From a bacterium (GTDB lineage: Bacteria > Planctomycetota > Planctomycetia > Planctomycetales > Planctomycetaceae): 64,000 bases of DNA. The notes beneath the pieces were generated by a model, which saw nothing but the letters and a program-made list of their open reading frames with translations, was not told the DNA's origin and did no database searches. The position numbers were made by a program, and so were the translations under genes. Positions 1 through 64,000 of the stretch are shown here, in pieces. Numbering within the stretch: position 1 is the stretch's first letter; each line of letters starts with the position of its first letter. The DNA is taken from contig WGMU01000058.1 of the NCBI GenBank assembly GCA_016124895.1, positions 1-64,000 on the forward strand, in the 5' to 3' direction.

Positions 1-97
1 CAAACAGTGCCGCCGCGTGGCGACACGCTATGAGAAAACAACAGAGAACTTTGCTGGATTCGTCTGGCTGGCAGCACTCATCGTCGACGTCCTGTGA
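1..97 (+). CDS. IS5-like transposase, C-terminal fragment (cut by window edge)
   Basis: Frame 2 is open from the left edge to the TGA at 95-97. The 31 readable residues begin KQCRRVATRYEKTTENFAGF and end WLAALIVDVL. The pattern RRVATRYEKT..NF..F..LAA is the C-terminal tail typical of IS5-family DDE transposases. Only the tail is inside the window, so completeness and the inverted repeats cannot be judged. A REP-like repeat lies about 40 bases downstream, ahead of the convergent argF gene. The family call rests on a short motif only. Confidence 0.7.
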   Translation, partial: KQCRRVATRYEKTTENFAGFVWLAALIVDVL

Positions 98-138
98 ATG
101 TCCACACGGCCTAGGAACTGTGAGTCGATGAGTTGTGT

Positions 139-180
139 ACCGGGGGCTTCGCTCGTGCCTCGCTCCAGCCCCGGCCACCC
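139..180 (-). repeat. REP-like intergenic repeat, copy 1
   Basis: Read on the minus strand, this 42-base stretch starts GGGTGGCCGGGGCTGGAGCG and matches 3651-3691 at roughly nine of ten positions. The ends CCGGGGCT and AGCCCC(C)GG are complementary, so the unit can fold into a hairpin. It lies in non-coding sequence beyond the argF stop. Repeat with a hairpin in an intergenic position fits a REP-type element; no associated transposase is visible. Confidence 0.7.
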
Positions 181-211
181 GCCGCAAGGCAAGCCCTGGC
201 CTGCTCCGGAA

Positions 212-1132
212 TCAGTGTTCGCCCTTCAGCAGCCAGGCGAGCAGCCCCTTGGCCAGGTGCATACGGTTTTCGGCCTGCTGGAAGACGATGCTGTGCGGGC
301 CATCCATCACTTCGTCGGTGACTTCCAGGCCTCGACGAGCGGGCAGGTCGTGCATGAAGCGGCAGCTCGGTTTCGCCTTCGCCAGCAACTGAGCGTTGAC
401 CTGGTAGGGAGCAAAAGCCGCCTTGCGTTCGTCGGCTTCGTCTTCCTGCCCCATGCTGGCCCAGACGTCTGTGTAAATGATGTCCGCGTCGGCGAGGGCG
501 GCGTCGAGATCGTTCGTTTGAGTGAGCTTCGACTCGGGATACCGATCGAGCAGCGATGCGACGGTCGCATCCGGAATCTCGTAACCCGCCGGGCAGCAGA
601 GTGTGAACGGCAGTTCGAGCATCCCGCAGAGAATCGCCAGCGATGCCGCGACGTTGTTGCCATCGCCAATGAAGACCAGCTTTTCATCCGTCAGCGCGCC
701 GAAGACTTCGCGAATCGTGAACAGGTCTGTCAGCGCCTGGCAGGGATGAAAATCGTCAGAGAGTCCGTTGATGACCGGACAGGTCGACCATTGGCAGAAA
801 TCCTCGACCGTTTTATGTGAGAAGGTCCGCAGAACGATCGCGTCCGAGTAGCCGCTGACGACGCGAGCAACGTCCGGCAACGACTCGCGCCCGTAAAGTC
901 CGGCATCTTTTGCGGTGAAAAACGACGCAGACCCGCCGAGTTGCCCGATCGCCGCTTCAAAGCTCAACCGCGTTCGCAGCGACGGCTTGTCGAAGATCAG
1001 CGTCAGCACCCGGTTTTCGAGTGAGCGGACGAAATCGCCCGCGGCGTGCTTCTCCTTGAGCTGCTCGGCCGTTTCAAAAATGTCCATGACGTCAGCAGGC
1101 GTCAGATCAAAGAGTGTCGTGATGTGTCGCAT
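212..1132 (-). CDS. argF: Ornithine carbamoyltransferase
   Basis: Cytoplasmic enzyme that joins carbamoyl phosphate to ornithine to give citrulline in arginine synthesis. At 306 residues it has the usual family length. The carbamoyl-phosphate site is KPSLRTRLSF (about residues 49-58), followed by HPCQALTDL, DVWASMGQE and a C-terminal QAENR segment. The SMG motif favours ornithine over aspartate as substrate. Two family motifs deviate: SLRTR instead of STRTR, and HDLPARRG where HCLPAHRG is usual, so the conserved Cys near the ornithine site is Asp. It is the last of three arginine genes on this strand, but a terminator-like hairpin separates it from argD. Confidence 0.93.
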   Translation of the reverse strand: MRHITTLFDLTPADVMDIFETAEQLKEKHAAGDFVRSLENRVLTLIFDKPSLRTRLSFEAAIGQLGGSASFFTAKDAGLYGRESLPDVARVVSGYSDAIVLRTFSHKTVEDFCQWSTCPVINGLSDDFHPCQALTDLFTIREVFGALTDEKLVFIGDGNNVAASLAILCGMLELPFTLCCPAGYEIPDATVASLLDRYPESKLTQTNDLDAALADADIIYTDVWASMGQEDEADERKAAFAPYQVNAQLLAKAKPSCRFMHDLPARRGLEVTDEVMDGPHSIVFQQAENRMHLAKGLLAWLLKGEH

Positions 1133-1220
1133 GGCTCTACCTCTTCTGGATCGGGACGACTGAATGTCCCGTCAAAAACTGCGTCTGCGATCGGCCGCCT
1201 GAAGTGAGGAATCGTCGGTG

Positions 1221-1270
1221 AAGAAAAACGCAACGCGCTCCCGCAGAGAAACGACCCGGCGAGAGCGCGT
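1221..1270 (-). terminator. Rho-independent terminator after argD
   Basis: An 8-bp stem (ACGCGCTC at 1233-1240 with GAGCGCGT at 1263-1270) is followed, on the minus strand, by a short spacer and TTTTT (AAAAA at 1224-1228 on plus). It lies 26 bases beyond the argD stop and ahead of argF. It could end argB-argD transcripts or lower read-through into argF. Confidence 0.6.
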
Positions 1271-1295
1271 CTTCGATTCATGAATTGTTCTGAGT

Positions 1296-2507
1296 CTACT
1301 CCGCCTCAGCCGCCATTTCCCGAATGACGTCGGCAATCACGGCGAATCCTTCGTCGACTTCCTCTGCCGTGATGTTCAGCGCCGGAAGCAACCGGATCGT
1401 CGTTCCCTGCGTCGCGTTAATGAGTACGCCGCGTTCCATGCACTTGCCGACAGCCGGCGTCGACGGAATCGTCAGCTCGACACCAACCATCATCCCGCGA
1501 TTCCGAATCTGCGAAATGACCGGCAGTTCCTGCTGAAGCTGCTCGAAGTGCGAGCGATAGCGAGCGGACATGGCCGTCGCGTTTTCCAGCAGGTTGTCTT
1601 CCTCGATCGTCTGCATGGTCGCAATGCCAGCGGCGGTAGCCAGCGGGTTGCCGCCGAACGTCGAAGCGTGCATTCCGGGCCGCAGGTCGGGAGCCAGTTC
1701 CGTTCGGCAGATCATCGCTCCGCAGGCGACGCCGGCCGCGATGCCTTTTGCCAGAGACAGGATGTCCGGCTTGACATCCCACTGCTGGTAGCCGAACCAG
1801 GTTCCCGTGCGTCCCATGCCGGTCTGCACTTCGTCGAAGATCAGCAGGCAGCCGTTTTCATCCGCGATGCGACGCAGTCCGGCGAGATAGCCGTCCGGTG
1901 GAATCCGCACACCACCTTCCCCCTGAATCGGTTCGATCATGATCGCGGCGGTTTCGTGATCGACCAGTTCCGCGACCGCGTCCAGATCGCCGTACGGCGA
2001 GTACTTGAACCCGGCGACCAGCGGGCCGATGCCTTCGTGAAACTTCGGCTGAGCGGTCGCAGCGGTCGTTGCCAGCGTCCGGCCATGAAAGCCTTTCTCG
2101 AAGGTGATGATCCGATACCGGCCTTCCTTCATGCCGTGCAGACGGGCGAGCTTGATCGCTGCTTCATTCGCTTCCGCGCCGCTGTTGCAGAAGAACGCCT
2201 TGCCGAAACTGCGTGTGCAGAGCATCTCAGCAAAGTCACCCTGCGGCTCCATGTACCAGGTATTCGGCATGTGGATCAGTTTCTCGGCCTGATCCTTGAT
2301 CGCCTGGACGACCTTCGGCGGGCAGTGGCCGATGATATTGCAGCCCCAGCCCGGGAACAGGTCGAGATAGCGTTTGCCTTCAGCGTCCCAGCAGTGCGAG
2401 CCCTCGCCGCGAACCAGACTGATCGGATACCGCGTGTAGTTCGGGATGACGTACTTGTCGAACTGAGCAATTCGGTCCGCACTCGACATGCTGGCTGCTG
2501 GGTCCAC
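1296..2507 (-). CDS. argD: Acetylornithine aminotransferase
   Basis: PLP enzyme converting N-acetylglutamate semialdehyde to N-acetylornithine with glutamate as amino donor (arginine pathway; family members may also act in lysine synthesis). The 403 residues carry the class III aminotransferase signature: [18 protein letters not shown] near residue 110, the cofactor-binding [15 protein letters not shown] around residue 220, and the Schiff-base lysine in LSLAKGIA about 30 residues later. The start used is GTG at 2507, with AAGGA 8 bases upstream; an in-frame ATG at 2489 is the alternative. The gene lies 120 bases downstream of argB on the same strand. Confidence 0.93.
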
Positions 2508-2627
2508 GAGGTTCGTCCTTAACGTTGCAGGATGTGAGATTCAGTTGAGTCGCCAGAGCCGGCAGCGACGGAAATGGAAAGCGGATCAGACCGGACGCCT
2601 CGCCGTCTGGTTCGCAGAACGTGTCGG

Positions 2628-3521
2628 TCAGGGAACGATTTCGGTGCCGACGCCGCGGTCGGAGTAAATTTCCAGGAGGAGTGAATGCGGCATTCGACCG
2701 TCGACGATGTGCAGCTTCCCGACACCCGCTTCCAGCGCTTCGAGAGCCGCTTCCATTTTGGGAATCATTCCTGCCGAGATCGTTCCGTCGGCAATCAGAT
2801 CGCGCGCTTCCGCGACGTTGATGTGCGAAATCAGCGACGACGGATCGTTCTTGTCTCGCAGCAGTCCCGGCACGTCGCTCACGAAGACGAGCTTCTCCGC
2901 CTTCAGCAGCCGGGCGACCGCCGCCGCCGCCGTGTCACCGTTGACGTTCAGCCGCTGTCCGTCCCGGTCGACGGCGATGCAGGGGATGATGGGAATCTGT
3001 CCCTTCTCTGCCGTGGATTCCAGGAACTCACGGTTGATATCGACGACGTGGCCGACGAATCCCAGATCGATCGGTTCGTCGTTGTCTCCGGCCAGTTGCA
3101 GCTTCTCGCCGATAAGCACGTTCTTACCGGACGAGAAACTGAGCCCGACGGCTTCACCGCCCTGGCGGCTGATCTCGTCGACCAGTCCCTGACAGATCTC
3201 TCGTGTAAGCACTCGCGCGGCAATGTTCAGTGTTTCGAGGTCGGTGTAGCGGCGTCCCTGCACCCAGCGCGGCTCGATCCCGGCTTCTTCCATCGCGCGA
3301 CTGATGTCTTTTCCGCCGCCGTGAATCACGACCGGCCGCATCCCGACGGTTTCGAGAAAGATCACGTCGGTCAGGAACGAGCGGACAGATTCCGGATTCT
3401 CCAGCGCGCTGCCGCCGAGCTTGATCACGACGTAGCGATCGCGGAATCGGCGAATCCAGCCAAGCGCCTCGATCAGCGTACGGGCTTTCCGAATGGCTTC
3501 GTCCACGGGAGGCGTCCTCAA
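2628..3521 (-). CDS. argB: Acetylglutamate kinase
   Basis: Amino acid kinase family enzyme that phosphorylates N-acetylglutamate, usually the feedback-controlled step of arginine synthesis. The 297 residues include the N-terminal [13 protein letters not shown], the substrate loop [15 protein letters not shown] near residue 95, and ...[14 protein letters not shown]... near residue 210. An N-terminal helix of about 30 residues precedes the kinase core; such extensions occur in arginine-inhibited hexameric forms, so feedback inhibition is plausible but not proven. First gene of the argB-argD(-argF) set. Confidence 0.93.
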
Positions 3522-4056
3522 AGCGGCGGCGAAAAGCGAGTCATTGTAGCGCGGCCCCCTGGCGAGTCAATTCGCGCCGGACTGTCAAACGCGGCGAAAC
3601 CACAGCATCGCTCGGCTGAGTGGCCGGGACTGGAGCGGGGCGGAGCGCTCGGGTGGCCGGGTCTGGAGCGAGGCCCGAGCGATGCCCCGGTCAGTGAACT
3701 CTGTGGGCAAACTTCCGAGGCTTCCTTCGCAGGCTCAGTCCAGCCACAGCCACCCAAATGCTGGCTATGGTCTGTGACTGCCATTCCGGTCAGACCGGTT
3801 GTCGGGATTTTCCGGTTGTGACGCCTGCATCAAACGGGGCATCTGGCAGGTTTTGCTGAGCTGGTCGTGACGGCTCTTCGGCGTAGGGAATACTTCTGTC
3901 AGGAAAACCGTACCGGCGGCGCAGCTCCGTCCGGATCGGCGTCCTGGCGTGACCTACCGTTTGCCTGAGTGGAGCTTCCGTATCCGCAGACCGGCCTCGG
4001 AATCCGGTTTGCCGCGGCGGTTCTGACAACCTTCTCGACCAGCAGAGAGTGACTCG
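3522..4056. other. 535-base divergent intergenic region between argB and the pilus locus
   Basis: No credible gene. It contains the REP-like repeat at 3620-3691 and must hold the promoters of argB (minus) and of the tad locus (plus). I looked for a small Flp pilin ORF ahead of the prepilin peptidase and found none. The long minus ORF over 3790-4635 runs antisense to the peptidase gene and lacks any recognisable domain. Confidence 0.6.
3620..3691 (+). repeat. REP-like intergenic repeat, copy 2 plus a partial copy
   Basis: 3651-3691 begins GGGTGGCCGGGTCTGGAGCG and matches the inverted copy at 139-180. Directly upstream, 3620-3641 (GTGGCCGGGACTGGAGCGGG) is a half-length copy in the same orientation, so the site holds one and a half tandem units. 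It lies in the argB-tad intergenic region. Confidence 0.7.
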
Positions 4057-4680
4057 ATGCTTCCTGAACTGAGTGTTCAACTGATTGTGTTTCTGGTCTG
4101 CGTGGGCGCGTACACGCTCGCCGCCGCGATCTGGGACATCCGTGTCAAACGGATTCCGAACAAGCTGACGCTTCCGGTCTTTGGGTTGGGGCTCGTCTAC
4201 CAGGTGGCGTTCAATCAGGTCGACGGTCTGCTGGCGGCGGGGGCCGGTTTCGCGGCCGGCTTCGGACTGCTCTTCGTCCTGTGGATGATCGGCAGCGGCG
4301 GCGGCGGCGACGTCAAGCTGATGGGCGCGCTGGGTGTCTGGCTCGGTGGCAAACTGACGTTGATGGTTCTGGTTGGAAGTACCGGACTGGCCGCGCTTGG
4401 GACGTTCTTCGTCATCGTCTTCAAGGCGATGACGCACGGCGTCTGGGCCAGCAAGGATCGCTATCTGGGAACCGGTAAGGTCGATGCCGGGAAGAAGCCA
4501 AAGAAGGAGACTCTGGAGCAGAAGATGAAACGCCGCACGATGGGCTATGCCGTGCCGGTCGCTCTGGCAACGTGGCTCGTTGTGATGTGGCAGCTTCCGA
4601 AGTTTCCGTGGATGAAGGCTGCCGCCGATCCGCAACCCGTCGCAGCAGCATTGGCACCGGACACTGCTCCAGCCAACTGA
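4057..4680 (+). CDS. Prepilin peptidase, CpaA/TadV type (A24 family)
   Basis: Inner-membrane aspartyl peptidase that would cleave Flp prepilins and TadE-like pseudopilins. The 207 residues are mostly hydrophobic helices. The two catalytic aspartates sit in WDIRVKRIPN (D27) and GGGDVKLMG (D85), the standard A24 arrangement in a short form lacking the methylase domain. A charged loop (about residues 125-160, KKPKKETLEQ) precedes the last membrane helix. It is the first gene of a co-directional Tad assembly locus extending to 11935. The start follows GAGAGTG. No pilin substrate gene is visible next to it. Confidence 0.88.
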   Translation: MLPELSVQLIVFLVCVGAYTLAAAIWDIRVKRIPNKLTLPVFGLGLVYQVAFNQVDGLLAAGAGFAAGFGLLFVLWMIGSGGGGDVKLMGALGVWLGGKLTLMVLVGSTGLAALGTFFVIVFKAMTHGVWASKDRYLGTGKVDAGKKPKKETLEQKMKRRTMGYAVPVALATWLVVMWQLPKFPWMKAAADPQPVAAALAPDTAPAN

Positions 4681-4751
4681 GTTCCGTCCTCGTTATTCAA
4701 CCGGCATACGGCGACGTGATCATCGAAACGCGTCGACATTCAGGCAGGAAA

Positions 4752-5207
4752 ATGCAGCGAGTTCGATTCTCTCAGACTTCCACCTGTCCCTCGGCGACGC
4801 ATCAGTGTCAAGGCGGTCGGCGGCGGAATCGGCGCGCCGGGTTCCTCAGCGCTGAGCTGATCATGGTTCTGCCGCTGTTCAGCATCGTCCTGTTCGGTCT
4901 GCTGGAATTCTCGCTGCTGTTTTTTGCTCGCGGCGAGCTGGCCGAAGCGTCACGCGTCGGAGCGCGCAAGGCGACACTGCCAGGCGTGACTCCAACCGAA
5001 GTGGAATCGGAAATCCGCAAGGTTCTGTCCCCGCGTCTGCAGCAGACGCTGCAGGTGCAGGTTGATCCGGGGGCCAGGTCCGGTGACGTCGTCACCGTCG
5101 CACTGGCCATCAACATGAACGATGCCTCGCCCGATCTTCTCTGGCCAATTGGTTACAGCCTGAAAAACCGGCAGCTTTACGAAGTCACCAGAATGATCAG
5201 AGAGTGA
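4752..5207 (+). CDS. TadE-like pseudopilin
   Basis: Pseudopilin of the Tad/Flp pilus machine. ATG at 4752 is preferred (151 residues) because the longer reading would place about 60 hydrophilic, non-family residues in front and overlap the preceding gene. A basic N-terminus (GGRRRNRRAG) is followed by FLSAELIMVLPLF and a long membrane helix, typical of TadE; G/FLSAE resembles a prepilin peptidase site with Glu at +5. After the helix comes a small periplasmic domain with the usual ASRVGARKA segment. It is preceded by the peptidase that would process it. Confidence 0.85.
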   Translation: MQRVRFSQTSTCPSATHQCQGGRRRNRRAGFLSAELIMVLPLFSIVLFGLLEFSLLFFARGELAEASRVGARKATLPGVTPTEVESEIRKVLSPRLQQTLQVQVDPGARSGDVVTVALAINMNDASPDLLWPIGYSLKNRQLYEVTRMIRE

Positions 5208-5306
5208 CTCCTGAGAATCTGAGACAGTCAACGCTGGTCTGACACATATTTCGCAAGTCTATTCTGCCTCCGGGCAACCCGTCCGAACTCCATCAGGAGC
5301 GGAGTC

Positions 5307-6440
5307 TTGAAGAATCTGACCCCCGCAAAACTTGTCATGCTCGTCTTCGTGGCGATGGCAGGCATGATTGTCCTGTACGTCGTCAAGACGCTGACCGCCC
5401 GTGAGGTTCCGCCGCCGGTGAACACGACGCGTGTCATTCCCATGTTCGTCAGCGATGTCGAACCAGGAACGGTTATTACCGAAAAGCACGTGGGACGCGG
5501 TCCGTGGCTTGCAGACGACATCAAAGATGACGTGCTGCTGTCCGAGGGTGGTATCATCGGACGTGTCGTCAAGGTGCCGATCGAAGCCGCCACACCGATT
5601 CATGGCAATGCGTTGTACGCTCACGGCGAGCTGCCGCCGCTCAGCGTCAGTCAGGGTTATCGAGCTGTGACGGTTTCGATCCGCGAGCAGGCGGCGATCA
5701 TGAACGGCCTGATCAAGCCCGGCGACTTTGTCGACATTCAGTTCACGCCAAAAGAACTGTCGGGCGACCCGCGTTACAAGCTGGTCGGCGGCATGTCGAT
5801 CAAGCTGTTCAAGGGAGTTCGCGTGCTGGCGCTCAACCGCAACTTCGTTCAATCGCCACTGCAGGCAACGGAAAACTCGGTCACGCTGGAAATCGCTGAG
5901 CAGGACACGGGCATTCTGGAATTGTGCTCGAAGTCGGGCGAACTGACTCTGCAGTTCACCAAAGTCGGTGACGGGCGGGCAACGGTTCAGGTGAAGGATC
6001 CCAACCGGCCGACACTGGAAGAGATTCTGCAACTGCCGCCGGTCCCTGAAGAACCGGAACCGCCGGTTCCACCAGAACCGGACCGCTTTACGTCACGGAT
6101 TTACCGACAGTCGGCACTGAACACGGTCAGGTTTCAGGATGGCGTGCCCACCAACGACTCTGCCAACTGGGTCGACACTCGCGCTGGCAGTAATGATCCG
6201 GCGGCGACCGACAGGAACGCTGCTCCGGGCAACGTCGGCAACGGAGCAGTCAATAATGTACCGGCGATTGTTCCCGGTCCTGGTGGCGGAGCGAATCCGT
6301 ACGCCGTCCCGTATGGCTCGCTGGCGTACCCGCGTGGCTACGGCGTCGGAAGCGGATATGGAGTGCCAGGAGCGGCGGGCAATCCGTATGGCACGTACGG
6401 TCCGGCTCAGAGGATTTCGAACGGCGTTCCGTGGCGTTGA
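5307..6440 (+). CDS. Flp pilus assembly protein CpaB (RcpC)
   Basis: Periplasm-facing, membrane-anchored Tad component with an SAF domain, thought to link the inner-membrane machine to the secretin or cell wall. An N-terminal anchor (LVMLVFVAMAGMIVLYVV, residues about 8-26) is followed by the SAF region starting RVIPMFVSDVEPGTVI and the RcpC domain with QEHAAIMN-like residues around 130. Length is 377. The start is TTG at 5307 with AGGAG in good position; no better ATG exists upstream. The last about 110 residues are low complexity, rich in Pro, then Gly, Asn and Tyr, which is longer than a minimal CpaB needs. Confidence 0.85.
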   Translation: MKNLTPAKLVMLVFVAMAGMIVLYVVKTLTAREVPPPVNTTRVIPMFVSDVEPGTVITEKHVGRGPWLADDIKDDVLLSEGGIIGRVVKVPIEAATPIHGNALYAHGELPPLSVSQGYRAVTVSIREQAAIMNGLIKPGDFVDIQFTPKELSGDPRYKLVGGMSIKLFKGVRVLALNRNFVQSPLQATENSVTLEIAEQDTGILELCSKSGELTLQFTKVGDGRATVQVKDPNRPTLEEILQLPPVPEEPEPPVPPEPDRFTSRIYRQSALNTVRFQDGVPTNDSANWVDTRAGSNDPAATDRNAAPGNVGNGAVNNVPAIVPGPGGGANPYAVPYGSLAYPRGYGVGSGYGVPGAAGNPYGTYGPAQRISNGVPWR

Positions 6441-6520
6441 GTTGCCGCGACGCTGATGTTCATTGACGCCGAGTCCGGTGAGAGTCCGGCATTCACGACC
6501 AGCCACCCGAGCAGAAATCA

Positions 6521-6560
6521 AACAGCGATTCGGCACTGGGCCGGGTCGCTGTTTCTGTTT
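6521..6560 (+). terminator. Terminator after cpaB, in the 306-base gap 6441-6746
   Basis: AAACAGCGA (6521-6529) pairs with TCGCTGTTT (6547-6555), and the inner bases TTCGGC/GCCGGG extend the stem to a 5-base loop. TCTGTTT follows. It lies about 80 bases after the cpaB stop and would split the tad locus into two transcripts, or tune expression between them. The rest of the gap shows only a spaced inverted repeat (CAGACAGGT at about 6667, ACCTGTCTG at about 6725) just before the next gene, possibly regulatory. Confidence 0.7.
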
Positions 6561-6746
6561 GCGGTCACTCGGCAGAACTCCCGTCCGGATGCGCGGGCAG
6601 GAGTCTCCCTGGTTGTCAGCAATTGCCGATTTGACGCGTCACGGTCCCGGAATCTGGCCTAAGTTCCAGACAGGTCTGTCTGCGCAGACTTGCGCCCGAT
6701 TGCTGAAGCGCGCGGGCCGGTTTGAACCTGTCTGAATCACGATGCC

Positions 6747-8087
6747 ATGCTTTCCCGACTCTCTCTAACCCGATGCAGTCACTCCAGCCGCGGCGGTTTT
6801 CTCGCTCCGGCTGCGCTGATTGCGCTGGTGGTTGTCCTGGGTGCGGCGGCGCTGGTGATTGACCGGTTGTGGCTGGACAACGCTCAGGTGGAACTGACGA
6901 CTGCGGCCGAGGCCGCGGCCCTGGCAGGAGCAGGCCGACTGGCGACCGATGATCTGCTCCGCACCGGGGTCGATCACGAAGTTGTTGTGAGCGAAGCTCG
7001 ATCAGCAGCGCTGCGCATCGCTCAGGAAAACCGCATCGCCGGCCAGGCTGTCGTGCTCGACCCGTCGCCCGCGGGCGATATTCGATTCGGCCGGCTGGTG
7101 CAGGACGATGCCGGTCGCACGGTCTTTCTCGAAACGAATCAGCAGCCGACGTCCGTCGTCGTCAATGCGGAACACAGCCACGACCGGAACAATCCTGTCG
7201 TGCGTTTTTTTGATGGCTGGTTGAGTCAGCAGGGGGCCGACGTTGCCGCGCGAGCGGAAGCGACGGTCGATAACCACATCGTTGGTTTCCGTCCGCTCAA
7301 CGAACTGCCGATTCCGGTTCTCCCGATCGCGATTCTGCGTGCGAGCAGTGGTTCAACGCAGACGCCCACCTGGCAGCGTGACATTGAACGGCGAGCTGGC
7401 AGTGACCGATTCGGTATTGATCCCTTGACGGGAGCCGTAACGAATCAGTCGGACGGAATTCCGGAAATCGTGCTGCGGGATTCCGGTGTGACGCCGCAGG
7501 GAAGCAGTTCCTCGACGACTCAACCAGTCGCTTCGGCGTCGAATCCGCAGATCCCGGATTCACAAATCTCAGATCCGCCGATCTCGAATCAACAGACCAC
7601 AGCCTCAGCCAGCGGCACGACTTCGCCGCCATTGCCGACCGAACGCAATGTTTACGCATTCGCGCTGAACCCGAAGTCGTCAGCGACACAGGTCGCGCGG
7701 CAGTTCCGCAGCGGCTGGACGGTGGCAGATTTTCCGAGCGGCGTCGACATCCTGCGGATTGATCGCGGTCCGTTGTCGTTTGCCGCTCTCGATTCGCTGG
7801 GGGGAGCGGTTGCCGACTCGATCACTCAGATTGTCGGTCAGCAACGGATCGTCTTCCTGTTCGACAGTGTCACGATCGGACGCGGCACCGATCGAGTGAC
7901 TTGCGTTGCGACCGTCGCCGGTCGCGTCATGTCGTTTCATCCGAATGTGGCCGGTGGTTGCGAGATCGTCTTTCAGCCGACCGTCCTGACAACTCGAACC
8001 GCCGTCCTCAGTCGCGAGACCGTGACGCAGGGACCACTAGACCGATTCGTCAATCGTTACACATACAAACTGCAACTGACTCAGTAA
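6747..8087 (+). CDS. TadG-like pilus assembly protein
   Basis: Membrane-anchored protein with a Tad-type N-terminus: basic start, RGGFLAPAALIALVVVLG helix, then the AQVELTTAAEAAALAGAGRL segment typical of TadG-like proteins. The periplasmic part (about residues 50-446) has no von Willebrand A motif that I can see; a Ser/Thr/Pro/Gln-rich linker lies around residues 245-290. Length 446. The start has no clear ribosome site. It lies between cpaB and the ATPase gene, the usual neighbourhood. The exact Tad component it corresponds to (TadG or another Tad-helix protein) is uncertain. Confidence 0.75.
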   Translation: MLSRLSLTRCSHSSRGGFLAPAALIALVVVLGAAALVIDRLWLDNAQVELTTAAEAAALAGAGRLATDDLLRTGVDHEVVVSEARSAALRIAQENRIAGQAVVLDPSPAGDIRFGRLVQDDAGRTVFLETNQQPTSVVVNAEHSHDRNNPVVRFFDGWLSQQGADVAARAEATVDNHIVGFRPLNELPIPVLPIAILRASSGSTQTPTWQRDIERRAGSDRFGIDPLTGAVTNQSDGIPEIVLRDSGVTPQGSSSSTTQPVASASNPQIPDSQISDPPISNQQTTASASGTTSPPLPTERNVYAFALNPKSSATQVARQFRSGWTVADFPSGVDILRIDRGPLSFAALDSLGGAVADSITQIVGQQRIVFLFDSVTIGRGTDRVTCVATVAGRVMSFHPNVAGGCEIVFQPTVLTTRTAVLSRETVTQGPLDRFVNRYTYKLQLTQ

Positions 8088-8148
8088 GGACATGGCCGAC
8101 GACGTTCGGCCCGACCGACGCGTCAGTCCCATCGTTCGAGGTTTCCAC

Positions 8149-9489
8149 ATGGTTGCCGAAGCCACTCCAGCACCAGCCGTCACTGCAGCAGAAGCTCGTC
8201 AGAAGTTTCAGAAGCTGAAGACGCACCTGCACCGGCGCATGATCGACGCTCTCGATCTGTCCAAAGCCGGACAGCTTGAAGAGTCCGAGCTGCGTCAGCA
8301 GTTGCGGTCACTCGCCGCGCATCTGTGCTCGATGGAGGAAGTTCACCTTCCCGTCGAGCAGCGTGATCTCATGGTGCGTGAGATCATGGACGAGATCTAT
8401 GGCTTCGGTCCGCTCGAACCGTTGATGAATGACCCGGAAGTCTCCGATGTTCTGGTCAACGGACCCGAGCGAGTGTTCGTCGAACGCAACGGCATTCTGC
8501 AACCGACGAACGTTCGGTTTGCGGACGAGCAGCATCTGCTGCGGCTGATTCATCGACTCGTTGGCCGTGCCGGCCGTCGTATTGACGAAGTCAACCCGAT
8601 GGTCGACGCCAAGCTGCCGGACGGCTCGCGACTGAACGCCGTGATTCCGCCGCTGGCTCTGCAGGGACCGACGGTTTCCATTCGACGTTTCCGGTCGCGA
8701 GCCCTCCTGTTTGAAGACATGGTCTCAATGGGTTCGCTGGCTCCGGAGATGGCCGACTTCCTGGTCATGGCGATTCGCGGCCGGCTGAACACGCTGATTT
8801 CCGGCGGTACCGGTGCCGGCAAGACGACGCTGCTCAACAACCTCAGCCGTTATATCCCGGTGACGGAACGCGTCATCACGATCGAACAGACGGCGGAACT
8901 TCAGTTGCAACAGCCGGACGTCGTGTCGCTCGAAATGCGGCCGGCGAACGTTGAAGGCCAGGGCGAGATTTCTCAGCGTGATCTGCTGAAGAACTCGCTG
9001 CGAATGCGGCCGGACCGAATCATCGTGGGCGAATCGCGTGGCGGCGAAGTGCTTGAAATGCTGCAGGCCATGAATACAGGCCATGACGGTTCTATGAGCA
9101 CCCTGCACGCGAACGATACCCGCGACGCTCTGGACCGCATGGAGATGATGATCGCTCTGTCGGGTGTCGACCTGCCGACGGACGTCGCGCGGCAGTACAT
9201 CGCGTCGGCGATTCAGCTTCTCGTTCACATGACGCGTCTGTCGACCGGCGAACGAAAAGTGACTCGTGTTTCGGAACTGTGCGGCTGTCGGCAGGGCATG
9301 TACATCATTGAAGACATCTTCGTTTATCGAATGCAGGGCGTTGACCAGAACGGCCGCGCGATCGGCTCGTTCTTCGCGACCGGTCACGAACCGGCGGTGT
9401 TGAAACGTCTCGCAGCGGCGGGCTTCGATCTGCCGACCGAACTGTTTGACGCCAGAGAACTGCAGGCACGGCCGTATCCGCGGAGTTAA
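8149..9489 (+). CDS. CpaF/TadA pilus assembly ATPase
   Basis: Cytoplasmic hexameric secretion ATPase that powers Flp pilus assembly. Walker A is [13 protein letters not shown], followed by the Asp box ([10 protein letters not shown]), Walker B region [11 protein letters not shown] and the His box [15 protein letters not shown] at 8149 (446 residues) is chosen because GAGG lies 8 bases upstream; the upstream ATG at 8092 would give 465 residues but its AGGA is only one base away. The N-terminal about 60 residues form the expected helical domain. It precedes the two membrane platform genes. Confidence 0.92.
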
Positions 9490-9603
9490 GAAGAAGTGGG
9501 TCGGGAGTGGGCAACCGGCAGTAGAAAGCGGGGAACAACAGATCCCCGATCGGCCATCGCAGATCTCAGATTTCAAATCGCCAATCACATCGAGACATCT
9601 CTC

Positions 9604-10464
9604 ATGTCCGCCATACTCTCCAGCAAACCGATCGAACGCCTCTCTGACTTCGCAGGGATTCTGCGCGATCAGGAAGTCTTTGGTTCAGAAGAAGACACCG
9701 GCTTCGGAAACTCGATCAATTCCTGGTTCGACAAGCTGATGCTGCAGTCCGGCATGGGGGTCGCACCGTCGATGCTGCTGGCGATGTCTCTGTTTCTGGG
9801 TGTTGTCGGCTTCGGCATGACGTTCATCATCCAGGAAAACATGCTGACGTCACTGCTGGTTGGAGCCATGGGCGCGGTCGCTCCGGTCATTACAGCCGTC
9901 TTTGTGAGGCAGCGGCGGCAGAAGAAAATGATGCAGCAGCTTCCCGCGATGATTGACGAACTCGCCCGTGCCGCCAAAACCGGCCGCAGTATCGAACAGT
10001 GCTGGGAACTGGTGTCGCATGACACGCCGGCACCGCTCGGTGACGAACTGATGGACTGCAACCGCCGGATGAAGATGGGGGACGATCTGTCTCTGGCACT
10101 GCAGGCTCTGCCGCATCGGACCGGGATTATCACACTCAATATTCTGGTCACGACGCTGACCGTGCATCAGCAGACGGGTGGCGACCTCGTCAGCGTTCTC
10201 GAACGTCTGTCGCAAACGATCCGCGACCGGCTGTTGTTCTTCGGCCGGCTGAGAGCGGCAACAGTCGGTGCCCGCTGGACGGCGATCATGATGCTGGCAC
10301 TCGTGCCGTTCATCGTTGTGTTCTTCTCGCTCGGCGATCCCGAATACTTCCCGAAAATCATGGCTTCCAGCATGGGCCGTATGGCGACGATTACCGCGAT
10401 CGTCTTTCAGATGATCGGCACTGGCTGGATTCTCCGCATTCTGCATAACAGTCAGCGGAATTGA
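9604..10464 (+). CDS. TadB-like inner-membrane platform protein
   Basis: Type II secretion F-domain protein that forms the pilus platform with its TadC partner. ATG at 9604 gives 286 residues; the 36 codons upstream read as untranslated sequence. Two N-terminal membrane helices (around residues 47-90) are followed by the cytoplasmic F domain (QLPAMIDELARAAKTGRSIE and TTLTVHQQTGGDLVSVLERL) and two C-terminal helices. It is shorter than many TadB proteins because the N-terminal region is reduced. Confidence 0.86.
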   Translation: MSAILSSKPIERLSDFAGILRDQEVFGSEEDTGFGNSINSWFDKLMLQSGMGVAPSMLLAMSLFLGVVGFGMTFIIQENMLTSLLVGAMGAVAPVITAVFVRQRRQKKMMQQLPAMIDELARAAKTGRSIEQCWELVSHDTPAPLGDELMDCNRRMKMGDDLSLALQALPHRTGIITLNILVTTLTVHQQTGGDLVSVLERLSQTIRDRLLFFGRLRAATVGARWTAIMMLALVPFIVVFFSLGDPEYFPKIMASSMGRMATITAIVFQMIGTGWILRILHNSQRN

Positions 10465-10603
10465 TGACGTCGCATCCAGGTTCTGTCCTGCCTGGCAACG
10501 TTGATGCCGTTTCTGATTGTCGCGCAGAACACCGGCACATGACCGGCCATCGAACGACTGATAACTCGCGATTTCCCTGCCAGCTCACGCTGGAGAACTG
10601 GTT

Positions 10604-11935
10604 ATGAATCTGCCCGTCAATCCACTGTTCCTGACGTTCTGGAGTCTGCTCGGCCTGCTGGTCCTGCTGCTGATTGTGCGGCGGATCGTGAAGTGGCGTA
10701 CTCACGCGCGGGCGCTGCGTGAATATCGCGAAGCTGAATATCAGGCGGCGCTGAGCGAAGCCTCGCGCGCGGAGGCGGACGAAGTTCGACGGGCGTCCGC
10801 AGCCGGTTCTTCAGGAACGGGACGCGAGTCTCTGGATTCGGCATCCGGCACTGACTCTGACGCCGTTGACCGACCGGAAGTCTCCTCGTACGAAAAGTCG
10901 TCGGCTGCTGCTTCAGAAACAGTTCTGCCCGTTCGCCCGTCTGTGATTCAGGCGGACCGTTATCAGGCGTGGTCACCACCGGAAGTGGAGACGTGGGAGC
11001 CACCCGCCGGTCTGGTTTACGATGTGAGCTGGGCAGACCAGGAACTGTTTCGCAGCCACGAAACGTCGTTCGAGGAACCGGAACACATTCCCAAAGTGAA
11101 GCCAGAGGACGTGCCGACCAGCGAGACAGAGGATCTGGCATTCGGACCGGCCACGCTGGCGATGGCTTCGCTGATGCCGATGTCTGACGAGGCCCGTATC
11201 CGTGCCGAACTCAAACAGGCCGGCTTTCATCAGCCGCACGCGATGGCCAATCTGCAGGCCACGCGTTTCGTTCTGGTGGGCGGTACGATTGGAATGTTTG
11301 CCGTGCTGCTGCTGATCGTACCGAAGGTGCTGGAGATTCCTGTGCTGCTGGGCATGATTTCCGTGCCGCTGTTCTTCTGGGCGATTCCGCGAATGTATAT
11401 CCAGGGGCGTGCGAAGGAGCGAAAGTCACAGATCGAACGCGCCATGCCCGACATGCTCGACATGCTGAATATGTGCGTCAGCCAGGGTTTGACAATCCCA
11501 ACGTCGCTGCGACGGATCGCGATCGACCTGAAGCCGGTTTATCCGGATCTCGCGTCTGAACTCGGCATGGTCGTCCATCAGGGCGAAGTGGGCAGTATGA
11601 CCGTTGCGCTGAACAACTTCGGCGAACGTATGGACGTTCCGGAAGTCGACTCGTTCGTCTCACTGATGACGCAGGCTGAGAAGATGGGCACCAACGTGTC
11701 CGACGCTCTGACCGAATACAGCAATACGATGCGCGAAAGCCTCCGGCAGCGAACGGACGAGAAGGCCAACAACGCGTCGTTCAAGCTGATGTTCCCGACC
11801 GTGCTGCTGATGATGCCCGCCGTGTTTCTGTTTCTGATGGGCCCGGCGATTCTGGAACTGGATCAGTTCTTCAATCAGGGCGGCCTGGAGAACATTTCCC
11901 AGGGCGCCGAGGAAATCCGCAACTTCGCGCAGTAG
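10604..11935 (+). CDS. TadC-like inner-membrane platform protein
   Basis: Second F-domain platform protein. The 443 residues begin with a membrane helix (FLTFWSLLGLLVLLLIVRRI), then a long charged insert of about 180 residues rich in Glu, Ser and Pro, then two helices (about 220-265), the F domain (RAMPDMLDMLNMCVSQGLTI, FVSLMTQAEKMGTNVSDAL) and a terminal helix. The large insert is longer than in typical TadC proteins. GGAG precedes the ATG. Last gene of the tad locus; a strong terminator follows. Confidence 0.86.
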   Translation: MNLPVNPLFLTFWSLLGLLVLLLIVRRIVKWRTHARALREYREAEYQAALSEASRAEADEVRRASAAGSSGTGRESLDSASGTDSDAVDRPEVSSYEKSSAAASETVLPVRPSVIQADRYQAWSPPEVETWEPPAGLVYDVSWADQELFRSHETSFEEPEHIPKVKPEDVPTSETEDLAFGPATLAMASLMPMSDEARIRAELKQAGFHQPHAMANLQATRFVLVGGTIGMFAVLLLIVPKVLEIPVLLGMISVPLFFWAIPRMYIQGRAKERKSQIERAMPDMLDMLNMCVSQGLTIPTSLRRIAIDLKPVYPDLASELGMVVHQGEVGSMTVALNNFGERMDVPEVDSFVSLMTQAEKMGTNVSDALTEYSNTMRESLRQRTDEKANNASFKLMFPTVLLMMPAVFLFLMGPAILELDQFFNQGGLENISQGAEEIRNFAQ

Positions 11936-12004
11936 CAGGTCAGCCGTTCCAGCGAGTCATTCGGCAGGGACGTACAGAACCCTTTTGCCTGCAGTCACAC
12001 GTTT

Positions 12005-12051
12005 GAGCAGCCCCGGTGCATCGAGGGGAGCACCGCGGGCTGTTCGTTTTT
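12005..12051 (+). terminator. Strong terminator at the end of the tad locus
   Basis: GAGCAGCCC (12005-12013) pairs with GGGCTGTTC (12037-12045), and after one bulged base CGGTGC (12014-12019) pairs with GCACCG (12030-12035), a 15-bp interrupted stem with a 10-base loop. GTTTTT follows. It lies between the convergent tadC and TPR genes. Confidence 0.85.
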
Positions 12052-12083
12052 GAGGACCGGTTAAGTTCTAAACCGGGAGCCTG

Positions 12084-15000
12084 CTACTTCGTATCGTCGG
12101 CAGCTTTGGCGTCCGTCGTGGCTTCGTAGGGCTTCAACCGATACGGCTGCCGATTCTCATACTGCGCAATTCGTTCCATGCGGGTTTCAGGGGCACCGGT
12201 CAGCCATTGACGGGCGAATTCAGCAGCTTTATCGAAGTCTCCGAGTTCCGCATGAGCTGCGGCCAGCAACTCGTTGCGGTTGTACTGCCGGTTTTGAAAG
12301 AAGTCGTCGAGCGCTTCGACGTGGAGGAGTGCTGCCTGTCCATCCCTCAGTGCGGAATCCGGAGCCGCAGCTCGAATCATGCCGATCAACCAGTGAGCCC
12401 CGTCTTCACGCGGTTCGAGTTCCAACGCCTTTTCGTAGTCGGTCGCCGCGTCAGCAAATCGTCCAGCAGCCTGCAGAGCGTAGCCTCGGTTTAAGTAGGC
12501 TTCCGGGAGATCGGGTTCCAGACGGATCAGTTGGTCGAAATCAGAGATCGCTGCGGCGAAGTCGGCCTTCATCGTGCGGAAACGCCCTCGCGCGAACCAC
12601 GCGGGCGACCAGTCCGGAGCCTGTTCGATCAGCAGATCGCAGCGCTGCAGTGCTCGATCGATGTCTCCGACGTTGCCCCATCCACAGGCCTCGTCGTACA
12701 GGCGGATATTCTGAGCTTCGTCGAACTCCAGTTCAGATGGTCGCAACGGTCCAGGCAGTCGGCCGAGCTTCTGCAGTTCGTGACCGGCCAGCATGGCGTT
12801 GTACTTCTGCGAGTAGCGCGATGTTGCTGCCAGTTCAAAGTACGGGATCGCTTCCTCCGTACGACCGTCAAGCATCAGCGCTTTGCCGATGAAATAGAGC
12901 ATGTTCGTGCGGCTGCCGGAACTGCCCCAGGCCTGCACGATCCAGTCGAGCCGGTGCAGGTTCAGCGGTTTCGGATCCGGGCTGCTGAAGTGCCGTCTCA
13001 GCTCCGAGAGAAATCTGACGGGCTCGGTTGGCAGTCCCCTTTCTGTGTACCTTCCATAGCACTCCAGAGCCTTTCCAAAGCGAGCATTTCTGAATTCCTC
13101 AGAGTTCGGATCCTCAACTTTCTGGTATTCGACCGGCCAACGTGGATCGGGCACGGGCTTGCCATATTCCTGCTTCAGGAATTCGAGATGCACGAAGGAC
13201 CATGGCCCCTCAGCATCGCCGTTATCGAGACCGATCCGCATTCGAATAATGGCCGTCTGCAGGTCGTCATCCAGCATCGCAAACAGCATGTGCATGCTGC
13301 AGTAGTTGTCAGAGTCCTCTGTCTGGACTTCTTTCATCCACTCTGTGGGAATCGCTGCGCGGGCGGCAGCCTCGTCGCCTCGTCCTGTGCGGCGGCACCA
13401 GAAATACCATTCGTGATGCCGTTCGTAATTCTCGGCACTCGCCCGGACGAGCTTTTCAGCCTTCGCGTAGTCACTTGCTGCCTCATGACATGCCGCCAAG
13501 GTCAGCAGACCCCACGCCGAGTAGGTTTCAGCAGCTCTCTCCGCATACGGAAATGCATCCTGAAGGCGTCCACGTGCCAACAACTCTGCGGCAATCTGAT
13601 ACGAGACGTAATGCGATTCCAGACTACCAGCCGGAAGACGTGCCGCTCGTTCCATCCGCTCAAGCCATTTCGTCTCGTCTCCCCGCTCAAGCGAGCACTT
13701 CGCCAGCGTGACGAGGACATCGCGGTCCATACGCAGGCGCAACGATCGCTCGAGACAACGCTCTGCATCGTCAAACTGCCTTGAGTACAGCAGCGCCGTG
13801 CCAAGCTCTGCCTGAATTCGAGGCGACCGTGCAAACTTCTGTTCCCACTCGGCTACGTGAGGAACACTGTCCTGCCAGTCGTTACGGATGGTTGCCACGA
13901 CGGCGGCTTCAGAATACGGAGCGACCTTCATCATGGCGCGTGATGCGTTGCGCTTCCGTTCTGGTCCGGTCGCGTTCTCGAACTGCCAGGCCAGATCACC
14001 AAGCAGTTTTGACGTCGAAGATTCGACGGCTTCCCGCCAGTCGTTCCGTCCGTTGGCTCCCGTTGCTGGAGGGTTCCAGATGCTGAGAAACTGAAGTAAC
14101 TCTTTGCCGTTTCGGGTCCAGTACTTCTTACCACGTGTTGATGAACTGAAATCCGCAGTGATTTCGGACCAGATCTCTCTCCGCTTCGGACTGTAGAAGA
14201 GGTACCACTCCCGGTAGCTCTGCCGATCGACCAGCGGCTTCAGTTGTGTGAACAGCTCGTCCGGTGTGATGCCGTGTGGATGCGTAGCCAGTTCCATTGT
14301 GCGGACGGCCTGAATCAACGCGGACTCCTGAGAAAGTCCGACCAGCGCCGTTAACGCCGGTTCTTCCAGATCGGCCACTGTTCCATCCGCAATCTGATCG
14401 TTTTGGGCCAGCAGACTGTCCCGGAATGAAAGACGCCAGGTGGCACATTCGGGGACGGAATCCGGGACGTTCGCGATCAACTCCTGCAGCGAGTCACTTA
14501 GTCCCGAGAGATTCCGGGCGTTGTCTGCGAGCGACTGAGTACTGCGAACGAGCGCGTCCTGCAGCCTTTCGTACTCCGGACCCGGTGGGACATTCGTCAT
14601 CAGTTGATCGAGTGCCAGACTCTGTCCGGGTTCCAGCTCTTCGAGCCGTTTGGCAGCGGTAGCGATGGCCATGTCATCACGAGCGGCGTCGACCTGCTGC
14701 AGCCACAGCAGAGCTGCCAGGGACGATGTCTCGACTCCAGCCGACGACAGGGATCGCAGTTGCTCGATGTCGCCGTGACACGCAGCTTCGATGGTCCCGA
14801 CCCAATCCGGCAGAGCTGATTTCGGATCGTCACTCGAAGTGCTGCCGTCTGCCAGCAGATGTCGCGCGTGTTCGATATCTTCGATTGCCAAAGCGTGCAG
14901 CCCGATCAGCGTTCGCACTCGTGCCCGGCCGAAGTAGGGCATTGCGGAATTCGGAGCCCGGAGGATCAGCCGCTCTGCGTACAGCAGGGCGCGGGCTCGT

Positions 15001-16175
15001 GCCACGTCTGAGATTGGACTCAGGAACGGGCTCGTCAACTCGCCATAAACGGCATACGCCCCGGACAGTGCAATCAATTGCTCTGGAGACTCACCGTCTT
15101 CCCGGATGCTGCGATGCAGGTGCCGCAGGACTCCCAGTTGAGCAGAGGCGATAAGTCGGTTCGACAGCCGAGCTGCCTCATCCGGAATCGAACCGGACTC
15201 TGCCAGGGAATTCGGGCGACCGCTGAATCCCGCCTGCTTGAGCCATTCGACAAACGTTGTTCGCGACAGTGCCTCTGCTCTTGAGATCACGTCATGCAAC
15301 GGAATATCGACAGCGAATTCGACATCCAGTTTCTGCAGTTCATCCGGCGAATCGAACGGTCCACGATCGAGGAAAAGCTGATAGCCGTCATGTGCCGGGC
15401 GGTTCTGAATGGTCAGGATCAACGGCGCTGTCGAATCTTCCGGTTTCTGGATCTGCAGGAGTGACTCGCCGAAGTTGACATCTCGCGTCGGCAGTGACAG
15501 CTCGTCCCGCGCCGCAATCAGCAACGCCTGTCGGAACAGCTCGCGACACAGATTCTGCGGATATCCATAACGATAGGTACGAGTCTTTCTGTAACCGGCA
15601 TAATCGAGCTGAACGATCTGGCCGAGGTTTGTCGAGTACCCCGGCCGTCGCGGTATGTTGACGTCGAACTTCGCCAGATGCTCGATGATGCTCCGCGGTT
15701 CGTTTGAGTACAGGCGGCGGTCCCAGTCGCCAGCATCGAGATCCTTGATCCCGCCGCTTCCATCAAGTTCCATCCGGATGCAGTAGGTCCGGAAGAAACT
15801 GAAGTACGTAACGAACTGAACTGGACGATCGACGCGGTACATCTCGCGCTGTTGTGGAATGCCTTTAATCAGTGGCCGCACCGATTCGAGTGTCAGCGGT
15901 GCTGAGTCGCTCATGTCTGCCTGGTTGCGATGCTCGACAACGGCGTCCTGAAGGCCCTGCAGCGTTTTTCCGTAGAAATAGCGAGCGTGTCCTTCGACGA
16001 GCGCGAGGATCAGTAGAATCGCCAGCAGAGTGCGTCCGACGATTGTGCCAGGCGACCATTTTCGGATGCGGTCCTGGCTGCGTTCAGGCGGCGGGCCGGA
16101 GATGTTTGATGTCCTGGGGCCTGGAGCGGCCGAGTCATCGGTCGGTCGCGCACGCTGAGAATCCGACGCGTTCAT
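12084..16175 (-). CDS. Giant membrane-anchored TPR protein of unknown function
   Basis: ATG at 16175 is supported by AGGAGG 8-9 bases upstream and gives 1363 residues. A polar N-terminus (about 45 residues) precedes one membrane helix (TLLAILLILALVEG); the bulk probably faces the periplasm. Repeated helical pairs are visible in the middle and clearly near the C-terminus, for example YLNRGYALQAAGRFADAATD followed by YEKALELEP, which is canonical TPR. The central part has degenerate Sel1/TPR-like repeats and no catalytic motif that I can identify. Such large TPR scaffolds are common in planctomycetes. The job is unknown; protein-protein scaffolding is the only supportable inference. It is convergent with the tad locus. 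Confidence 0.75.
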   Translation of the reverse strand: MNASDSQRARPTDDSAAPGPRTSNISGPPPERSQDRIRKWSPGTIVGRTLLAILLILALVEGHARYFYGKTLQGLQDAVVEHRNQADMSDSAPLTLESVRPLIKGIPQQREMYRVDRPVQFVTYFSFFRTYCIRMELDGSGGIKDLDAGDWDRRLYSNEPRSIIEHLAKFDVNIPRRPGYSTNLGQIVQLDYAGYRKTRTYRYGYPQNLCRELFRQALLIAARDELSLPTRDVNFGESLLQIQKPEDSTAPLILTIQNRPAHDGYQLFLDRGPFDSPDELQKLDVEFAVDIPLHDVISRAEALSRTTFVEWLKQAGFSGRPNSLAESGSIPDEAARLSNRLIASAQLGVLRHLHRSIREDGESPEQLIALSGAYAVYGELTSPFLSPISDVARARALLYAERLILRAPNSAMPYFGRARVRTLIGLHALAIEDIEHARHLLADGSTSSDDPKSALPDWVGTIEAACHGDIEQLRSLSSAGVETSSLAALLWLQQVDAARDDMAIATAAKRLEELEPGQSLALDQLMTNVPPGPEYERLQDALVRSTQSLADNARNLSGLSDSLQELIANVPDSVPECATWRLSFRDSLLAQNDQIADGTVADLEEPALTALVGLSQESALIQAVRTMELATHPHGITPDELFTQLKPLVDRQSYREWYLFYSPKRREIWSEITADFSSSTRGKKYWTRNGKELLQFLSIWNPPATGANGRNDWREAVESSTSKLLGDLAWQFENATGPERKRNASRAMMKVAPYSEAAVVATIRNDWQDSVPHVAEWEQKFARSPRIQAELGTALLYSRQFDDAERCLERSLRLRMDRDVLVTLAKCSLERGDETKWLERMERAARLPAGSLESHYVSYQIAAELLARGRLQDAFPYAERAAETYSAWGLLTLAACHEAASDYAKAEKLVRASAENYERHHEWYFWCRRTGRGDEAAARAAIPTEWMKEVQTEDSDNYCSMHMLFAMLDDDLQTAIIRMRIGLDNGDAEGPWSFVHLEFLKQEYGKPVPDPRWPVEYQKVEDPNSEEFRNARFGKALECYGRYTERGLPTEPVRFLSELRRHFSSPDPKPLNLHRLDWIVQAWGSSGSRTNMLYFIGKALMLDGRTEEAIPYFELAATSRYSQKYNAMLAGHELQKLGRLPGPLRPSELEFDEAQNIRLYDEACGWGNVGDIDRALQRCDLLIEQAPDWSPAWFARGRFRTMKADFAAAISDFDQLIRLEPDLPEAYLNRGYALQAAGRFADAATDYEKALELEPREDGAHWLIGMIRAAAPDSALRDGQAALLHVEALDDFFQNRQYNRNELLAAAHAELGDFDKAAEFARQWLTGAPETRMERIAQYENRQPYRLKPYEATTDAKAADDTK

Positions 16176-16322
16176 TTTCAACGTCCTCCTGCTGGAGAGA
16201 TCGAACGATAATGCCGGGACTGTCGTGTGAGAGCAATCAGTGCTGGACCGAAAACTTCGCAATTGTCCCGGTCAGTTGTGCTGCTCCGCAGACCGGCCAG
16301 TTGTGTGCTGCGACGCGGGAAA

Positions 16323-16802
16323 TCACGACGGAAGCTGCTGCGCTTCCGCCAGCTTGCGAAGTCCGTCGCCGGTCGGGACGCAGATAAAGAGCACGCCCAG
16401 CAGGTCGTCGCCGGTATTGCGGAATTCGTGCTCGGTCTTCGGCGGGACGTAGACGACGTCCTGCGCGGCGATGTCGTGTGCTTCGCCACCGATGACCGCC
16501 GTGCCTCGACCGCTGGTGATCACGACGATCTCTTCCGCGTCCGGGTGAATGTGCAGCTCGTTGACGTGCCGGCCGCCGGGCGGAATCAGCATGTGATGCA
16601 CGAACTGAATCGTCTGCAGGCACGTGCGGTCGTTGGACGCTTCTTTTTCGTACAGACGCACGACCGGAGCCGGATTGTCCGCGCGGTTTTTCCAGGCGCC
16701 GTTTTCATCCCGGACGCTGTACTCGATCACGCGATGCGGGTTATTGAACAGCAGACTCTGAATGATGTTGAACGGCTGCGTTTTCCAGTTCGCGATCGGC
16801 AT
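16323..16802 (-). CDS. Small cupin-domain protein
   Basis: ATG at 16802 gives 159 residues; longer upstream readings add about 75 residues without cupin character. The beta-barrel signature is present: HVNELHIHPDAEEIVVITSG (cupin motif 1, with His-His-Glu ligands) and VYVPPKTEHEFRNTG (motif 2, with His), so a metal site is likely intact. Cytoplasmic, no signal peptide. Such single-domain cupins can be isomerases, dioxygenases or simple binding proteins; the substrate cannot be told. It lies between two giant genes on the same strand, 237 bases after the upstream one. Confidence 0.75.
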   Translation of the reverse strand: MPIANWKTQPFNIIQSLLFNNPHRVIEYSVRDENGAWKNRADNPAPVVRLYEKEASNDRTCLQTIQFVHHMLIPPGGRHVNELHIHPDAEEIVVITSGRGTAVIGGEAHDIAAQDVVYVPPKTEHEFRNTGDDLLGVLFICVPTGDGLRKLAEAQQLPS

Positions 16803-17039
16803 CTCGGAAGTGCTCCAGTGAGAATGGCAAGGCGGCAATAACGGCTCAGCAGAAACGTAACCAGACTCCGCTGGCGCGATCCTGCCTGACGCGGTCCGGG
16901 CATTCCAGTCTGACGACGTCAGGCGAGAAACAAGCCGGGGCGTACGGCTCACGTTTCCATCCGTCGAATTCTCAACTCCGAAGCGAAGTGTCCGGATCCG
17001 GTTCCTGAGTTCAATCGGCAGTTGCATCGATGCTGTGTG

Positions 17040-20000
17040 CTACTGCGCCGATTTCGTCGATAGTTCTGCCAGAGTCATCGGGTCCGGAAGGTCGTACAGG
17101 AAGACCCAGGCCGGAGTCTTCGGGTCGGCCTGAGCGCAGGTGATGATCAGTGTTGCATCTTTGCCGGCCAGGTGACCGAGCCGCACGTCGACCTGCTGCC
17201 AGCCGGACGGAGCGGTTTCGTCATTGACGATCGTATTCAGCAGGCGTTCGCCATTCGCTTCGACCGTCAGCAGCCAGCTCTCTCCCTGATTGTGCCCGGC
17301 TTTGAATCGCAGCAGAGTGTTCGCGTCGTTGCGCAGTCGCAGCGGACGAAACAGGCGCGCGGCGCCGACAGTCAGCTCGCTCGGTACTTCATTCGCGGTT
17401 TCCGGTGAGTACGCGATCTTCGGTCTGAGTCGCAGGACGTCGCGCTGTCCGCGGAATTCGGCAACCAGTCCAGACTCTTTCGGTTGGATCGGCAGGACCG
17501 GCAGCCAGCCCGCGGCGAGACGTTCGCACGCGTTACGAAACTCGTTCGACTGCCAGGCACGTTCGAGATCCGGCCGAATCAACCGGTTCTGCGGAGCTGT
17601 CTCCAGTCTTGCTTCTGGATGCCAGTCCGCCCACGCTGCGAGGTCCGCCGGAAACGCCGGTCGGACGTTGTCGTCGCTCACGAGTTCCAGGACGTCGCGG
17701 TTTGACTCCTTACGGCCGGGGCCGAACAGCAACCAGGTTTTCTCCGGTCCGCTGAGCAATGGCCCGACTCGCGGCTCACCGTCGCGTAGCGTCGTCAGCG
17801 GCAGCCGCGCCGCTTCGTGCCCGGTTGTCAGATCAAGCCAGATCAGTGTCGGCGTCATCTCGCGCGTGCGGCCTTCAGCAAACGGTACGGCCCGCGTCAG
17901 CAGCAGCCGGCCGCCAGACTCGGGCACAAGTACCGCGTCGAGCAGATTCGCCGCGAGGTACTGCCAGAGGTTCTGTCCGGTCTGCAGATCAACCGCCCGC
18001 ACTCCGTATTCATCCTCGAGCAGCAGGCGGCCATCAACGGCTGCCAGACAACGGCGGAAACCGGGCATCGTCAGCGACCACTTCAGCCGACCAGTTGCGG
18101 CATCGACGCGATCGACCACTGGCGACTCGGGCTCGAACAGAACGACCGATTGACCGTCAATGACTGGCGGCGACCAGTGCCGCATCCGTCGGTCACGATC
18201 AAGGGTCGGAGGCATCCATTCCCGCCGTCGAATCCACAGCAGCTGGCCTTCACTGTTGCAGCAGCCGCCAACGCCGGACACGGTGAAGTAAATCAGCCCG
18301 TCGGACTGCATGACCTGGCACACGGGCACCGAGTTCTGCCAGACGTCGAACAGATTGAGCACTGGTACGCTGCTGATAACGGTTCCGGTCTCCGCATGAA
18401 TCGTCGTGAGTTCCAGCACCGAGGGGCCGGCGTACGCGTCGCCAGCCAGAAAGATCTGCAGCCGACCGCGGACGAAGAACGGATCGCTGACCATTCCCTG
18501 TCCCGGCCGCAGCGTCCAGCGCACGTTGCCGGATTCGCGATCGCAGCAGATCAGTTCCGTTCCATCTTTTCGCAGCCGCCGGCAGTAAACCGCGTCGGCA
18601 GTGACCAGCGGTCGCAGCGGGACCATCGGCCAGTGATGCGCGTTGGCGTGATCTCCGCCAAGCTGCTGCTTCCAGCGCGTCTGACCGTTCGTCAGATCAA
18701 ACCGGCCGAGCTGATACCGGTTGCAGAAGAACGCGGAATCCCCAGCGACCTCGACGGCAAGCTGCCGCGCAACCCAGTCAACGTCGGATGGAACAGATGA
18801 GCCGGGATTCTCGCCCTGATCACCGTCGTACCGACTGCGATTTTCAACGCGAAAACCGCCGACATCCGGCAGTCGTGCGGCCATCGGACGTCCGAGCGGC
18901 GTCAGCGAAACGTCGCTGCTTGACACAGACGGCCCCGCCGACTTTGCTCGCTCGTCGAGTTCCGTCAGCAGCGAGTTGAAGGCGGTCGTCGCGACGCTTG
19001 TCGAATTGAACTCGAGTGGCGCATCACCGGGCAGCTTGCTCGACGCTGCTTGCTCGGCTTCAGCCTGCGCTGGCGATTCGCTCAACCGCTCGGTCAGTTC
19101 GAGCTTCGCCCTCAATGCTCGTTGCTCTGACGTTTCAATCTGCGAATTGAGCTGGTAGTCACTGAGCGCCCGCTCGAAGTAACTGCGCGCTGCCGCGAAT
19201 CGTCCGGCGGCGAGTGCTCGATCGCCGAGCCACGCGGCACTTTCCGCCGCTGCCAGCGTTCCAAAGAACTGCACCGTCGCCGCTTCGATCCGCCGATGAT
19301 CAGCATTCTGAATGGCCTCACGGACGCGCAGCCGGCCGATGGCTCCAAACTGCTCGTTCATCGTGCGGCGAAGCTGCGGCTGCTGACTCATCGCCAGCGC
19401 GACGGCGTTCGGAAATGAAATCATCAGCCGGCCGTCCTGCGAATCCGGCAGCAGGCCGAGCAGTTCGGTTGATGCCGCGGACGAAATCACCGCACAGGCA
19501 TCGTCGAATGCGTTCCCGGAAACGGCCGCCTGAAACTCAGCCATGACGTTGTAGGCTTCCTTGCTGACCGAGTGCGCCAGCGGGTGGCGGTCGATTGTCA
19601 GGTTCGTCTTCCAGCGGCCTGGCAGTTCCTGCCGCGCGGCCCGCGTTTCACTGTCAAGTGCCGACTGCGCGGCGAGTTCGGCCCAAGCCATGCGCGGATA
19701 GATCTCTTCAACCGTCTGCCACCACGGTCGCGCGGGATGGCCGTTTGCATTCCAGAAAATGACCTTATCGATCAATTGTCGCGCCGTATCGAACGCGCCG
19801 GCTTCGATCAGTGCCGTCAGTTCAAACTCGACCGCGTCCAGTGGAGTGATCCGCGGCGTATGCCCGCTCCAGAATTCCGTACGCAGCAATTCACGCATCA
19901 TTTGTGCGGAGAACGACGTCTCTGTGGCTTCTGGCCGGGCACGCCTGGCAGCGCGTCGCGCCACTTCGTGATACAGAAGTCCGATGTCCTGACCGCGCGA

Positions 20001-22211
20001 ACCGTCCCACAGATCGCAGAACAGCGACGCTTCGTGCAGCAGCGCAAACGACCGCGCGAGTTGTTCGGCGACGAGTGCCCTGCTGTCGTCGGATGGTGCA
20101 GCAACCGCCGGCAGCACGTTTTCGGCCAGCAGGCCGCTGATCAGAAAGTTGCTCAGTTCATTGTCAGCCGAGGCCCGCAGAGTCGCGACGGCGCACGCGC
20201 GGCGCCAGTCCTCAAAGTTGACGTCTGCAGGCCGGTGCCGAATTACCCGCTGCAGCCACGAACTCGTATCCAGAACATCCAGCGGCTCGAACCACTCTGT
20301 GTCGACGCGTTTGAGCAACTCGGCATCGGCCAGCGAAGCAAGCGCCGGAAATTCGTTGACCTCGACATGGCTGATCCGGATGTGGCGATCGGCCTGCGGC
20401 TGAGCGAAGACGCCGATCGATGCTCGCTGACCAGGAAATCGTCCGCGCGCCGGACTGTCCGCGACCCAGGCCCAGCCACGGCCGTCGGGGCTTGTCCACA
20501 GCGAGACCGATCCAGAACCCATCACGACGCGCAGCCATTGATTGTCCCCCGACCACGGAGCTGGCCACGCATCGACATCGTACGTTCGCTCTGTGTCACG
20601 CTGATTTGGCTGCAGCAGTTGCACGGCGGAGCGGCGGGCCTTCGGATCCCACAACCGGGCGACGAGGATGATCGGCTCGCCGTTCGGATCTCCGAGATAA
20701 ACTCCCGTGCCGGCATCGGCCGATTCGATGCGGAAGACAAATTCGCACAGCCCGGCCAGCGGCGCTGCCGCCCACATGCGCGCGGGTTCTTTCGAGTCGG
20801 CTCCGATACGCAGTTCGATCGAGTCACCGTGCGGTTTCATCGACCCCGGTGATGCCTCTTCGCCGAGCATCTCCCACTTGAGTCGCGCGGGCTGCGACGC
20901 TGCGAGCAGTGGCTGCGTTGCGATTTCCGTCGACAACGCTACCTCGGGTAATGGGTCCGACTTCAGCATCTCGACGTCGCGAATCTTCAGTTTGCCGTCG
21001 AGTGCGATCTCGGTCGGCTGCTGAGAAAACGGTACGCTCAGTAGAACGAGGTTGCCGCGAGAGAGCCACAGCCGCTCGCGTTCCCAGCGCAGTTCCACAA
21101 CACCGAACTGCGAGCGATGCCAGCGTCCGCAGTCATTTGTCAGGTACCCGCCGTCGATCAGCGGCGAGGTTTCATTGGCTCGCGAAATGCGATGCACAGC
21201 CCAGACGTTCGGCTGCCGATGCCGGAAGTACTTGATCCGCACGCCGTCGTTGCCGCTCCAGACATGCAGCTCGCAGGTTTCCGTGTCGTAGACTGTCAGT
21301 CGCAGTACAGCGGACTCGACCCAGCCAGCCTTGAGCCGCGCCATTCCGTCGAATTTCGAGAATCGCCGCCCGCTGTGCTGTTCGTCGAGGAGCCCGAACG
21401 GCCGTCCGGGCATCGGCTCAAACCATTGACGAAACTCGTCCGGAGGGAACTCGTCGATCCCGTCGTCGCCGGGCAACCGCCAGGCAACCTCCTCAAACCG
21501 CAACGGAGCCACGTCGCGATCCAGCGCGTCGCCCCACGGACCGACAACCGTTTCGGCCGGCTCTGTCGACGAGGTCTGCTCGGACGCAGGTTGCTCTGAA
21601 GGCTCAGCCGCTGGTTCGGCAGGTTTCTCTGTTGGCTCTTCTGACGTTTCAACTTTGCCAGACGGTCGAGTCGTCGCTGGTTCGGCAACTGCCGCGCCGT
21701 CACTGCCGGTTGGTTTGTCGCTGACTGCCGAATTCTTATCTTCCGCGACAGCGTCTGTCGGCGTCGGTTCGACTGATCCGTCTTCGTCCCCGTCCGGCTG
21801 TTCCGAAGTCTTCGATTCCCCGCCGGCGTCTCCCGGCCGCTCCTGCCGTGCGGCAGGCTGATCCTCCGGCGTCTTCTCTTTGGGGCTTCGCGTCGTCAGG
21901 AGCAGCCAGCCCACAAGGATGACTGCCAGAATCGCCGCCGCCGGCTTCATGCTCTGCGAAGGCCGCGACTTCTGAGGCTCACCAGCCGCTGCCGCCGCGC
22001 TCCTGTCGACAGGCAATTCAACCGAAAGCCCCAGCGATTCGAGTCGTGCTTTGATCTGCCCGGAAAACGGCGACTCGGCGACCGCATCGCGCACGAGCAG
22101 CGACTCAGGCAGCCGGTGACCAAGAGCCACGACGGCTTCGTCCGTCAGATCGCGCGCGGTTCCTTCAAGACACAGCCGCACCAGTTCCGCATTCGACCAC
22201 TTTTCACTCAT
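17040..22211 (-). CDS. Giant membrane-anchored PQQ-like beta-propeller protein
   Basis: 1723 residues. An N-terminal cytoplasmic segment of about 88 residues (starts MSEKWSNAELVRLCLEGTAR) is followed by one membrane helix (AAAILAVILVGWLLLTTR, about 91-108), then a Glu/Pro/Thr-rich linker to about 235. Next come two laminin-G/DUF1080-like beta-sandwich stretches (about 260-630), a helical region (about 640-1120) and a PQQ-like propeller (about 1150-1560) with blades such as VDAATGRLKWSL and VDLQTGQNLWQY. The C-terminus has a further beta domain. No enzymatic motif is obvious. The layout suggests a periplasmic assembly protein tethered to the inner membrane; the function is unknown. Confidence 0.75.
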   Translation of the reverse strand: MSEKWSNAELVRLCLEGTARDLTDEAVVALGHRLPESLLVRDAVAESPFSGQIKARLESLGLSVELPVDRSAAAAAGEPQKSRPSQSMKPAAAILAVILVGWLLLTTRSPKEKTPEDQPAARQERPGDAGGESKTSEQPDGDEDGSVEPTPTDAVAEDKNSAVSDKPTGSDGAAVAEPATTRPSGKVETSEEPTEKPAEPAAEPSEQPASEQTSSTEPAETVVGPWGDALDRDVAPLRFEEVAWRLPGDDGIDEFPPDEFRQWFEPMPGRPFGLLDEQHSGRRFSKFDGMARLKAGWVESAVLRLTVYDTETCELHVWSGNDGVRIKYFRHRQPNVWAVHRISRANETSPLIDGGYLTNDCGRWHRSQFGVVELRWERERLWLSRGNLVLLSVPFSQQPTEIALDGKLKIRDVEMLKSDPLPEVALSTEIATQPLLAASQPARLKWEMLGEEASPGSMKPHGDSIELRIGADSKEPARMWAAAPLAGLCEFVFRIESADAGTGVYLGDPNGEPIILVARLWDPKARRSAVQLLQPNQRDTERTYDVDAWPAPWSGDNQWLRVVMGSGSVSLWTSPDGRGWAWVADSPARGRFPGQRASIGVFAQPQADRHIRISHVEVNEFPALASLADAELLKRVDTEWFEPLDVLDTSSWLQRVIRHRPADVNFEDWRRACAVATLRASADNELSNFLISGLLAENVLPAVAAPSDDSRALVAEQLARSFALLHEASLFCDLWDGSRGQDIGLLYHEVARRAARRARPEATETSFSAQMMRELLRTEFWSGHTPRITPLDAVEFELTALIEAGAFDTARQLIDKVIFWNANGHPARPWWQTVEEIYPRMAWAELAAQSALDSETRAARQELPGRWKTNLTIDRHPLAHSVSKEAYNVMAEFQAAVSGNAFDDACAVISSAASTELLGLLPDSQDGRLMISFPNAVALAMSQQPQLRRTMNEQFGAIGRLRVREAIQNADHRRIEAATVQFFGTLAAAESAAWLGDRALAAGRFAAARSYFERALSDYQLNSQIETSEQRALRAKLELTERLSESPAQAEAEQAASSKLPGDAPLEFNSTSVATTAFNSLLTELDERAKSAGPSVSSSDVSLTPLGRPMAARLPDVGGFRVENRSRYDGDQGENPGSSVPSDVDWVARQLAVEVAGDSAFFCNRYQLGRFDLTNGQTRWKQQLGGDHANAHHWPMVPLRPLVTADAVYCRRLRKDGTELICCDRESGNVRWTLRPGQGMVSDPFFVRGRLQIFLAGDAYAGPSVLELTTIHAETGTVISSVPVLNLFDVWQNSVPVCQVMQSDGLIYFTVSGVGGCCNSEGQLLWIRRREWMPPTLDRDRRMRHWSPPVIDGQSVVLFEPESPVVDRVDAATGRLKWSLTMPGFRRCLAAVDGRLLLEDEYGVRAVDLQTGQNLWQYLAANLLDAVLVPESGGRLLLTRAVPFAEGRTREMTPTLIWLDLTTGHEAARLPLTTLRDGEPRVGPLLSGPEKTWLLFGPGRKESNRDVLELVSDDNVRPAFPADLAAWADWHPEARLETAPQNRLIRPDLERAWQSNEFRNACERLAAGWLPVLPIQPKESGLVAEFRGQRDVLRLRPKIAYSPETANEVPSELTVGAARLFRPLRLRNDANTLLRFKAGHNQGESWLLTVEANGERLLNTIVNDETAPSGWQQVDVRLGHLAGKDATLIITCAQADPKTPAWVFLYDLPDPMTLAELSTKSAQ

Positions 22212-22363
22212 GCCGGGCCTCGTCGTCCCTTCGTTGCCTTCTCACCTTCTGTTCGTCCGGTTGTGTAGCTCAAAAGTCAGAACAGAAGACGAAAAGGTAA
22301 CGAAGTCACCGCGACCTCGCATGAGAGTGACCGTCCGCAGAGTGCGCTCGTCCCGCGTCAGGC

Positions 22364-23410
22364 TCACTGCTTCCGGTGCCGCACCAGTCCTGGCGTGACG
22401 TCGAGATCCAGTTCCGCGAAGTGGCCGCGGCAGAACGACTCCCAGGCGATCGCCGCCATCGCCGCGTTGTCCGTACACAGAGCCATCGGAGCAATGTGGA
22501 GTTCAGCTCCGTAGCGGCGAGTCATCTTTTCGAGCCGATCGCGGAGCAGCGCGTTCGCTGCCACTCCGCCACCGACGCACAGCACTTTCCGTCCACGCTG
22601 TTCCAGGGCCTGCCGGCACTTGGCAACCAGCACATCGACGACCGCCGCCTGAAAGCTTGCCGCGATATCGGCGACTCGCTTTTCCGTCAGCGGCAGAGGC
22701 TTCTCGTGCGAGCCCGGCACTCCCGTCGCCGTATAAAGAACGGCCGTCTTCAACCCACTGAAGCTGAATTCGAGCCGGTCTTCTTTGAGAAACGTTCGCG
22801 GAAACCGGATTGCCTTTGGGTCGCCCTGCTCGGCCACGCGCTGAATCGCCGGGCCGCCGGGAAAGCCGACGTCCAGAATCTGAGCGACCTTGTCGAACGC
22901 CTCGCCCGCCGCGTCGTCGATCGTCGAACCGATCAGCTCAAAGTCGACGGGGCTCGTGCAGTCATACAGATTCGTATGCCCGCCGCTGACGACGAAGCCA
23001 ATCGCCGGGAAGATGTCGCGCCCGGCCGCCATCCGGCACGCATAGATATGCGCCTCGATATGGTTGACTGCGATCAGCGGCACATCGAGCACCAGCGCCA
23101 GCGTCTTCGCCGCCGTCAGGCCGACCAGCAGTGACCCGACAAGCCCCGGCTGCGTCGCGACGGCGATCGCTCCAATATCGGACAGCGTCAGCCCAGCGTC
23201 TTTCAATGCGCCGTCGATGACTGGCAGAATCCGCCGCACGTGCGCCCGCGAAGCGATCTCGGGGACAACGCCGCCAAAGTCGCGATGCAGCTCGTACTGC
23301 GACGCGACGACGCTCGACCTGACATTCAAATCCCGATCAATCACCGCTGCCGCCGTCTCATCGCACGACGACTCGATAGCCAGAATAAATTTAACAGAGT
23401 CAGCAGACAC
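22364..23410 (-). CDS. tsaD: tRNA N6-adenosine threonylcarbamoyltransferase
   Basis: Catalytic subunit that transfers the threonylcarbamoyl group to A37 of ANN-decoding tRNAs, working with TsaB and TsaE in the cytoplasm. At 348 residues it is of normal length. The ASKHA start [15 protein letters not shown], the metal-binding HIEAH motif (NHIEAHIYA, about residue 117) and [13 protein letters not shown] are all present, as is the C-terminal [11 protein letters not shown] with the last metal-binding Asp. Nothing odd. The preceding gene on the strand is a thioesterase, 64 bases upstream. Confidence 0.95.
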
Positions 23411-23474
23411 GGGCCGGCTTTCGATCTCAAATCTCAGATAACCGATCTCAAATTACGGTTCTCTCACGACGCAT

Positions 23475-23867
23475 TCACTCGTCCGCCGACTGCAGAATAA
23501 AGTCCGGCATCATCTGAATCTGGCCCGAGCGGTCAACACAGCCGAGTGTCGATGTTGCTGTCGCGAGTAGTTCTCCGTCACGAAACAGCTCGTACTTGTG
23601 TTCGAGCTTCGCCGGGCTGACACGTTCGATGGTTGTCCGCAGCGTGATGAGGTCGTCGTACCGGATCGGCGATTTGAAGCGGCACTCGGTCTTCGCGACG
23701 ACCAGAAACAGGCCGTCTTCCTCCATCTTCCGATAGTCGCCGCCGCCCGCCCGAAACAGCTCCGTCCGCCCCACTTCAAAATAAACGAAGTAGCGTGAGT
23801 GATGCAGAAACCCCATCGCGTCGGTTTCCGCATAACGAACGCGAATTTCAATCTCGTGCTGTTTCAT
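23475..23867 (-). CDS. YbgC/FcbC-type acyl-CoA thioesterase (hotdog fold)
   Basis: 130 residues, cytoplasmic. The 4HBT pattern is clear: RVRYAETDAMGFLHHSRYFV with the catalytic Asp (YAETDAMG) and the helix that follows, then SPIRYDDLITLRTTIE. YbgC-type members hydrolyse acyl-CoA esters; in Gram-negatives some sit with the Tol-Pal genes, which is not the case here. The substrate cannot be predicted. Lies just upstream of tsaD on the same strand with a 64-base gap, so co-transcription is possible. Confidence 0.87.
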   Translation of the reverse strand: MKQHEIEIRVRYAETDAMGFLHHSRYFVYFEVGRTELFRAGGGDYRKMEEDGLFLVVAKTECRFKSPIRYDDLITLRTTIERVSPAKLEHKYELFRDGELLATATSTLGCVDRSGQIQMMPDFILQSADE

Positions 23868-23981
23868 CGTCTTGCTGATCCCTCGGTCGTAGCGAAAGCC
23901 GTGCAGACTTCTGGCATCCAGCCTGTCATGCCGGAACTCTGGCGCGTTTCGTTACACAGGTCTGTTCATCAAACGGTCGCA

Positions 23982-25397
23982 TTACGAATTCCGCGCCAGC
24001 AGACGCACTGCCAGCGCGAGCCGCGGCGTATCTTCCGACAGAACGCTGCGCAGGTCGAGCAGCACTTCGCCAGACTGAATCCGGCTGAAGACTCGAATCC
24101 GCCCCGTGCGAAGCTGCCGAGACAACTCGTCGGCCGAAAGAGTCTCATGCCGCAGCGCGAGCACGCTCGTTCGTAACTCGACGGCCGGCAGCGATCCACC
24201 GCCAACCTGCGCGGTTGCGTCGCGAACCTCAAGAGTCAAACCGTCAACTTTGCCGATTTCTTCCAGAACGCTCTGCGCCCGGACGCTCAGTTCATCGGCT
24301 GTAACGCTGAGCATGGCCAGCGTGGGAATTTTTGTTGTGGCGACTCCACGAACGTACGACGCCAGCGTCGCACCGAGCGCGGCCAGAGTCAGCTTGCCAA
24401 CGCGAACGGCACGGGCGAGAGGGTGATTCCGAATCCGCCCGACGATCTCCGACCGCCCGACGATGATTCCACACTGCGGACCACCGAGCAGTTTGTCGCC
24501 GCTGCCGAGCGTCACGTCGGCACCGGCCGCGACGCTGTGCTGAAACGTCGGTTCCGCTGGCAGCCCGGCCTGCGTCACATCGAACAGCGCCCCGCTGCCG
24601 ATATCGTCGATTGAGACGAGCCCTCGTTCGCAAGCCAGCGCGAAGAGCTCAGCCGGATCAGGATTCTCGGAGAAGCCGACCACCCGGTAATTCGACGGAT
24701 GCACGACCATGATGGCCGCGGTGCCGTCGTTAATGGCCCGCTCGTAATCCGAGAGTTTCGTCCGGTTTGTCGTCCCGACTTCCCGCAGCTTCGCGCCGCT
24801 GAGTTCAAAGATCTCGGGTAGACGAAACGAACCGCCAATTTCAATCAGCTCGCCGCGTGAGATGATCACTTCTCTTCCCGCACACAACGCCTGTAGAGTC
24901 AGCAGCGTTGCCGCCGCGTTGTTGTTGACGACGAGCGACGCCTCGGCACCTGTCAGTGTTCTGAGCGCCGGTTCGACCTGATAACCGCGATACCGCCGCT
25001 CGCCGGTTTCAACGTCGACCTCGCAGTTGCAAGCGGCCGCGCAGTCCAGCAGCGCCTGCTTCGCCGCCGCTGACAGCGGCGACCGTCCGAGTCCTGTATG
25101 CAGCACAACGCCGGTCGCGTTGATCACGTTGCCAAGCTGCTGCCGCTCGGACCGCTCCGCCAGCCGGACGACGATTTCCGCAAGCTCATCCCGCAGTTCG
25201 ATGCGAGTCACGCCGTCTGCTGAATCCCCGCCGCCGTTGCTGCGTTGCCGCTCAAGCAGTTCATCCCGCCGAGTCGCTACCGCTGCCCGAGCCCACTCCA
25301 GCACGCTCGTCCGCCCATGCTCCGCAATCAGCTCGCGCAACAGCGAGTGATCGAGCAGTTCATTGACGGAGGGCAGTCCACGGAGCATGAGATTCAT
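23982..25397 (-). CDS. selA: L-seryl-tRNA(Sec) selenium transferase
   Basis: PLP enzyme that converts Ser-tRNA(Sec) to Sec-tRNA(Sec) with selenophosphate. At 471 residues it has the bacterial SelA length. The N-terminal tRNA-binding region (LPSVNELLDHSLLRELIAEH) is intact, and the PLP lysine lies in TLGSGDKLLGGPQCGIIVG; NATGVVLHTGLGRSPLS is another strong family block. The start overlaps the stop of the upstream ThuA-like gene by four bases (ATGA), implying translational coupling. No selB, selD, tRNA-Sec or recognisable selenoprotein lies in this window. It could in principle be a SelA-like paralog, but the motifs fit a true SelA. Confidence 0.9.
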   Translation of the reverse strand: MNLMLRGLPSVNELLDHSLLRELIAEHGRTSVLEWARAAVATRRDELLERQRSNGGGDSADGVTRIELRDELAEIVVRLAERSERQQLGNVINATGVVLHTGLGRSPLSAAAKQALLDCAAACNCEVDVETGERRYRGYQVEPALRTLTGAEASLVVNNNAAATLLTLQALCAGREVIISRGELIEIGGSFRLPEIFELSGAKLREVGTTNRTKLSDYERAINDGTAAIMVVHPSNYRVVGFSENPDPAELFALACERGLVSIDDIGSGALFDVTQAGLPAEPTFQHSVAAGADVTLGSGDKLLGGPQCGIIVGRSEIVGRIRNHPLARAVRVGKLTLAALGATLASYVRGVATTKIPTLAMLSVTADELSVRAQSVLEEIGKVDGLTLEVRDATAQVGGGSLPAVELRTSVLALRHETLSADELSRQLRTGRIRVFSRIQSGEVLLDLRSVLSEDTPRLALAVRLLARNS

Positions 25398-26221
25398 TTC
25401 TTCGCCGCAGTTGGGAGTTCGAGGTCCGACGCAGTGACCTCAACGGCGAGGCCGTCGTCGGGAATCTCGCGCTCGAGCGTCCACAGCACACCCTGCGTCA
25501 TCAGGCGGCGATAGCTTTCGTGCTTCCAGTTCTCGTGGAAGTGCAGCCCAGTGAAGCCGAACGAGCGGCCTCCGTCGGGACGCTGCCAGGCCCAGCTGAC
25601 GATGTGTGGCTGATCCTCGATCTGCACGCGAATCAGCGGCGCGATCTGCTCGACAGGTTGCTGAAATTTCAGTGCGAAGTAGAACTCCTCATGCACCGGG
25701 ATGGGCTCGACACCGCGCAGCACCGGGTGTTTGGGCGAGGCCAGTTCAAGCTGAGTATCGACAACCTTGTAGCGCCGATCTGGGCCTCCGTGACAGCCGC
25801 CGAAGAGTGCGAGCCATTTCGGAATGTTCTCCGCTTCGCGCGTTCCCATCCCCCAGTGCAGGCAGGCCAGGCCGCCTCCCCGTTTTGCCAGTGCCTGAAA
25901 CGCCGCGAGCCTTTTCTCGTCGTCCTGGATCCACTTCGCTCCCTGAGAAACAAAGACGACCGCGGCGTCGGCTCCGTCGAGCAGCTCCGGCCCGTCAGTC
26001 CAGTCGCCGTCCGCACTGATAACAATCGTCTGCAGATTCTCGGCGCGACTGAGCAGCCTGCCGAGCAACCGCACGCCCGCGTTGTACTCGTGCGTCGCCG
26101 CCGGATGCCCGTCCGGTCCCTGACCGATGAGAAGTACGCGCTGGGGCTTCTCTGCGGCATTCGCTGGCAGCGTCAGAAGGCCGCACATCAGGCCGAACAG
26201 GATCTGAAACAGGCGATTCAT
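25394..26221 (-). CDS. Secreted ThuA-like protein
   Basis: ATG at 26221 starts a clean signal peptide (MNRLFQILFGLMCGLLTLPA then NAAE), giving 275 residues; the longer reading adds 29 non-family residues. The mature part is a ThuA-like, glutamine-amidotransferase-related fold (RVLLIGQGPDGHPAATHEYN, GGGLACLHWGMG, SWAWQRPDGGRSFGFTGLHF). Planctomycetes hold many such secreted ThuA proteins, often linked to sugar breakdown, but the reaction is unsettled. Its stop overlaps the selA start, an unexpected pairing of functions. Confidence 0.8.
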   Translation of the reverse strand: MNRLFQILFGLMCGLLTLPANAAEKPQRVLLIGQGPDGHPAATHEYNAGVRLLGRLLSRAENLQTIVISADGDWTDGPELLDGADAAVVFVSQGAKWIQDDEKRLAAFQALAKRGGGLACLHWGMGTREAENIPKWLALFGGCHGGPDRRYKVVDTQLELASPKHPVLRGVEPIPVHEEFYFALKFQQPVEQIAPLIRVQIEDQPHIVSWAWQRPDGGRSFGFTGLHFHENWKHESYRRLMTQGVLWTLEREIPDDGLAVEVTASDLELPTAAKK

Positions 26222-26366
26222 GTGAGCATCCGGAATCTGAGGAAACAGAGGCGAGGCGTCATTGTTCAATGTCGCGTCTGCAAATAACAGCGTGGTATCG
26301 AGAGTCAATCGCGTCAGATGCCGCGAATCCCTGTTTGTTTCAATCGCTGCCGCTGACTGTTGACGA

Positions 26367-26384
26367 CCGACGGTTCACCGTCGG
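26367..26384. promoter_or_regulatory. Perfect 7-bp hairpin in the divergent thuA/DJ-1 gap
   Basis: CCGACGG, TTCA loop, CCGTCGG. It lies about 85 bases before the DJ-1 family start and 145 bases before the thuA start in the 249-base divergent region. It may be an operator or a leader hairpin; there is no T-run. Confidence 0.35.
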
Positions 26385-26470
26385 CAGGATTCGCTGCTAC
26401 GATTCGCGACCTTTCAATCGTCGACAGTCCGCACTGCTTTGAATCTCACACGGGAAAACGGAAACGACCT

Positions 26471-27049
26471 ATGACCAGTCGCAGGATCCTGATCGTCACG
26501 GGCGACTTCGCTGAAGACTACGAGGTCATGGTGCCGTTTCAGTCGCTGCTGATGGTTGGGCACACAGTTCACGCTGTTTGTCCGGACAAGAAGGCCGGCG
26601 AAACAATCCGGACTGCCGTCCACGACTTCGAGGGCGATCAGACTTACAGCGAAAAGCCAGGGCACAACTTCACGTTGAATGCGTCTTTTGCTGAGATCAA
26701 TCCGACCGACTACGACGCGCTGCTGATCCCCGGCGGCCGGGCTCCAGAGTACCTCCGGTTGAACGCCTCCGTGCTCGCCGTTGTGCGGCACTTTGCTGAG
26801 GCAAACAAACCGATCGCGGCGATCTGTCACGGGCTGCAGCTTTTGACCGCGGCGGGAGTCATCAGCGGGCGGAGCTGTACGGCGTATCCAGCGTGTGCTC
26901 CGGAAGTGAACCTGGCCGGTGGGACGTTTGTCGAAACGCCGATCGACGGGGTTCACATCGACGGCAACCTGGTGACGGCTCCAGCCTGGCCGGCTCATCC
27001 CGCCTGGCTGGCGGCATTCCTCAAACTGCTGGAAGATTGGGCGTCGTGA
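26471..27049 (+). CDS. DJ-1/PfpI family protein
   Basis: ATG at 26471 gives 192 residues starting [20 protein letters not shown]. The DJ-1/PfpI fold is shown by [13 protein letters not shown] and the nucleophile elbow [10 protein letters not shown] with its conserved Cys, plus the acidic residue in GDFAEDYE. Family members act as deglycases, proteases or chaperones under stress; which applies here cannot be said. The stop overlaps a small membrane-protein gene by four bases (GTGA), suggesting a two-gene unit. Confidence 0.83.
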
Positions 27050-27270
27050 TCAATTCGCAGGTTTTTATGGGCGCGGCGATCGCGGCTCTCTCCGGGCTGG
27101 GTGTCTGGCAGGCGCAGTGGTGCCTGGAGGAAACGTCGAAAGGTCGTCGCCTGGTCGACCGGTTTGGCGAGGGTCGAGCGCTGCTGCTGTGGCGGCTGGC
27201 GCTGCTGCTGGGAGTCTTCTTCGGCGCCGCTCTGGCGACTGGGCTGGTCAATCCCGTTTCGTGGGAGTAG
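27046..27270 (+). CDS. Small two-helix membrane protein
   Basis: Starts with GTG at 27046, overlapping the previous stop as GTGA; 74 residues. Two hydrophobic helices are separated by a charged loop: [16 protein letters not shown] and [20 protein letters not shown], with [17 protein letters not shown] between. GGAAG lies upstream of the GTG. An ATG at 27067 is an alternative start but would lose the overlap. Not recognised as a named family. Confidence 0.6.
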
Positions 27271-27423
27271 GTCGAATCTGCGAAAGATTTTGAGTGGCTC
27301 ACGCGTCAAAGCGCACGTTGACACTCTCCCGAGCCGTCCTAGAATTCGGCCCGCGCCGACTGACAAGAACCCGATCACAACACGCCGCGCCGAAAGCGGC
27401 CGGTATCTGACAGGAGTAGACCA

Positions 27424-27741
27424 ATGGCAGCAGAATTTACCGATGGCAATTTTCAGACCGAGGTTCTGGACAGTGATGTTCCTGTGCTGGTTGACTTCTG
27501 GGCTCCGTGGTGCGGACCGTGCCGGATGCTGGCACCGACGGTTGACGCGATTGCCGAAGAGTACGCAGGCCGCGTCAAGGTCGGAAAAGTGAACACTGAC
27601 GAAAATCCGCAGGTCTCGACGCAACACGGCATTCAGTCGATCCCGACGCTGATGGTCTTCAAGGGCGGCCGGGTCGTCGATCGTCTGGTTGGCGCGCTGC
27701 CCAAGGAAAAAATCACCGAAAAGCTGAACGCGCAACTCTGA
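27424..27741 (+). CDS. trxA: Thioredoxin
   Basis: 105 residues, cytoplasmic. The redox motif WCGPC (29-33) is in [15 protein letters not shown], and the cis-Pro loop is in [14 protein letters not shown], all as in standard thioredoxin 1. AGGAG lies 8 bases before the ATG. Stand-alone gene with a structured 3' region ending in T6. Confidence 0.95.
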
Positions 27742-27765
27742 GCAGAGCCGGCTTGATGACCCTGT

Positions 27766-27853
27766 GAGCAATCAATCACCCGAAACGTCGATGGCAAGTG
27801 ATCCGGCTGGCAGAGTCCGCGGATTGCTCGACCGGCGCTTCGGGTCCTTTTTT
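27766..27853 (+). terminator. Structured trxA 3' region ending in a T-run
   Basis: GAGCAATC (27766-27773) is complementary to GATTGCTC (27822-27829), and ACCCGAA (27778-27784) to TTCGGGT (27839-27845), which is followed by CCTTTTTT. The two helices interleave (A-B-A'-B'), so they would form a pseudoknot or be alternatives. The second could act as the trxA terminator. The rest of the 326-base gap (27742-28067) shows no gene. Confidence 0.4.
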
Positions 27854-28067
27854 GTCTGCAGCCCTTCTCCAGTGGGCCGCGAACTCGCATAGCCGGATCC
27901 CTCCGGGTTTGAGACACTCCGCGGCGATTCAGGAACGAAGTCACAACGGCCATGCGTCTGCGCCTTCGGTGCGCAGGTTGATTGAAAGTCACCGACTGTC
28001 GTGACCACGTTCGCTGGCAAAGACACTCCGATTCTGTGACCTCGCCGAGTGGGAAAGGATTCCCTGA

Positions 28068-29972
28068 ATGAGCGGGACATTCGACACTCCGAAACAGTCG
28101 CCTCCCGCTGCGCGCACGGAGCCATCGCGACCTGTTTCCCACGCCAGCGGGCCGCATTATTCAGTCGGACCAGCGACGGCGGGGCGAGTTTCGACGTCAG
28201 GATCCGCGGCCGGAGATTCGCCAGCGACCGGAGCCGACGACGATCTCAATCGGCTGGAAGAAGAACTACTGCTGCAGACTGCGCAGGTGGTTGCGCAGGT
28301 CCGCACGCAACTCGACGATCTTTCGCGGCGCGAACAGTCACTCAACGTCCGCCTCGGTCAGCTTGATGCGCAAAGCCGGTCTCTGCGGCTTGAACGGCAG
28401 CAGCTCGACGAAGAGCGGGCCGAGTACGAACGCAGTATTGAGCAGCGACTGCAGGATGTCGCGAGCACCGAAGATCGACAGCGGCAGGAACGGGTCGAGC
28501 TGGAAGCCCACGAGGAGCGGTTGCGTCAACAGCAGGCCGAACTGGTCGCGGCGCGGGATTCCCTCGCCCTTGAGGCAGAAGCGCAGCTCGAACATCAGCG
28601 TGCTGAACTGCAACAGGCGATTGCCGCCGCGAAACTGGAACGCGACGCACTGGCGGACGAGCGACAGGCTTTGATTGACGAAAGGCAGTTGCTGGCCTCG
28701 CAGTTTGAGGCGGAACGCAGGCAACTGACGGCGCAGGTCGATGAATCGGCTCTGACTGAAAAGTTGCAGCTCGACCGCGAACAGCTCGAACAGGACCGGG
28801 AGCGGTTTCAGCAGACCGTCGACGAGTGGTACGCGGAAAAGGCTGAGGTCGAAGCGGGGCTGCGGCGCGGTCGCGAACAGCTCGACGACGAGCGGCGGCG
28901 TGCCGAGCAGGAAATCGATGAGCTGCGGCGGGCGCAGTGTGAGGAACTCGAACGCGAGCACACCGAGCAGCAGCGTCGGTTGCGTACGGAGTTTCAGACG
29001 CTTGAGGAGAAACGGACGACGACCGAGGCTGAACTGCGGAAGCAGACAGCGCTGCTGGAGAGCCGAGCCCGGTTTCAGCAGGATCATCTGGAACGATCCC
29101 GCCATGAACTGGAAGCCGTGCGTGAGGAGTTCCGGGTCGAATCGCAGCAGACTCAGCAGCGTCTGCAGAATCTGATGGCCGTGCAGCGGCGGCAGGCCCG
29201 GCAGCTCGAACGCCGTGCTGGACTGCTCGAAGAACGTGAGCAGTCACTGAATCGTCAGCAGTCAACGCTCGCCAGAATTCAGGCGTCGGTCAGCGATCAG
29301 TCAGAACGCGATCGCGAGCATCTGGCGTCCGAACGCAAGGACTGGGAAGTCAAACGGCAAAGCCAGGCAGGTGAGATTCGGCGACAGTCGGACATGGTGA
29401 CGCAGCACGCGGAGAATCTCGAAAAACGGCGACAGCGGCTCGACCGTCTGCGTGAGGAACTGGAAGGCCGGCATCAGGAACTGCTGGAAACACAGATCGC
29501 GGTCGCTGAAGCGTGGGGGCAACTGGCGCAGGTGACGGGCGATGACGGCGCGCAGGAACGCGTCGACCGGTCGCGCGAACAGCTCGCCGACTATGTGCGT
29601 TCATTGCGCGAAGGGCTCAACGAACAACGCCGCGAACTGGACGCAGCACGGCAGCAGTTTGAAACACAGCGCGAGAGTTTCCGTGCCGACCGGCAGCAAC
29701 TCACTGATTCGATGGCTGAACGTGAATCCCAACTGCGACGGCAGGAAGAACGACTGGAAACTCAACTGTCCGAAGTCGCCGAACGCGAAGCCGCCTGGCA
29801 GCGGGCTCGCGAAACCTGGCAGCGCGAGCGACTCGAAGCGGAACGAATCATTCGCGAACTGCTCGACGAAGTTGCGGCAAAACTCGACAGCGACTCACCT
29901 GATGAAAACCGCGAGCTGCCGCCGATTCCCAGTCTGCTGGCACTGTCACGATTTCTCGACAATGCCGCGTAG
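28068..29972 (+). CDS. Long coiled-coil protein of unknown function
   Basis: 634 residues. A Ser/Pro/Thr-rich N-terminus (about 1-62) is followed by an almost unbroken coiled coil (about 63-605) rich in Glu, Gln, Arg and Leu, for example EERAEYERSIEQRLQDVA and QLDDERRRAEQEIDELRR. No membrane helix, signal peptide or catalytic motif was seen, so it is probably a cytoplasmic filament or scaffold protein. It ends with a short hydrophobic tail (IPSLLALSRFLDNAA). AAAGGA precedes the ATG. The reading frame is clearly used despite many antisense open frames. Assigning SMC, kinesin-like or crescentin-like function would be unsupported. Confidence 0.75.
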   Translation: MSGTFDTPKQSPPAARTEPSRPVSHASGPHYSVGPATAGRVSTSGSAAGDSPATGADDDLNRLEEELLLQTAQVVAQVRTQLDDLSRREQSLNVRLGQLDAQSRSLRLERQQLDEERAEYERSIEQRLQDVASTEDRQRQERVELEAHEERLRQQQAELVAARDSLALEAEAQLEHQRAELQQAIAAAKLERDALADERQALIDERQLLASQFEAERRQLTAQVDESALTEKLQLDREQLEQDRERFQQTVDEWYAEKAEVEAGLRRGREQLDDERRRAEQEIDELRRAQCEELEREHTEQQRRLRTEFQTLEEKRTTTEAELRKQTALLESRARFQQDHLERSRHELEAVREEFRVESQQTQQRLQNLMAVQRRQARQLERRAGLLEEREQSLNRQQSTLARIQASVSDQSERDREHLASERKDWEVKRQSQAGEIRRQSDMVTQHAENLEKRRQRLDRLREELEGRHQELLETQIAVAEAWGQLAQVTGDDGAQERVDRSREQLADYVRSLREGLNEQRRELDAARQQFETQRESFRADRQQLTDSMAERESQLRRQEERLETQLSEVAEREAAWQRARETWQRERLEAERIIRELLDEVAAKLDSDSPDENRELPPIPSLLALSRFLDNAA

Positions 29973-30001
29973 ACGCGAAGGGGACTCCGGCTTCATAGTT
30001 G

Positions 30002-30020
30002 TCGACCGCATTGCGGTCGA
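30002..30020 (+). terminator. Hairpin after the coiled-coil gene
   Basis: TCGACCGC, ATT loop, GCGGTCGA, 30 bases past the stop; GTTGT (29998-30002) and ACAAC (30030-30034) could add an outer stem. There is no T-run, so it may stabilise the transcript end rather than terminate. Confidence 0.35.
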
Positions 30021-30229
30021 AACGGTGACACAACGTGGGTTTTCAACCGCTTGCGAGTCTGACCATCAATGCCGCATCGATGGAAGCAGCGAAGCCGACA
30101 GCAGCAACGTCTCCCGAAACTTTATCCCGCATCACCAGACGACATCGATTCGTTTCGGGTGCAGGGCGATCAACGGCAATCTGCAACATTCCGACCTCCG
30201 ATTCTCGATCCAACATCCAGAGGCCGACG

Positions 30230-31444
30230 ATGTCTCGACCAGTTCTGACCTGCGCTGTCTGCTCCGTATTCTGCGTCTTCGGAGTTCGATGTCCCGCCGC
30301 CGACGATGACTATCGCGACGAGCGGAAGGAAATGGTTGAGGTTTCTGTCGCGCGTGAGGGCATCACCAATCGTGCTGTGCTGCAGGCGCTGCTGAAGGTG
30401 CCGCGGCACGAGTTCGTCCCGTCGAGTCTGCATAAGGAAGCCTACATCGATAAGGCCCTGCCCATTGGCTATCAGCAGACGATTTCTCCTCCGTACATCG
30501 TTGCCTATATGACTCAGTCGCTCGATCCGCAGCCGACCGATCGGATTCTCGAAATCGGCACGGGCAGCGGATATCAGGCGGCCGTGCTGGGGGACATCTG
30601 CAAAGAGGTTTACTCAATCGAAATCGTGCCGCAGCTTGGCCGCAGTGCAAAGAAGCGGCTGGAGAAACTCGGCTACTCGAACGTGCATACGAAAGTCGGT
30701 GACGGTTACGAGGGCTGGGCTGAGCACGCGCCATTCGATGGAATCATTGTGACGTGCTCACCTGAAAGTGTGCCGCAACCACTGGTCGATCAGCTTCGCG
30801 AAGGCGGCCGGATGATCATTCCGCTGGGCGAGCGATATCAGCAGGTCTTTTACCTGTTTGAGAAACGCGACGGTCGACTCGTGCCGACGAAGCTTGTCCC
30901 GACGCTGTTTGTGCCGATGACGGGTGCGTCAGAAGAGCGGCGGGTCAAACAGCCGGATGGATCACATCCGGAAATCGTCAACGGCAGTTTCGAGGCCGAT
31001 GAAAACAACGACGGCCTCGCCGACAACTGGCACTATCAACGGCAGGTTGAACGCGTCACAGAGGAATCGCGAGACGGCGAATTCTCGCTGAAGTTCACGA
31101 ACGAAGAACCCGGTCGGCCGGCTCAGATGCTGCAGGGGCTGGCTCTCGACGGTCGCCATGTGGCCTTTGTCAATCTGTCAGTCGATGTGAAAATCGAGTC
31201 CGCGATTCCGGGGCCGGAATCGTTCGAGCAGCCAGCGCTGGTGATTCACTTTTACGATCAGGTGCGACGCTCGCTGGGCGAGGGCGTTGTCGGCCCGTGG
31301 CTGCGTCCAGGCGACTGGGAACGAATCGGCCGGCGTATTCCCGTGCCGCCTGGTGCGCGAGAAGCCATTGTTCGAATCGGGCTCAATGGAGCGACCGGGT
31401 CGATGAGCATCGACAACGTCAAGCTGTCATTTGTGCCGCGCTGA
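30230..31444 (+). CDS. Exported isoaspartate methyltransferase with a C-terminal sugar-binding-like domain
   Basis: ATG at 30230 (AGAGG upstream) gives 404 residues. The start MSRPVLTCAVCSVFCVFGVR is a short signal peptide or lipoprotein-like segment, followed by CPAADDDY. Residues about 30-235 are a protein-L-isoaspartate O-methyltransferase: VPRHEFVP, GYQQTISPPYIVAYM and the SAM loop LEIGTGSGYQAAVL (107-120). Residues about 245-404 form a beta-rich domain starting EIVNGSFEADENNDGLADNW, like carbohydrate-binding modules. A SAM-dependent enzyme outside the cytoplasm is odd, since SAM is cytoplasmic. The 3' end overlaps the convergent GGDEF gene by 18 bases. Confidence 0.82.
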   Translation: MSRPVLTCAVCSVFCVFGVRCPAADDDYRDERKEMVEVSVAREGITNRAVLQALLKVPRHEFVPSSLHKEAYIDKALPIGYQQTISPPYIVAYMTQSLDPQPTDRILEIGTGSGYQAAVLGDICKEVYSIEIVPQLGRSAKKRLEKLGYSNVHTKVGDGYEGWAEHAPFDGIIVTCSPESVPQPLVDQLREGGRMIIPLGERYQQVFYLFEKRDGRLVPTKLVPTLFVPMTGASEERRVKQPDGSHPEIVNGSFEADENNDGLADNWHYQRQVERVTEESRDGEFSLKFTNEEPGRPAQMLQGLALDGRHVAFVNLSVDVKIESAIPGPESFEQPALVIHFYDQVRRSLGEGVVGPWLRPGDWERIGRRIPVPPGAREAIVRIGLNGATGSMSIDNVKLSFVPR

Positions 31445-32431
31445 GCCCGCATGGCTGGCGTCGAGATCGACTCGCGTCTTTGAGCTGACGGAGCCGTCCT
31501 CAAACAGTTCGACGCGATAGGCGCGGTCGCGGCCGGATCGTTTGGCCGCGTAAAGACACTGGTCAGCGGCGTCGAGCAATCGATCGGGCCGCAGGCCGTC
31601 GAGGCCGCGGCTCACAACGGCGGCTCCAATCGACAGGCTTGACTGGATCGGCTGATCGTCAAATCGCAGGTTGAGACTTCGCGTCGCGTGCAGCAGGCGA
31701 CGGATCGGCAGATCAATATCGTCGGCACCGCAACCGCACGTCAGGGCGACAAACTCGTCACCGGCAAATCGCGCAATCACGTCGTAAGAGCGAAGCTGCT
31801 TCTGGCAACACTCGGCAACGGCAGCCAGTACCAGGTCGCCGCGCAGATGCCCGAACGAGTCGTTGATCTGCTTGAAGTTGTCGACGTCGATGATCAGCAC
31901 GCCGAGCGTCAGACCAAGCCGTTCAGTCCGCTGCCACTCCTGCTGAAACCGCCGTTCAAAGTGTGCCCGGTTCGGAAGACTCGTCAGCGTGTCGATGGCG
32001 ACCTGCTGCAGCGCCGGTTCAAGTCGATTCCAGCTCAGCAGAACGTCCTCACTGGTGAGCAGTGCGACAAGGTCCGAGCCTTCGTGGACTTCGACGCAGT
32101 CAAGCACGCGCGGACGCGGCTGTCGCGGCTTTGTCGGGCCAGTGGATTCCTGCAATTCCAGCGGTACGGAAATCAGTGACTCGACAACTCGCTGATGCCA
32201 GGTGGCGGCAACGTTGTCAAAATCGCGGATCGCCTGGCGGAAGTTCTCCGACGAAATGATTCCGATCAGGCTGCCATCGTCGTCCTGTACGAGCACGTGG
32301 CGCGATTCGTGCCGGGCGAAAACCTGAGCCAGATCGAGCAGCAGCGAGCCCTTGCGCACAACGGGCACGGCAGCAGGCTCGGTTTCACGACCGGCAACGC
32401 GACTCTCTTTGAAACGCATTCGGTCCGGCAT
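31427..32431 (-). CDS. CBS-GGDEF diguanylate cyclase
   Basis: 334 residues, cytoplasmic, no membrane helix. Residues about 23-130 look like a CBS pair (HVLVQDDDGSLIGIISSENF), which may sense adenine nucleotides. Residues about 140-310 are the GGDEF domain: DTLTSLPNRAHFERRF, DVDNFKQINDSFGH and the signature RFAGDEF (A-G-D-E-F, a variant usually still active). The product-inhibition I-site RSYD lies exactly five residues before it. It should make c-di-GMP under CBS control. In the vicinity of the tad locus and other surface genes, a role in surface behaviour is plausible only. Confidence 0.85.
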   Translation of the reverse strand: MPDRMRFKESRVAGRETEPAAVPVVRKGSLLLDLAQVFARHESRHVLVQDDDGSLIGIISSENFRQAIRDFDNVAATWHQRVVESLISVPLELQESTGPTKPRQPRPRVLDCVEVHEGSDLVALLTSEDVLLSWNRLEPALQQVAIDTLTSLPNRAHFERRFQQEWQRTERLGLTLGVLIIDVDNFKQINDSFGHLRGDLVLAAVAECCQKQLRSYDVIARFAGDEFVALTCGCGADDIDLPIRRLLHATRSLNLRFDDQPIQSSLSIGAAVVSRGLDGLRPDRLLDAADQCLYAAKRSGRDRAYRVELFEDGSVSSKTRVDLDASHAGSARHK

Positions 32432-32562
32432 GGCAATTGTCTTCGGCAGAACAGCTCAGGAACGGATGATTTCGCGACAGAAATGCCGCATATGGAAACC
32501 CTGCCGCATGATCGTTCACGGCGAGCAGATTCCGCCTGGCTGAACCGTCGAATGGCTGTTCC

Positions 32563-32596
32563 ACGCCGCAACACGGCCGGAAATTCGGCGCGGCGT
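32563..32596 (-). terminator. Hairpin after the S53 peptidase gene
   Basis: ACGCCGC (32563-32569) pairs with GCGGCGT (32590-32596), with inner GCCG/CGGC potential. It lies about 35 bases past the S53 stop on the minus strand, at the end of the divergent accessory operon. There is no T-run. Confidence 0.4.
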
Positions 32597-32628
32597 GACA
32601 GACCTTCCCAGGATGATTAAGCAGACAA

Positions 32629-34623
32629 TCACTCAGGTCGCAGCTTCGGTCCTTTCAGACCTGACGAGTGGTTCGCGAATGCGACCGTTGATCGTTGTGG
32701 TGCTCGCGCGCGGCGTCCTGCGATTGCCGGTGGTGGCGCCGTTTCTCCGGAGTCGATCCTCTGAATGCCCGCATCCGACAGGAATTCGATCAACATTGTG
32801 CCAACCGGTGAACCGAGCCCCGTGCAGGCGTTCCACCCAGATGCCGGATCACTCTGGGCTCTGACACTGTAAAAGGGAATGTCTGCGTGGCTGACGCAGT
32901 TATCACCCGACATGGCCTGTCGAAACGCATTCGTTCCAATCGCCTGGTAAAGCCGGGCGTTGACGTTGCTCAGACTGGCTCCGCACTTCTGATTGATGCA
33001 GGCCAGCAGCGACGCCCACAGGGGGGCCGCGGCGCTTGTGCCGCCTCCTGCAGTGGCGACACCACCGAGAATGATTCGATACCCCTTTGCCAGGTCGGCC
33101 GACGCGGCAACATCCGGTACGCCGCGGCCTCGAAAGTCAGGGTTGCTGTGGGCCGATGGACTCAGCCAGGTGCCGGAGCCCTTCAGATCGCCCGGACTCG
33201 GTACATTCGCGTCCGACTGCCACTCAGGCTGATTGAAGTGACCACTGATCCCGCCGGTTGAGGCGAGGTGAAACCCGTTGATATGTTCGTTCCAGGCGAC
33301 CTCGCCGTCTGTCTGGACATTCTGATCCGTCAGAATGGTTCCGCCACAGGCCAGCACGTAGGGGCTTGAGGCGGGAAAACAGACGTTGGCACAGGTTGCT
33401 GGACTGGCGGGATTGGGAGGCAGGCCGACAGAACCAAAGTCACCGGACGCGCAGCAGACTGTAATCCCGCTGGCGTGCAGTTGTTTGAGTGGGTCATTCA
33501 GTGAGTTCAGGTCACCGGCTTTGTACCCGGATTCGGTCTTCCCCCAACTGTCGGTGATGACTGTCGGCCGCGTGATGTCCTGCCCGCCAGCGCTGTTGCG
33601 GTCTCCCGCCAACGCGTACAGGGCGAGCCGAAATTCCTGGGTTCCGCCGCCGACAAAGTAAACGTCAATCTCCGCTTCGGGAGCCAGTGCGGCCACCAGC
33701 TCAATGTCCATCGTGACTTCGAGCATGTGTGACCATTCGCCGAAGTCACTGCCGTACTTCATGATGGCGGCTTCGCCATCCTGGTTGACGGCTTCGGTGA
33801 TCTCGGCCAGCTTCTGCCGGTCCATCTGCTGATTCCAGCCTCCTGACAGACCGATCCAGTTGATTTTCGCCCTCGCAGAGAGTCCGAGTTCCTTGAGAAA
33901 CCGGTTGATGTCTTCCAGATAAAAGCCGCCGCCGAATTCGAGAATGGCAATGCGCTGACCGGCTCCCTTGCTGTCCTCGGGAAACTGGTAGTAGTCCGCG
34001 ACGTCCAGCGGGTTCATCAGAGGCAACCCGCTCGCAGTACCCGTCCCCACCATCGCGTCCAGTTGAGCAGCGAAATTCCGGTCGTAGCACGGGATATCAT
34101 CCAGACCCAGCACGGCTTCGACCTTGTCCACCAGTTCGTCGGGCAGATGAATGGCCTCATCATGCGCACGGTAGGAACCGCGATCGTGCTCGTACTGCGC
34201 CAGTTGAACTTTGAATGCCGCGGAGAGGTCGGCTGCCGTTCCTTCCAGTACGACATCGTGGCGAAGGTTCGAGACGTCCACGACATCAAGGTGGTGCTCC
34301 TCCGCAAACATCCGGACCAGTTCGATATCGGCGTCGGCCGGTGCGTAGAGATTCGCCAGTTCGGAGAGCGACGTGTCCCTACTGACGAAACTGCAGGCTG
34401 CTGCACCGGCCCTCTCATCTTCCACGCCACCGACACCCCGGGATTCCGGATGCAGAACCAGTGTGACGCGGAAGCGTTCTGCCGGAACCGATGCAGGCAT
34501 CATCATGCCGGGAAGCGCTCTTGCCATCAGCCTCGACGTTGTGTCGTGGCCCTTCGACAGATCAGCAACTTTGCGGGCACCGCGAAGATGTACGGGGCGA
34601 CTGTCAGGAACTTCTCGTGTCAT
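32629..34623 (-). CDS. S53 (sedolisin/kumamolisin-like) peptidase
   Basis: 664 residues with a pro-domain (about 48-170, starts FRVTLVLHPES) and a catalytic domain (about 205-600). The Ser-Glu-Asp triad is visible: LEVTMDIELVAALAPEA (Glu and Asp), SWG, the oxyanion Asp in CCASGDFG, and the nucleophile in GGGTSAAAPLWASLL. No signal peptide is evident, unusual for sedolisins, which are normally secreted and acid-active; the first about 45 residues are Arg/Ala-rich. Last gene of a minus-strand set (37307 to 32629) with 1-15 base gaps to the preceding two. In the RiPP setting it could remove the leader, but that is inference. Confidence 0.85.
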   Translation of the reverse strand: MTREVPDSRPVHLRGARKVADLSKGHDTTSRLMARALPGMMMPASVPAERFRVTLVLHPESRGVGGVEDERAGAAACSFVSRDTSLSELANLYAPADADIELVRMFAEEHHLDVVDVSNLRHDVVLEGTAADLSAAFKVQLAQYEHDRGSYRAHDEAIHLPDELVDKVEAVLGLDDIPCYDRNFAAQLDAMVGTGTASGLPLMNPLDVADYYQFPEDSKGAGQRIAILEFGGGFYLEDINRFLKELGLSARAKINWIGLSGGWNQQMDRQKLAEITEAVNQDGEAAIMKYGSDFGEWSHMLEVTMDIELVAALAPEAEIDVYFVGGGTQEFRLALYALAGDRNSAGGQDITRPTVITDSWGKTESGYKAGDLNSLNDPLKQLHASGITVCCASGDFGSVGLPPNPASPATCANVCFPASSPYVLACGGTILTDQNVQTDGEVAWNEHINGFHLASTGGISGHFNQPEWQSDANVPSPGDLKGSGTWLSPSAHSNPDFRGRGVPDVAASADLAKGYRIILGGVATAGGGTSAAAPLWASLLACINQKCGASLSNVNARLYQAIGTNAFRQAMSGDNCVSHADIPFYSVRAQSDPASGWNACTGLGSPVGTMLIEFLSDAGIQRIDSGETAPPPAIAGRRARAPQRSTVAFANHSSGLKGPKLRPE

Positions 34624-34624
34624 C

Positions 34625-35542
34625 TCACTGCTGCCTTGAAACAGATTTCCGCGGATCGGATAAGTTCGCCGATGCTACCCGGCCGGGAGCCAGTGGAGAC
34701 AGAAATTCTCGAACAACCGCGTTAAAACGCGGAGCAGCCGTCATGATCAGAAAGTGATTTCCACCGTCGCCGCGTTCAATCACTTCCAGCCGGGCGTTGG
34801 GCATCTGCTGGCTCATCCAGTGGTGCGACTGCCACGGGATGACGCTGTCACGCCCGGCGACGACGAGCGCGGGAAGAGTCACCGTGGGGATGACGTCGCG
34901 CCAGTCCCGCTCACACAGATCCAGAAACAGTGTTGCCGCCGATCTCCGCGGCAGCTTCAGGTTCTCGGCGATGATCCATTCCCGATCGGCGTCGGAAACG
35001 CAGCCGTCGAGCGATCTGGTCAGCATGGTCCGAGTGAATGCGTCGCCGTCGGGACCAGTCAGAGCGGCCGTCATCTGGTGAACCGTTCGCAATTCCATCA
35101 CGGCACCCGCGGTTTCGCACTCAAGAGGTGACCAGCCAGGTCGACGCATCATGCACGGAGGTGATTCGACGATGATCAGCTTCTGCACTCGGTCACTGGC
35201 GAACTGTTGCCAGTAACTCCAGATCACGGCGCCACCCATCGAATGGCCCAGCAGAGTGACGTCCGAAAGGTTCCACGTTTCCAGAGTGTCGTGCAGGTCG
35301 CGGGCGAACTGCGGAATGCTGAAACCGGATTCGACATTGGATGACTCGCCGTGACCGCGCATGTTCAAAGCGATACACCGGAAGTCCCGGCTGAGGTCCT
35401 CAAGCTGAAAGCGAAACTCGCTGGCTGACTGCGACCAGCCGGGAATCATCACCAGAGTCGGCCCGGAACCCGCCTGCAGAAAGTGGAGTCTGGCTCCGTC
35501 GCGAGTCGTCACGTATCCGGAAGTGGCTGGCCCGATGCTCAC
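34625..35542 (-). CDS. Alpha/beta hydrolase
   Basis: 305 residues. The fold is shown by PTLVMIPGWSQSASEFRFQL, IALNMRGHGESS, the nucleophile elbow LLGHSMGGAVIWSY, VVAGRDSVIPW and the catalytic His in DGGNHFL. No signal peptide. It is one base from the S53 gene and 14 bases from the methyltransferase gene, so the three are probably co-transcribed. Substrate unknown: ester or peptide hydrolysis, or acyl transfer, are all possible for the fold. A second paralog lies at 36501-37307. Confidence 0.85.
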   Translation of the reverse strand: MSIGPATSGYVTTRDGARLHFLQAGSGPTLVMIPGWSQSASEFRFQLEDLSRDFRCIALNMRGHGESSNVESGFSIPQFARDLHDTLETWNLSDVTLLGHSMGGAVIWSYWQQFASDRVQKLIIVESPPCMMRRPGWSPLECETAGAVMELRTVHQMTAALTGPDGDAFTRTMLTRSLDGCVSDADREWIIAENLKLPRRSAATLFLDLCERDWRDVIPTVTLPALVVAGRDSVIPWQSHHWMSQQMPNARLEVIERGDGGNHFLIMTAAPRFNAVVREFLSPLAPGRVASANLSDPRKSVSRQQ

Positions 35543-35556
35543 AGCATTCCTCCGGG

Positions 35557-36414
35557 TTACTCCGTGGCGGGGGCAGACTGTCTTGTCGAAATCGAGAAGT
35601 AATACGGTGGAGTCGCAGGAGCGAATAATCGCGGAGCGGTCCCCCAGCGACCGAAGCTGGCGTCCGGATCACCGATCTGCACCGCGCTGCCCTGCCATCC
35701 GAAGTTCGCCAGAAACACGACCGGATCCTTGACTCCCGAATGCAGCGGGCAGCCCATCTCCTGCCACATCCTGAGGAATGGCTGAGCCATTTCAGAGTCG
35801 AAGTACTCGACCGAGGCCATGTCAGCACCGAGCCAGCTTCCCGCACTGGCGACTTCTCCCAGAGCCGCAAACAGTTCCGGGATGGCCGGCTCAGGCAGGT
35901 AAGGCAGCACGCCCTCCATGATGAATGCCGCAGGGCGGGTTCGATCAAATCCGGCCTTCTGCAATGGAGTCACCCAGTCGAATTCCAGATCAGCGGCGAC
36001 CATCTGCCGTGAGCAACGGGGGGTGACGTCCAGATCCCTGAGCACCGACTCCTTGTGCTCACAGACGCACGGCTGATCGACTTCGTAAAGTTGAATTGCG
36101 TTTGGACAGGGAAGCCGGAAAGCGCGAGTGTCCATTCCGGCTCCCAGCAGAACAATCTGGTCGATCTCCAGTTCGTTGACCGCTCGCAGCAGTGCGTCGT
36201 CGTAGTAGCGGGTTCTTATGGAGATCCCCGTCGACGGTGTATGCAGCGAGTGGCCAGGCAGGCACGACTGCATTTTCTCGTACACCTCAAAGCCCTGCGG
36301 ACCAGCCAGCGCCTCGGCGAGTGGATCGTCAAACAGCCGTTTCGGTTGCTGTGTTTCCAGTGCGCGAGCGGCGGCCATGCACAGGGCAGTTGCCTCGACA
36401 GGGGGAAGTGCCAT
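35557..36414 (-). CDS. Leucine carboxyl methyltransferase-like SAM enzyme
   Basis: 285 residues of the LCMT/PPM-type class I methyltransferase family. Landmarks are RTRYYDDALLRAV, the SAM loop IVLLGAGMDTRAFRL, YEVDQP and the FIMEGVLPYLPE segment; the N-terminal KRLFDDPLAEALAG is also typical. Known relatives methylate carboxylates (for example the C-terminal Leu of phosphatase 2A) or hydroxyls of small molecules. In this cluster a carboxyl-methyl ester on the peptide C-terminus would fit, but this is inference. A 14-base gap separates it from the downstream hydrolase, 86 bases from the upstream hydrolase. Confidence 0.82.
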   Translation of the reverse strand: MALPPVEATALCMAAARALETQQPKRLFDDPLAEALAGPQGFEVYEKMQSCLPGHSLHTPSTGISIRTRYYDDALLRAVNELEIDQIVLLGAGMDTRAFRLPCPNAIQLYEVDQPCVCEHKESVLRDLDVTPRCSRQMVAADLEFDWVTPLQKAGFDRTRPAAFIMEGVLPYLPEPAIPELFAALGEVASAGSWLGADMASVEYFDSEMAQPFLRMWQEMGCPLHSGVKDPVVFLANFGWQGSAVQIGDPDASFGRWGTAPRLFAPATPPYYFSISTRQSAPATE

Positions 36415-36500
36415 CGTTGTCTCGTCTGGTGAGATGTGACTGACAGGTATGGTTCGTATGCAGAAGAACTTTCCGAAATCAGCCGCACTCCTGAGAAGAT

Positions 36501-37307
36501 TCAGAAAACGGCAGCTTCCAGGAACTTAAGTACCGTCCGATTGAACGCAGCCGGTTGCTCGAAGTACGCCGAATGTCCGGCACCAGGAATCTCGGCGTAG
36601 GTTGCACCGCTGATACGTTTGGCGATTCCGCGAGCGAGAACCGGCGGCACGAGGACATCATGACTGCCAGTCAGCACCAGTGTAGGGATTCCGGACTTCA
36701 CAATCGCATCTGGTTCAATCTGAAAGCTTCCGAGGCCAGGCAGCAAATCAGGAAACGCCACGGAATTCAAGGCACTGATCTGATTGAGCAGAAACCAACG
36801 TGCGGGATAGCTCGCCTGGAATTCCGGCGTGGCGGCAAGATCGGACCGGGCGATGGGCATGTTACCGCTGTCAGGGCCGGCGTTCTTCAGGTTCAAGCCT
36901 GCATAAAGCTGCGATGGTGACGGCACATTGCCAGCCGGGCGAAACCCGGAGGAGGATGCCGAAAGGACGAGTGCCGCGACGCGTTCGGGATACTCGGTGG
37001 CCAGTCCGGCAACCGTAACGCCGCCCATCGACTGGCCGATCAGTGCGGCACGTTCGATCTCAAGCCAGTCCAGCAGTCCCAGCAGATCGGCGATCAGATC
37101 GGCAGGAGCTGGCGCAGCGGCTCGACATTGCGTCAGCCCGAAGCCGCGATGATCGAACGTAATGACCTGGTAAGACTCAGCGAATTCCGGAACCTGCTGC
37201 CACCAGCTCAAGTGATTTCCGCCAGCGCCGTGAGCAAACACAACCGGTGGACCCGCTCCGGAAACTTCGTAGTAAAGACGAAGGCCGTTCAGATCGGCGT
37301 AAGGCAT
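36501..37307 (-). CDS. Alpha/beta hydrolase, first gene of the divergent operon
   Basis: 268 residues. FAHGAGGNHLSWWQQVPEF, ITFDHRGFG, the nucleophile elbow LIGQSMGGVTVAGLA, LVLTGSHDVLVPP and IPGAGHSAYFE give a complete Ser-Asp-His set. No signal peptide. Transcribed away from the peptide precursor with 190 bases between the two start codons, so the promoters face each other. In fungal borosin pathways a peptidase of the same broad fold family (prolyl oligopeptidase) cuts and cyclises the core; whether this small protein does something comparable is open. Confidence 0.85.
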   Translation of the reverse strand: MPYADLNGLRLYYEVSGAGPPVVFAHGAGGNHLSWWQQVPEFAESYQVITFDHRGFGLTQCRAAAPAPADLIADLLGLLDWLEIERAALIGQSMGGVTVAGLATEYPERVAALVLSASSSGFRPAGNVPSPSQLYAGLNLKNAGPDSGNMPIARSDLAATPEFQASYPARWFLLNQISALNSVAFPDLLPGLGSFQIEPDAIVKSGIPTLVLTGSHDVLVPPVLARGIAKRISGATYAEIPGAGHSAYFEQPAAFNRTVLKFLEAAVF

Positions 37308-37497
37308 GACTTGCCCCTGAGGTCATCTGTTCAAAACACCCTTCGATACATTCGGTTCTGCAATTCCGTGGCAATACTTGCATAACTGGAGCAGAACTGG
37401 TTCACTGAATTCGTACCCGGCGACCGCCGAGTATCGCGATGGGCGGCATTCTGACCGACATGCCAACAGTATTACCAGTTACAGGAAGGCAGACGCG
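37308..37497. promoter_or_regulatory. Divergent promoter region of the RiPP cluster
   Basis: 190 bases between the start codons of the hydrolase (minus) and the precursor (plus). GTTCTGC (37355-37361) and GCAGAAC (37391-37397) are a spaced inverted repeat in the middle, a candidate operator. A shorter one, GGCAT/ATGCC (37445-37464), lies in the precursor leader. AGGAAGG (37482-37488) is the precursor ribosome site. No convincing -35/-10 pair is assigned. Confidence 0.4.
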
Positions 37498-37707
37498 ATG
37501 GACCAGAAACTCAAGGACTTCATCAATGCCACTGGCAGCGATCACACGAAGCTGGGGTCGTTCATCAACGATCCGGAGAAGCATCTGGATGATGCCGGGA
37601 TTACCTGCCCGGACGAACGGCACCTCGTCAAAGTGACCATTGCCGCTGGCGTGTCCAGTAAACTTGCAGGGGACGACGGCCAGCAGTCCTTCATTATCGC
37701 GTACTGA
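37498..37707 (+). CDS. Putative RiPP precursor peptide, split-borosin type
   Basis: 69 residues from ATG 37498, with AGGAAGG 9 bases upstream; the longer open frame upstream is non-coding in character. Residues 1-46 form a helical, charged leader (starts MDQKLKDFINATGSDHTKLG) with NDPE at 24-27 and AGIT at 33-36. This spacing recalls the borosin-binding domain of separate (split) borosin precursors, as far as I remember SonA. The C-terminus runs GVSSKLAGDDGQQSFIIAY, with a hydrophilic linker and a hydrophobic end (SFIIAY, 64-69) like an N-methylated core. It directly precedes YcaO, TfuA and a borosin-type methyltransferase. A strong hairpin separates it from ycaO. Also conceivable: a small regulator, but the context argues against that. 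Confidence 0.82.
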   Translation: MDQKLKDFINATGSDHTKLGSFINDPEKHLDDAGITCPDERHLVKVTIAAGVSSKLAGDDGQQSFIIAY

Positions 37708-37741
37708 GGCGTCGCCTTCTGACACAACTGACGACGAATGG

Positions 37742-37780
37742 ATGCCGTCTCGTGACGCTCACGAGGCGGCATTTCTGTTT
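37742..37780 (+). terminator. 14-bp attenuator/terminator between precursor and ycaO
   Basis: ATGCCGTCTCGTGA (37742-37755), loop CGC, TCACGAGGCGGCAT (37759-37772), with one T-G wobble, then TTTCTGTTT. It lies 35 bases past the precursor stop and 31 bases before the ycaO start. Such leaky terminators let RiPP operons make far more precursor than enzyme. Confidence 0.85.
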
Positions 37781-37810
37781 CACCGGCTGGAATGACTCGG
37801 GTCACGACTT

Positions 37811-39058
37811 ATGACGACAGACCTCTGGCGCGAGATCAGTCAGCTCAGCGGCTCACCGCGTTATCGGTTTGGAACGATGCGTTCGACATCTCCGCGACGG
37901 ACACTCAACCGGCTGCGTCCGCTGCTGCCACTCGCCGGAATCACGCGACTCGCTCGAGTGACGGATCTGGATACCATTGGAATTCCCGTTTATCAGGCGG
38001 TACGTCCCAATTCGCACAACCTGTCGGTCTCTCAGGGAAAAGGGCTGACGCGAGCGCAGGCCCGAATCTCGGCGGTGATGGAAGCTGTCGAGAACTTTCA
38101 CGCAGAGAACATCGAGCTGCCGACGATCCGGGCTTCCATCCGCGAGATCCGGGATCGACTGCATTACGACCCGTATCAACTGGCGACAACCAGTACGCAC
38201 CTGGAAGCCGTTTATCGCGATTCGAGCTACGACGCTCTGGCACCACCCATCGGCGAGAGCCACTTTCTGAGCGACGATCTGCAACTCGACTGGTGGCCGG
38301 CGACGAATCTGGTCACTGGTGAAGAATCGTGGGTGCCGCGTCAGCTCTGCGATCTGAATTTCAGTATCCGCGAGGAGTTCGACGTCTTTCCATTTCGAGC
38401 GACCTCGAACGGACTGGCCAGTGGAAACGCGGTCGTGGAGGCACTGATTCATGGACTCTGCGAGGTCATCGAACGCGATTCGTTCGTCAGAAATGCCGGG
38501 TTCCGGGCCAACCCGGAACGTTACATCCGGCTGAGCAGTGTCGACTCAGCAGTGCCAGCCGGCGTCATTCGCAGGCTGGAGCAGGCCGGGCTCTCTCCAC
38601 TGATTCTCGACGTGACCGGCGAGATGGGAGTTCCGTGCTTTGACGTCGAACTTCGGCAGGTCGATCGTCCGACGTTTCAAGGGTTCGGCTGCCATCCGTT
38701 TCGTGATACCGCGCTGGTGAGAGCTTTAACAGAAGCGGCGCAGTCGCGACTGGCACATATTTCGGGCACACGAGACGATCTGTTTCGGCATACCTATCAG
38801 CCACCGGAAGTGCTCTCCGACATTGACCTGCCATTCGATGAGGTCGCTCCACAGACGCCCGATCCGCAGGGGAACTATTCAGACTGCTGTCATCTGCCGG
38901 GCACGGACTGGAAGGAGATGCTGTTGGAACTGGTGAGCCGCATCGAACGCTTTACCGGGACGGCCCCGCTGGCCATCGATCTGCGTCGCGAAGAATTCGG
39001 CATTCCGGTGACGATGGTGATTGCGCCGGGTCTGCTCAGTCCGGGGACGCGACGATGA
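37811..39058 (+). CDS. YcaO-domain peptide-backbone modifying enzyme
   Basis: 415 residues. YcaO enzymes phosphorylate an amide oxygen with ATP to form azolines, thioamides or amidines. Landmarks: YRFGTMRSTSP (18-28), GITRLARVTDLDTIGIPVYQ (43-62), the ATP loop VSQGKG (73-78), Glu91/Glu94 in MEAVE, SNGLASG (199-205) and CEVIERD (217-223). The C-terminus lacks the proline-rich PxPxP ending seen in azoline-forming cyclodehydratases, and no E1-like or F-protein partner or dehydrogenase is nearby. With TfuA adjacent, thioamidation is the best guess. ATG 37811 fits the domain start although no clear ribosome site is seen. Its stop overlaps the tfuA start (ATGA). Confidence 0.92.
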   Translation: MTTDLWREISQLSGSPRYRFGTMRSTSPRRTLNRLRPLLPLAGITRLARVTDLDTIGIPVYQAVRPNSHNLSVSQGKGLTRAQARISAVMEAVENFHAENIELPTIRASIREIRDRLHYDPYQLATTSTHLEAVYRDSSYDALAPPIGESHFLSDDLQLDWWPATNLVTGEESWVPRQLCDLNFSIREEFDVFPFRATSNGLASGNAVVEALIHGLCEVIERDSFVRNAGFRANPERYIRLSSVDSAVPAGVIRRLEQAGLSPLILDVTGEMGVPCFDVELRQVDRPTFQGFGCHPFRDTALVRALTEAAQSRLAHISGTRDDLFRHTYQPPEVLSDIDLPFDEVAPQTPDPQGNYSDCCHLPGTDWKEMLLELVSRIERFTGTAPLAIDLRREEFGIPVTMVIAPGLLSPGTRR

Positions 39059-40581
39059 GTGTCATTTCCGAGCGACCGCGGATGCGTTTTTATGCCGGGC
39101 CATCGATCCGCTGGAACGAGATCGAAGAGCTGTGCTCAGGACTGGATGCCGTCGTCGAGATCGCTCCGCCCATCGAACAGGGAGACCTGCTGCGTGACCT
39201 CAGTCGCCTGCCCGACGTGATCGGCATCATTGACGGGTACTTCTATCAGGTGCCGTCGGTGCTGCATAAAGAGATTCTGCTGGCGCTCGAAGCAGGCTCG
39301 CGTGTGCTGGGAGCCGCCAGTCTCGGAGCATTGCGCGCTGCCGAACTTGACGTCTTCGGCATGGAGGGCGTGGGCCGGATTTATGAGTGGTTCGCGGACG
39401 GTTCGATTGATGGTGACGACGAGGTTGCCGTGCAGCATGGTCCTGGAGAAATCGGATTCCGCCCGCTGACTGTCCCGCTGGTCAACGTGCGACACGCGAT
39501 TCAGCTGGCGACGGCGCACAGCCTCATCAGCCGGGATGATGGCCGGTCGATTCTCTCAGCGGCTCAGGACATCCATTTTTCCAGACGCACCTGGGGGCGT
39601 CTGTTCGACCACGATCGATTGCGGGCAATTGACGGCGGCGTTCCATTTCGTGAGTTCATTGCTCAGCGGGCTCCGGATCTGAAACATGAGGATGCGCGGA
39701 CACTGGTCGAAACAGTTGTTAAACGCGTCCGCCACCGTCGTGAATGGCCGGACCGGCTGGACTGCCGAGTCAAGTCGTCGAAGTACACCTACCTGATGCG
39801 GCATCAATATGCCGGAAGCTGGTCGGGATCGCGGCATCTCCCGGACAGTCAGGTGGTGTCATTTCAGAAAGTGCTCGATCCGTCGTTTCCAGACATTGTC
39901 GAGTGCGTCGTCCGACGGATTGTCGCCTGTGACGAAGCGGCCCATCGCGGACTGGTTGCGGAATCGCCTGAGGTTCTTGAACGGAAATTCCGCGAGGAAA
40001 CCAACCGGCTGGACAACAGCCACTTTCGCGACTGGCTGAACTGTCAGGGACTGTCGCGCGACGAACTGGTGGCCTGGCTGCGGGCCTGCGATCTCGAACG
40101 CCAGATCGAGGCTGCCGTTTCAGTCTCAGAGTCGCGGGGGCCGCACGCTGTCATTCTTCAGGCCGTTGCCGCGCGCCGCGGACTCGCCGAAACCGATCTA
40201 CCAGCACTGACGCTGTCGCGGCAGACGATCGCGTTTGATCTGCCGCTGATTCGTGAGCTGAAGTGTACGGGGCGTTTTTCGGAAGCGCGTCACGTTGCTG
40301 CTGGCATTCTTGATTCCGTCGATGCCGCGTTCGCTGGAAACCATCGTCTGCGGGCGATCATGGAAGCGCTCGGCGATCTGGTGCGGACGTCTTTCGACGA
40401 ATGGGCGGCGGCCCTGTGGGGCATCCCGACCGAGGCCCTGCCGGCTGAACTCGTTCGTCGTGCGATTCACAGCGGTGCGGAATTCATTGATATCGTGCGT
40501 CTCTGCAAGCTGCATCAGGAACACGGCAGCGGATGCTCGGACTCGTCGCCAGTCGCAACCGTTGACGGGAGCGGGATATGA
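39055..40581 (+). CDS. TfuA-like YcaO partner with a long C-terminal extension
   Basis: 508 residues. Residues about 10-170 are a TfuA domain: IIDGYFYQVPSVLHKEI (58-74), VLGAASLGALRAAEL (84-98), FGMEGVGRIYEWFADG (101-116) and DDEVAVQH (121-128). TfuA proteins work with YcaO in backbone thioamidation, where they are thought to help deliver sulfur. The remaining about 320 residues are helical, Arg/Glu-rich and unlike a plain TfuA protein of 200-250 residues; they may bind the precursor leader or the methyltransferase. No cysteine-rich sulfur site stands out. Both ends overlap neighbouring genes by four bases, so YcaO, TfuA and the methyltransferase are translationally linked. Confidence 0.9.
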   Translation: MSVISERPRMRFYAGPSIRWNEIEELCSGLDAVVEIAPPIEQGDLLRDLSRLPDVIGIIDGYFYQVPSVLHKEILLALEAGSRVLGAASLGALRAAELDVFGMEGVGRIYEWFADGSIDGDDEVAVQHGPGEIGFRPLTVPLVNVRHAIQLATAHSLISRDDGRSILSAAQDIHFSRRTWGRLFDHDRLRAIDGGVPFREFIAQRAPDLKHEDARTLVETVVKRVRHRREWPDRLDCRVKSSKYTYLMRHQYAGSWSGSRHLPDSQVVSFQKVLDPSFPDIVECVVRRIVACDEAAHRGLVAESPEVLERKFREETNRLDNSHFRDWLNCQGLSRDELVAWLRACDLERQIEAAVSVSESRGPHAVILQAVAARRGLAETDLPALTLSRQTIAFDLPLIRELKCTGRFSEARHVAAGILDSVDAAFAGNHRLRAIMEALGDLVRTSFDEWAAALWGIPTEALPAELVRRAIHSGAEFIDIVRLCKLHQEHGSGCSDSSPVATVDGSGI

Positions 40582-41411
40582 CCGAATCAGCCGCCAGAGT
40601 CGGTTCTCTGTCAGTCGTGGGTACAGGGATCCGGACGGCAGGACAGTTGACGACAGAAACCATCGAACGCATTCGACGTGCGGACATCGTGCTGTTTCTG
40701 GGCAGCGACCCGGCGCTCGAATCGATCCTGCAGACGCTGAACAGCAATCTGGAGTCGCTGGCAAGTGTGTATTCTCCAGGCGGCAACCGCGGCGACAGTA
40801 TTCGGGCACTCGCCGAGCGCATTGTCGCTCCGGTCCGACGCGGGCTGACGACCTGTGCCGCTCTGATGGGGCATCCCGGTGTGTTCTGCGTCGCTGGTCA
40901 CAACGCCGTACAGATCGCTCGACAAGAAGGCTTCATCGCCCGGATGCTGCCGGCCGTTTCCGCCGAGGACTGTCTGTTTGCGGACCTGGGAGTTGATCCA
41001 TCGACGGCCGGGTGTCAGAGCTTCGAGGCCATGCAGTTGCTCCTCAAGAACTACCGCATCGATCCTCGCTGTCATCTGATCCTGTGGCAGATTGGTGTGA
41101 TGGGCGATCCGATCTTTCGACCGCAGGGCTACGATCTGTCGGCGCTGCCATTGCTGATCGAACGGCTGTCAGCGGAATACTCGGCGGACCACGTCGTGAC
41201 TGTGTACAGCGCGACGCTGCAGGAAGCCGGATTCCCGTCGATTCGGCAGACGCCACTCGGCGGGCTCAGGAAATCACTGCTGAGTTCTGCATCGACGCTT
41301 TATGTGCCGCCGCTCGCCCCTGCCGAACCGGATACCGAGGTCGTCGCTCGACTGCGAGCCGTCGGCTTTCCCGTCGAACTTTATCTGCGGTCGTTTGACC
41401 ATTTCCGATAA
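40578..41411 (+). CDS. Borosin-type peptide N-methyltransferase (tetrapyrrole-methylase fold)
   Basis: 277 residues. The N-terminal VVGTGIRTAGQLTTETIE (13-30), GHPGVF (98-103) and above all ARMLPAVSAEDCLFADL (121-137) with DPSTAGC (140-146) match, from memory, the same blocks in the fungal borosin enzyme OphMA far better than in cobalamin-pathway methylases. Such enzymes use SAM to N-methylate successive backbone amides at the C-terminus of their own or a separate peptide. Here the enzyme has no fused core, so it would act in trans as in SonM/SonA. Tyr65 and Arg71 align with active-site residues, but the position of a catalytic-region Tyr (Y76 in OphMA numbering, as I recall) is Ile75. Confidence 0.9.
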   Translation: MTESAARVGSLSVVGTGIRTAGQLTTETIERIRRADIVLFLGSDPALESILQTLNSNLESLASVYSPGGNRGDSIRALAERIVAPVRRGLTTCAALMGHPGVFCVAGHNAVQIARQEGFIARMLPAVSAEDCLFADLGVDPSTAGCQSFEAMQLLLKNYRIDPRCHLILWQIGVMGDPIFRPQGYDLSALPLLIERLSAEYSADHVVTVYSATLQEAGFPSIRQTPLGGLRKSLLSSASTLYVPPLAPAEPDTEVVARLRAVGFPVELYLRSFDHFR

Positions 41412-41536
41412 GCAGCGTGCCTGCGCCAGACCGTTGAGCCCGTTTGTGCCGGCTGATTTCGGAAACCCGTTCCGGACAGTTTTCCAGGCGACCGCCGCGG
41501 CCGGTCGAGTCTGGTACGAAGCCTGAAGGACTGGAA

Positions 41537-44032
41537 TCAGTAAACCAGTTCGGTGCCGAAGTAGAAGTTCCGGCCAGGCTGATAAACGCCGCGGCCGGTC
41601 CGCAGATCGAGATGCTCGCGGTAGAACTTGTCCGCGAGATTCTCGACACCAAAGATGATCGAAAGATTGTCTGTTGGACGGAACGCCGTGCGGATATCAA
41701 AGGTCGCGAAGCCGGCGGTTGCCTGCTCATTGAGCGTGCGGGCGACCCGATTCTGGCTGCTGACAAGACGGGTGACGAATTCCGCCGACCAGCGATTTGA
41801 GACAGGGTCGTGCAGCCGCAGGCCGAGGCGGGATTCGAGGGGCGCGATACCGGGCAGCGCTTCGCTGTTCGCCGTAACGACTGTGCCTGTGGGGCCGACG
41901 TCGACTCCGCGCGGCAGACTCGGATCGTAGGTGACCGTGCTGTTCGCGAAGTCGAAGGTGTGCTGTCCGCCCTTCGAACGGGTGTGGTCCTGACCGCGAA
42001 CATAGCTCAGCGTCGCGAAGCCGGTCAGCCAGTCGTTCATGTCGTATTCGCCAAACATCTCGCCGCCGGTCAGCGTCGCCAGTTGAGTGTTCGTCGGACG
42101 CAGGACCAGTGAATTGAAGCCAAAGAACGTTTCCTGATTGAGGATGTTTTCATACGTGACGAAGTCGTTGACCCAGGAGTGAAAACCATTCGCCCCCAGG
42201 CGGAGGTTTCCGTAATCGGCTCGCAGACCGAGGTCGAGCTGCGTGCTGCGGGCAGGCTTCAGATCAGGATTTCCGACGACGGCATTCAGGCCGTTCTGCA
42301 GTACCGCCAGGAAGCTGCCGAAGGCGTACATTTCCGTAATGGTCGGCGGACGCTGCGAGTGACCGGCTCCGAATGTCAGCGTGACTTCGTCCGAGAGGTC
42401 GTACTCGGCTGTCGCGAACAGTGCCCACATCTGGTAACTGCGATTGAGACTCGAAACGGCCAGCGTATGCAGCAGCGAGTCTCTGGTCACCGGCATCTGG
42501 CCCATGGGATTGAAGTCATTCCCCGGCGGGATCGAATCGACGTCGGCCGTCTGCCAGTCAACGCGGGCACCAGTACGGAAGCGGAAGGGCTCATTGACCG
42601 GAGAATTCAACTCGATGAACAGACCGGGATTGCTGGTGTGTCCGTCCGGCACTCCCGAGAAGATCGGCAGTGGAAGACCAAAGCCGGGCGAAAGGCTGAA
42701 CTCGTTGATCTCCTGCTTGAGATACCTCAGGTCACTGCCGGCCCGGAGATTCAGATCGTCCTGATCGCCCCAGGTCAAAGCGGACGTGTAGCCGGTTGAA
42801 GACGTATCGGCGGCGGTGTAGACGTATTCAACGAAGGCATCGAGCTGCGGGACCTGGTTACGTTTCGACGGCGAATTGCCGTTGCCCGAGAAACGCGTCC
42901 GGTTGTACCAGCCCTCAATTTCAAAGCGGTCGAACGCCGACTGATCGACGATCTCGTACTTCAGTTCGTAACCATCCGTGACCAGATAGTCGATATCAAA
43001 GAACGCTCCAGGGAACTGCACGCCGGTCTGGTCCAGTCGCAGGTAACTGAACTCGATGCGGCTGTCGTCGGTGGGGTCATAGCCAAGTGCGACGTCCCAG
43101 TCCCGTGAATTCAGACTCGACGGAAGCTTCTGTCCGTCGCCTGCGGTGTAATCATTCGCCGTTCGATGACCGTATCCGACGCGGTAGCCCCAGTTGTCAT
43201 CGCCACCCGTGAGCATCTGACGTCCGTAGAACGCTTCGCCATTCGTCTGATATTCCAGACTGGTGCTGCCGTGCGTTTCCTGACCGTCGGAGTACCGCGG
43301 GCTCTGCTGGAGCTGAAAGTCAACAAAGTTGAGGCCTGGTCCGTGTTCGACACTGTACGGCCCCTTGGTCACGATGACGTCGCTGATAATCCGCGAATCG
43401 ATCTTGCTGAGCATCGTGTCCATGTCGTCGCGGGCTGGATACCAGTACGAACCGGAGGCTTTCAGATTGCCGAGCCCCAGGCCGCGCACGCGCGTGTCCG
43501 TCACGATGGGAGATCGGCGTTGCGATGCGACACCGACGGCAGCGTTCGACTTGAAGAGCAGGCTGCCGACATCCGATGTCGCGCGACCTTGTGACTCATT
43601 TCCCTGAACGACGATCGATCCGGGAGCCCGCGCACGCCGCAGGCGGGAACTGGCCAGCAGACTCGACTGCAGATTGTTGTCACGAAAGATCCGTTCCGCC
43701 AGGAGCTGCGACTGTTCCGGTTCCGGAGCCTGCGGTGTGAGCATCGACGGTTCCGGAAGCAGAGGCTGAGCCACATCCTGGCTGACCAGTCGCACGTAAC
43801 CGACGTCCGCGGCATTGGGATCCACCCAGGGGGTCGTCGACTGAAAGACCGCGGTCACGTCGCCAAAGGTGAGTCCTTCGTCTTCCGGCGAGTCGAGTTC
43901 AATCATGATGACGGCCGGAGGCGCCGGCTCCGCGTCCGTCAGTGGATCATCTGCACTCGCAGCGGCGCTGGACAGCAGCAGCAGAGCGGCCGACAGAGCG
44001 GTCGACGATTTCCATCGAAGCGGATGGAACAT
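41537..44032 (-). CDS. TonB-dependent outer-membrane receptor
   Basis: 831 residues with a signal peptide (TALSAALLLLSSAAASAD). A plug domain (about 130-255) contains VRGLGLGN and SVEHGPG; the rest is a beta-barrel ending in the classical GRNFYFGTELVY with a C-terminal aromatic. VENLADKFYREHLD near the end is typical of the last strands. About 100 residues separate the signal peptide from the plug, longer than usual; no clear TonB box is picked out. Such receptors import siderophores, other metal chelates, cobalamin or peptides. It is convergent with the methyltransferase gene, 125 bases away, so uptake of the cluster product or its metal complex is possible but unproven. Confidence 0.85.
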   Translation of the reverse strand: MFHPLRWKSSTALSAALLLLSSAAASADDPLTDAEPAPPAVIMIELDSPEDEGLTFGDVTAVFQSTTPWVDPNAADVGYVRLVSQDVAQPLLPEPSMLTPQAPEPEQSQLLAERIFRDNNLQSSLLASSRLRRARAPGSIVVQGNESQGRATSDVGSLLFKSNAAVGVASQRRSPIVTDTRVRGLGLGNLKASGSYWYPARDDMDTMLSKIDSRIISDVIVTKGPYSVEHGPGLNFVDFQLQQSPRYSDGQETHGSTSLEYQTNGEAFYGRQMLTGGDDNWGYRVGYGHRTANDYTAGDGQKLPSSLNSRDWDVALGYDPTDDSRIEFSYLRLDQTGVQFPGAFFDIDYLVTDGYELKYEIVDQSAFDRFEIEGWYNRTRFSGNGNSPSKRNQVPQLDAFVEYVYTAADTSSTGYTSALTWGDQDDLNLRAGSDLRYLKQEINEFSLSPGFGLPLPIFSGVPDGHTSNPGLFIELNSPVNEPFRFRTGARVDWQTADVDSIPPGNDFNPMGQMPVTRDSLLHTLAVSSLNRSYQMWALFATAEYDLSDEVTLTFGAGHSQRPPTITEMYAFGSFLAVLQNGLNAVVGNPDLKPARSTQLDLGLRADYGNLRLGANGFHSWVNDFVTYENILNQETFFGFNSLVLRPTNTQLATLTGGEMFGEYDMNDWLTGFATLSYVRGQDHTRSKGGQHTFDFANSTVTYDPSLPRGVDVGPTGTVVTANSEALPGIAPLESRLGLRLHDPVSNRWSAEFVTRLVSSQNRVARTLNEQATAGFATFDIRTAFRPTDNLSIIFGVENLADKFYREHLDLRTGRGVYQPGRNFYFGTELVY

Positions 44033-44414
44033 GATGATTCCTGACGGTCAGAACGCGGGACAGCGTGGCCTCGAGCCTGCCCTCAGACGCTCCAGTACCA
44101 GCCCGGCAGACGACAGCCAGCGGGTCGTTCCGTCAGGTCCAGCAGTAGGGATTGCCCGAAGTAGCACGAATCCCCGTGTTCTTCGGACGTCGCGTATCCT
44201 GCGGTTTACCGCGATTGAAAGCCGTCAGCGGATACAGCGAATGATCAGTACAGACGGACGCCGGTCGTTCCGGTCAGGTAAATCGTGCCGGCTTTGCTGC
44301 CCGAATGCGTACTGGCGTGAGTACGCCAGTATCAGAAGATCGGGTGGCTTCCTGCGGGTGGCTGTAAGGGTCCAGCGTTCTGGAAGCGGACATTTCAGGG
44401 TGAGCCACAGCCGC
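44033..44414. promoter_or_regulatory. 382-base region upstream of the TonB receptor, with a palindrome
   Basis: No gene. At 44311-44330 ACTGGCGT-GAGT-ACGCCAGT is a perfect 8-bp inverted repeat (one more A-T pair outside). It lies about 280 bases before the receptor start and 85 bases after the kinase stop on the minus strand. Without a T-run it may be an operator or a hairpin in the kinase transcript end. Confidence 0.45.
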
Positions 44415-47400
44415 TCAGTTTGAGGCTGGCGTTTCAAGCAGTGATTCGCCTTCGTGTCGCAGCCTCAGCAGTTCGAGATTTCCAGGCTGCTGCGCGTCCA
44501 TGACGGCGATGCCCTGCGTCAGATGCTGGCGGGCATCCTCGCGATTACCACGCTGTGCTTCGGCCAGTGCGAGCACGAATTCATCCGCGGCGTTCTCCCG
44601 CTGTCGGAAGCTCTTCGCCACGGTGACGCAGCGGACGCACTCGGGCAGATCGTTGTTCCGCAGGGCCGCCAGCGCCCGCAGGTTCCAGTACCGGCTGTTG
44701 CGCGGTGCGGCGTCGGTCGCCTGAGTGCAGCGTTCAAACGCTCCAGCCGCATCCTGAAACGCGGTCACCGGACAATGCACGAGCAGAAACGCGAGATCGT
44801 GAAGCCGTTCGGGTGAAACCGAATCCTTGACCAGCCGGCTCCATTCCGCGAATGCACGGGCAAACTGCTTTGTTTCCGGATCTGGCTCGCCGATTTCGTG
44901 CAGCAGCATTCCGTAATGAAAGCTCGACCAGGCCAGCGCATTACGTGCGTCGTCGTCGGTGTTGTCACGAGTGAGTAACTGATCGAGAACCAGCAGAGAT
45001 TTGTTGAACGCCTCCGCAGCTTCGGAGTGGCGACCGGTTTTGTGCAGCGTTCGCCCCAGACTCGTCAGACTGATGCCCAGGCGACGCTGGTATTCCGGCA
45101 TGTCCGGAACCTCTCCGGCCAGTCGGTCGAACAGCGCGATCGAATTCTCGAACAACTGAATCGCCGAGTCGTCTTCATTCAGATCTCTCAGGATCATGCC
45201 GAGAGTCGACGAGCACGTGGCGTGCGCGTTGAGGTACGTGTCGGCGTCCGGAAACCGGGTCAGCAGTGCGGTCAGCCGTTCGAGCGCCTCCATGCCATAG
45301 GGTCGTGCATCGAACCCTGCCCCCTGCTGGAGCAGAATCTGCGCAATATTGATCTGTGTGACCGCGGCGTTCCGCTGGTAATCGGGAATTCCCGGCCGAG
45401 CATCACTCAGCAACTCAAAGTCTTCGAGAGCCGATTGATTCTGCTCGAGTGCTTCATTCGACTGACCGAGTTCTCCCAGCGCATTCGCCAGTGCGACTTT
45501 GCTGCCGGCCAGTCCTTCAAAATAGCGCGGGTTGTCGCGGTGCCGCAGCGTCAGGTCGCTGTATTCAAGGCGTGCCTGTTTGAGCGCCGTAACGGCAGCC
45601 TCTGCATCGCCGAACTGAAGCTCGATGGTGCCTGCAATGTCATCAGCGGCGGCCAGTCGGAAACGGTATTCGTCGAGATCCTTCTCGGCGACCAGAGCAT
45701 CGAGCTGACTGCGGGCGCGTGTCAGGAGATTACGGGCCTGGTCTTCATCCCTGAGCCGAGCCGCGACGCGCGCCCGATTGAGCAGTAACGTGGCGAGTGC
45801 ATCGCGCGCCTGCGCCTGCGGACTGTCACTTGTGACCAGCGGCAGCAGCAGCGTTTCGGCCCGATTGAACAACCGCGTCGCTGCGTCGCTTTCCCGGCGA
45901 GTCTCGTTCAAGGCGGAGAGCCGGCCGCAACTGATGGCCTGCTGGATCACGTATTCGGGCTCGTCTGGAACCTGCTTCGTGAGTGCTTCAAATGTTTCAA
46001 TCGCTCTGGCGTAAGCGGCGGCGGCTTCGTCTGACTGCTTCAGCGTCATCCGCACATCGCCCAGCCGATACCACGCGATGCCGGCTTCGGCGCGAATCTC
46101 TGGAACATCGCTTTTCTCGGCCGCAAATCGCTCATAGTCAGAGGCGGCTTCCTGCAGAAGCTGTTCTCGAACCGGGCCGGCGGCGGGGAAGTATTCGAGT
46201 ACGGAGCTGAAGCCGGTCAGTGATTTGTCGACCGCATCCCGTGCCTGCTGAAAATGCTGGAGCGCTTCGCTGCGGGCCGCTTCGGCCGCTTCGCGTGCCT
46301 CACGCTCAGCAACGTACGCCAGATTCGCTCCCGCCCTCGCTGTTGCTTCGTCACGCCGGGCAGACTCAATCCAGATTCCGGCGACGGTACTGACAATCGC
46401 GATCAGAATCAGCGAAGTGGAAATCGCCTGCGCCCAGGTACGGTGTCGACGCAGCCAGCGCAGTGCCTTCACGGAAAACGGCTCAGAGAAGCAACTGACC
46501 GGCTCGTCGGCCATCCAGCGTCGAACGTCATCGGCCAGTGCCGTCGCCGTCAGGTAACGGTTCTCGGGTTTGAGTGCCAGGGCTTTGCGACAGATCGCGT
46601 TCAGCGGTCTGGGGACCCAGCCTTCCAGATCGCGCGGTTCGGGGATTTCACCGCTGCCGATGCTCATGAGCATGGCGTTCGTTCCGCGATGCGTTGATCC
46701 GTCCTTGCGGCGGCTGTTCGGTGCCACTCCGGCCAGGATGGCAAACAGGATTCCTCCGAGTCCGTAAATGTCGGTGGCGATTCCCATGCGCGAACGTTCG
46801 CCCAGCGCCTGCTCCGGAGCCATGTACGCGGGCGTGCCGATAATCTGCCCGTCCCTGGTCATCATCTGCTGTTCGGGGTCGGCCGATTCGACATTGGCGA
46901 GCGCGACGTCGTCTGCATGCTCACCCAGAAAGGTTGCCAGTCCCCAGTCCAGAACGATGACCTCGCCGAATTCTCCCATCATCACGTTGGATGGTTTCAG
47001 ATCGCGGTGCATGACTCCGTGATCGTGCGCGTAGGCGAGCGCATTGCAGACTCCGACAAAGCAGTCGAGCAACTGCCGCAGCGCCATCCAGTTGATGCCG
47101 CTCTCCAGCCGATCCTGATGAAACCGCTTGATGTAGCGTGCCAGCGTTTCGTCCTTCACGAAACGCATTGTGTAAAACGGCTCGCCGTCCTCGGGTCGGT
47201 GCCCGAGTTCGTACACCGGGATGATATTCGGGTGCTCGAGCAGCCCGGTGATCTGAGCTTCGCGAACCAGCCGCTTCGTTCCTTCCGGCGAGCCTTTTCC
47301 AGGGATGTTTTCCTTCAGCGCGACTTCGCGTTTGAGTAACGGGTCGCGGGCCAGCCAGACCTGCCCGAGACCGCCTGCTCCCTCAACTCGCGTCAGCAGA

Positions 47401-47930
47401 TAACGTGTACGCGTTCCCTGCGGACGCACCTCCCGCTGGCGCTGGATTGTCTCATCCGATTCCCCTCTGTCCGGATCCTTTCCGTATTGAGCCGTGTGGT
47501 CGAAGTCCGCTTGCGGCTCGGACGTGAGATAGGTCACGTCCAGATTCAGAGGGACGGATTCAGCGGAAGGGGCGACAGCTCCAGACACTGCTGACGCCGA
47601 ACTCGCGCCAGCCGGTGGGGGCTCTGTCTGGAGATATTCGCCGAGCACTTCATGCACTACGGCTTTGCAATCCGGCGAGACGTCGTCGTCGTGTGCCACC
47701 AGCTCCTGCAGTGCAGCGCGAAGCTGGCCGTCCGACTCAGCGACCTTGCTGTCGACCTGCGCGATCACGTCGTTCAGCGTCTGAGTGCCCACCCAGGATT
47801 CAAGCAGCTCGTCGATCTCGGCCTGTGGTTCGACGAGGAGAACTCTGGCCACCTGACGGAACCGCTCGATCGACAGCAGTTTGCAACGAAACGCTGTCAC
47901 GGCGATCAGAAGGTTGCGGACCTGCGACAT
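44415..47930 (-). CDS. Hanks-type Ser/Thr protein kinase with TPR repeats
   Basis: 1171 residues. Kinase domain at about 177-470: glycine loop EGAGGLGQVW, Lys206 in VALKENI, HRDLKPSNV (308-316) and DWG (328-330, in place of DFG), then GTPAYMAPEQ (365-374). One membrane helix at about 500-520 follows, then a long TPR-rich region probably in the periplasm. The N-terminal 100 residues contain a helical domain seen before kinase domains in planctomycetes. Catalytic residues are present, so it should be active; DWG is a common variant in this phylum. Target unknown. Upstream promoter region 47931-48126 shows nothing notable. Confidence 0.9.
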   Translation of the reverse strand: MSQVRNLLIAVTAFRCKLLSIERFRQVARVLLVEPQAEIDELLESWVGTQTLNDVIAQVDSKVAESDGQLRAALQELVAHDDDVSPDCKAVVHEVLGEYLQTEPPPAGASSASAVSGAVAPSAESVPLNLDVTYLTSEPQADFDHTAQYGKDPDRGESDETIQRQREVRPQGTRTRYLLTRVEGAGGLGQVWLARDPLLKREVALKENIPGKGSPEGTKRLVREAQITGLLEHPNIIPVYELGHRPEDGEPFYTMRFVKDETLARYIKRFHQDRLESGINWMALRQLLDCFVGVCNALAYAHDHGVMHRDLKPSNVMMGEFGEVIVLDWGLATFLGEHADDVALANVESADPEQQMMTRDGQIIGTPAYMAPEQALGERSRMGIATDIYGLGGILFAILAGVAPNSRRKDGSTHRGTNAMLMSIGSGEIPEPRDLEGWVPRPLNAICRKALALKPENRYLTATALADDVRRWMADEPVSCFSEPFSVKALRWLRRHRTWAQAISTSLILIAIVSTVAGIWIESARRDEATARAGANLAYVAEREAREAAEAARSEALQHFQQARDAVDKSLTGFSSVLEYFPAAGPVREQLLQEAASDYERFAAEKSDVPEIRAEAGIAWYRLGDVRMTLKQSDEAAAAYARAIETFEALTKQVPDEPEYVIQQAISCGRLSALNETRRESDAATRLFNRAETLLLPLVTSDSPQAQARDALATLLLNRARVAARLRDEDQARNLLTRARSQLDALVAEKDLDEYRFRLAAADDIAGTIELQFGDAEAAVTALKQARLEYSDLTLRHRDNPRYFEGLAGSKVALANALGELGQSNEALEQNQSALEDFELLSDARPGIPDYQRNAAVTQINIAQILLQQGAGFDARPYGMEALERLTALLTRFPDADTYLNAHATCSSTLGMILRDLNEDDSAIQLFENSIALFDRLAGEVPDMPEYQRRLGISLTSLGRTLHKTGRHSEAAEAFNKSLLVLDQLLTRDNTDDDARNALAWSSFHYGMLLHEIGEPDPETKQFARAFAEWSRLVKDSVSPERLHDLAFLLVHCPVTAFQDAAGAFERCTQATDAAPRNSRYWNLRALAALRNNDLPECVRCVTVAKSFRQRENAADEFVLALAEAQRGNREDARQHLTQGIAVMDAQQPGNLELLRLRHEGESLLETPASN

Positions 47931-48126
47931 CGTAGCTCTCGGTCACCAACGAAAACGGGTATCACTGCTGTGGCACAGTGTACGGTGCTGCGTCGAATGG
48001 TGCTCTGCGACAGGCCACGCTCACGGGTCGCATGGCCACTGGTCGTTGACTGAATCCGGCGAGAGCGCGTCCGGGTGTTGAGTGCTGGCCAGGCAGGGGC
48101 CGACTCATGCTGCAGCCGAAGCTTTT

Positions 48127-50268
48127 TCATGGGCCAGATGGCGGCGGAGTCACCGTCAGTAAGATCGGGTTCGAGGCATAGTTGGTTGTGATCGAAAACG
48201 TGATCGACACGCGGGCGAGGACGGCGATCGGCAGCTTCTCGACAGCGAGGGCCTTGTCACTTGCTTCGAGGACGACGGTGCCTGCGAGTGTTTTACCGGC
48301 CAGCCGCAGTTTGCTTGCCTTGCCGACCGTCACGCCCGGCGGAAGCTGCTCACCGAACTTTGTCGTGAAATAGTCGAAGCTCATCGCCAGCGTGACCGGG
48401 TCGGTGAAACCTTCCTGACGCTCAATGCGGACGTTGATCTCAGCCTTGTCGCCAGGCTTCAAAGTGACCTCGCGCGGTTCCGCTTCGACCTTCAGTAGAT
48501 CGAGCGGCTTTGTCACGCCGACGAGCTGTGTGCTGATGGGCCAGCGAGCCTGACCGCCGCCGCTGCCCTGCTGCTCACACGTGACGCGGCCGTAATGGAC
48601 GACGCTGCGGTCGCTGCCGTCGTTCCGTTGGATCGTTGCCCGCCCGCTGGTGCGGACCAGAGCGGCGTCGATCTTCGCATCGTCGGCTGCCGACAGAATG
48701 ATGCCACAGTGTGTCATGCCGGGCGGGACCGTTACCGGCTCAGCAGTGACGCCCGGTGGCAGATTCTCAACAAAGATCTCAACCGGGCCGTCATAGCCAT
48801 TGAGGCGGTTGACCTTCGCAAACCAGATCATGTGAGTACCGGGTGCAATCTGCGCGTAGTAGTACTCGCCAGTGACCTCAAAATCAGGCTCACCGCGTTT
48901 CATGCTCAAGTGATACAGAAACCGCTCGCCGCCGCGACCGTGCAGATCGCGAATCGTCACGTAAAACGTACCGTCACTCGGCGCCTTCCAGTGCAGCTTC
49001 GGATCTTTGGTCTGCGGCCCGTCGTCCGATTCAACCGCCAGCTTCCCGTCGGCATGAAAGATTTCGAGCACGGGATCGGTCGGCAGCCCGAGCTGATGCG
49101 CGGTCACTTCAAACTCAAACCACTGATCTTTCTGAGCGACGAATGAAAATACGCGAGTCGCATCTTCCTGCTCGAACCGGCCGCTGATTCCAATCGGCAG
49201 TTCGACCGGCAGTGCGTGTTCGATCGAATCGTATTCAGCGGTGCCAGCAATCTGCGGCGCGTCGCTGACGAGCACTTCAACCGGATTCGTGTCTCCACTG
49301 GCGAGCTTCAAACGCTGGCGGCGAATGCCCGGCGTCTCGTCGGCGGTAGCCGTCAGTTCGGTCGCCGACGATTCTCCGAGCATTGCTCCAATCGCAATGG
49401 CGGGTGTCGTCGACCCACGCTGCACGGCCAGCGGGAAAACCGCGTGAGCGTGCGTCTGACTGGCGACTTCGAGGCAGTAGGCGTACCGGCCACTGCCGGC
49501 GTAACGAGCGTCGCGGACTTCGATGCAGTACGTACCGTCCTCGGGGAGTTCAGCCGACAGAAACGGATCACCGCCGATGAAGTTATCGTTCTGCGCAATG
49601 ACCTGGCCGTTCGGGCCATACAGCGTCAGCAGCCCGTCCATCAGATAGATCAGCGGCCCGCGGACCACCATTCCGTGAATTCCCTCAGTGACGCGCTGCG
49701 CGTACAGGTCGGCCGTGATCTGCTGCCCGCGTTTGCCCTCGAACGAGTAGAAGTCGACGTCTTCCGCCTTCTCGACACGCCCGCAGATCGCGGCCGGCAG
49801 AGTGACGGGCATCGCTGAAGTGCGGTCATCGTTAGCCTGTTTTTCGTTCTCACGCACGACCGGGAAGTCAGTCACCAGCAGATGCGAGACGCTCGACACC
49901 GCCTGCTTCGTTGCGACACGCAGTTCACGCACGCCAGGCAGCGCATCGGCGGACGCCGTCACGTCGAATCGGAACGGCGTGCCGTCCGAGCCGCGTCCGT
50001 TCCGCGGCGCTTCCTTCGGCTCGGTTTCGGCAAACGTCATCGTCACGCCGGGCCGGTTGAAAAACGTGGCGTAGGTTTCGTCGAGCGTGAAGTTCGACCG
50101 CAGTGTCATCTCCTGCGAGGTGCCACGCTGAATCGCGACCGGTTCAACAATCGTGACCTGTCGAAAGCCGATTTTCGTCTCGGCTGAAGTTGATCCGGCA
50201 ACGCCGAGCGACAGCAGACAAACGGCAACGGTCAGACGAACGGAGCAGATCGAACAACGCTGGCTCAT
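48127..50268 (-). CDS. Secreted protein with PPC-type (pre-peptidase C-terminal) domains
   Basis: 713 residues with a signal peptide (VAVCLLSLGVAGSTSAE). Beta-rich throughout. Two PPC-like segments can be seen: RVEKAEDVDFYSFEGKRGQQ with LPEDGTYCIEVRDARYAGSG (about 165-260), and QKDQWFEFEVTAHQLG with FYVTIRDLHGRGGERFLYHL (about 370-450). A later region (about 590-700) resembles immunoglobulin-like folds. No peptidase or hydrolase domain is present. Members are abundant in planctomycetes and thought to bind surface or matrix material; nothing more specific is supported. It is divergent from the RNase HII-like gene. Confidence 0.8.
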   Translation of the reverse strand: MSQRCSICSVRLTVAVCLLSLGVAGSTSAETKIGFRQVTIVEPVAIQRGTSQEMTLRSNFTLDETYATFFNRPGVTMTFAETEPKEAPRNGRGSDGTPFRFDVTASADALPGVRELRVATKQAVSSVSHLLVTDFPVVRENEKQANDDRTSAMPVTLPAAICGRVEKAEDVDFYSFEGKRGQQITADLYAQRVTEGIHGMVVRGPLIYLMDGLLTLYGPNGQVIAQNDNFIGGDPFLSAELPEDGTYCIEVRDARYAGSGRYAYCLEVASQTHAHAVFPLAVQRGSTTPAIAIGAMLGESSATELTATADETPGIRRQRLKLASGDTNPVEVLVSDAPQIAGTAEYDSIEHALPVELPIGISGRFEQEDATRVFSFVAQKDQWFEFEVTAHQLGLPTDPVLEIFHADGKLAVESDDGPQTKDPKLHWKAPSDGTFYVTIRDLHGRGGERFLYHLSMKRGEPDFEVTGEYYYAQIAPGTHMIWFAKVNRLNGYDGPVEIFVENLPPGVTAEPVTVPPGMTHCGIILSAADDAKIDAALVRTSGRATIQRNDGSDRSVVHYGRVTCEQQGSGGGQARWPISTQLVGVTKPLDLLKVEAEPREVTLKPGDKAEINVRIERQEGFTDPVTLAMSFDYFTTKFGEQLPPGVTVGKASKLRLAGKTLAGTVVLEASDKALAVEKLPIAVLARVSITFSITTNYASNPILLTVTPPPSGP

Positions 50269-50548
50269 GGAAGGTTCCTCGTTCGCGTGGAGCGAAACGG
50301 CTGGCGATCGACGGTACGCGACGGGTTTCTGTCGTCGCGGCAGGACCGATTAAACTGCAACTCCTGCCGCCGATGCCAGTCAGTGAGGACAGAGGCTGCC
50401 AGACTGCGCGACAGACATTCTGTCGGTCGGATTGGCTGCGGATCGTGTCCGCAATAACTTCCCGGTCAGGAATAACCAGATCGATGCCCCGTGATTCGAG
50501 CAGCCGTTGACGCCTGCCTCACGGGCAATTCTCAGGAACGGACGTCGC

Positions 50549-51520
50549 ATGGGAATCGTGATTGGCATGGACGAAGCCGGGTACGGGCCGAATCTCGGTC
50601 CGCTGGTGATTACCGCGGCAGTCTGGCAGATGCCGGGCGATCCGCGTGACTTCGACTTCTGGTCGTCGCTTGGCGAGGTCGTCTCTCAACCGCGTCCAAA
50701 GAGAGGCGACGAACGGCTGCACGTTGCGGACTCGAAACAGGTCCACTCGCCGACGCGAGGACTGCGCGACCTGGAACGTTCGATCCGTCCGCTGATGAGT
50801 CTCGTCAACGCGCCGCTGGCTTCGTTTCAGAGTCTGGCGCACTGGCTGATCGGGCTTGACGCAAGCGACCTTCTGACGAGCCCGTTGGCGCTGCACAACG
50901 AGCCTTGGTTTGCTGACGGAGATCTCGGCCTCCCGACGTCAGTGGCTGACGACGAAACGGCGACGACGCGCAAACGACTGGCAGACATTGCCAGCTCGGC
51001 CGACCTGCAGTTCGTGACGGCTCGCAGCGAGATCGTTCTCACGCAGCGATTCAACCAGTTGACGGAACAGTACGACAGCAAGGGCGTTGCTCTGTCGAAG
51101 ACGACGCTGGGACTGCTTGGTCGTGTCTGGGACCCGGATTCAGACGAGCCGACACTGATCATCGGCGACAAGCACGGCGGCCGGAATCGTTACGACGACC
51201 TGATCGACGAACGGCTCGACGGCCAGATGATCTTCCGTCTGCGCGAAAGCCGCGAAAAAAGCAGCTACCGGGTCGGAACGTCGGAACTGCATTTTCAGAC
51301 CGGCGCCGAGTCGCACTTTCCAGTCGCCGTCGCGTCGATGATCTGCAAGTATGTCCGCGAACTCGCCATGGAGCAGTTCAACACCTTCTGGCAGCAGCAC
51401 GTGCCGGGACTCAAGCCGACGAAGGGGTATCCGACCGATGCGAAACGGTTTCGAGCGGACATCGCCGCGGCGCAGCAGCGACTCGGCATCCCGGACGAAG
51501 TCCTGTGGCGAAGCCGGTAG
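50549..51520 (+). CDS. Divergent RNase HII-like protein
   Basis: ATG at 50549 with AGGAA upstream gives 323 residues. The start GIVIGMDEAGYGPNLGPLV resembles the RNase HII start (DEAGRGP...GP), with Asp8 and Glu9 in the catalytic places. HVADSKQVHS, LIIGDKHGGRNRYD and AVASMICKYVRELAME line up with the later RNase HII blocks (DSK, the fourth Asp, and the AS...AKV.R helix). It is longer than RNase HII (about 200 residues) by inserts around residues 60-120. It may be a planctomycete-specific relative that handles RNA/DNA hybrids; activity is unproven. Not the ordinary rnhB, because Arg in DEAGRGP is Tyr here. Confidence 0.65.
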   Translation: MGIVIGMDEAGYGPNLGPLVITAAVWQMPGDPRDFDFWSSLGEVVSQPRPKRGDERLHVADSKQVHSPTRGLRDLERSIRPLMSLVNAPLASFQSLAHWLIGLDASDLLTSPLALHNEPWFADGDLGLPTSVADDETATTRKRLADIASSADLQFVTARSEIVLTQRFNQLTEQYDSKGVALSKTTLGLLGRVWDPDSDEPTLIIGDKHGGRNRYDDLIDERLDGQMIFRLRESREKSSYRVGTSELHFQTGAESHFPVAVASMICKYVRELAMEQFNTFWQQHVPGLKPTKGYPTDAKRFRADIAAAQQRLGIPDEVLWRSR

Positions 51521-51546
51521 GCGTCGCTGTGTGGGGCCGGCCAGCG

Positions 51547-51933
51547 TCAGATCATCGGCTCGGCCCGCTTTACAAGCTGCAGCGTGAAGCCCCACGGGTC
51601 GCGAACGAAGGCCATGCTGTCGCCGCCGGGCAGCGGAGTGACGCCGCCTTCGCTGGTCGCTCCGGCCGCGATCAGCTTCTGCACGTCGGCGTCGATGTCG
51701 TTTGAGATAAACGCCAGATGGACCGCCGCCGGACTGAGTTTGGGGAAGTCAAGGGCTTCGGCGTTTCGATTGCCGTAGATCTCGATCATCGTGGAACCGG
51801 ACGAGTCGATCAGAAAGTGAGCCCAGGGAGCTTCCAGCACACGGCGTTTGACCTGAAATCCCAGATGCTCGACATACCAGCGGGCCATCGCCAGCGGATC
51901 CTGAACGTTAAACGCCACATGCTCGACTCGCAC
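51547..51933 (-). CDS. VOC (glyoxalase/bleomycin resistance) family protein
   Basis: 128 residues: VEHVAFNVQDPLAMARWYVE at the start, STMIEIYGNRN in the middle and MAFVRDPWGFTLQLVKR at the end, giving the paired beta-alpha-beta-beta-beta fold. His4/Glu-type metal ligands are present (His5 region and Glu in MIEIYG). Close relatives are lactoylglutathione lyase-like or unknown. Divergent from proB across a 333-base gap containing a repeat. Confidence 0.8.
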   Translation of the reverse strand: MRVEHVAFNVQDPLAMARWYVEHLGFQVKRRVLEAPWAHFLIDSSGSTMIEIYGNRNAEALDFPKLSPAAVHLAFISNDIDADVQKLIAAGATSEGGVTPLPGGDSMAFVRDPWGFTLQLVKRAEPMI

Positions 51934-51994
51934 GATGCCAGCTCCTGTTGCTTAACAGCAGTTCAAGAATTTGTCAGTTGCACAGCTTTCCGAG

Positions 51995-52059
51995 ACTCAC
52001 GCGAAGCCGCAAAGGTCGGCAGAGAGAGCACGCCATATTCTTTGCGTTTTCGCGTGAGT
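51995..52059. repeat. Large REP-type hairpin in the 333-base VOC-proB gap
   Basis: ACTCACGCGAA (51995-52005) is complementary to TTCGCGTGAGT (52049-52059), and CGCAAAG (52008-52014) to CTTTGCG (52040-52046), with a 2-base mismatch between, 18 of 20 positions paired. Repeats of the type ACGCGAAG.CGCAAAG are widespread in intergenic DNA of planctomycetes and other phyla. The remainder of 51934-52266 shows no gene. Confidence 0.75.
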
Positions 52060-52266
52060 TCTGTCTGCCTGGTCGAAGCTCAGTCACTCTGAGAGAACCA
52101 TGCTCTGTCATTCAACCTGCGAAAGTCTCAAACGCGAACCGAACGGCCGCCGCCAGCGTCGCTCCCTACCGCATTCCGAACTCCGCATTCCCAGTTGTCT
52201 CCGATTCCGCCCGCTTCGTCCAGGGCAAGCTTTCCGCCGCCGCAGCCACTCGCTATATCGCCGCCC

Positions 52267-53400
52267 ATGCCCAGTCAGATTCGCCAGCAAGTGATTCAGT
52301 CCGCTCGGACGGTCGTGATCAAAATCGGGACCAGCGTCCTGGCCAACGATGACGACTCGCTCGACGTGTCGCGCATCGCGTCGATTGCCGAGCAGGTTTA
52401 CCGCATCCGGCAGTCCGGCCGGCAGGTCGTGGTCGTGTCGAGCGGTGCGGTCGGGGCCGGCATCGGACTGCTCGGGCTGAAAGAGCGACCGACGGACCTG
52501 CCGCATCTCCAGGCGGCGGCGGCGGCCGGGCAGGCGCATCTGATCCAGCTCTACAACGACTGTCTGGAGACGCACGGTTACCGGGCAGCTCAACTGCTGT
52601 TGACGGCGAACGATTTCCGGCATCGTGAGCGGTATCTCAACGTTCGCAACACGCTGAACACGCTGCTGGAATACCCGGTCGTTCCGATCGTCAACGAGAA
52701 CGACACCGTCAGCATCAGCGGCATTCAGTTCGGCGATAACGACGCGCTGGCGGGCATGGTCAACAACCTGTTCGACCGCTCGCTGCTGATTGTCCTGTCG
52801 GTGATCGACGGCCTGCTCGACGGCGAACCGGGCGATCCCGAGGCGAAAGTCATCCCGCTGGTCCGGCAGCTCGACGACGAACTGCTCGGTCTGGCTCGCT
52901 CGACAAAAAGCCGTCGCGGTACGGGCGGGATGCGAACGAAGCTGGCGGCCGTGCGGCGCGTCATCGAAGTTGGCGAGAACGTGATCATCGCCAACGGCCG
53001 CACGCCGGGGATTCTCGATCAGGTGCTGGCGGGCGAGGAAACCGGGACACTGTTTCTGGCTCACGACCGCAACGTCCCGGCGTGGAAACGCTGGATCGGC
53101 TACACGATCGAACCGGCGGGCAAGCTGCACGTCGACGCCGGCGCCCGTCGCGCCCTGACCGAACAGGGCCGCTCACTGCTGAGCATCGGCATCACACGCG
53201 TGGAAGGCGAATTCGACAAAGGCGAACTGGTCTCGGTCATCGCCCCCGACGGCGAAGAATTCGCCCGCGGCCTGACCAACTACAGCAACGGCCAGACCCA
53301 GCACCTCGCCGGCCAGCGCGTCTCGTCACTGGGCACCAACTCCGAAGAATTCCCCTACGACGAAGTCATCCATCGCGACAACCTCGCGGTAATCCGCTGA
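52267..53400 (+). CDS. proB: Glutamate 5-kinase
   Basis: First step of proline synthesis: ATP-dependent phosphorylation of glutamate. ATG at 52267 gives 377 residues; the 24 codons before it look non-coding. The amino acid kinase domain (about 1-260) has VVIKIGTSVLAND, VVSSGAVGAGIGLLGLKERP and PIVNENDTVS, with GTGGMRTKLAAV further on. The C-terminal PUA domain (about 275-355) has GKLHVDAGARRALTEQGRSL. Normal length for the kinase-PUA form. No proA lies beside it. Confidence 0.95.
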   Translation: MPSQIRQQVIQSARTVVIKIGTSVLANDDDSLDVSRIASIAEQVYRIRQSGRQVVVVSSGAVGAGIGLLGLKERPTDLPHLQAAAAAGQAHLIQLYNDCLETHGYRAAQLLLTANDFRHRERYLNVRNTLNTLLEYPVVPIVNENDTVSISGIQFGDNDALAGMVNNLFDRSLLIVLSVIDGLLDGEPGDPEAKVIPLVRQLDDELLGLARSTKSRRGTGGMRTKLAAVRRVIEVGENVIIANGRTPGILDQVLAGEETGTLFLAHDRNVPAWKRWIGYTIEPAGKLHVDAGARRALTEQGRSLLSIGITRVEGEFDKGELVSVIAPDGEEFARGLTNYSNGQTQHLAGQRVSSLGTNSEEFPYDEVIHRDNLAVIR

Positions 53401-53428
53401 CGGCGTTCGATTGAGGTTGCACACACGT

Positions 53429-53523
53429 AGGCCGGACCGCGGAACGCAGCGACGACGTTCTTTCGTGTGTTCATTACGCAACAAACAGCCATTTTCAAGG
53501 CGACGATTCGCTTGTTCCGGCCT
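53429..53523. repeat. Spaced inverted repeat after proB (REP-like)
   Basis: AGGCCGGA (53429-53436) and TCCGGCCT (53516-53523) are complementary across about 80 bases; ACACACG and CGTGTGT between them also match. GTAGGCCGGA...-type units are a common REP motif. It sits just past the proB stop, at the entry to the insertion-rich patch. Confidence 0.5.
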
Positions 53524-53583
53524 GCTCGACTCTCCAAACATGACTGACTCGGCCCGGTGGGAACTCTCTCTCCTTTGCTAAAA

Positions 53584-53862
53584 TCACGGATCGGTACAGT
53601 CATCCTTATCGCGTACTTCGAAACTTGGGTCGCTCATAATTTGCCGAAACGCATCGCCCGAAAGCTCAATCCGCAATTCAGTGGCCTTGTCTTCGAGTTC
53701 TTGAACTTCAGATACGAGTTGTCGCCAACCGAGAATCAACTCGTCCGCTGCTGCTTCCGACTCCTCTTCACGTAGTGAGGTAAGCTGATTTCCGAGGATT
53801 TGCCGGAGTTCGCAGATTTCGTCATGCTCGCGGACGAGGCCGACAACATCAGGTCTAATCAT
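53584..53862 (-). CDS. Small hypothetical coiled-coil protein
   Basis: 92 residues, acidic, mostly helical: EHDEICELRQILGNQLTSLR and WRQLVSEVQELEDKATELRI suggest a coiled coil. No known motif. Its start overlaps the upstream partner's stop by eight bases (ATGATTAG), so the pair was one operon. Base composition is visibly more AT-rich than the surrounding genes, a hint of transfer. Together with the insertion sequences next door it looks like an accessory remnant. Confidence 0.5.
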   Translation of the reverse strand: MIRPDVVGLVREHDEICELRQILGNQLTSLREEESEAAADELILGWRQLVSEVQELEDKATELRIELSGDAFRQIMSDPSFEVRDKDDCTDP

Positions 53863-54096
53863 GAGTCATGAAATGCTTTGCGCGGACAAGTACATGCCCA
53901 ATCTGATCCGAGAGTGATGACTCACGATTCAATACCTCAGCCGTACCTGCAAGTAGAGTTGAACGGCTGAATCGACAGATGTCGCCTCTAACGGCATTCA
54001 TTTCATCTGAAAGCTCATGCCACGTTTCGGATTGGTCTTGAAGAACATTTCGTGCGTTGAGGCGATGCTGATCTAAACGTCTATATGCTGCATTTA
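53855..54096 (-). pseudogene. Hypothetical gene cut at its 5' end by the ISAzo13-family element
   Basis: The frame is open from inside the left end of the insertion (54214) to 53855, but the codons beyond 54096 are insertion sequence. The native part (about 80 residues) begins at LNAAYRRLDQHRLNARNVLQ and ends VLVRAKHFMTHD. It is helical and AT-rich, with no recognised family. Joining the flanks without the two insertions keeps the frame open for some distance, but no convincing start is found. Confidence 0.5.
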
Positions 54097-55423
54097 GGAG
54101 CGACCTGGGAATTAGTGTCGAGTCGGAAGCGAATTCTGTTTTATAAGGCGTCTTTCTCTTTGGAAAGGAGCCACGGATGGCCACGGCACAGGTGACGCGA
54201 TTTGATGAGCACACCGAACAGCAGATGAGAAATGTCTACCAGACACTCTCCGAGAAGGACAGGCGGCGGTTCGCCGCGATTCAGGCGGTGCAGCTCGGGC
54301 ATGGAGGAACGACATACATCGCCGAGGTTCTGGGGTGTTCCATTCGAACCATCAGGCGAGGCCGTGACGAACTCGACCAGCTCGCCGAAGAAGACACGCC
54401 TGGCCGGATTCGCCGGCCGGGAGCTGGACGCCCCCAAAAATCACGCCCGGCTCTGACGTCGAAGAGAATCTGAAGACGCAGCTGGAAACCAGAACCGCCG
54501 GCGACCCCGATGACGAGGACGTGGTCTTCACCGACGTCACTCCGGTGCAGCTCGAAGAGGCGCTGACCGCGTGCGGAACTCCGGCGTCCGATGATGCGAT
54601 TCGCTCCTGGATGAAGCGGCAGCGGATTCGGCTGAGGAAGATTCAGAAGACAAAAGCCGGCGGGACATCGCCCGATCGGAACGATCAGTTCGAGAACATC
54701 GCCCGGCTGATCGACGAGTACACCTCGGCCGGCAACCCAGTGTTCTCCGTGGATACCAAAGCGAAGGAGCAGCTCGGCCAGCTGTTTCGTGCAGGCCGCA
54801 GCTGGTGCTCTGAGGCGCAGGTGGCCTTTGACCACGACTTCCCTTCGTGGGCGGACGGCGTGTTGATTCCACACGGGATTTACGATCCGGTTCGCAACCG
54901 CGGCCACATCAACCTTGGTCTTTCGCACGACACCAGCGAGTTCGCCGGCGACAGTCTGAAGTGGTACTGGAACCGGATCGGCGTGCAGAGTTATCCCGAT
55001 GCCGAATCGATTCTGCTGCTGTTCGACTGTGGTGGCAGCAACTCCGCCGCGAAATACATCGTGAAGTACGATCTTCAGCAACTGGCAAACGTGATCGGGT
55101 TGCCGCTTCGAGTCGCCCCCTACCCGAGCTACTGCTCGAAGTACAACCTGATCGAGCGGCGCTTGTTCCCGCACGTGAGCCGTGTGTGTACGGGCAAGCT
55201 GTTCGACACGCTGGACCGCGTTGTGACGTTAATGCGGCAAGCCTCGACACAAACCGGTCTGCGGACCACGGTGCATGTGATCCGCCGCCTCTATGAAACG
55301 GGCCGCAACGCCACTGAAGAAATCAAACAGTTCCTCGCCGAAACCGTCCGCTACGAAGACCTGCTCCCCAAGTGGAACTACACTCTCGTCCCTCAAAATG
55401 GACAGTAATTCCCAGGACGGTCC
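54097..55423 (+). mobile_element. Complete ISAzo13-family insertion sequence
   Basis: 1327 bases with imperfect terminal inverted repeats: GGAGCGACCTGGGAATTAG (left, from 54097) against GGACCGTCCTGGGAATTAC (complement of the right end at 55423), about 22 of 27 positions equal. Three-base direct repeats TTA flank both ends (54094-54096 and 55424-55426). The right TTA is also part of the TTAG next to the IS701-like element, so the two elements abut. Confidence 0.85.
54177..55408 (+). CDS. ISAzo13-family transposase, two frames joined by a likely -1 frameshift
   Basis: ATG 54177 has AAGGAG 8 bases upstream. The first frame (54177-54473, 98 residues) carries the HTH region (IAEVLGCSIRTIRRGRDELD). 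The second, in the -1 frame from about 54440 to 55408, carries the DDE domain: VFSVDTKAKEQLGQL, LIPHGIYDP, LLLFDCGGSNS and YNLIERRLFPHVSR. The frames meet at CCCCCAAAAAT (about 54431), which could let the ribosome slip back one base and give a fusion of about 410 residues. No frame-restoring sequence change was otherwise found. An inactivating frameshift mutation is the alternative. Confidence 0.75.
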
Positions 55424-55427
55424 TTAG

Positions 55428-56995
55428 CTCGACTTCTGCCGTCAGGCGGCCTGGCAGAGTAAGTCGAGCAGGGTGTCTTTGAATTGTGACGGAGCTTTTG
55501 CGAGGGCTCTGGCGAAGGAGTCCTGTTGAAAAACGGTTTCGGTCCAGAACAGACGGCGGACGCTTTCCAGGGCGTCGCTGAAGGTTGGTTCCGACTTCTC
55601 GTACCAGGGACGTGAGGCTGGTTCGCATTCGGCGCTGGCCGTGTGGCGGTGGTCGATCAGGCTCACCAGGGAGTACAGGCCCAGCAGGAATGGGGCCATG
55701 CGCTGCACGGAACGGGCCACACGCTGGCGGGGAGTCTCGAATCCCAGATGAGCCCGAACTTCCTGAAACGTGACTTCGATCGTCCAGCGTTGAGTGTCAT
55801 GACTAACGATCTCTGCCGGTGTGAACTGGCCGGGCAGCGTGCAGTACTCGTATTCGTCGCGTCGTGTGCCGGTGTTGTCGCGTACGAAGACCCATCGCAC
55901 GGGCACGAGTCCGCGGTCAGCCTTGTACCAGTGAGCCGATGCAGAGGCCAGCTTCACTTCGCGGTCCGTGCAGCCGTGCCAGCGGACGGTCTGCGTCGAC
56001 AGTGAACCGGCGGTAACGACTTCACCAGGCGTCCGTCGTCGGCGTCCTCTGACTCGCGGTCGCCCCTGTCCGGAATACGCAGGCGGCCGGTCATACAGAG
56101 CGGCATCTGCATGGAAGCGGCTGATCAACCCGACTCGATCTCCATGGCGATGACAGAACGAAGCCAGTTCGTGCGAGGCCCGGCGAGGCCGGCTGATTAC
56201 AAATGAGACAGACATTTCGTCACGTTGGTTCTCTCGGCCCTGACGGATTCCAGTAATCCGCCCGTGGCGGCCGCCGTCACCGAGCAGCAGGAATTTCCGC
56301 TCGGGAAACCAGTGCAGCAGATGAGCCATCAACTAACGGGCCAGTTGAGCCGGTGTCTTGTGCCGCCGGTCTTCCTGCCGGTTGAGTTCCTCCGGACGGT
56401 ACAACGCGGCCAGCACCGGCAACGCCCACGGACGAGCAGCCAACGGGAACTTCACGATGACCGCCAGCACCACCCAGCGATGCCCCCACTTCCAGGTCGT
56501 ATGCACATGCGACGAACGCACGGCATCGTGATGACAGCCCTTGCCGTCGACTTTCGCCCCCTTGTGTCCGGCAGTGGTCTCGTCGACAGCGACCACCACC
56601 CACTCGTCAGGCACCAGTTCAATCACCAGCCTGGCCAGCGCTCGCCCCAGCAGCAGCAGCTTCCACGGAGCCCGGCTGAGGACACGGTGATACGCCGAGC
56701 AGTCTCCCGTCGCCAGTTCCCCCATCGTCCAGACAATGTTCGTCACGGTCCGCCACCCCCGAGCCAGAACCGCTCCCACACCGATCACCAGCATCCGCTC
56801 GAACGTGGGTTGACTGAACGCAGACGCAAACGCCATCAGCAACGCCTCAGCACACAGCGGCAACTGCATGGTTGGACTCCTTTCCGGTATGCCCCTGCGA
56901 GCCACCGCAGAGTCGGGAAGGAGTCTTTTTCAAAGCTCCCTGTTCAGGGCCAGGTCAGTTCCGAAAATCACACACGAAAACGGCAGAAGTCGAGC
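55428..56995 (-). mobile_element. IS701-like insertion sequence
   Basis: About 1.57 kb bounded by perfect 16-bp inverted repeats, GCTCGACTTCTGCCGT (55427-55442) and its complement (56980-56995). TTAG occurs at 55424-55427 and 56996-56999, matching the YTAR 4-bp target duplication of the IS701 family; the register of the ends is uncertain by one base. Its transposase gene is broken by a nonsense codon. Confidence 0.75.
55442..56869 (-). pseudogene. IS701-like DDE transposase with one in-frame TAG
   Basis: From ATG 56869 (GGAG 7 bases upstream) the frame runs 476 codons to 55442, but codon TAG at 56333-56335 splits it. The N-terminal part has VDETTAGHKGAKVDG, the first catalytic Asp; the C-terminal part resumes in the same frame with LLHWFPERKFLLLGDGG (second Asp) and RWTIEVTFQEVRAHLGFETP (Glu). 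Family logic predicts Gln at the stop (CAG to TAG). No other lesion was seen. The gene is therefore probably inactive unless read through. Confidence 0.8.
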
Positions 56996-57279
56996 TTAGA
57001 AAAACCCGGAAGCCACAACCACCAAAGGCAGAAGCAGTCGAGCAAGACGCGTGCGACGGTGCATCATCGGACTGCGCCCTCACTCCATCTGCACACGCTC
57101 CCTTGACCTGCTCTCATAACAACCGGACCACAACCCGGGGGCAGGCCACCGTCTGACCTGGCGGTTTCGAGTTTCCATTATCCGGCGAATATCGGCGTGC
57201 GTGAGTTCCGAGCGGTGATTGGCAGTGTGTTCATGCAGTTTGGGCGCGATAATGCGACGCGCGCAGAGTACAAGTGGTT

Positions 57280-60200
57280 TCACGGTGAGCCGAGAACGCT
57301 GTACGAAGCCCAGTAGTAAGGATGTTGCCATTTCGACTGGGCTCTCACGAATCTCTGAGCGACACGCAATGCCTGGTGCGGGCGAATGGCTCCGTCTGAT
57401 CTGGCAATAGTCGTCATCATTGCGTCAATCAGTGTTGCGCTCGCTTCGTCATCAATCATCCATCTTGTCGCAGCGACCGTTTCTGCGCCTGTCGCCAGAA
57501 ACGCTCGGGAGATTGCCCAGACGCCTTCACCGGCCTGAAGTGGCCCGTAATTCGTTTCGCACGCACTTAGAACGACCAGTTGACAGTGCGGAATACTGAG
57601 GTCGCTCATCTCCCCGAGCGTGAGAAAGCCATCAGACGAATCATCGGGCGCTAACGCAAGTGCTCCGAACAGGTTTCCCTGTGTTTCGTCAGTAAAGCCG
57701 TGACAGGCCAGGTGAATGATCCCGAATTCGGCAGATCGTGCGCGAAACATTGTCTCAGTCGCGGCTGCACCAGCCGCATTTGAAACCGTCCAGCCTGCCT
57801 GCTTGAAAACTGAAGCAGCCTGTCGGGATTCCAGTTCTGCGTACGGGATGGGATCAAGCTGGCCGCCGAGTGACGAATACAGAAACCGTGTTCGGCCAGA
57901 ATCAGTCGGCTGATCTTCTGGTGACGCTGGATTTCCAATTGTGAGCAGCGATCTGGTCGTGTGATCCTGTTTGTTTCTGGCATCAGACATCCTGCGAAGG
58001 ATGGTCGCGGAAGGTGAATAGACGAGTTGCACGTCGCAGTCGAGCATGTAGACAGGTTCGCTGGACATTGACGTGACCAGCGCCTCGAACGGCAGGTGTG
58101 CCAATGGGCCGTCTGCGATGACAGCCAGTCTTTTTATCATTCCATTGTCAATTGACGTGCGGACAGGTTCGGGGATCAGCACACGCCATAAATGCAACAG
58201 GCGATGCAGGTCTGCAGAATCTACAGTCGGTTGCCGCAGTGCTTTCACGATCCCGGCATCGGCGGACATCAGAAGTGCCTCAAACCCCGTCGCAGAAATG
58301 GAACCTGTTCCGATCTGAAGACCTTGCGCCTCAGTTGAGTTGACAGTAATTTCGAACTGGCTCGCTTCGGCATTTGGCTGCGTAATGAAAACTATGCACC
58401 TTTTTGTTGTTACAAAGTATCGCAAGGTGGTAATTGACATCGCCGATGACCAGTCCTGCAATTCCTGAAGCGTAACCGGCTTGTATTCACCGGCGAGTAA
58501 CGATCTCGAAAGCGGACGTGCATCGCGAATTGCACGACGGGCCTCGATCACATCCTGCCGCGCCTTGTCGAGATTCTGTACGAGACGAATTCGTTCGGCT
58601 GACCTCTGGGCTGAGGCGATCTCTGACTGTTTCAGAAGCAGGCGCAGTTGCTTTTCGTACGATGCAACTCGCGTGAAAGCATTCTGCTGTGTGCTCGCGA
58701 GCTTCGTGGCGACATCCTCAGGAATGCCGGCAAATGGATCGGCGCCGCGTTGCTGGAACTGGTCGAGAAGCGTTCGGCCTCGTGCTCGCTCTGCCGCGAG
58801 AAATGCAGCATTGATGTTACCACGTTCAATCTCCCAGTCAGCCATCTTCTCAAAGTAGCCAAGCATCCGGGAAAACAGTTCCGCCTGCTCGAATTCCGTT
58901 CCGGACGACGCGATTCGCTGCTGCTCTGCCAGGTCCATCGCCGTCTCAAGAGCTTCAATGGCGCGCTGTCGTTCGCCTGTTGCCCACAGGACATCCGCCT
59001 TCAGCGCATACTCAACAGCAATGCGTCTCGGGCTGACTCCGGATGCCTCAAGGATCTCGATTGCGCGGCTAACCAGCGGCAGGGCAGCATCAAACTCACG
59101 TCGCAGATACATCCCTCGAGCACGCTCGCCGAGAGTCGTCCCCACTGAGACATGGTCAGGTTCCAGGTGCTTTTCCTGGATTGTCTGGACTCGCCTCCAG
59201 AGTTGTTCAGCGTCCTCTTTGCGATTCTCCTGATCATAAAGCATCGCCAGATTCGACAGACTGATAATCAGATCCGGGTGCTCGTTCCCCAGTCGGCTCT
59301 CAGAAATCTGCAATGCCTGTCGATAAAGTCGCTCGGCTTCGTCCGGTCGGTTCAGACGCTCATTGATCAGAGCCAGATTGTGCAGCCGCTGGGCGACACG
59401 TACATGGTTATCGCCCAGGACTTCGCGAATGATGCTGAGCGACTTCTCGTACAGCTCACTCGCCTCAAGGTACTGCTTGTGGTCTTCCAGGATATTGGCC
59501 AGACCGTTGTAACTGCTGGCCAGTGACAGGTGATTCGAATCGAACACCGCCTCATAGACATTTGCAGCATCGCGAATCAATGCGCCGGCTTCGGCAAACT
59601 GGCCACGGGCTGACAACGTCTGACCGAGCGAGTTCATGCTGTCGGCCGTTTTGGGATGGTTCGCTCCGTTTGCCGCTCGACGAATCTCCAGGGCCTTCTG
59701 GTGCCATTCTTCAGCTTCCTGAAAACGTCCCATGTCATACATCAGGGCTCCCATTGCCGCATAACTGTCGGCCGTCTCCTGGTGCTTTTCGCCATGCAGC
59801 TTAATGCGGACTGAAAGAGTTCGTTTCTGCTGCAGAAGAGCGCGGACATACTGTCCCTGTTCCTGATAAACCAGCGCGAGGTTGCCCATTGCGATTGCGA
59901 CGTCGTCCTGCAGCGGGCCCCAAAGGTCCTGTCGGATCTCAAGTGATTCCTTGTGGGCTGCCTCGGCAGCATCCAACTGGCCGGCTTCCCGAAGAACGAT
60001 TCCGAGCAGATTCAGCGAACCGGCAACCTCCGCGCGATCGGCCCCCTGACCAATACCTTCGCGACGCAGTTTGAGCGCCCGGCGGATCAATGACTCGGCC
60101 TCACGATAGCGAGTCAGATCGATATACAGCCGGGCCAGACTGTCAAGGTAGGTACTCATCATGGCATGGTCGCCCTGCCAGAAGGCCCGGATACGCGCCA

Positions 60201-60501
60201 GCGCGTCCAGGTAAAGACGCTCAGCTTCCGCATATCTCCCCTGTTCATGAATCACAAGAGCGAGATTGTGAGTCCATGAAGCAACTGCCGTTCGCGTATC
60301 GCCGTTGGAATTCCGCATGATCTCAAGCGTCCGGCGAGCAAATTGTTCGGCCTCGTCAAACCGTGCCGCTTCACGCAAGGCTCCGAATTCGAAGTACATT
60401 CTGGCCTGTTCTTCGCCGGATGGTGCAGCGTATGCCGGGAAGACAGACGCCAGCAGACCGACAGACAGAGCAGCCACAGCGGACAGGACAGAAACCTTCA
60501 T
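57280..60501 (-). CDS. Secreted TPR-CHAT protein
   Basis: 1073 residues with a signal peptide (VAALSVGLLASVFPAYAAP). Residues about 30-500 are tandem TPR of the kinesin-light-chain style, for example QEAEEWHQKALEIRRAANGA and AERLYRQALQISESRLGNEH. A linker with coiled coil (about 560-660) leads to a CHAT domain (about 760-1073): LPFEALV, catalytic His934 in IIHLACHGF and Cys981 in LSACETNYGPLQAGEGVW. Both residues are intact, so caspase-like activity is possible. Divergently transcribed from the next gene and close to an ECF sigma/anti-sigma pair. Upstream 57000-57279 shows no convincing gene. Confidence 0.88.
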   Translation of the reverse strand: MKVSVLSAVAALSVGLLASVFPAYAAPSGEEQARMYFEFGALREAARFDEAEQFARRTLEIMRNSNGDTRTAVASWTHNLALVIHEQGRYAEAERLYLDALARIRAFWQGDHAMMSTYLDSLARLYIDLTRYREAESLIRRALKLRREGIGQGADRAEVAGSLNLLGIVLREAGQLDAAEAAHKESLEIRQDLWGPLQDDVAIAMGNLALVYQEQGQYVRALLQQKRTLSVRIKLHGEKHQETADSYAAMGALMYDMGRFQEAEEWHQKALEIRRAANGANHPKTADSMNSLGQTLSARGQFAEAGALIRDAANVYEAVFDSNHLSLASSYNGLANILEDHKQYLEASELYEKSLSIIREVLGDNHVRVAQRLHNLALINERLNRPDEAERLYRQALQISESRLGNEHPDLIISLSNLAMLYDQENRKEDAEQLWRRVQTIQEKHLEPDHVSVGTTLGERARGMYLRREFDAALPLVSRAIEILEASGVSPRRIAVEYALKADVLWATGERQRAIEALETAMDLAEQQRIASSGTEFEQAELFSRMLGYFEKMADWEIERGNINAAFLAAERARGRTLLDQFQQRGADPFAGIPEDVATKLASTQQNAFTRVASYEKQLRLLLKQSEIASAQRSAERIRLVQNLDKARQDVIEARRAIRDARPLSRSLLAGEYKPVTLQELQDWSSAMSITTLRYFVTTKRCIVFITQPNAEASQFEITVNSTEAQGLQIGTGSISATGFEALLMSADAGIVKALRQPTVDSADLHRLLHLWRVLIPEPVRTSIDNGMIKRLAVIADGPLAHLPFEALVTSMSSEPVYMLDCDVQLVYSPSATILRRMSDARNKQDHTTRSLLTIGNPASPEDQPTDSGRTRFLYSSLGGQLDPIPYAELESRQAASVFKQAGWTVSNAAGAAATETMFRARSAEFGIIHLACHGFTDETQGNLFGALALAPDDSSDGFLTLGEMSDLSIPHCQLVVLSACETNYGPLQAGEGVWAISRAFLATGAETVAATRWMIDDEASATLIDAMMTTIARSDGAIRPHQALRVAQRFVRAQSKWQHPYYWASYSVLGSP

Positions 60502-60745
60502 TCCTGCACCTCAATTCTGAAATCGTGCCCACTCGCCACGCACTGTGACGGTGAATCAACGGTGGGGCTGTAGACGTAAACGAGCGACTTCCTTTGACAG
60601 ACTGCGCACGCCACCAGATCATCAACAACCAGATCGTTCCTGAAAAGCCTCTGAGAGGACCGACTGAGAATCTGCACAAGCCCCTCTTGCGACAAACCTG
60701 GTTGCCGCAAGTCAACACGCCCAATCCAACTCACTGGAGTGCTTC

Positions 60746-61738
60746 ATGACAACTCTTCGTTTCCTGCTCACGCTGGCACTCGTGTCATTAATCCCGGAGC
60801 AAGGCTCGGCTGTCGATCTGACTCCAGGCACCAGCCATCGTTACCGAGTCACACGGACGGTGGAGTCGACGACGAAGATTCTCGGGACAACGGTGAAATC
60901 GAAAGAGGTCTACTCTCGTGAGATCAACGCTGTGGTTGGCCAGAAGAACGCCGACGGATTAACTCCGGTGACTTTGAACGTCACGCGAGTATCCGGCGAA
61001 GCGCCGAAACTGAATTTCGACACCTTGAAGCTTGCGCAGACGAACTTCGATACAAAGTCGTGGGACGGCCAGACGGCTCCTCCGACGATCATCTTTCTTC
61101 CTCTCCTCGCACAGATGAAAAAGCCGCTGAATCTCTGGTTCAGCGATAGCGGCAAGCTGGAATCAGCGACTGGTTCGAAGGAGATCGCCAAAGAAGCCGG
61201 TGTCATGCTGGAGCGGATGTTTCGCAGTGATCCTGCCTTCGAAAATGCAAAGTCGTTTTACAAATCAGGCTACGTTGACTCCGTGAGGCAGTGGGTCTGG
61301 AAAGACCGTTTGATCCTGACCTTACCTGAAGATTTTGAGCTGGGGTCGGAGTGGGAACAGAAAGACGTTCGCACCTTCCATCACTTCTATGTCTATGTGA
61401 ATGGCAAGTTTGCGGCGGTCGATGAATCAGCAGATGGAACAGAAATCGAGGCATCGTACGACATTCCAGCCACGGGTGAGGCTTCTACTGAGTATGGCAA
61501 TCACAAGTACGTGTACTCGGCAAAAAATGGAACTGGCGAAGGGAAGCTGATCGTGCGTCCGGACGGCTGGCTGCACAAGGCCGACACAACCTTGCACGCA
61601 TATTTCGACGTAACGCTGCACTCCGGTCCGACAACGGTAACTGTCGCAGGAATGACAATTTCAGTTGGACCTCAGTCGAGCACGTTTGATGACTACTATG
61701 TACGCACTCATCACAAGGTTGAGCGTCTGAGCGAATGA
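60746..61738 (+). CDS. Secreted protein of unknown function
   Basis: 330 residues with a signal peptide (RFLLTLALVSLIPEQGSA). GGAG precedes the ATG. The mature part is beta-rich, with no recognised motif; TSHRYRVTRTVESTTKILGT and WKDRLILTLPEDFELGSEW are typical segments, vaguely like bacterial DUF6263-type proteins, which I cannot confirm. It sits between the divergent CHAT gene (244-base gap) and the ECF sigma gene. A link to either is only positional. Confidence 0.65.
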   Translation: MTTLRFLLTLALVSLIPEQGSAVDLTPGTSHRYRVTRTVESTTKILGTTVKSKEVYSREINAVVGQKNADGLTPVTLNVTRVSGEAPKLNFDTLKLAQTNFDTKSWDGQTAPPTIIFLPLLAQMKKPLNLWFSDSGKLESATGSKEIAKEAGVMLERMFRSDPAFENAKSFYKSGYVDSVRQWVWKDRLILTLPEDFELGSEWEQKDVRTFHHFYVYVNGKFAAVDESADGTEIEASYDIPATGEASTEYGNHKYVYSAKNGTGEGKLIVRPDGWLHKADTTLHAYFDVTLHSGPTTVTVAGMTISVGPQSSTFDDYYVRTHHKVERLSE

Positions 61739-61926
61739 GTTGCCATGCAGGGTTCAGCGAAACGATCTGGATTGCGTCGAAATCCTTGCTCCGATGCAAA
61801 TGACCGACATTGCCGCTGTGCTCAGAAATCGCCGCTGCCCGGGTGACATTTGGCCTGCTATGGCATGACGCTGCTGATTCGCAGTTTTCAGATTTCAGCG
61901 CAACAGCAGAAAGTTCAGTCGTCTGG

Positions 61927-62940
61927 ATGAAACCGAGCGAGTCGCCTTCCGATTTCCCTGCTGATTGCAGCGACTGGGTCGCCCGTCAGGAAGGCTGTTC
62001 GCGCAGCGACCTTGCCGGTCGGCTTGAGCAGATTTGGCGCCACCTCGTGAAGACGACTGAAGAAATCTACGCCGAACTTCACGTAAGGCAGTCAACCACG
62101 CCCGACGCTGTCGTTGTTCAACGCGTGTGGAACTGTGTGTACTGTCATTGGAGGCGGGCCTCGGAACAGGCGTCGCTGTCGTTCGAAGCGGTCCTCGAAC
62201 TGGTCCATTCCGCCAGCGGCGGCGAGGGAGCCGGTGAGCACAGCATTCTGAAGGATGTCGTTTTTGCTCAGGCTCTCCAGAACGGCGATGGCTGGGCCGC
62301 TGAGCGGTTTGAAACTGAGTACATGCCGATCGTGCGAGCGGTCGCAAGGCGGGCCGGAGGGCAACGGGCGATGGATCGCGTCGATAACTTCGCTGCGGAG
62401 CTGATCCTGCCTCGCGACCAGCGGCCTCCGCGAATTGCCGGCTTTCAGGGGCGAACGACTCTGAAGGCCTGGCTGCGTGCGGTTGTGGCCAACTACTGCA
62501 TCTCCGACTTCCGCAAGCAGCGTGAGGTGACACTCGAAGCTGAGATCGACCGATCAGTCGATGTGGAGACAGAGGAACTGGCCGATCAGTCGCAATGTGA
62601 GACCTTGCTGCGTCCGGTATTTCAGCAGGTCGTCGGTGTTCTGGAGCATGAAGATCGAGTCCTGATCACGATGCTGATTCTCGATAACGTGCCGCAGAAG
62701 AATCTGGCAACCAGTCTGGGGATCAACTCAGGGAATGTCACTCGCCGCCGGCAGCGAATCGTCCAGTCCCTGTGCGACCAGATGGCTGATCTGGCGGCAC
62801 GCGAACAGGCCGAGCAGTCGTTTTCCGACTGTCTGGATTTGATTCTGACAGGACGTGATCGTGCATTACGAGAACGGTTGTCAGAAGTTCTGGCCGGTGG
62901 TTTTCGCAGCAGTTCGTCGTCTGAAATCCAGGAGGGCTGA
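61927..62940 (+). CDS. ECF-type RNA polymerase sigma factor
   Basis: ATG 61927 (337 residues) is preferred to the TTG at 61810. Sigma region 2 is reduced but recognisable (DGWAAERFETEYMPIVRAVA and FQGRTTLKAWLRAVVANYCI followed by SDFRKQR), and region 4 is at the C-terminal side (LEHEDRVLITMLILDNVPQK ... VTRRRQRIVQSL), with an unusual N-terminal stretch of about 115 residues. It is three bases upstream of an anti-sigma-like gene, the usual arrangement. It would direct polymerase to a small regulon; the nearby secreted proteins are candidates. Confidence 0.8.
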   Translation: MKPSESPSDFPADCSDWVARQEGCSRSDLAGRLEQIWRHLVKTTEEIYAELHVRQSTTPDAVVVQRVWNCVYCHWRRASEQASLSFEAVLELVHSASGGEGAGEHSILKDVVFAQALQNGDGWAAERFETEYMPIVRAVARRAGGQRAMDRVDNFAAELILPRDQRPPRIAGFQGRTTLKAWLRAVVANYCISDFRKQREVTLEAEIDRSVDVETEELADQSQCETLLRPVFQQVVGVLEHEDRVLITMLILDNVPQKNLATSLGINSGNVTRRRQRIVQSLCDQMADLAAREQAEQSFSDCLDLILTGRDRALRERLSEVLAGGFRSSSSSEIQEG

Positions 62941-62943
62941 AGC

Positions 62944-63978
62944 GTGAATTCCGACGCCGAAGACAACCTGATCCGGAATCTTCTGCGACAGGCCGACCTG
63001 ACGAACATTGCGGTGACGGAGCGGACTGTCGAAGCCGAGCATGCCGATGAAGAGACGCTGGCGATGTTTGCTGCCGGCGCACTGACCGATTCTGAACGGG
63101 CCTCGCTGCTGGATCATCTGGCGAGATGTCCCTCGTGTCGCGAGCTGGCCAGTCTGATTATCAATGTCCAGGACGCAGTCGAGGAAGACCCTGGCCCTGT
63201 TGCAGCACGCCCCGTTCAACAGACATCCGCGCGGTTCCTGTCTGTTCTCCTTGCCGTTGCGGCGGTCGTCGTCCTTGCCGTAGCGCTGCCATTATTTGAT
63301 GAGACAGGCCGTTCTGAAGTGGCCGAACGCGAGACTTATGACAAGGCCGCGCGAATGCTTGCCCAAAGTGACTTCGCAGGGGCGAGAGAACTGGTCGAGT
63401 CTGCCCAGGCCAGAGGAATCGGCTCGGCGAGACTGAGCAGCCTCGACGTGCAGGCAATGAGAGGGATTCCGGATCCGTTCGCGCTGTCGGCAGCGGGGCG
63501 GCTCAGCGATTTTGGATACGGGATTGGTGGCGTCGTTGCGATGGGTCCCGGTGACAATTCAGTCGATCTGAAGACCGCGTCACAGCGGCTGCAGCAGGCG
63601 GGGTCGGAAAGTCTGGAGGCTGTCCTCAATCGAGGCCACGTCCTGCTGACGATGGGCGATGCCGAACAGGCTCTGGGTGTCTTTGATGGTGCCATCGCAA
63701 CAGCGTCCGAGAATCCGCTGGCATGGCTCGGACGTGGCATCGCAAAGTATATGCTCGACGATTTCGCAGGAGCGGCAGACGACTTTCGGGAATCGCTACG
63801 TCTGAAGCCCGGCCAGGTTTCGGTGCAGATCAATCTGGCCATGACACTCGAAGAACTGGGCAGCTACGACGCGGCGGTGAAGCTTTGGCAGGAACTGCTG
63901 AAAGCTCCGCTGTCGGACGCAGAGAAGACGCAAATCCACCACAACGTCGAAGCACTTCAGCAAGGGCTCAAGCAGTGA
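62944..63978 (+). CDS. Anti-sigma-factor-like zinc-finger/TPR protein
   Basis: GTG start at 62944 with GGAGGG in place; 344 residues. Residues 34-72 hold the zinc-finger anti-sigma motif HLARCPSC (His58, Cys62, Cys65). A membrane helix follows (FLSVLLAVAAVVVLAVALPL, about 98-117), then periplasmic TPR repeats (for example AWLGRGIAKYMLDDFAGAAD). Only three bases separate it from the ECF sigma gene. The layout suggests a membrane-bound anti-sigma whose periplasmic TPR senses a partner. Confidence 0.85.
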   Translation: MNSDAEDNLIRNLLRQADLTNIAVTERTVEAEHADEETLAMFAAGALTDSERASLLDHLARCPSCRELASLIINVQDAVEEDPGPVAARPVQQTSARFLSVLLAVAAVVVLAVALPLFDETGRSEVAERETYDKAARMLAQSDFAGARELVESAQARGIGSARLSSLDVQAMRGIPDPFALSAAGRLSDFGYGIGGVVAMGPGDNSVDLKTASQRLQQAGSESLEAVLNRGHVLLTMGDAEQALGVFDGAIATASENPLAWLGRGIAKYMLDDFAGAADDFRESLRLKPGQVSVQINLAMTLEELGSYDAAVKLWQELLKAPLSDAEKTQIHHNVEALQQGLKQ

Positions 63979-64000
63979 GCGGTGATTCGATGCAGCGACT
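63975..64000 (+). CDS. Start of a further gene (cut by window edge)
   Basis: A GTG at 63975 overlaps the previous stop as GTGA and opens a frame (V-S-G-D-S-M-Q-R) to the window edge; an ATG at 63990 is the alternative. The overlap suggests it belongs to the sigma/anti-sigma unit. Too short to identify. Confidence 0.35.

Follow-up and report, generated by a model that had tools for sequence, protein, structure and literature searches.

We analysed a 64,000-nucleotide stretch of planctomycete DNA (the window) and found in it a cluster in which a gene for a short peptide is followed by genes for a YcaO protein, a TfuA protein and a methyltransferase of the OphMA/SonM family (37498-41411, plus strand), with a second set of genes running divergently from it. 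All of the named ORFs are open, and the ORF check and Pfam both agree with an earlier note on this DNA as to which genes are present and where they lie. The features are:

32629..34623, minus strand: S53/kumamolisin-type serine peptidase (Pro-kuma_activ 5.6e-15, Peptidase_S8 5e-9)
34625..35542, minus strand: second alpha/beta hydrolase (Abhydrolase_1 2e-24)
35557..36414, minus strand: LCMT-like SAM O-methyltransferase (LCM 1.3e-52)
36501..37307, minus strand: alpha/beta hydrolase, first gene of the divergent operon (Abhydrolase_1 5e-29)
37498..37707, plus strand: putative precursor gene, 69 aa, its ATG closely preceded by an AGGAAGG Shine-Dalgarno-like motif; LigA/SonA-like borosin-binding-domain leader at about residues 3-56, C-terminal core ...AGDDGQQSFIIAY
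37740..37774, plus strand: intercistronic hairpin, 16-bp stem and 3-nt loop, then a weak U-rich tail
37811..39058, plus strand: YcaO, 415 aa (Pfam YcaO 3.4e-62)
39055..40581, plus strand: TfuA, 508 aa (PF07812 3.7e-42, NF033432 2.5e-55)
40578..41411, plus strand: OphMA/SonM-family methyltransferase, 277 aa (Pfam TP_methylase 8e-18, PDB 1.1e-55)
41537-44032, convergent, downstream of the methyltransferase: TonB receptor gene (receptor barrel, Pfam)

The three enzyme genes are joined by ATGA overlaps that can be read directly in the sequence, at 39055-39058 (YcaO/TfuA) and 40578-40581 (TfuA/methyltransferase), and the overlap of genes in one transcript unit is the main argument that the enzymes would function jointly. 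The earlier note had described the peptide gene and the enzyme genes as one tight operon, which holds for the enzymes but less well for the precursor gene, set apart as it is by a 103-bp spacer that holds a strong hairpin. This hairpin, overlooked in the earlier note, has an RNA folding energy of -25.8 kcal/mol versus -12.3 for shuffles (z -5.3), is present as a single copy in the genome and was not called as a terminator in a terminator scan. Hairpins 3′ of precursor genes are common in RiPP operons, and the one described here is likely an attenuator or mRNA stabilizer that would raise expression of the precursor over that of the enzymes. A sigma-70 promoter scan detected no promoter.

On the other side of a 190-bp intergenic region, the two hydrolase genes, the LCMT-like gene and the S53 peptidase gene are present on the minus strand as had been described, but their assignment to the pathway is unproven. 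Guessing from proximity and family, we consider the S53 peptidase a candidate leader protease and carboxyl methylation of a product by the LCMT-like enzyme possible; that the hydrolases belong to the pathway is likewise unproven. At its downstream end the cluster had been drawn as far as 44032, which stretches it over the convergent TonB receptor gene, and we place that gene probably outside the cluster because its homologues occur in relatives that lack the cluster. Further downstream, some 13 kb from the cluster, the window also contains an ISAzo13-type transposase (54521-56332; PF07592, 4e-83), beside which lies, on the opposite strand, a transposase-like ORF without a Pfam match.

We conclude that the 69-residue ORF is a predicted split-borosin precursor, being a discrete short peptide with a leader and a core, encoded in an operon with a methyltransferase from which two genes separate it. 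It aligns with SonA at 27% over 63 residues (pairwise BLASTP, E 4e-5), and the aligned region crosses the boundary of leader and core (SonA LSGDSSYQSYLVIS, window peptide LAGDDGQQSFIIAY). In searches with a profile seeded by SonA alone and iterated over the ORFs of other borosin loci, from which the window was excluded to avoid circularity, the peptide ranked first among the 1225 ORFs of the window (E 8.5e-4, the next ORF having 0.13), with a score that is modest (15-17 bits) and that none of 2000 shuffled sequences attained. Of 78 related borosin loci, 59 yielded the leader domain in a search with this profile, in 43 cases no more than 1 kb from the methyltransferase. The earlier note had made its reading depend on a short ORF conserved beside homologous operons, and the outcome favours that reading. 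In an alignment of the window peptide with 27 candidate precursors, a weak NCBIfam IniB_NTERM match is common to 19 of the 28 members, including the window peptide, and Pfam LigA matches 20, the window peptide not among them. The structure predicted for the precursor is all-helical, with four helices and a disordered C-terminus (pLDDT 77), the reference leader fold being a five-helix bundle; Foldseek of this model against the PDB gave no significant match, nor did a PDB sequence search with the peptide alone find one. Borosin precursors in the 28-member alignment also match, weakly, the TOMM/NHLP peptide models TIGR04351, TIGR04509 and NF038399, hinting that their leaders may share ancestry with those of YcaO substrates.

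The methyltransferase had been read as OphMA/SonM-like and not of the cobalamin type, and this reading stands. All of its sequence matches in the PDB are borosin enzymes (1e-55 to 1e-49; dbOphMA 1.1e-55, OphMA 1e-52, SonM 7e-50), and its AlphaFold model (pLDDT 84) retrieved only OphMA/SonM-type structures as top matches in Foldseek, the best being OphA at 2e-30 and SonM at 5e-30. A tetrapyrrole methylase of cobalamin or siroheme synthesis was considered and rejected: the precorrin-3B methyltransferase model, the only one of the cobalamin pathway to register (0.016), and YabN (8e-9) were both far below cut-off, and there were no cobalamin-pathway genes among the Pfam-annotated neighbours.

The active site is where the enzyme departs from its family, as we observed when its residues were compared in an alignment of 93 homologues. 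Retained are R71 (SonM R67), Y65 (Y58), F103 (F99), W170 (W166), Q171 (Q167) and E150 (E146). Within the SonM active-site set Y58/R67/Y71/Y93, two members are thus kept and two are substituted: Ile75 occupies the position of SonM Y71/OphMA Y76, where 90 of the 93 homologues have Tyr, and Met97 that of SonM Y93/OphMA Y98, where 89 do. Neither replacement had been remarked on in the earlier note. Sequencing error is an unlikely source of them; the ATT and ATG codons are each two or three base changes from Tyr. Of 53 positions conserved at 88% or more, the enzyme departs at three, 75 (Tyr→Ile), 78 (Met→Leu) and 97 (Tyr→Met), and because only these three near-invariant positions differ, we view the change as focused and the protein as not decaying. 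In SonM, Y71 touches the i-1 carbonyl as well as the i+1 carbonyl and NH, and the substitution Y71F lowers kcat/KM about 98-fold, comparable to the 97-fold of R67K, while Y93F lowers it about 1.6-fold with a higher KM for SAM (PMC8429565). Loss of the Y71 equivalent should thus impair methylation of an ordinary amide. Because of the roughly 100-fold cost of Y71F, ordinary amide N-methylation should not be taken for granted here, and because the equivalents of both Y71 and Y93 are replaced, we class the enzyme as borosin-like and stop short of calling it a proven borosin N-methyltransferase. It may be altered in its substrate, slowed or catalytically dead.

How, then, should the locus be interpreted? 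We lean, with moderate confidence, to a hybrid RiPP operon of the split-borosin type to which YcaO-TfuA has been added, in which YcaO-TfuA would thioamidate the core and the remodelled methyltransferase would methylate the backbone of that same core. The interpretation in the earlier note, a product carrying both modifications, is largely right, but as a plain prediction of N-methyl plus thioamide it is unsupported given the replacement of two near-invariant tyrosines. Could the methyltransferase have been re-tuned by its YcaO-TfuA partner, such that its methyl acceptor is a thioamide in place of an amide, the methyl group going to N, or else to S with a methyl thioimidate as the product? The N-H of a thioamide is more acidic than that of an amide, and sulfur is larger and a poorer hydrogen-bond acceptor, which, by chemical reasoning, might make the tyrosine that hydrogen-bonds to the i-1 carbonyl (SonM Y71) dispensable in favour of a smaller apolar residue. 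The hypothesis is a natural one in view of the pairing with YcaO-TfuA and rests on one enzyme; we offer it tentatively and regard it as rather unlikely.

The same substitutions could be taken to mean that the methyltransferase is a pseudo-enzyme scaffold that binds the leader and offers up the core for YcaO-TfuA to act on, giving a product that is thioamidated and not N-methylated. Ile75 and Met97 at positions that are nearly always Tyr, together with the loss of activity in SonM Y71F, are consistent with such a role, and degenerate second methyltransferase domains do exist in the family, in the tandem enzymes of loci L036 and L077. Yet R71, Y65 and the SAM-lock residues F103, W170, Q171 and E150 are all retained, and apart from the two tyrosines every near-invariant position but one is intact, whereas the only other domains with a non-Tyr residue at position 75 (L036, L051 and L077) have lost the Arg as well. 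We consider a scaffold unlikely. The tandem proteins themselves (L036:9968-11530 and L077:9833-11626) consist of two fused methyltransferase domains of which the second is without the conserved Arg and Tyr, and are apparent fusions of an active domain with a pseudo-domain.

Is the combination of the two systems found elsewhere? In a sample of 392 genomes from the phylum, the methyltransferase was found in three and TfuA in three, the host being counted in both, and no other genome has both. TfuA was absent from 197 relatives, among them another genome from the host's genus, 84% complete; the LCMT-like gene was absent from 39 other sampled relatives, and the S53 peptidase has homologues in only two other sampled relatives. 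The cluster, missing from the relatives sampled, is on this distribution an accessory island. We reached 78 borosin loci by an alignment query of contigs, a single methyltransferase query having matched none. TfuA occurs at none of the 77 distinct loci other than our own (flanks up to 10 kb, many contigs shorter), and YcaO at two, both cyanobacterial and of the cyanobactin type. Conversely, neither a borosin methyltransferase nor a borosin leader was found at 44 other TfuA loci, where the flanks measured roughly 1.5 to 10 kb and in some cases stopped at the end of the contig. The four-gene operon is absent from these 77 borosin and 44 TfuA loci and from eight plasmid records (seven methyltransferase matches and one TfuA match). 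Six of 23 borosin-bearing genomes carry TfuA elsewhere in the genome, so the two systems do meet in genomes, but not in one operon among those sampled. At one other locus in the Planctomycetales (L003:1288-2289, on a contig shared with L012), the borosin leader domain is fused to the N-terminus of the methyltransferase, with no obvious core.

If we assume that the two systems merely lie side by side, then a borosin-type peptide would be made independently while YcaO-TfuA thioamidates some other protein. There is precedent in archaea, where YcaO-TfuA pairs are reported to modify proteins such as McrA (PMC5589413), and the failure of the combination to appear in any other sampled genome would fit such a coincidence. 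Against this, the ATGA overlaps join YcaO and TfuA to the methyltransferase, the precursor gene heads the operon, and the absence of TfuA from relatives and its rarity in the phylum sample argue that YcaO-TfuA is not a housekeeping pair and make a housekeeping target unlikely. Independent systems therefore seem to us quite improbable.

We return to the hybrid pathway and its YcaO-TfuA pair, each member of which has one match in the host genome. The genes are adjacent and encode a YcaO with a conserved ATP site and a TfuA with its conserved domain, as in YcaO-TfuA thioamidated RiPPs. The closest function-specific curated model for YcaO is that for McrA-glycine thioamidation (TIGR03266, 1.1e-52, versus 2e-30 for the SagD azoline model), and in alignment with MJ1094 (PDB, 3e-24) the motifs MEAxE, ERD and RALTExxQSR coincide, the ATP-site motifs being retained. 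The TfuA domain spans residues 60-179, within a match to a solved TfuA (PDB 6xp8, 2.6e-36) that covers residues 36-225, and is followed by a C-terminal extension of about 280 residues (window 39727-40581); in this C-terminal half Pfam gave no match with the threshold relaxed to E 10. Other phyla also have TfuA ORFs about as long. That YcaO-TfuA, or YcaO alone, makes azolines on Ser/Thr instead of thioamides has in its favour Ser64 in the core and the azoline-type YcaO near the methyltransferase in two cyanobacterial loci, but is very unlikely given the scores of the thioamidation and SagD models, the TfuA partner and a core that has no Cys and that one Ser.

In the hybrid pathway that we favour, the hairpin after the precursor gene would set the ratio of precursor to enzymes, and the leader would dock on the methyltransferase dimer so that the core (...GDDGQQSFIIAY) threads through the active site, as in SonM/SonA. 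As in known pairs, YcaO, using ATP, and TfuA, delivering sulfur, would turn at least one backbone amide of the core into a thioamide. The methyltransferase would methylate the backbone of the same core, perhaps at the thioamide, proceeding from N to C along it if the analogy with SonM/SonA holds; alignment with SonA S-Y-L63-V-I65 suggests I66 and A68 as candidate positions. The S53 peptidase may remove the leader, and the LCMT and hydrolase genes may tailor the C-terminus.

The selective change in the active site suggests that the methyltransferase may have as its substrate a peptide backbone that is unusual in containing sulfur, and methylation of a thioamide, if true, would be new both as an enzymatic reaction and as a modification of the backbone. 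The change also bears on how borosin enzymes deprotonate and stabilize the target amide, and on whether a more acidic substrate can stand in for tyrosine. Backbone N-methylation and thioamidation each raise the resistance of peptides to proteolysis, and a natural pathway in which one short leader serves both enzyme systems would offer a tool, as well as a test of the way the two combine. We found no earlier report of the pairing of a borosin-type methyltransferase with YcaO-TfuA in the open literature searched: a search for borosin with YcaO gave no such cluster by title or abstract, and an earlier mention is possible because the principal surveys of borosins (Cho 2022, Imani 2022 and the RODEO borosin paper) lay outside its scope.

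Of the systems closest to it, the locus resembles the type IV split borosins (SonM/SonA of Shewanella oneidensis; PMC8429565), with which it shares a separate short precursor, a LigA/SonA-like leader, a hydrophobic C-terminal core and an OphMA-family enzyme of the same fold (Foldseek 5e-30), but it differs in that YcaO and TfuA intervene, Ile and Met replace Y71 and Y93, and the methyltransferase comes last in the operon. With the omphalotin borosins (OphMA) it shares a methyltransferase domain of the same fold, 38% identical in structural alignment, whereas its precursor is unfused, the equivalents of Y76 and Y98 are missing and the system is bacterial. Two cyanobacterial loci, L040 (Dendronalium, 1069-2914) and L075 (Symploca, 3237-10777), are alike in that their borosin methyltransferase and borosin-leader peptide have a YcaO nearby; they are unlike the window in that their YcaO is of the azoline (cyanobactin) type with no adjoining TfuA, their precursors have DPDP-rich tails and TPR proteins are present. 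Loci in both of these genera also encode a large kinase-like protein. Finally, YcaO and TfuA genes that adjoin and overlap, their domains conserved, are shared with the YcaO-TfuA thioamidated RiPPs (thioamitides and relatives; PMC8120280) and with McrA thioamidation (PMC5589413), to which the window adds a borosin precursor and methyltransferase; the text of the 2021 survey describes O- and PCMT-type methyltransferases in YcaO-TfuA clusters and mentions no tetrapyrrole-methylase/OphMA enzyme (PMC8120280).

Follow-up and report, generated by a model that had tools for sequence, protein, structure and literature searches.

We found that a 64,000-nucleotide stretch of a planctomycete genome (hereafter, the window) contains a 69-residue open reading frame (ORF) that, judging from its sequence relationships, very probably encodes the precursor of a split borosin. 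This peptide is a previously undescribed member of the split-borosin precursors. Its gene is followed by genes for a YcaO protein, a TfuA protein, and a borosin methyltransferase that lacks two otherwise conserved active-site tyrosines (Table 1). We propose that these genes encode a hybrid RiPP pathway in which YcaO-TfuA would thioamidate, and the methyltransferase would methylate, one core of the 69-residue precursor; we consider this reading to be likely, although well short of certain. Nature has few ways to edit the peptide bond itself; N-methylation and thioamidation of the backbone are two of them, and they alter stability and membrane passage. This system would lend itself to tests of combining the two edits, as it would offer a single 69-residue substrate whose docking leader is well understood, with both sets of enzymes encoded in the same 4-kb operon.

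Table 1. Features of the putative borosin-thioamide operon and of its surroundings, in coordinates of the window
Feature	Position	Strand	Details or basis
Divergent block: S53 pro-kumamolisin-type peptidase, two alpha/beta-hydrolases, LCM-type methyltransferase	32629-37307	-	
GGAAGG ribosome-binding-like site, 8-nt spacer, and ATG start	37477..37500	+	direct sequence reading
Precursor ORF, 69 amino acids	37498..37707	+	ATG to TGA; protein MDQKLKDFINATGSDHTKLGSFINDPEKHLDDAGITCPDERHLVKVTIAAGVSSKLAGDDGQQSFIIAY
Precursor layout: borosin-binding-domain-type leader (residues ~1-56), linker, hydrophobic core (~61-69, GQQSFIIAY)			profile matches, AlphaFold2 model, SonA tail alignment
Strong hairpin, attenuator/terminator-like, then TTTCTGTTTC	37743..37771	+	13-pair stem, 3-base loop
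YcaO, thioamidation-type	37811..39058	+	PF02624, E = 3e-62
TfuA, 508 amino acids	39055..40581	+	PF07812, E = 4e-42
Split-borosin-type SAM methyltransferase	40578..41411	+	TP_methylase fold; PF00590, E = 8e-18
TonB-dependent receptor, convergent with the operon	41537-44032	-	

A sequence-only reading had proposed this ORF as a precursor with a split-borosin-like leader and a hydrophobic C terminus. The ORF is real and lies where it had been placed, and the elements that had been picked out in the peptide (NDPE, an AGIT block, a Gly/Asp/Gln linker, and an SFIIAY end) are all there. The good ribosome site is also present, with GGAAGG 8 nt upstream of the ATG, and the gene does sit ahead of its putative modifying enzymes, which are encoded next on the same strand (37811-41411). 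There is no second copy of the peptide in the 8.1-Mb genome. Used alone as a query, the peptide had no match in Pfam, PHROGs, or the PDB, and just a sub-threshold match to IniB, because it is too short and too divergent.

Profiles were more informative. A scan for relatives of the window methyltransferase, with each species represented by a single genome, gave at least 527 that were confirmed, and the 79 listed loci come from the best 80 of these. When we seeded a profile with the window peptide, it picked up leader-like ORFs at 73 of these 79 loci (best 80 of at least 527): 54 are within 300 bp of the methyltransferase gene, all are within 4 kb, and 72 of the 73 are on the methyltransferase's strand. 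When the window was left out of the profile and the 714 six-frame ORFs of the window were searched, the precursor was found with E = 1.4e-6, versus 0.07 for the runner-up. To exclude circularity, we also ran the search in reverse, starting from SonA (the precursor of the split borosin of Shewanella oneidensis) and using loci without the window. After the first round, this profile matched the precursor with E = 5e-5 to 3e-4, as the sole convincing match among the 714 ORFs. The split-borosin-like leader is thus supported from the side of the window and from the side of SonA.

A comparison with known borosin-binding domains, which had been suggested as a check, gave the same answer: a profile of 57 leaders matched SonA (7ltc_B) with E = 2e-14 and the binding domains of the fungal proteins dbOphM and OphMA with E = 2e-5 to 9e-5 (2e-5 for dbOphM). 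The peptide might instead be a small helical protein similar to LigA or IniB that has another role and is not a precursor. Indeed, Pfam's LigA model matches 35 of the 57 family members, and the NCBIfam model for the N terminus of IniB (NF038175) matches 38 of the 57, with a best E value of 2e-9. The borosin-binding domain is itself related to dioxygenase caps (PMC8429565), which can be counted in favor of this alternative; the leader profile's match to LigA is consistent with that published relation. However, the leader profile fits SonA far better than it fits LigA (E = 3e-4), the family is associated with borosin methyltransferases in genomes, and the window peptide has a SonA-like tail. We consider a LigA-like or IniB-like role to be highly improbable. 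As a side observation, the IniB model's matches to borosin leaders hint at a borosin-binding-like domain in IniB-type proteins.

The split-borosin reading also accounts for how the family varies. Among precursors, the leader should be conserved and the end variable, and in the alignment the mean information is 1.88 bits in leader columns 1-52 and 0.85 bits in tail columns 57-69. Even close relatives within Polyangium share a common leader and have differing ends (NCPVLMMF, NCPMLAMF, NCPVLAVLF, and NCPMLIQ), which is the pattern expected of a precursor. Conservation along the whole length, or homologs that occur without the enzymes, would have pointed to another role; instead, conservation does not extend over the full length of the homologs, and these occur together with borosin methyltransferases. 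The leader profile is present in four borosin loci from plasmids and in one from a viral contig, and it is absent from ten scanned YcaO-TfuA loci that lack a borosin methyltransferase (L107-L116, of which L108 and L110 are places already covered as L094 and L095). This implies that the leader follows the methyltransferase. The leader had been described as helical, and the AlphaFold2 model of the precursor (mean pLDDT 71) bears this out, with four helices (residues 3-14, 16-24, 26-33, and 38-56) and then an unstructured tail; the leader fold of split borosins is a bundle of five helices. A Foldseek search with this model of modest confidence found no match in the PDB; three chains were realigned and SonA was not among them, and the realignments to an FF domain and to Prospero (Z = 3.2 and 2.8) are too low to be evidence.

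The comparison with SonA also locates the likely core. Both peptides have a helical borosin-binding leader, a linker, and a short hydrophobic core, and their tails share the pattern GD..(Y/Q)QS(Y/F)(L/I)(V/I). The tail of the window peptide (LAGDDGQQSFII, residues 56-67) pairs without gaps with that of SonA (LSGDSSYQSYLV, residues 53-64) across 12 residues, and none of 2,000 shuffles gave as good a pairing. SonA has 71 residues and is methylated at L63 and I65 (PMC8429565). In the ungapped register, SonA's L63 corresponds to I66 of the window peptide and I65 to A68; aligning the whole domain by profile shifts this by one residue near the end and points to F65 and I67 instead. Because its tail aligns without gaps to the methylated tail of SonA, the core of the window peptide is probably about the last 9 residues, which is around five residues shorter than in SonA. 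This agrees with the earlier estimate of the last 6-18 residues and narrows it to residues ~61-69. Residues 57-69 are outside of the predicted helices. The earlier suggestion that GVSSKLAGDDG might hold a thioamidation site found no support: this segment lies partly in the final predicted helix (38-56) and partly in the linker, and no finding favors it. We also considered a likeness at FIAY between the window's core and the tail from another borosin locus (L031), but its score of 22 was equalled or beaten by unrelated tails.

Both enzymes encoded directly behind the precursor are of the thioamidation type, as judged by family profiles and conserved motifs. The YcaO, which is the only one in the 8.1-Mb genome, has the MJ1094 YcaO as its nearest solved structure, and the NGLASGN and RALTEAAQSR motifs are conserved. 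TfuA matches the solved TfuA 6xp8 (E = 3e-36), with conserved motifs; beyond its N-terminal TfuA domain, it has a C-terminal region of ~280 amino acids without a Pfam match. The YcaO matches TIGR03266, which describes the YcaO for thioamidation of a glycine in McrA, with E = 1e-52, and TfuA matches NF033432, in both cases under the model's cut-off. Missing the cut-offs of these McrA-specific NCBI equivalog models is expected for enzymes with a substrate other than McrA. In having adjoining and overlapping genes as well as conserved motifs, the pair resembles the YcaO-TfuA pairs that form the thioglycine of McrA or that act on thioamidated RiPPs (PMC8120280). Unlike at the YcaO-TfuA loci that we scanned, the precursor in the window has a borosin-binding leader and the operon includes a borosin methyltransferase. 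A 2021 survey of thioamidated RiPPs makes no mention of borosins in its text (PMC8120280).

The four genes are in the order precursor, YcaO, TfuA, and methyltransferase, all on the plus strand, with the hairpin behind the precursor gene and the first enzyme gene 104 bp behind it. YcaO overlaps TfuA, and TfuA overlaps the methyltransferase, each by ATGA. Because YcaO and TfuA lie between the precursor and the methyltransferase, with these overlaps on both sides of TfuA, the genes look like one operon. The hairpin is unusually stable (fold z = -5.0; 0 of 200 shuffles were as stable), although it was not among the calls of a simple terminator scan. The palindrome at its core occurs just once in the genome, unlike a dispersed repeat. 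Plausibly, the hairpin is an attenuator that favors the precursor over the enzymes.

This arrangement bears on whether the genes work together. It might be that an ordinary split borosin happens to be next to an unrelated YcaO-TfuA pair that has its own, unlinked substrate. In other genomes the borosin and YcaO-TfuA modules are separate; for example, Verrucomicrobium AV114 has a borosin locus and a YcaO-TfuA locus (with a different precursor-like ORF) on two contigs. But here YcaO and TfuA are encoded between the precursor and the methyltransferase, with an ATGA overlap at either end of TfuA, and we saw no other precursor-like ORF in the operon. We consider a chance association to be quite unlikely. 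Since the 69-residue peptide is the only precursor in the operon, we infer that YcaO-TfuA acts on it as well, so that both enzyme sets would modify the same peptide.

The combination is unusual among the loci searched. TfuA is present in none of the 79 listed borosin methyltransferase loci (best 80 of at least 527 relatives), and YcaO is present in one of these 79 (best 80 of at least 527), in an unrelated case from Symploca (L064). We rejected that locus as another instance of the system: its YcaO is 24.6% identical, the YcaO gene precedes the methyltransferase gene at a distance of ~4.4 kb with several genes between, and the one TfuA in that genome is on a different contig. Neither YcaO nor TfuA was found at the borosin loci that we inspected on plasmids, at two loci on viral contigs, or at one further verrucomicrobial locus. 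Searches that started from TfuA in planctomycete, verrucomicrobial, and cyanobacterial genomes gave no borosin hybrid, and searches for borosins on plasmids and viral contigs gave no YcaO-TfuA hybrid. Across 392 sampled planctomycete genomes, three have a borosin-type methyltransferase and three have TfuA, and only the window's genome has both. Because the loci come from the best 80 of at least 527 relatives, there could be hybrids that are rarer or more distant. And with one genome as the only example, comparison does not prove that YcaO-TfuA uses the 69-residue peptide. Base composition gives no support for recent horizontal transfer, as the GC content of the operon (0.602) matches that of the window (0.603). 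In a literature search that did not extend to the main borosin surveys, we found no paper that joins borosins and TfuA, and just a few passing mentions of borosins together with YcaO or thioamides. Provisionally, then, a borosin-thioamide operon with an altered methyltransferase appears to be new among the loci searched.

The methyltransferase belongs to the OphMA/SonM family of borosin methyltransferases and is encoded separately from its precursor. In phmmer searches it matched dbOphM with E = 1e-55 and SonM with E = 7e-50. Its AlphaFold2 model (pLDDT 86) aligned to OphA and SonM with VIA-align Z scores of 32.9 and 30.8, versus 18.8 for the next family, siroheme synthase. The closest known system is SonM-SonA, a type IV split borosin with a separate methyltransferase and a precursor of ~70 amino acids (PMC8429565); the window methyltransferase is ~39% identical to SonM and has the same fold, but in the window YcaO and TfuA come between the precursor and methyltransferase genes. 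The fungal OphMA and dbOphMA have homologous methyltransferase and binding domains; unlike in the window, these are fused.

In an alignment of 83 sequences, the window methyltransferase keeps 44 of 47 near-invariant positions, and the three changes are Y75I, M78L, and Y97M. I75 is at the position of Y71 in SonM and Y76 in OphA, where all 82 other aligned methyltransferases have tyrosine. M97 is at the position of Y93 in SonM and Y98 in OphA, which is tyrosine in 81 of the 82. Ten further methyltransferases from plasmids, viral contigs, and a verrucomicrobium all keep the first tyrosine, and two of them lack the second; among all members other than the window's, we saw the second replaced by glutamate (in one copy from Bradyrhizobium), proline (in a copy from a Serratia plasmid), or glutamine (in L007). 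The equivalents of Y58 and R67 of SonM are kept in the window, as Y65 and R71. Having all four of these conserved residues is not a formal requirement for belonging to the family. In SonM, Y71 hydrogen-bonds the i-1 carbonyl, which is the carbonyl of the methylated amide; the Y71F substitution lowers catalytic efficiency by ~100-fold, and Y93F mainly raises the KM for SAM (PMC8429565). Given the cost of losing Y71 in SonM, the window methyltransferase may be slow, altered, or dead.

From the sequences, the lost tyrosines suggest either methylation that is adapted to thioamides or an enzyme that is weakened or serves just as a scaffold. It is possible, although we would not bet on it, that thioamidation comes first and that the methyltransferase then acts on the thioamide, whose more acidic N-H or soft sulfur would make the tyrosines unnecessary. 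Two of the three changes remove tyrosines with contacts to the amide oxygen and to the cofactor, and the only methyltransferase without the first tyrosine is also the only one beside YcaO-TfuA, so the loss of the Y71 contact suggests a thioamide substrate. The retained equivalents of Y58 and R67 fit with this as well. On the other hand, this is a single case, the Y93 equivalent is also missing in some other members, the long branch of the window methyltransferase could reflect relaxed selection, and the role given to thioamide acidity comes from chemical reasoning. We therefore put forward just tentatively, as a rather speculative idea, that the enzyme was re-tuned to methylate the nitrogen or sulfur of a thioamide on the shared core, which would explain the loss of both tyrosines. 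If true, this would be new peptide-backbone chemistry.

Alternatively, the methyltransferase may have lost catalysis and become a scaffold: it would bind the leader and offer the core to YcaO-TfuA, and the product would be thioamidated only. The missing tyrosine, whose replacement by phenylalanine is so costly in SonM, is what would be expected, and the enzyme is on a long branch (1.47, unplaced, and the longest among the bacterial ones apart from L007) while retaining the borosin methyltransferase fold. However, it keeps the other near-invariant positions, including the equivalents of Y58 and R67, whereas a scaffold without activity should have drifted at more sites; its ORF is also intact and overlaps tfuA. 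We view a pure scaffold as doubtful. The long branch itself fits a thioamide-adapted enzyme as well as a weakened or scaffold-only one. Nature has here already removed the equivalent of SonM Y71, which offers a ready experiment on amide activation by borosin methyltransferases.

Returning to the hybrid pathway that we favor, we infer its chemistry, sites, and order as follows. The precursor would be produced in excess, with the hairpin probably keeping the expression of the enzymes below that of the precursor. The helical leader (residues 1 to ~56) would dock on the methyltransferase from the end of the operon, as SonA does on SonM, and the docked leader would thread the C-terminal core (approximately GQQSFIIAY, 61-69) into the active site. 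YcaO, with ATP, and TfuA would put sulfur in place of at least one backbone oxygen in the core. Before or after thioamidation, the methyltransferase would add methyl groups to the backbone. I66 and/or A68 are the likeliest sites; with a register error of one residue, the sites would be F65/I67. Finally, a protease from outside of the operon would release the core. We can only guess that the peptidase or the hydrolases of the divergent block are maturation genes that include the leader protease. In 29 related genomes, nothing matches the hydrolase at 36501-37307 closely. Receptors similar to the TonB-dependent receptor downstream of the operon are present in 2 of the 29 relatives, and none is found within 6 kb in the other borosin loci. 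We rejected the idea that this receptor indicates a chalkophore because its match to copper receptors (164 bits) is far under the cut-off (472 bits).

Our searches also turned up other unusual loci. In Verrucomicrobium AV114, the YcaO-TfuA pair (L094, 7670-10518) is preceded by a small ORF (MAESEEES...GIAVVDFDGQY) that has no borosin leader and is possibly a thioamide precursor; the borosin locus of this strain (L031) is on a different contig, and when the contig ends were compared, nothing indicated that the modules are joined. In Aquisphaera insulae, two borosin methyltransferases ~10 kb apart each follow a long precursor (L008, 5077-5925, and L012, 5289-5864). The precursor in L008 has near-identical repeats (GWGLPPRGIPVTYHYMGGSPASIPIADPA), which suggests a multi-core borosin. 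Two tandem split-borosin precursors are ahead of one methyltransferase in L066 (5287-5930). Another planctomycete methyltransferase (L006, 1288-2292, which is the same as L014, 5782-6783) has a leader-type domain fused at its N terminus, and no separate core was identified; a fusion of a leader domain and a borosin methyltransferase is also encoded by an IMG/VR contig that is classed as viral (L125, 4434-5795). Split-borosin pairs are found in archaea as well, in a metagenome-assembled genome from Thermoplasmata (L033, 3967-5160) and on a Haloarcula plasmid (L105, 4665-5810), where the pair adjoins a prolyl oligopeptidase.

Follow-up and report, generated by a model that had tools for sequence, protein, structure and literature searches.

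The systems closest to the one reported here are the borosins, either fused, as in the fungal OphMA and dbOphMA, or split, as in the type IV pair SonM/SonA of Shewanella oneidensis, and the thioamidation systems built on YcaO and TfuA. TfuA is the partner of YcaO in backbone thioamidation. In the case of OphMA, the i-1 carbonyl is hydrogen-bonded by Tyr66 and by Tyr76, the latter backed by Arg72; these two tyrosines also stabilise the imidate, and the i-2 carbonyl is bound by Tyr98 (PMC6108569). The Y76F, Y98F and Y98A variants showed no methylation on purification, with traces in Y98A after 12 days; Y76F and Y98A were found aggregated (PMC6108569). For SonM, kcat/KM was ~98-fold lower in Y71F and only 1.6-fold lower in Y93F (PMC8429565). 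How borosins activate an unreactive peptide amide is still a matter of debate: the tyrosine at the Tyr76/Tyr71 position is assigned a central role as stabiliser, yet a SonM mutant is partly active. As for thioamidated RiPPs, the text of a 2021 survey of their clusters (PMC8120280) leaves a tetrapyrrole-type methylase unmentioned.

In the window, by which we mean the whole 64,000-nucleotide stretch of a Planctomycetaceae contig (WGMU01000058.1) that was analysed, one operon carries elements of both kinds of system. Like SonM/SonA, it has a stand-alone methyltransferase, from the family to which SonM belongs, and a small precursor in which a helical leader of the borosin-binding-domain (BBD) type is followed by a hydrophobic C-terminal core. 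Unlike in SonM/SonA, genes for YcaO and TfuA sit between those of the precursor and the methyltransferase, and the residues equivalent to Tyr71 and Tyr93 of SonM are Ile75 and Met97. Adjacent YcaO and TfuA genes are common to this operon, to the thioamidated RiPPs and to the thioamidation of the McrA glycine, whereas the BBD leader and the borosin-family methyltransferase set it apart from thioamidated RiPPs. Its parts belong to known families. Literature joining borosins with YcaO or thioamides was limited to passing mentions, and the combination on one BBD-led precursor, taken together with the natural loss of both tyrosines, was not found described in the openly searchable literature, a scope outside which the main bacterial borosin surveys lie; an earlier mention is possible.

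The operon and its precursor

The first gene of the operon (37498..37707, plus strand), with AGGAAGG ahead of its ATG, encodes a peptide of 69 aa, laid out as a BBD-like helical leader (approximately residues 1-56) and a short C-terminal core region that ends in GQQSFIIAY and, being hydrophobic, resembles those of other borosin precursors. When compared by phmmer with 15,130 frames taken from around other borosin methyltransferases, it matched frames lying just upstream of the methyltransferases of loci L068, L036 and L079 (2e-5 to 4e-5). An independent leader profile, for which one of these precursors was combined with about 60 relatives and the window left out, had this ORF as its sole match among the 1225 frames of the window (E 8e-4). 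In the AlphaFold2 model (pLDDT 77) the helices form a bundle and the tail is disordered; the top PDB match of this model is SonA, a match that is weak by itself (E 5.5; VIA Z 4.0); phmmer against PDB sequences gave no match, SonA being missed by this single-sequence search. No second copy of the leader was found when the whole genome was searched with the leader alignment, which contains the window's own row, so that the E-value of the window in that search is not independent. The profile and phmmer matches thus provide the separate, BBD-led precursor by which a split borosin is recognised. The core is encoded in trans by this first gene, which explains why the methyltransferase has none fused to it.

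Between the precursor stop and the YcaO gene lies a strong hairpin (37740..37774, plus strand) with a 16-pair stem, followed by a T-rich stretch; the region has an MFE of -27.8 kcal/mol (z -4.1). It is possibly an attenuator or terminator, and may set the ratio of precursor to enzymes. Rfam gave no match in the window, and a promoter scan of 37200-41600 returned nothing.

The second gene (37811..39058, plus strand) encodes YcaO, an ATP-dependent enzyme that activates the amide backbone (Pfam YcaO 3.4e-62; NCBIfam TIGR03266 1.1e-52, under its cut-off; best PDB sequence MJ1094, 3e-24), and overlaps by 4 bases the gene of a 508-aa TfuA-like protein (39055..40581, plus strand; Pfam TfuA 3.7e-42; NF033432 2.5e-55, under its cut-off; PDB 6xp8 2.6e-36). 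Both are single in the genome and, among PDB and NCBIfam entries, closest to the archaeal pair that thioamidates the McrA glycine. Given these Pfam matches, the gene adjacency that marks thioamidated RiPPs is present, and family knowledge suggests that the pair would form a thioamide. The C-terminal part of the TfuA-like protein (39721-40581), ~285 residues past the TfuA region, gave no Pfam match; locus L054 has a TfuA protein of comparable size (506 aa).

The last gene (40578..41411, plus strand) starts with an ATG that overlaps the stop of the TfuA gene by 4 bases, and encodes 277 aa. Its GC3 of 0.68 is normal for the window, and no unusual GC3 was seen. The first-pass annotation had placed this protein among the borosin-type methyltransferases, an assignment that is borne out both in sequence and in fold. 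Beyond its Pfam TP_methylase match (8e-18), phmmer against PDB sequences retrieved dbOphM (1.1e-55), OphMA (~1e-52), SonM (7e-50) and MroMA (3e-49), and among 350,542 chains the first matches of its AlphaFold2 model (pLDDT 88) were OphA, dbOphMA and SonM (Foldseek 2e-29). The fungal fused enzymes thus provide the best match in sequence and in fold, with a VIA Z of 29.7 and 2.1 A over 259 residues for OphA; siroheme and uroporphyrinogen methyltransferases reached Z ~18, far below the borosin enzymes. The annotation had also stated that no core is fused to the enzyme, and indeed the frame stops ~12 residues past the methyltransferase fold, with neither the clasp nor the core of OphMA and dbOphMA. 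This is the only borosin-type methyltransferase of the genome; a second TP_methylase match, on a different contig, is only remotely related to it. PADLOC found no matches among the operon proteins.

The methyltransferase active site

The enzyme aligns with OphMA without gaps from the N-terminal strand to GHPGVF, so that Tyr65 corresponds to Tyr66 of OphMA and Tyr58 of SonM, Arg71 to Arg72 and Arg67, Ile75 to Tyr76 and Tyr71, and Met97 to Tyr98 and Tyr93, where the SonM numbers were obtained from the conserved spacing, with an offset of +4 (PMC8429565). The retention of Tyr65 and Arg71 and the presence of Ile75 where a tyrosine is expected, both proposed by the first-pass annotation, are therefore confirmed; an Ile75 outside the equivalent position, which the annotation had named as its refutation, is not what the alignment shows. 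Met97, the separate precursor gene and the single-copy state of YcaO, TfuA and the methyltransferase go beyond what had been annotated. A sequencing error behind Ile75 and Met97 was considered and rejected, as their codons (ATT and ATG) are each at least two changes away from any tyrosine codon; so was a misalignment, given the absence of gaps and the conserved blocks on either side.

The conservation of these residues in homologs was examined in 91 relatives from many phyla, from which three divergent tandem second methyltransferases had been taken out by hand. Most of the loci were found with two scan patterns; position 75, which is part of neither, is a tyrosine in all 91. At position 97 there are 90 tyrosines and one glutamate, a count biased by the inclusion of Tyr97 in one of those patterns. 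Position 71 is an arginine in 89 of the 91, and position 65 is a tyrosine in 76 and an asparagine in 15. The enzyme of the window differs at only three of the 58 columns with at least 90% conservation (Y75I, M78L and Y97M), and the lock residues of SonM R67, F99, E146, W166 and Q167, whose roles are described in PMC8429565, are kept as R71, F103, E150, W170 and Q171. Since 55 of the 58 columns and the lock residues are intact while both tyrosines are lost, the peptide-gripping side of the active site is changed and the remainder retained, a focused change rather than decay. Of the conserved Tyr/Arg network with which the family methylates amides, only the equivalents of Tyr66 and Arg72 are present, with Ile75 and Met97 in the other places, and for this reason we would class the enzyme as borosin-like by descent, and not as a proven borosin N-methyltransferase.

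Other borosin loci and the surrounding genes

Relatives were missed when genome contigs were scanned with the protein alone, but an alignment-based scan of species genomes did find them: the 79 loci listed out of 567 confirmed relatives, with 17 others, make up the 96 loci examined (94 distinct contigs). A TfuA homolog was found at none of these 96 other borosin loci listed (tblastn, 1e-3) and a YcaO at only two, both cyanobacterial and lacking TfuA, in flanks of ~8 kb at most for the majority of loci, some ending at contig ends, so that more distant neighbours would be missed. In one of the two (L116:1237-3543) YcaO is a 768-aa fusion protein encoded 4.4 kb upstream of the methyltransferase, and in the other (L086:1069-1731) it is a partial frame 0.4 kb upstream; these may be another combination, that of a borosin with an azoline-type YcaO. 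The TfuA search of 397 genomes of the class yielded two other loci, both in genomes without a methyltransferase match, and the YcaO search of 294 genomes of the phylum one other locus. Plasmid-borne borosin methyltransferases have different neighbours, where annotated. On plasmid p155_2 of Bradyrhizobium sp. 155 (L036:4769-7768), a TauD-type dioxygenase lies with a BBD precursor between two borosin-type methyltransferases, one of which has Glu at the OphMA Tyr98 position.

The tree places the enzyme of the window among 22 normal enzymes that form a supported set (SH-aLRT 96); its branch is long, 1.06 against a median of 0.3. At three loci (starts at L083:8787, L096:2254 and L118:8814), a second borosin-type methyltransferase is encoded directly behind a canonical one. 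These second enzymes form a clade of their own (SH-aLRT 96), have G, W and G in place of Arg71 and C, C and V in place of Tyr75, respectively, and are changed in 11-17 conserved columns. They resemble inactive partners and might form part of heterodimers.

Upstream of the precursor gene, and divergent from it, lies a run of minus-strand genes (32.6-37.3 kb), which starts with an alpha/beta hydrolase (36501..37307; Pfam Abhydrolase_1 5e-29) and goes on with an LCM/TIGR00027-family SAM methyltransferase (35557..36414; Pfam LCM 1.3e-52; TIGR00027 6.5e-67, above its cut-off), a second alpha/beta hydrolase (34625..35542; Pfam Abhydrolase_1 2.3e-24) and a kumamolisin-type (S53-like) protease with a pro-domain (32629..34623; Pro-kuma_activ 5.6e-15, Peptidase_S8 5.2e-9). 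The first hydrolase and the LCM methyltransferase are possible tailoring genes of uncertain membership in the cluster, an uncertainty that extends to the second hydrolase. The protease might be the leader peptidase, a role we only infer; it was not found in the other members of the family that were searched.

The whole run, first hydrolase included, lies in ~15 kb (window 32600-48100) that have no orthologous DNA in the congener G001 and are bounded by shared GGDEF and PPC-domain genes. The flanks of the congener align up to window position 32577 and resume from 48130, on different contigs, with 2.3 kb beside the left junction that find no match in the window. That the block (~32.6-48.1 kb) is accessory is suggestive only, the G001 assembly being fragmented and 84% complete. 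The same block holds a TonB-dependent receptor gene (41537-44032, minus strand), convergent with the operon, whose closest NCBIfam model is a copper receptor (6e-48, under its cut-off); a metal-binding role for the operon product is a thought only.

Function of the operon

On the basis of family knowledge, we tentatively favour a hybrid split-borosin/thioamidation RiPP operon in which the methyltransferase acts on a core modified by YcaO-TfuA, so that the precursor, YcaO, TfuA and the OphMA/SonM-type enzyme would together yield a peptide with a thioamidated and methylated backbone. The helical leader would dock on the methyltransferase in the fashion of SonA on SonM, offering the short C-terminal core, and YcaO, with ATP and TfuA, would convert at least one core amide to a thioamide. 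In the methyltransferase, the SAM site, the lock residues and Arg71 are all kept; the loss of the two tyrosines holding the i-1 and i-2 carbonyls would most likely reflect a substrate that is no longer an ordinary amide there. The N-H of a thioamide is more acidic than that of an amide; because of this, and with a sulfur that is larger and a poorer hydrogen-bond acceptor, the function of Tyr75 would become dispensable, and N-methylation could then take place at or next to the thioamide. The order of these steps, the methylation site and the activity on a modified core are those that family knowledge would suggest. An altered methylation pattern and a dependence on prior YcaO modification, both offered as possibilities by the first-pass annotation, would fit the evidence. 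In favour of this hybrid are the overlapping operon genes with one BBD-type precursor, the only one of the genome, the closeness of YcaO and TfuA to the McrA pair, the restriction of the methyltransferase changes to three of 58 conserved columns, and the co-occurrence of a TfuA neighbour with altered tyrosines, neither of which is found at the 96 other borosin loci listed. Against it, the Y76F and Y98A/F variants of OphMA show almost no activity towards amides (PMC6108569), the long branch could mean relaxed constraint, the precursor-SonA fold match is weak alone, and the co-occurrence, as a single example, is beyond statistics.

The main rival, unlikely in our estimation even if it fits the evidence nearly as well, is a catalytically silent enzyme that would bind the leader and present the core of the BBD precursor to YcaO-TfuA. 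In other YcaO pathways the leader is held by an RRE domain, and no RRE-like family match was obtained among the operon proteins; together with the retained BBD leader and the absence of both tyrosines whose loss inactivates OphMA, this agrees with such a scaffold. Altered second methyltransferases next to normal ones are indeed known at L083, L096 and L118, yet those have lost 11-17 columns, Arg71 among them, unlike the enzyme of the window, which keeps all its SAM-site and lock residues and 55 of 58 conserved columns, and a scaffold would not need Arg71. The long branch would also fit a decaying gene with no current role, which we consider very improbable in view of the full-length frame in an overlapping operon, the same intact columns and the confident model.

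It is distinctly unlikely, too, that the operon is an ordinary split borosin, in which a rearranged or slower site N-methylates unmodified amides and YcaO-TfuA modifies other residues independently. The hydrophobic C-terminal core, like that of other precursors, would suit it, and the tyrosines are not strictly required because SonM Y71F and Y93F retain some activity (98-fold and 1.6-fold lower efficiency; PMC8429565); however, Y75I and Y97M together go further than either Phe substitution alone, and all 91 relatives, which act without YcaO, keep Tyr75. Least probable of all is the transfer of the methyl group to the thioamide sulfur, with formation of a thioimidate, instead of to nitrogen. 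Such a sulfur is a good nucleophile, and the tyrosines gripping the carbonyls are lost; we know of no precedent for such a reaction. In the geometry of the family, moreover, it is the nitrogen of the amide that lines up with SAM (PMC6108569).

Returning to the preferred hybrid, the operon appears to join two rare backbone alterations, sulfur insertion and N-methylation. A natural enzyme without both tyrosines, beside a thioamidation pair, offers a direct test of the role of these residues and of whether thioamidation primes the backbone for alkylation, and raises the question of the substrate for which it evolved. That a borosin-family methyltransferase has been retuned to methylate a backbone into which YcaO-TfuA, working on the same BBD-led precursor, has brought a thioamide, and thus defines a combined thioamide/N-methyl RiPP class, is possible, if doubtful. 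If the enzyme is active, it would yield peptides altered in two ways in their backbone, both of interest with regard to stability and permeability and, were the retuned reading true, it would be an enzyme capable of alkylation at a thioamide bond.
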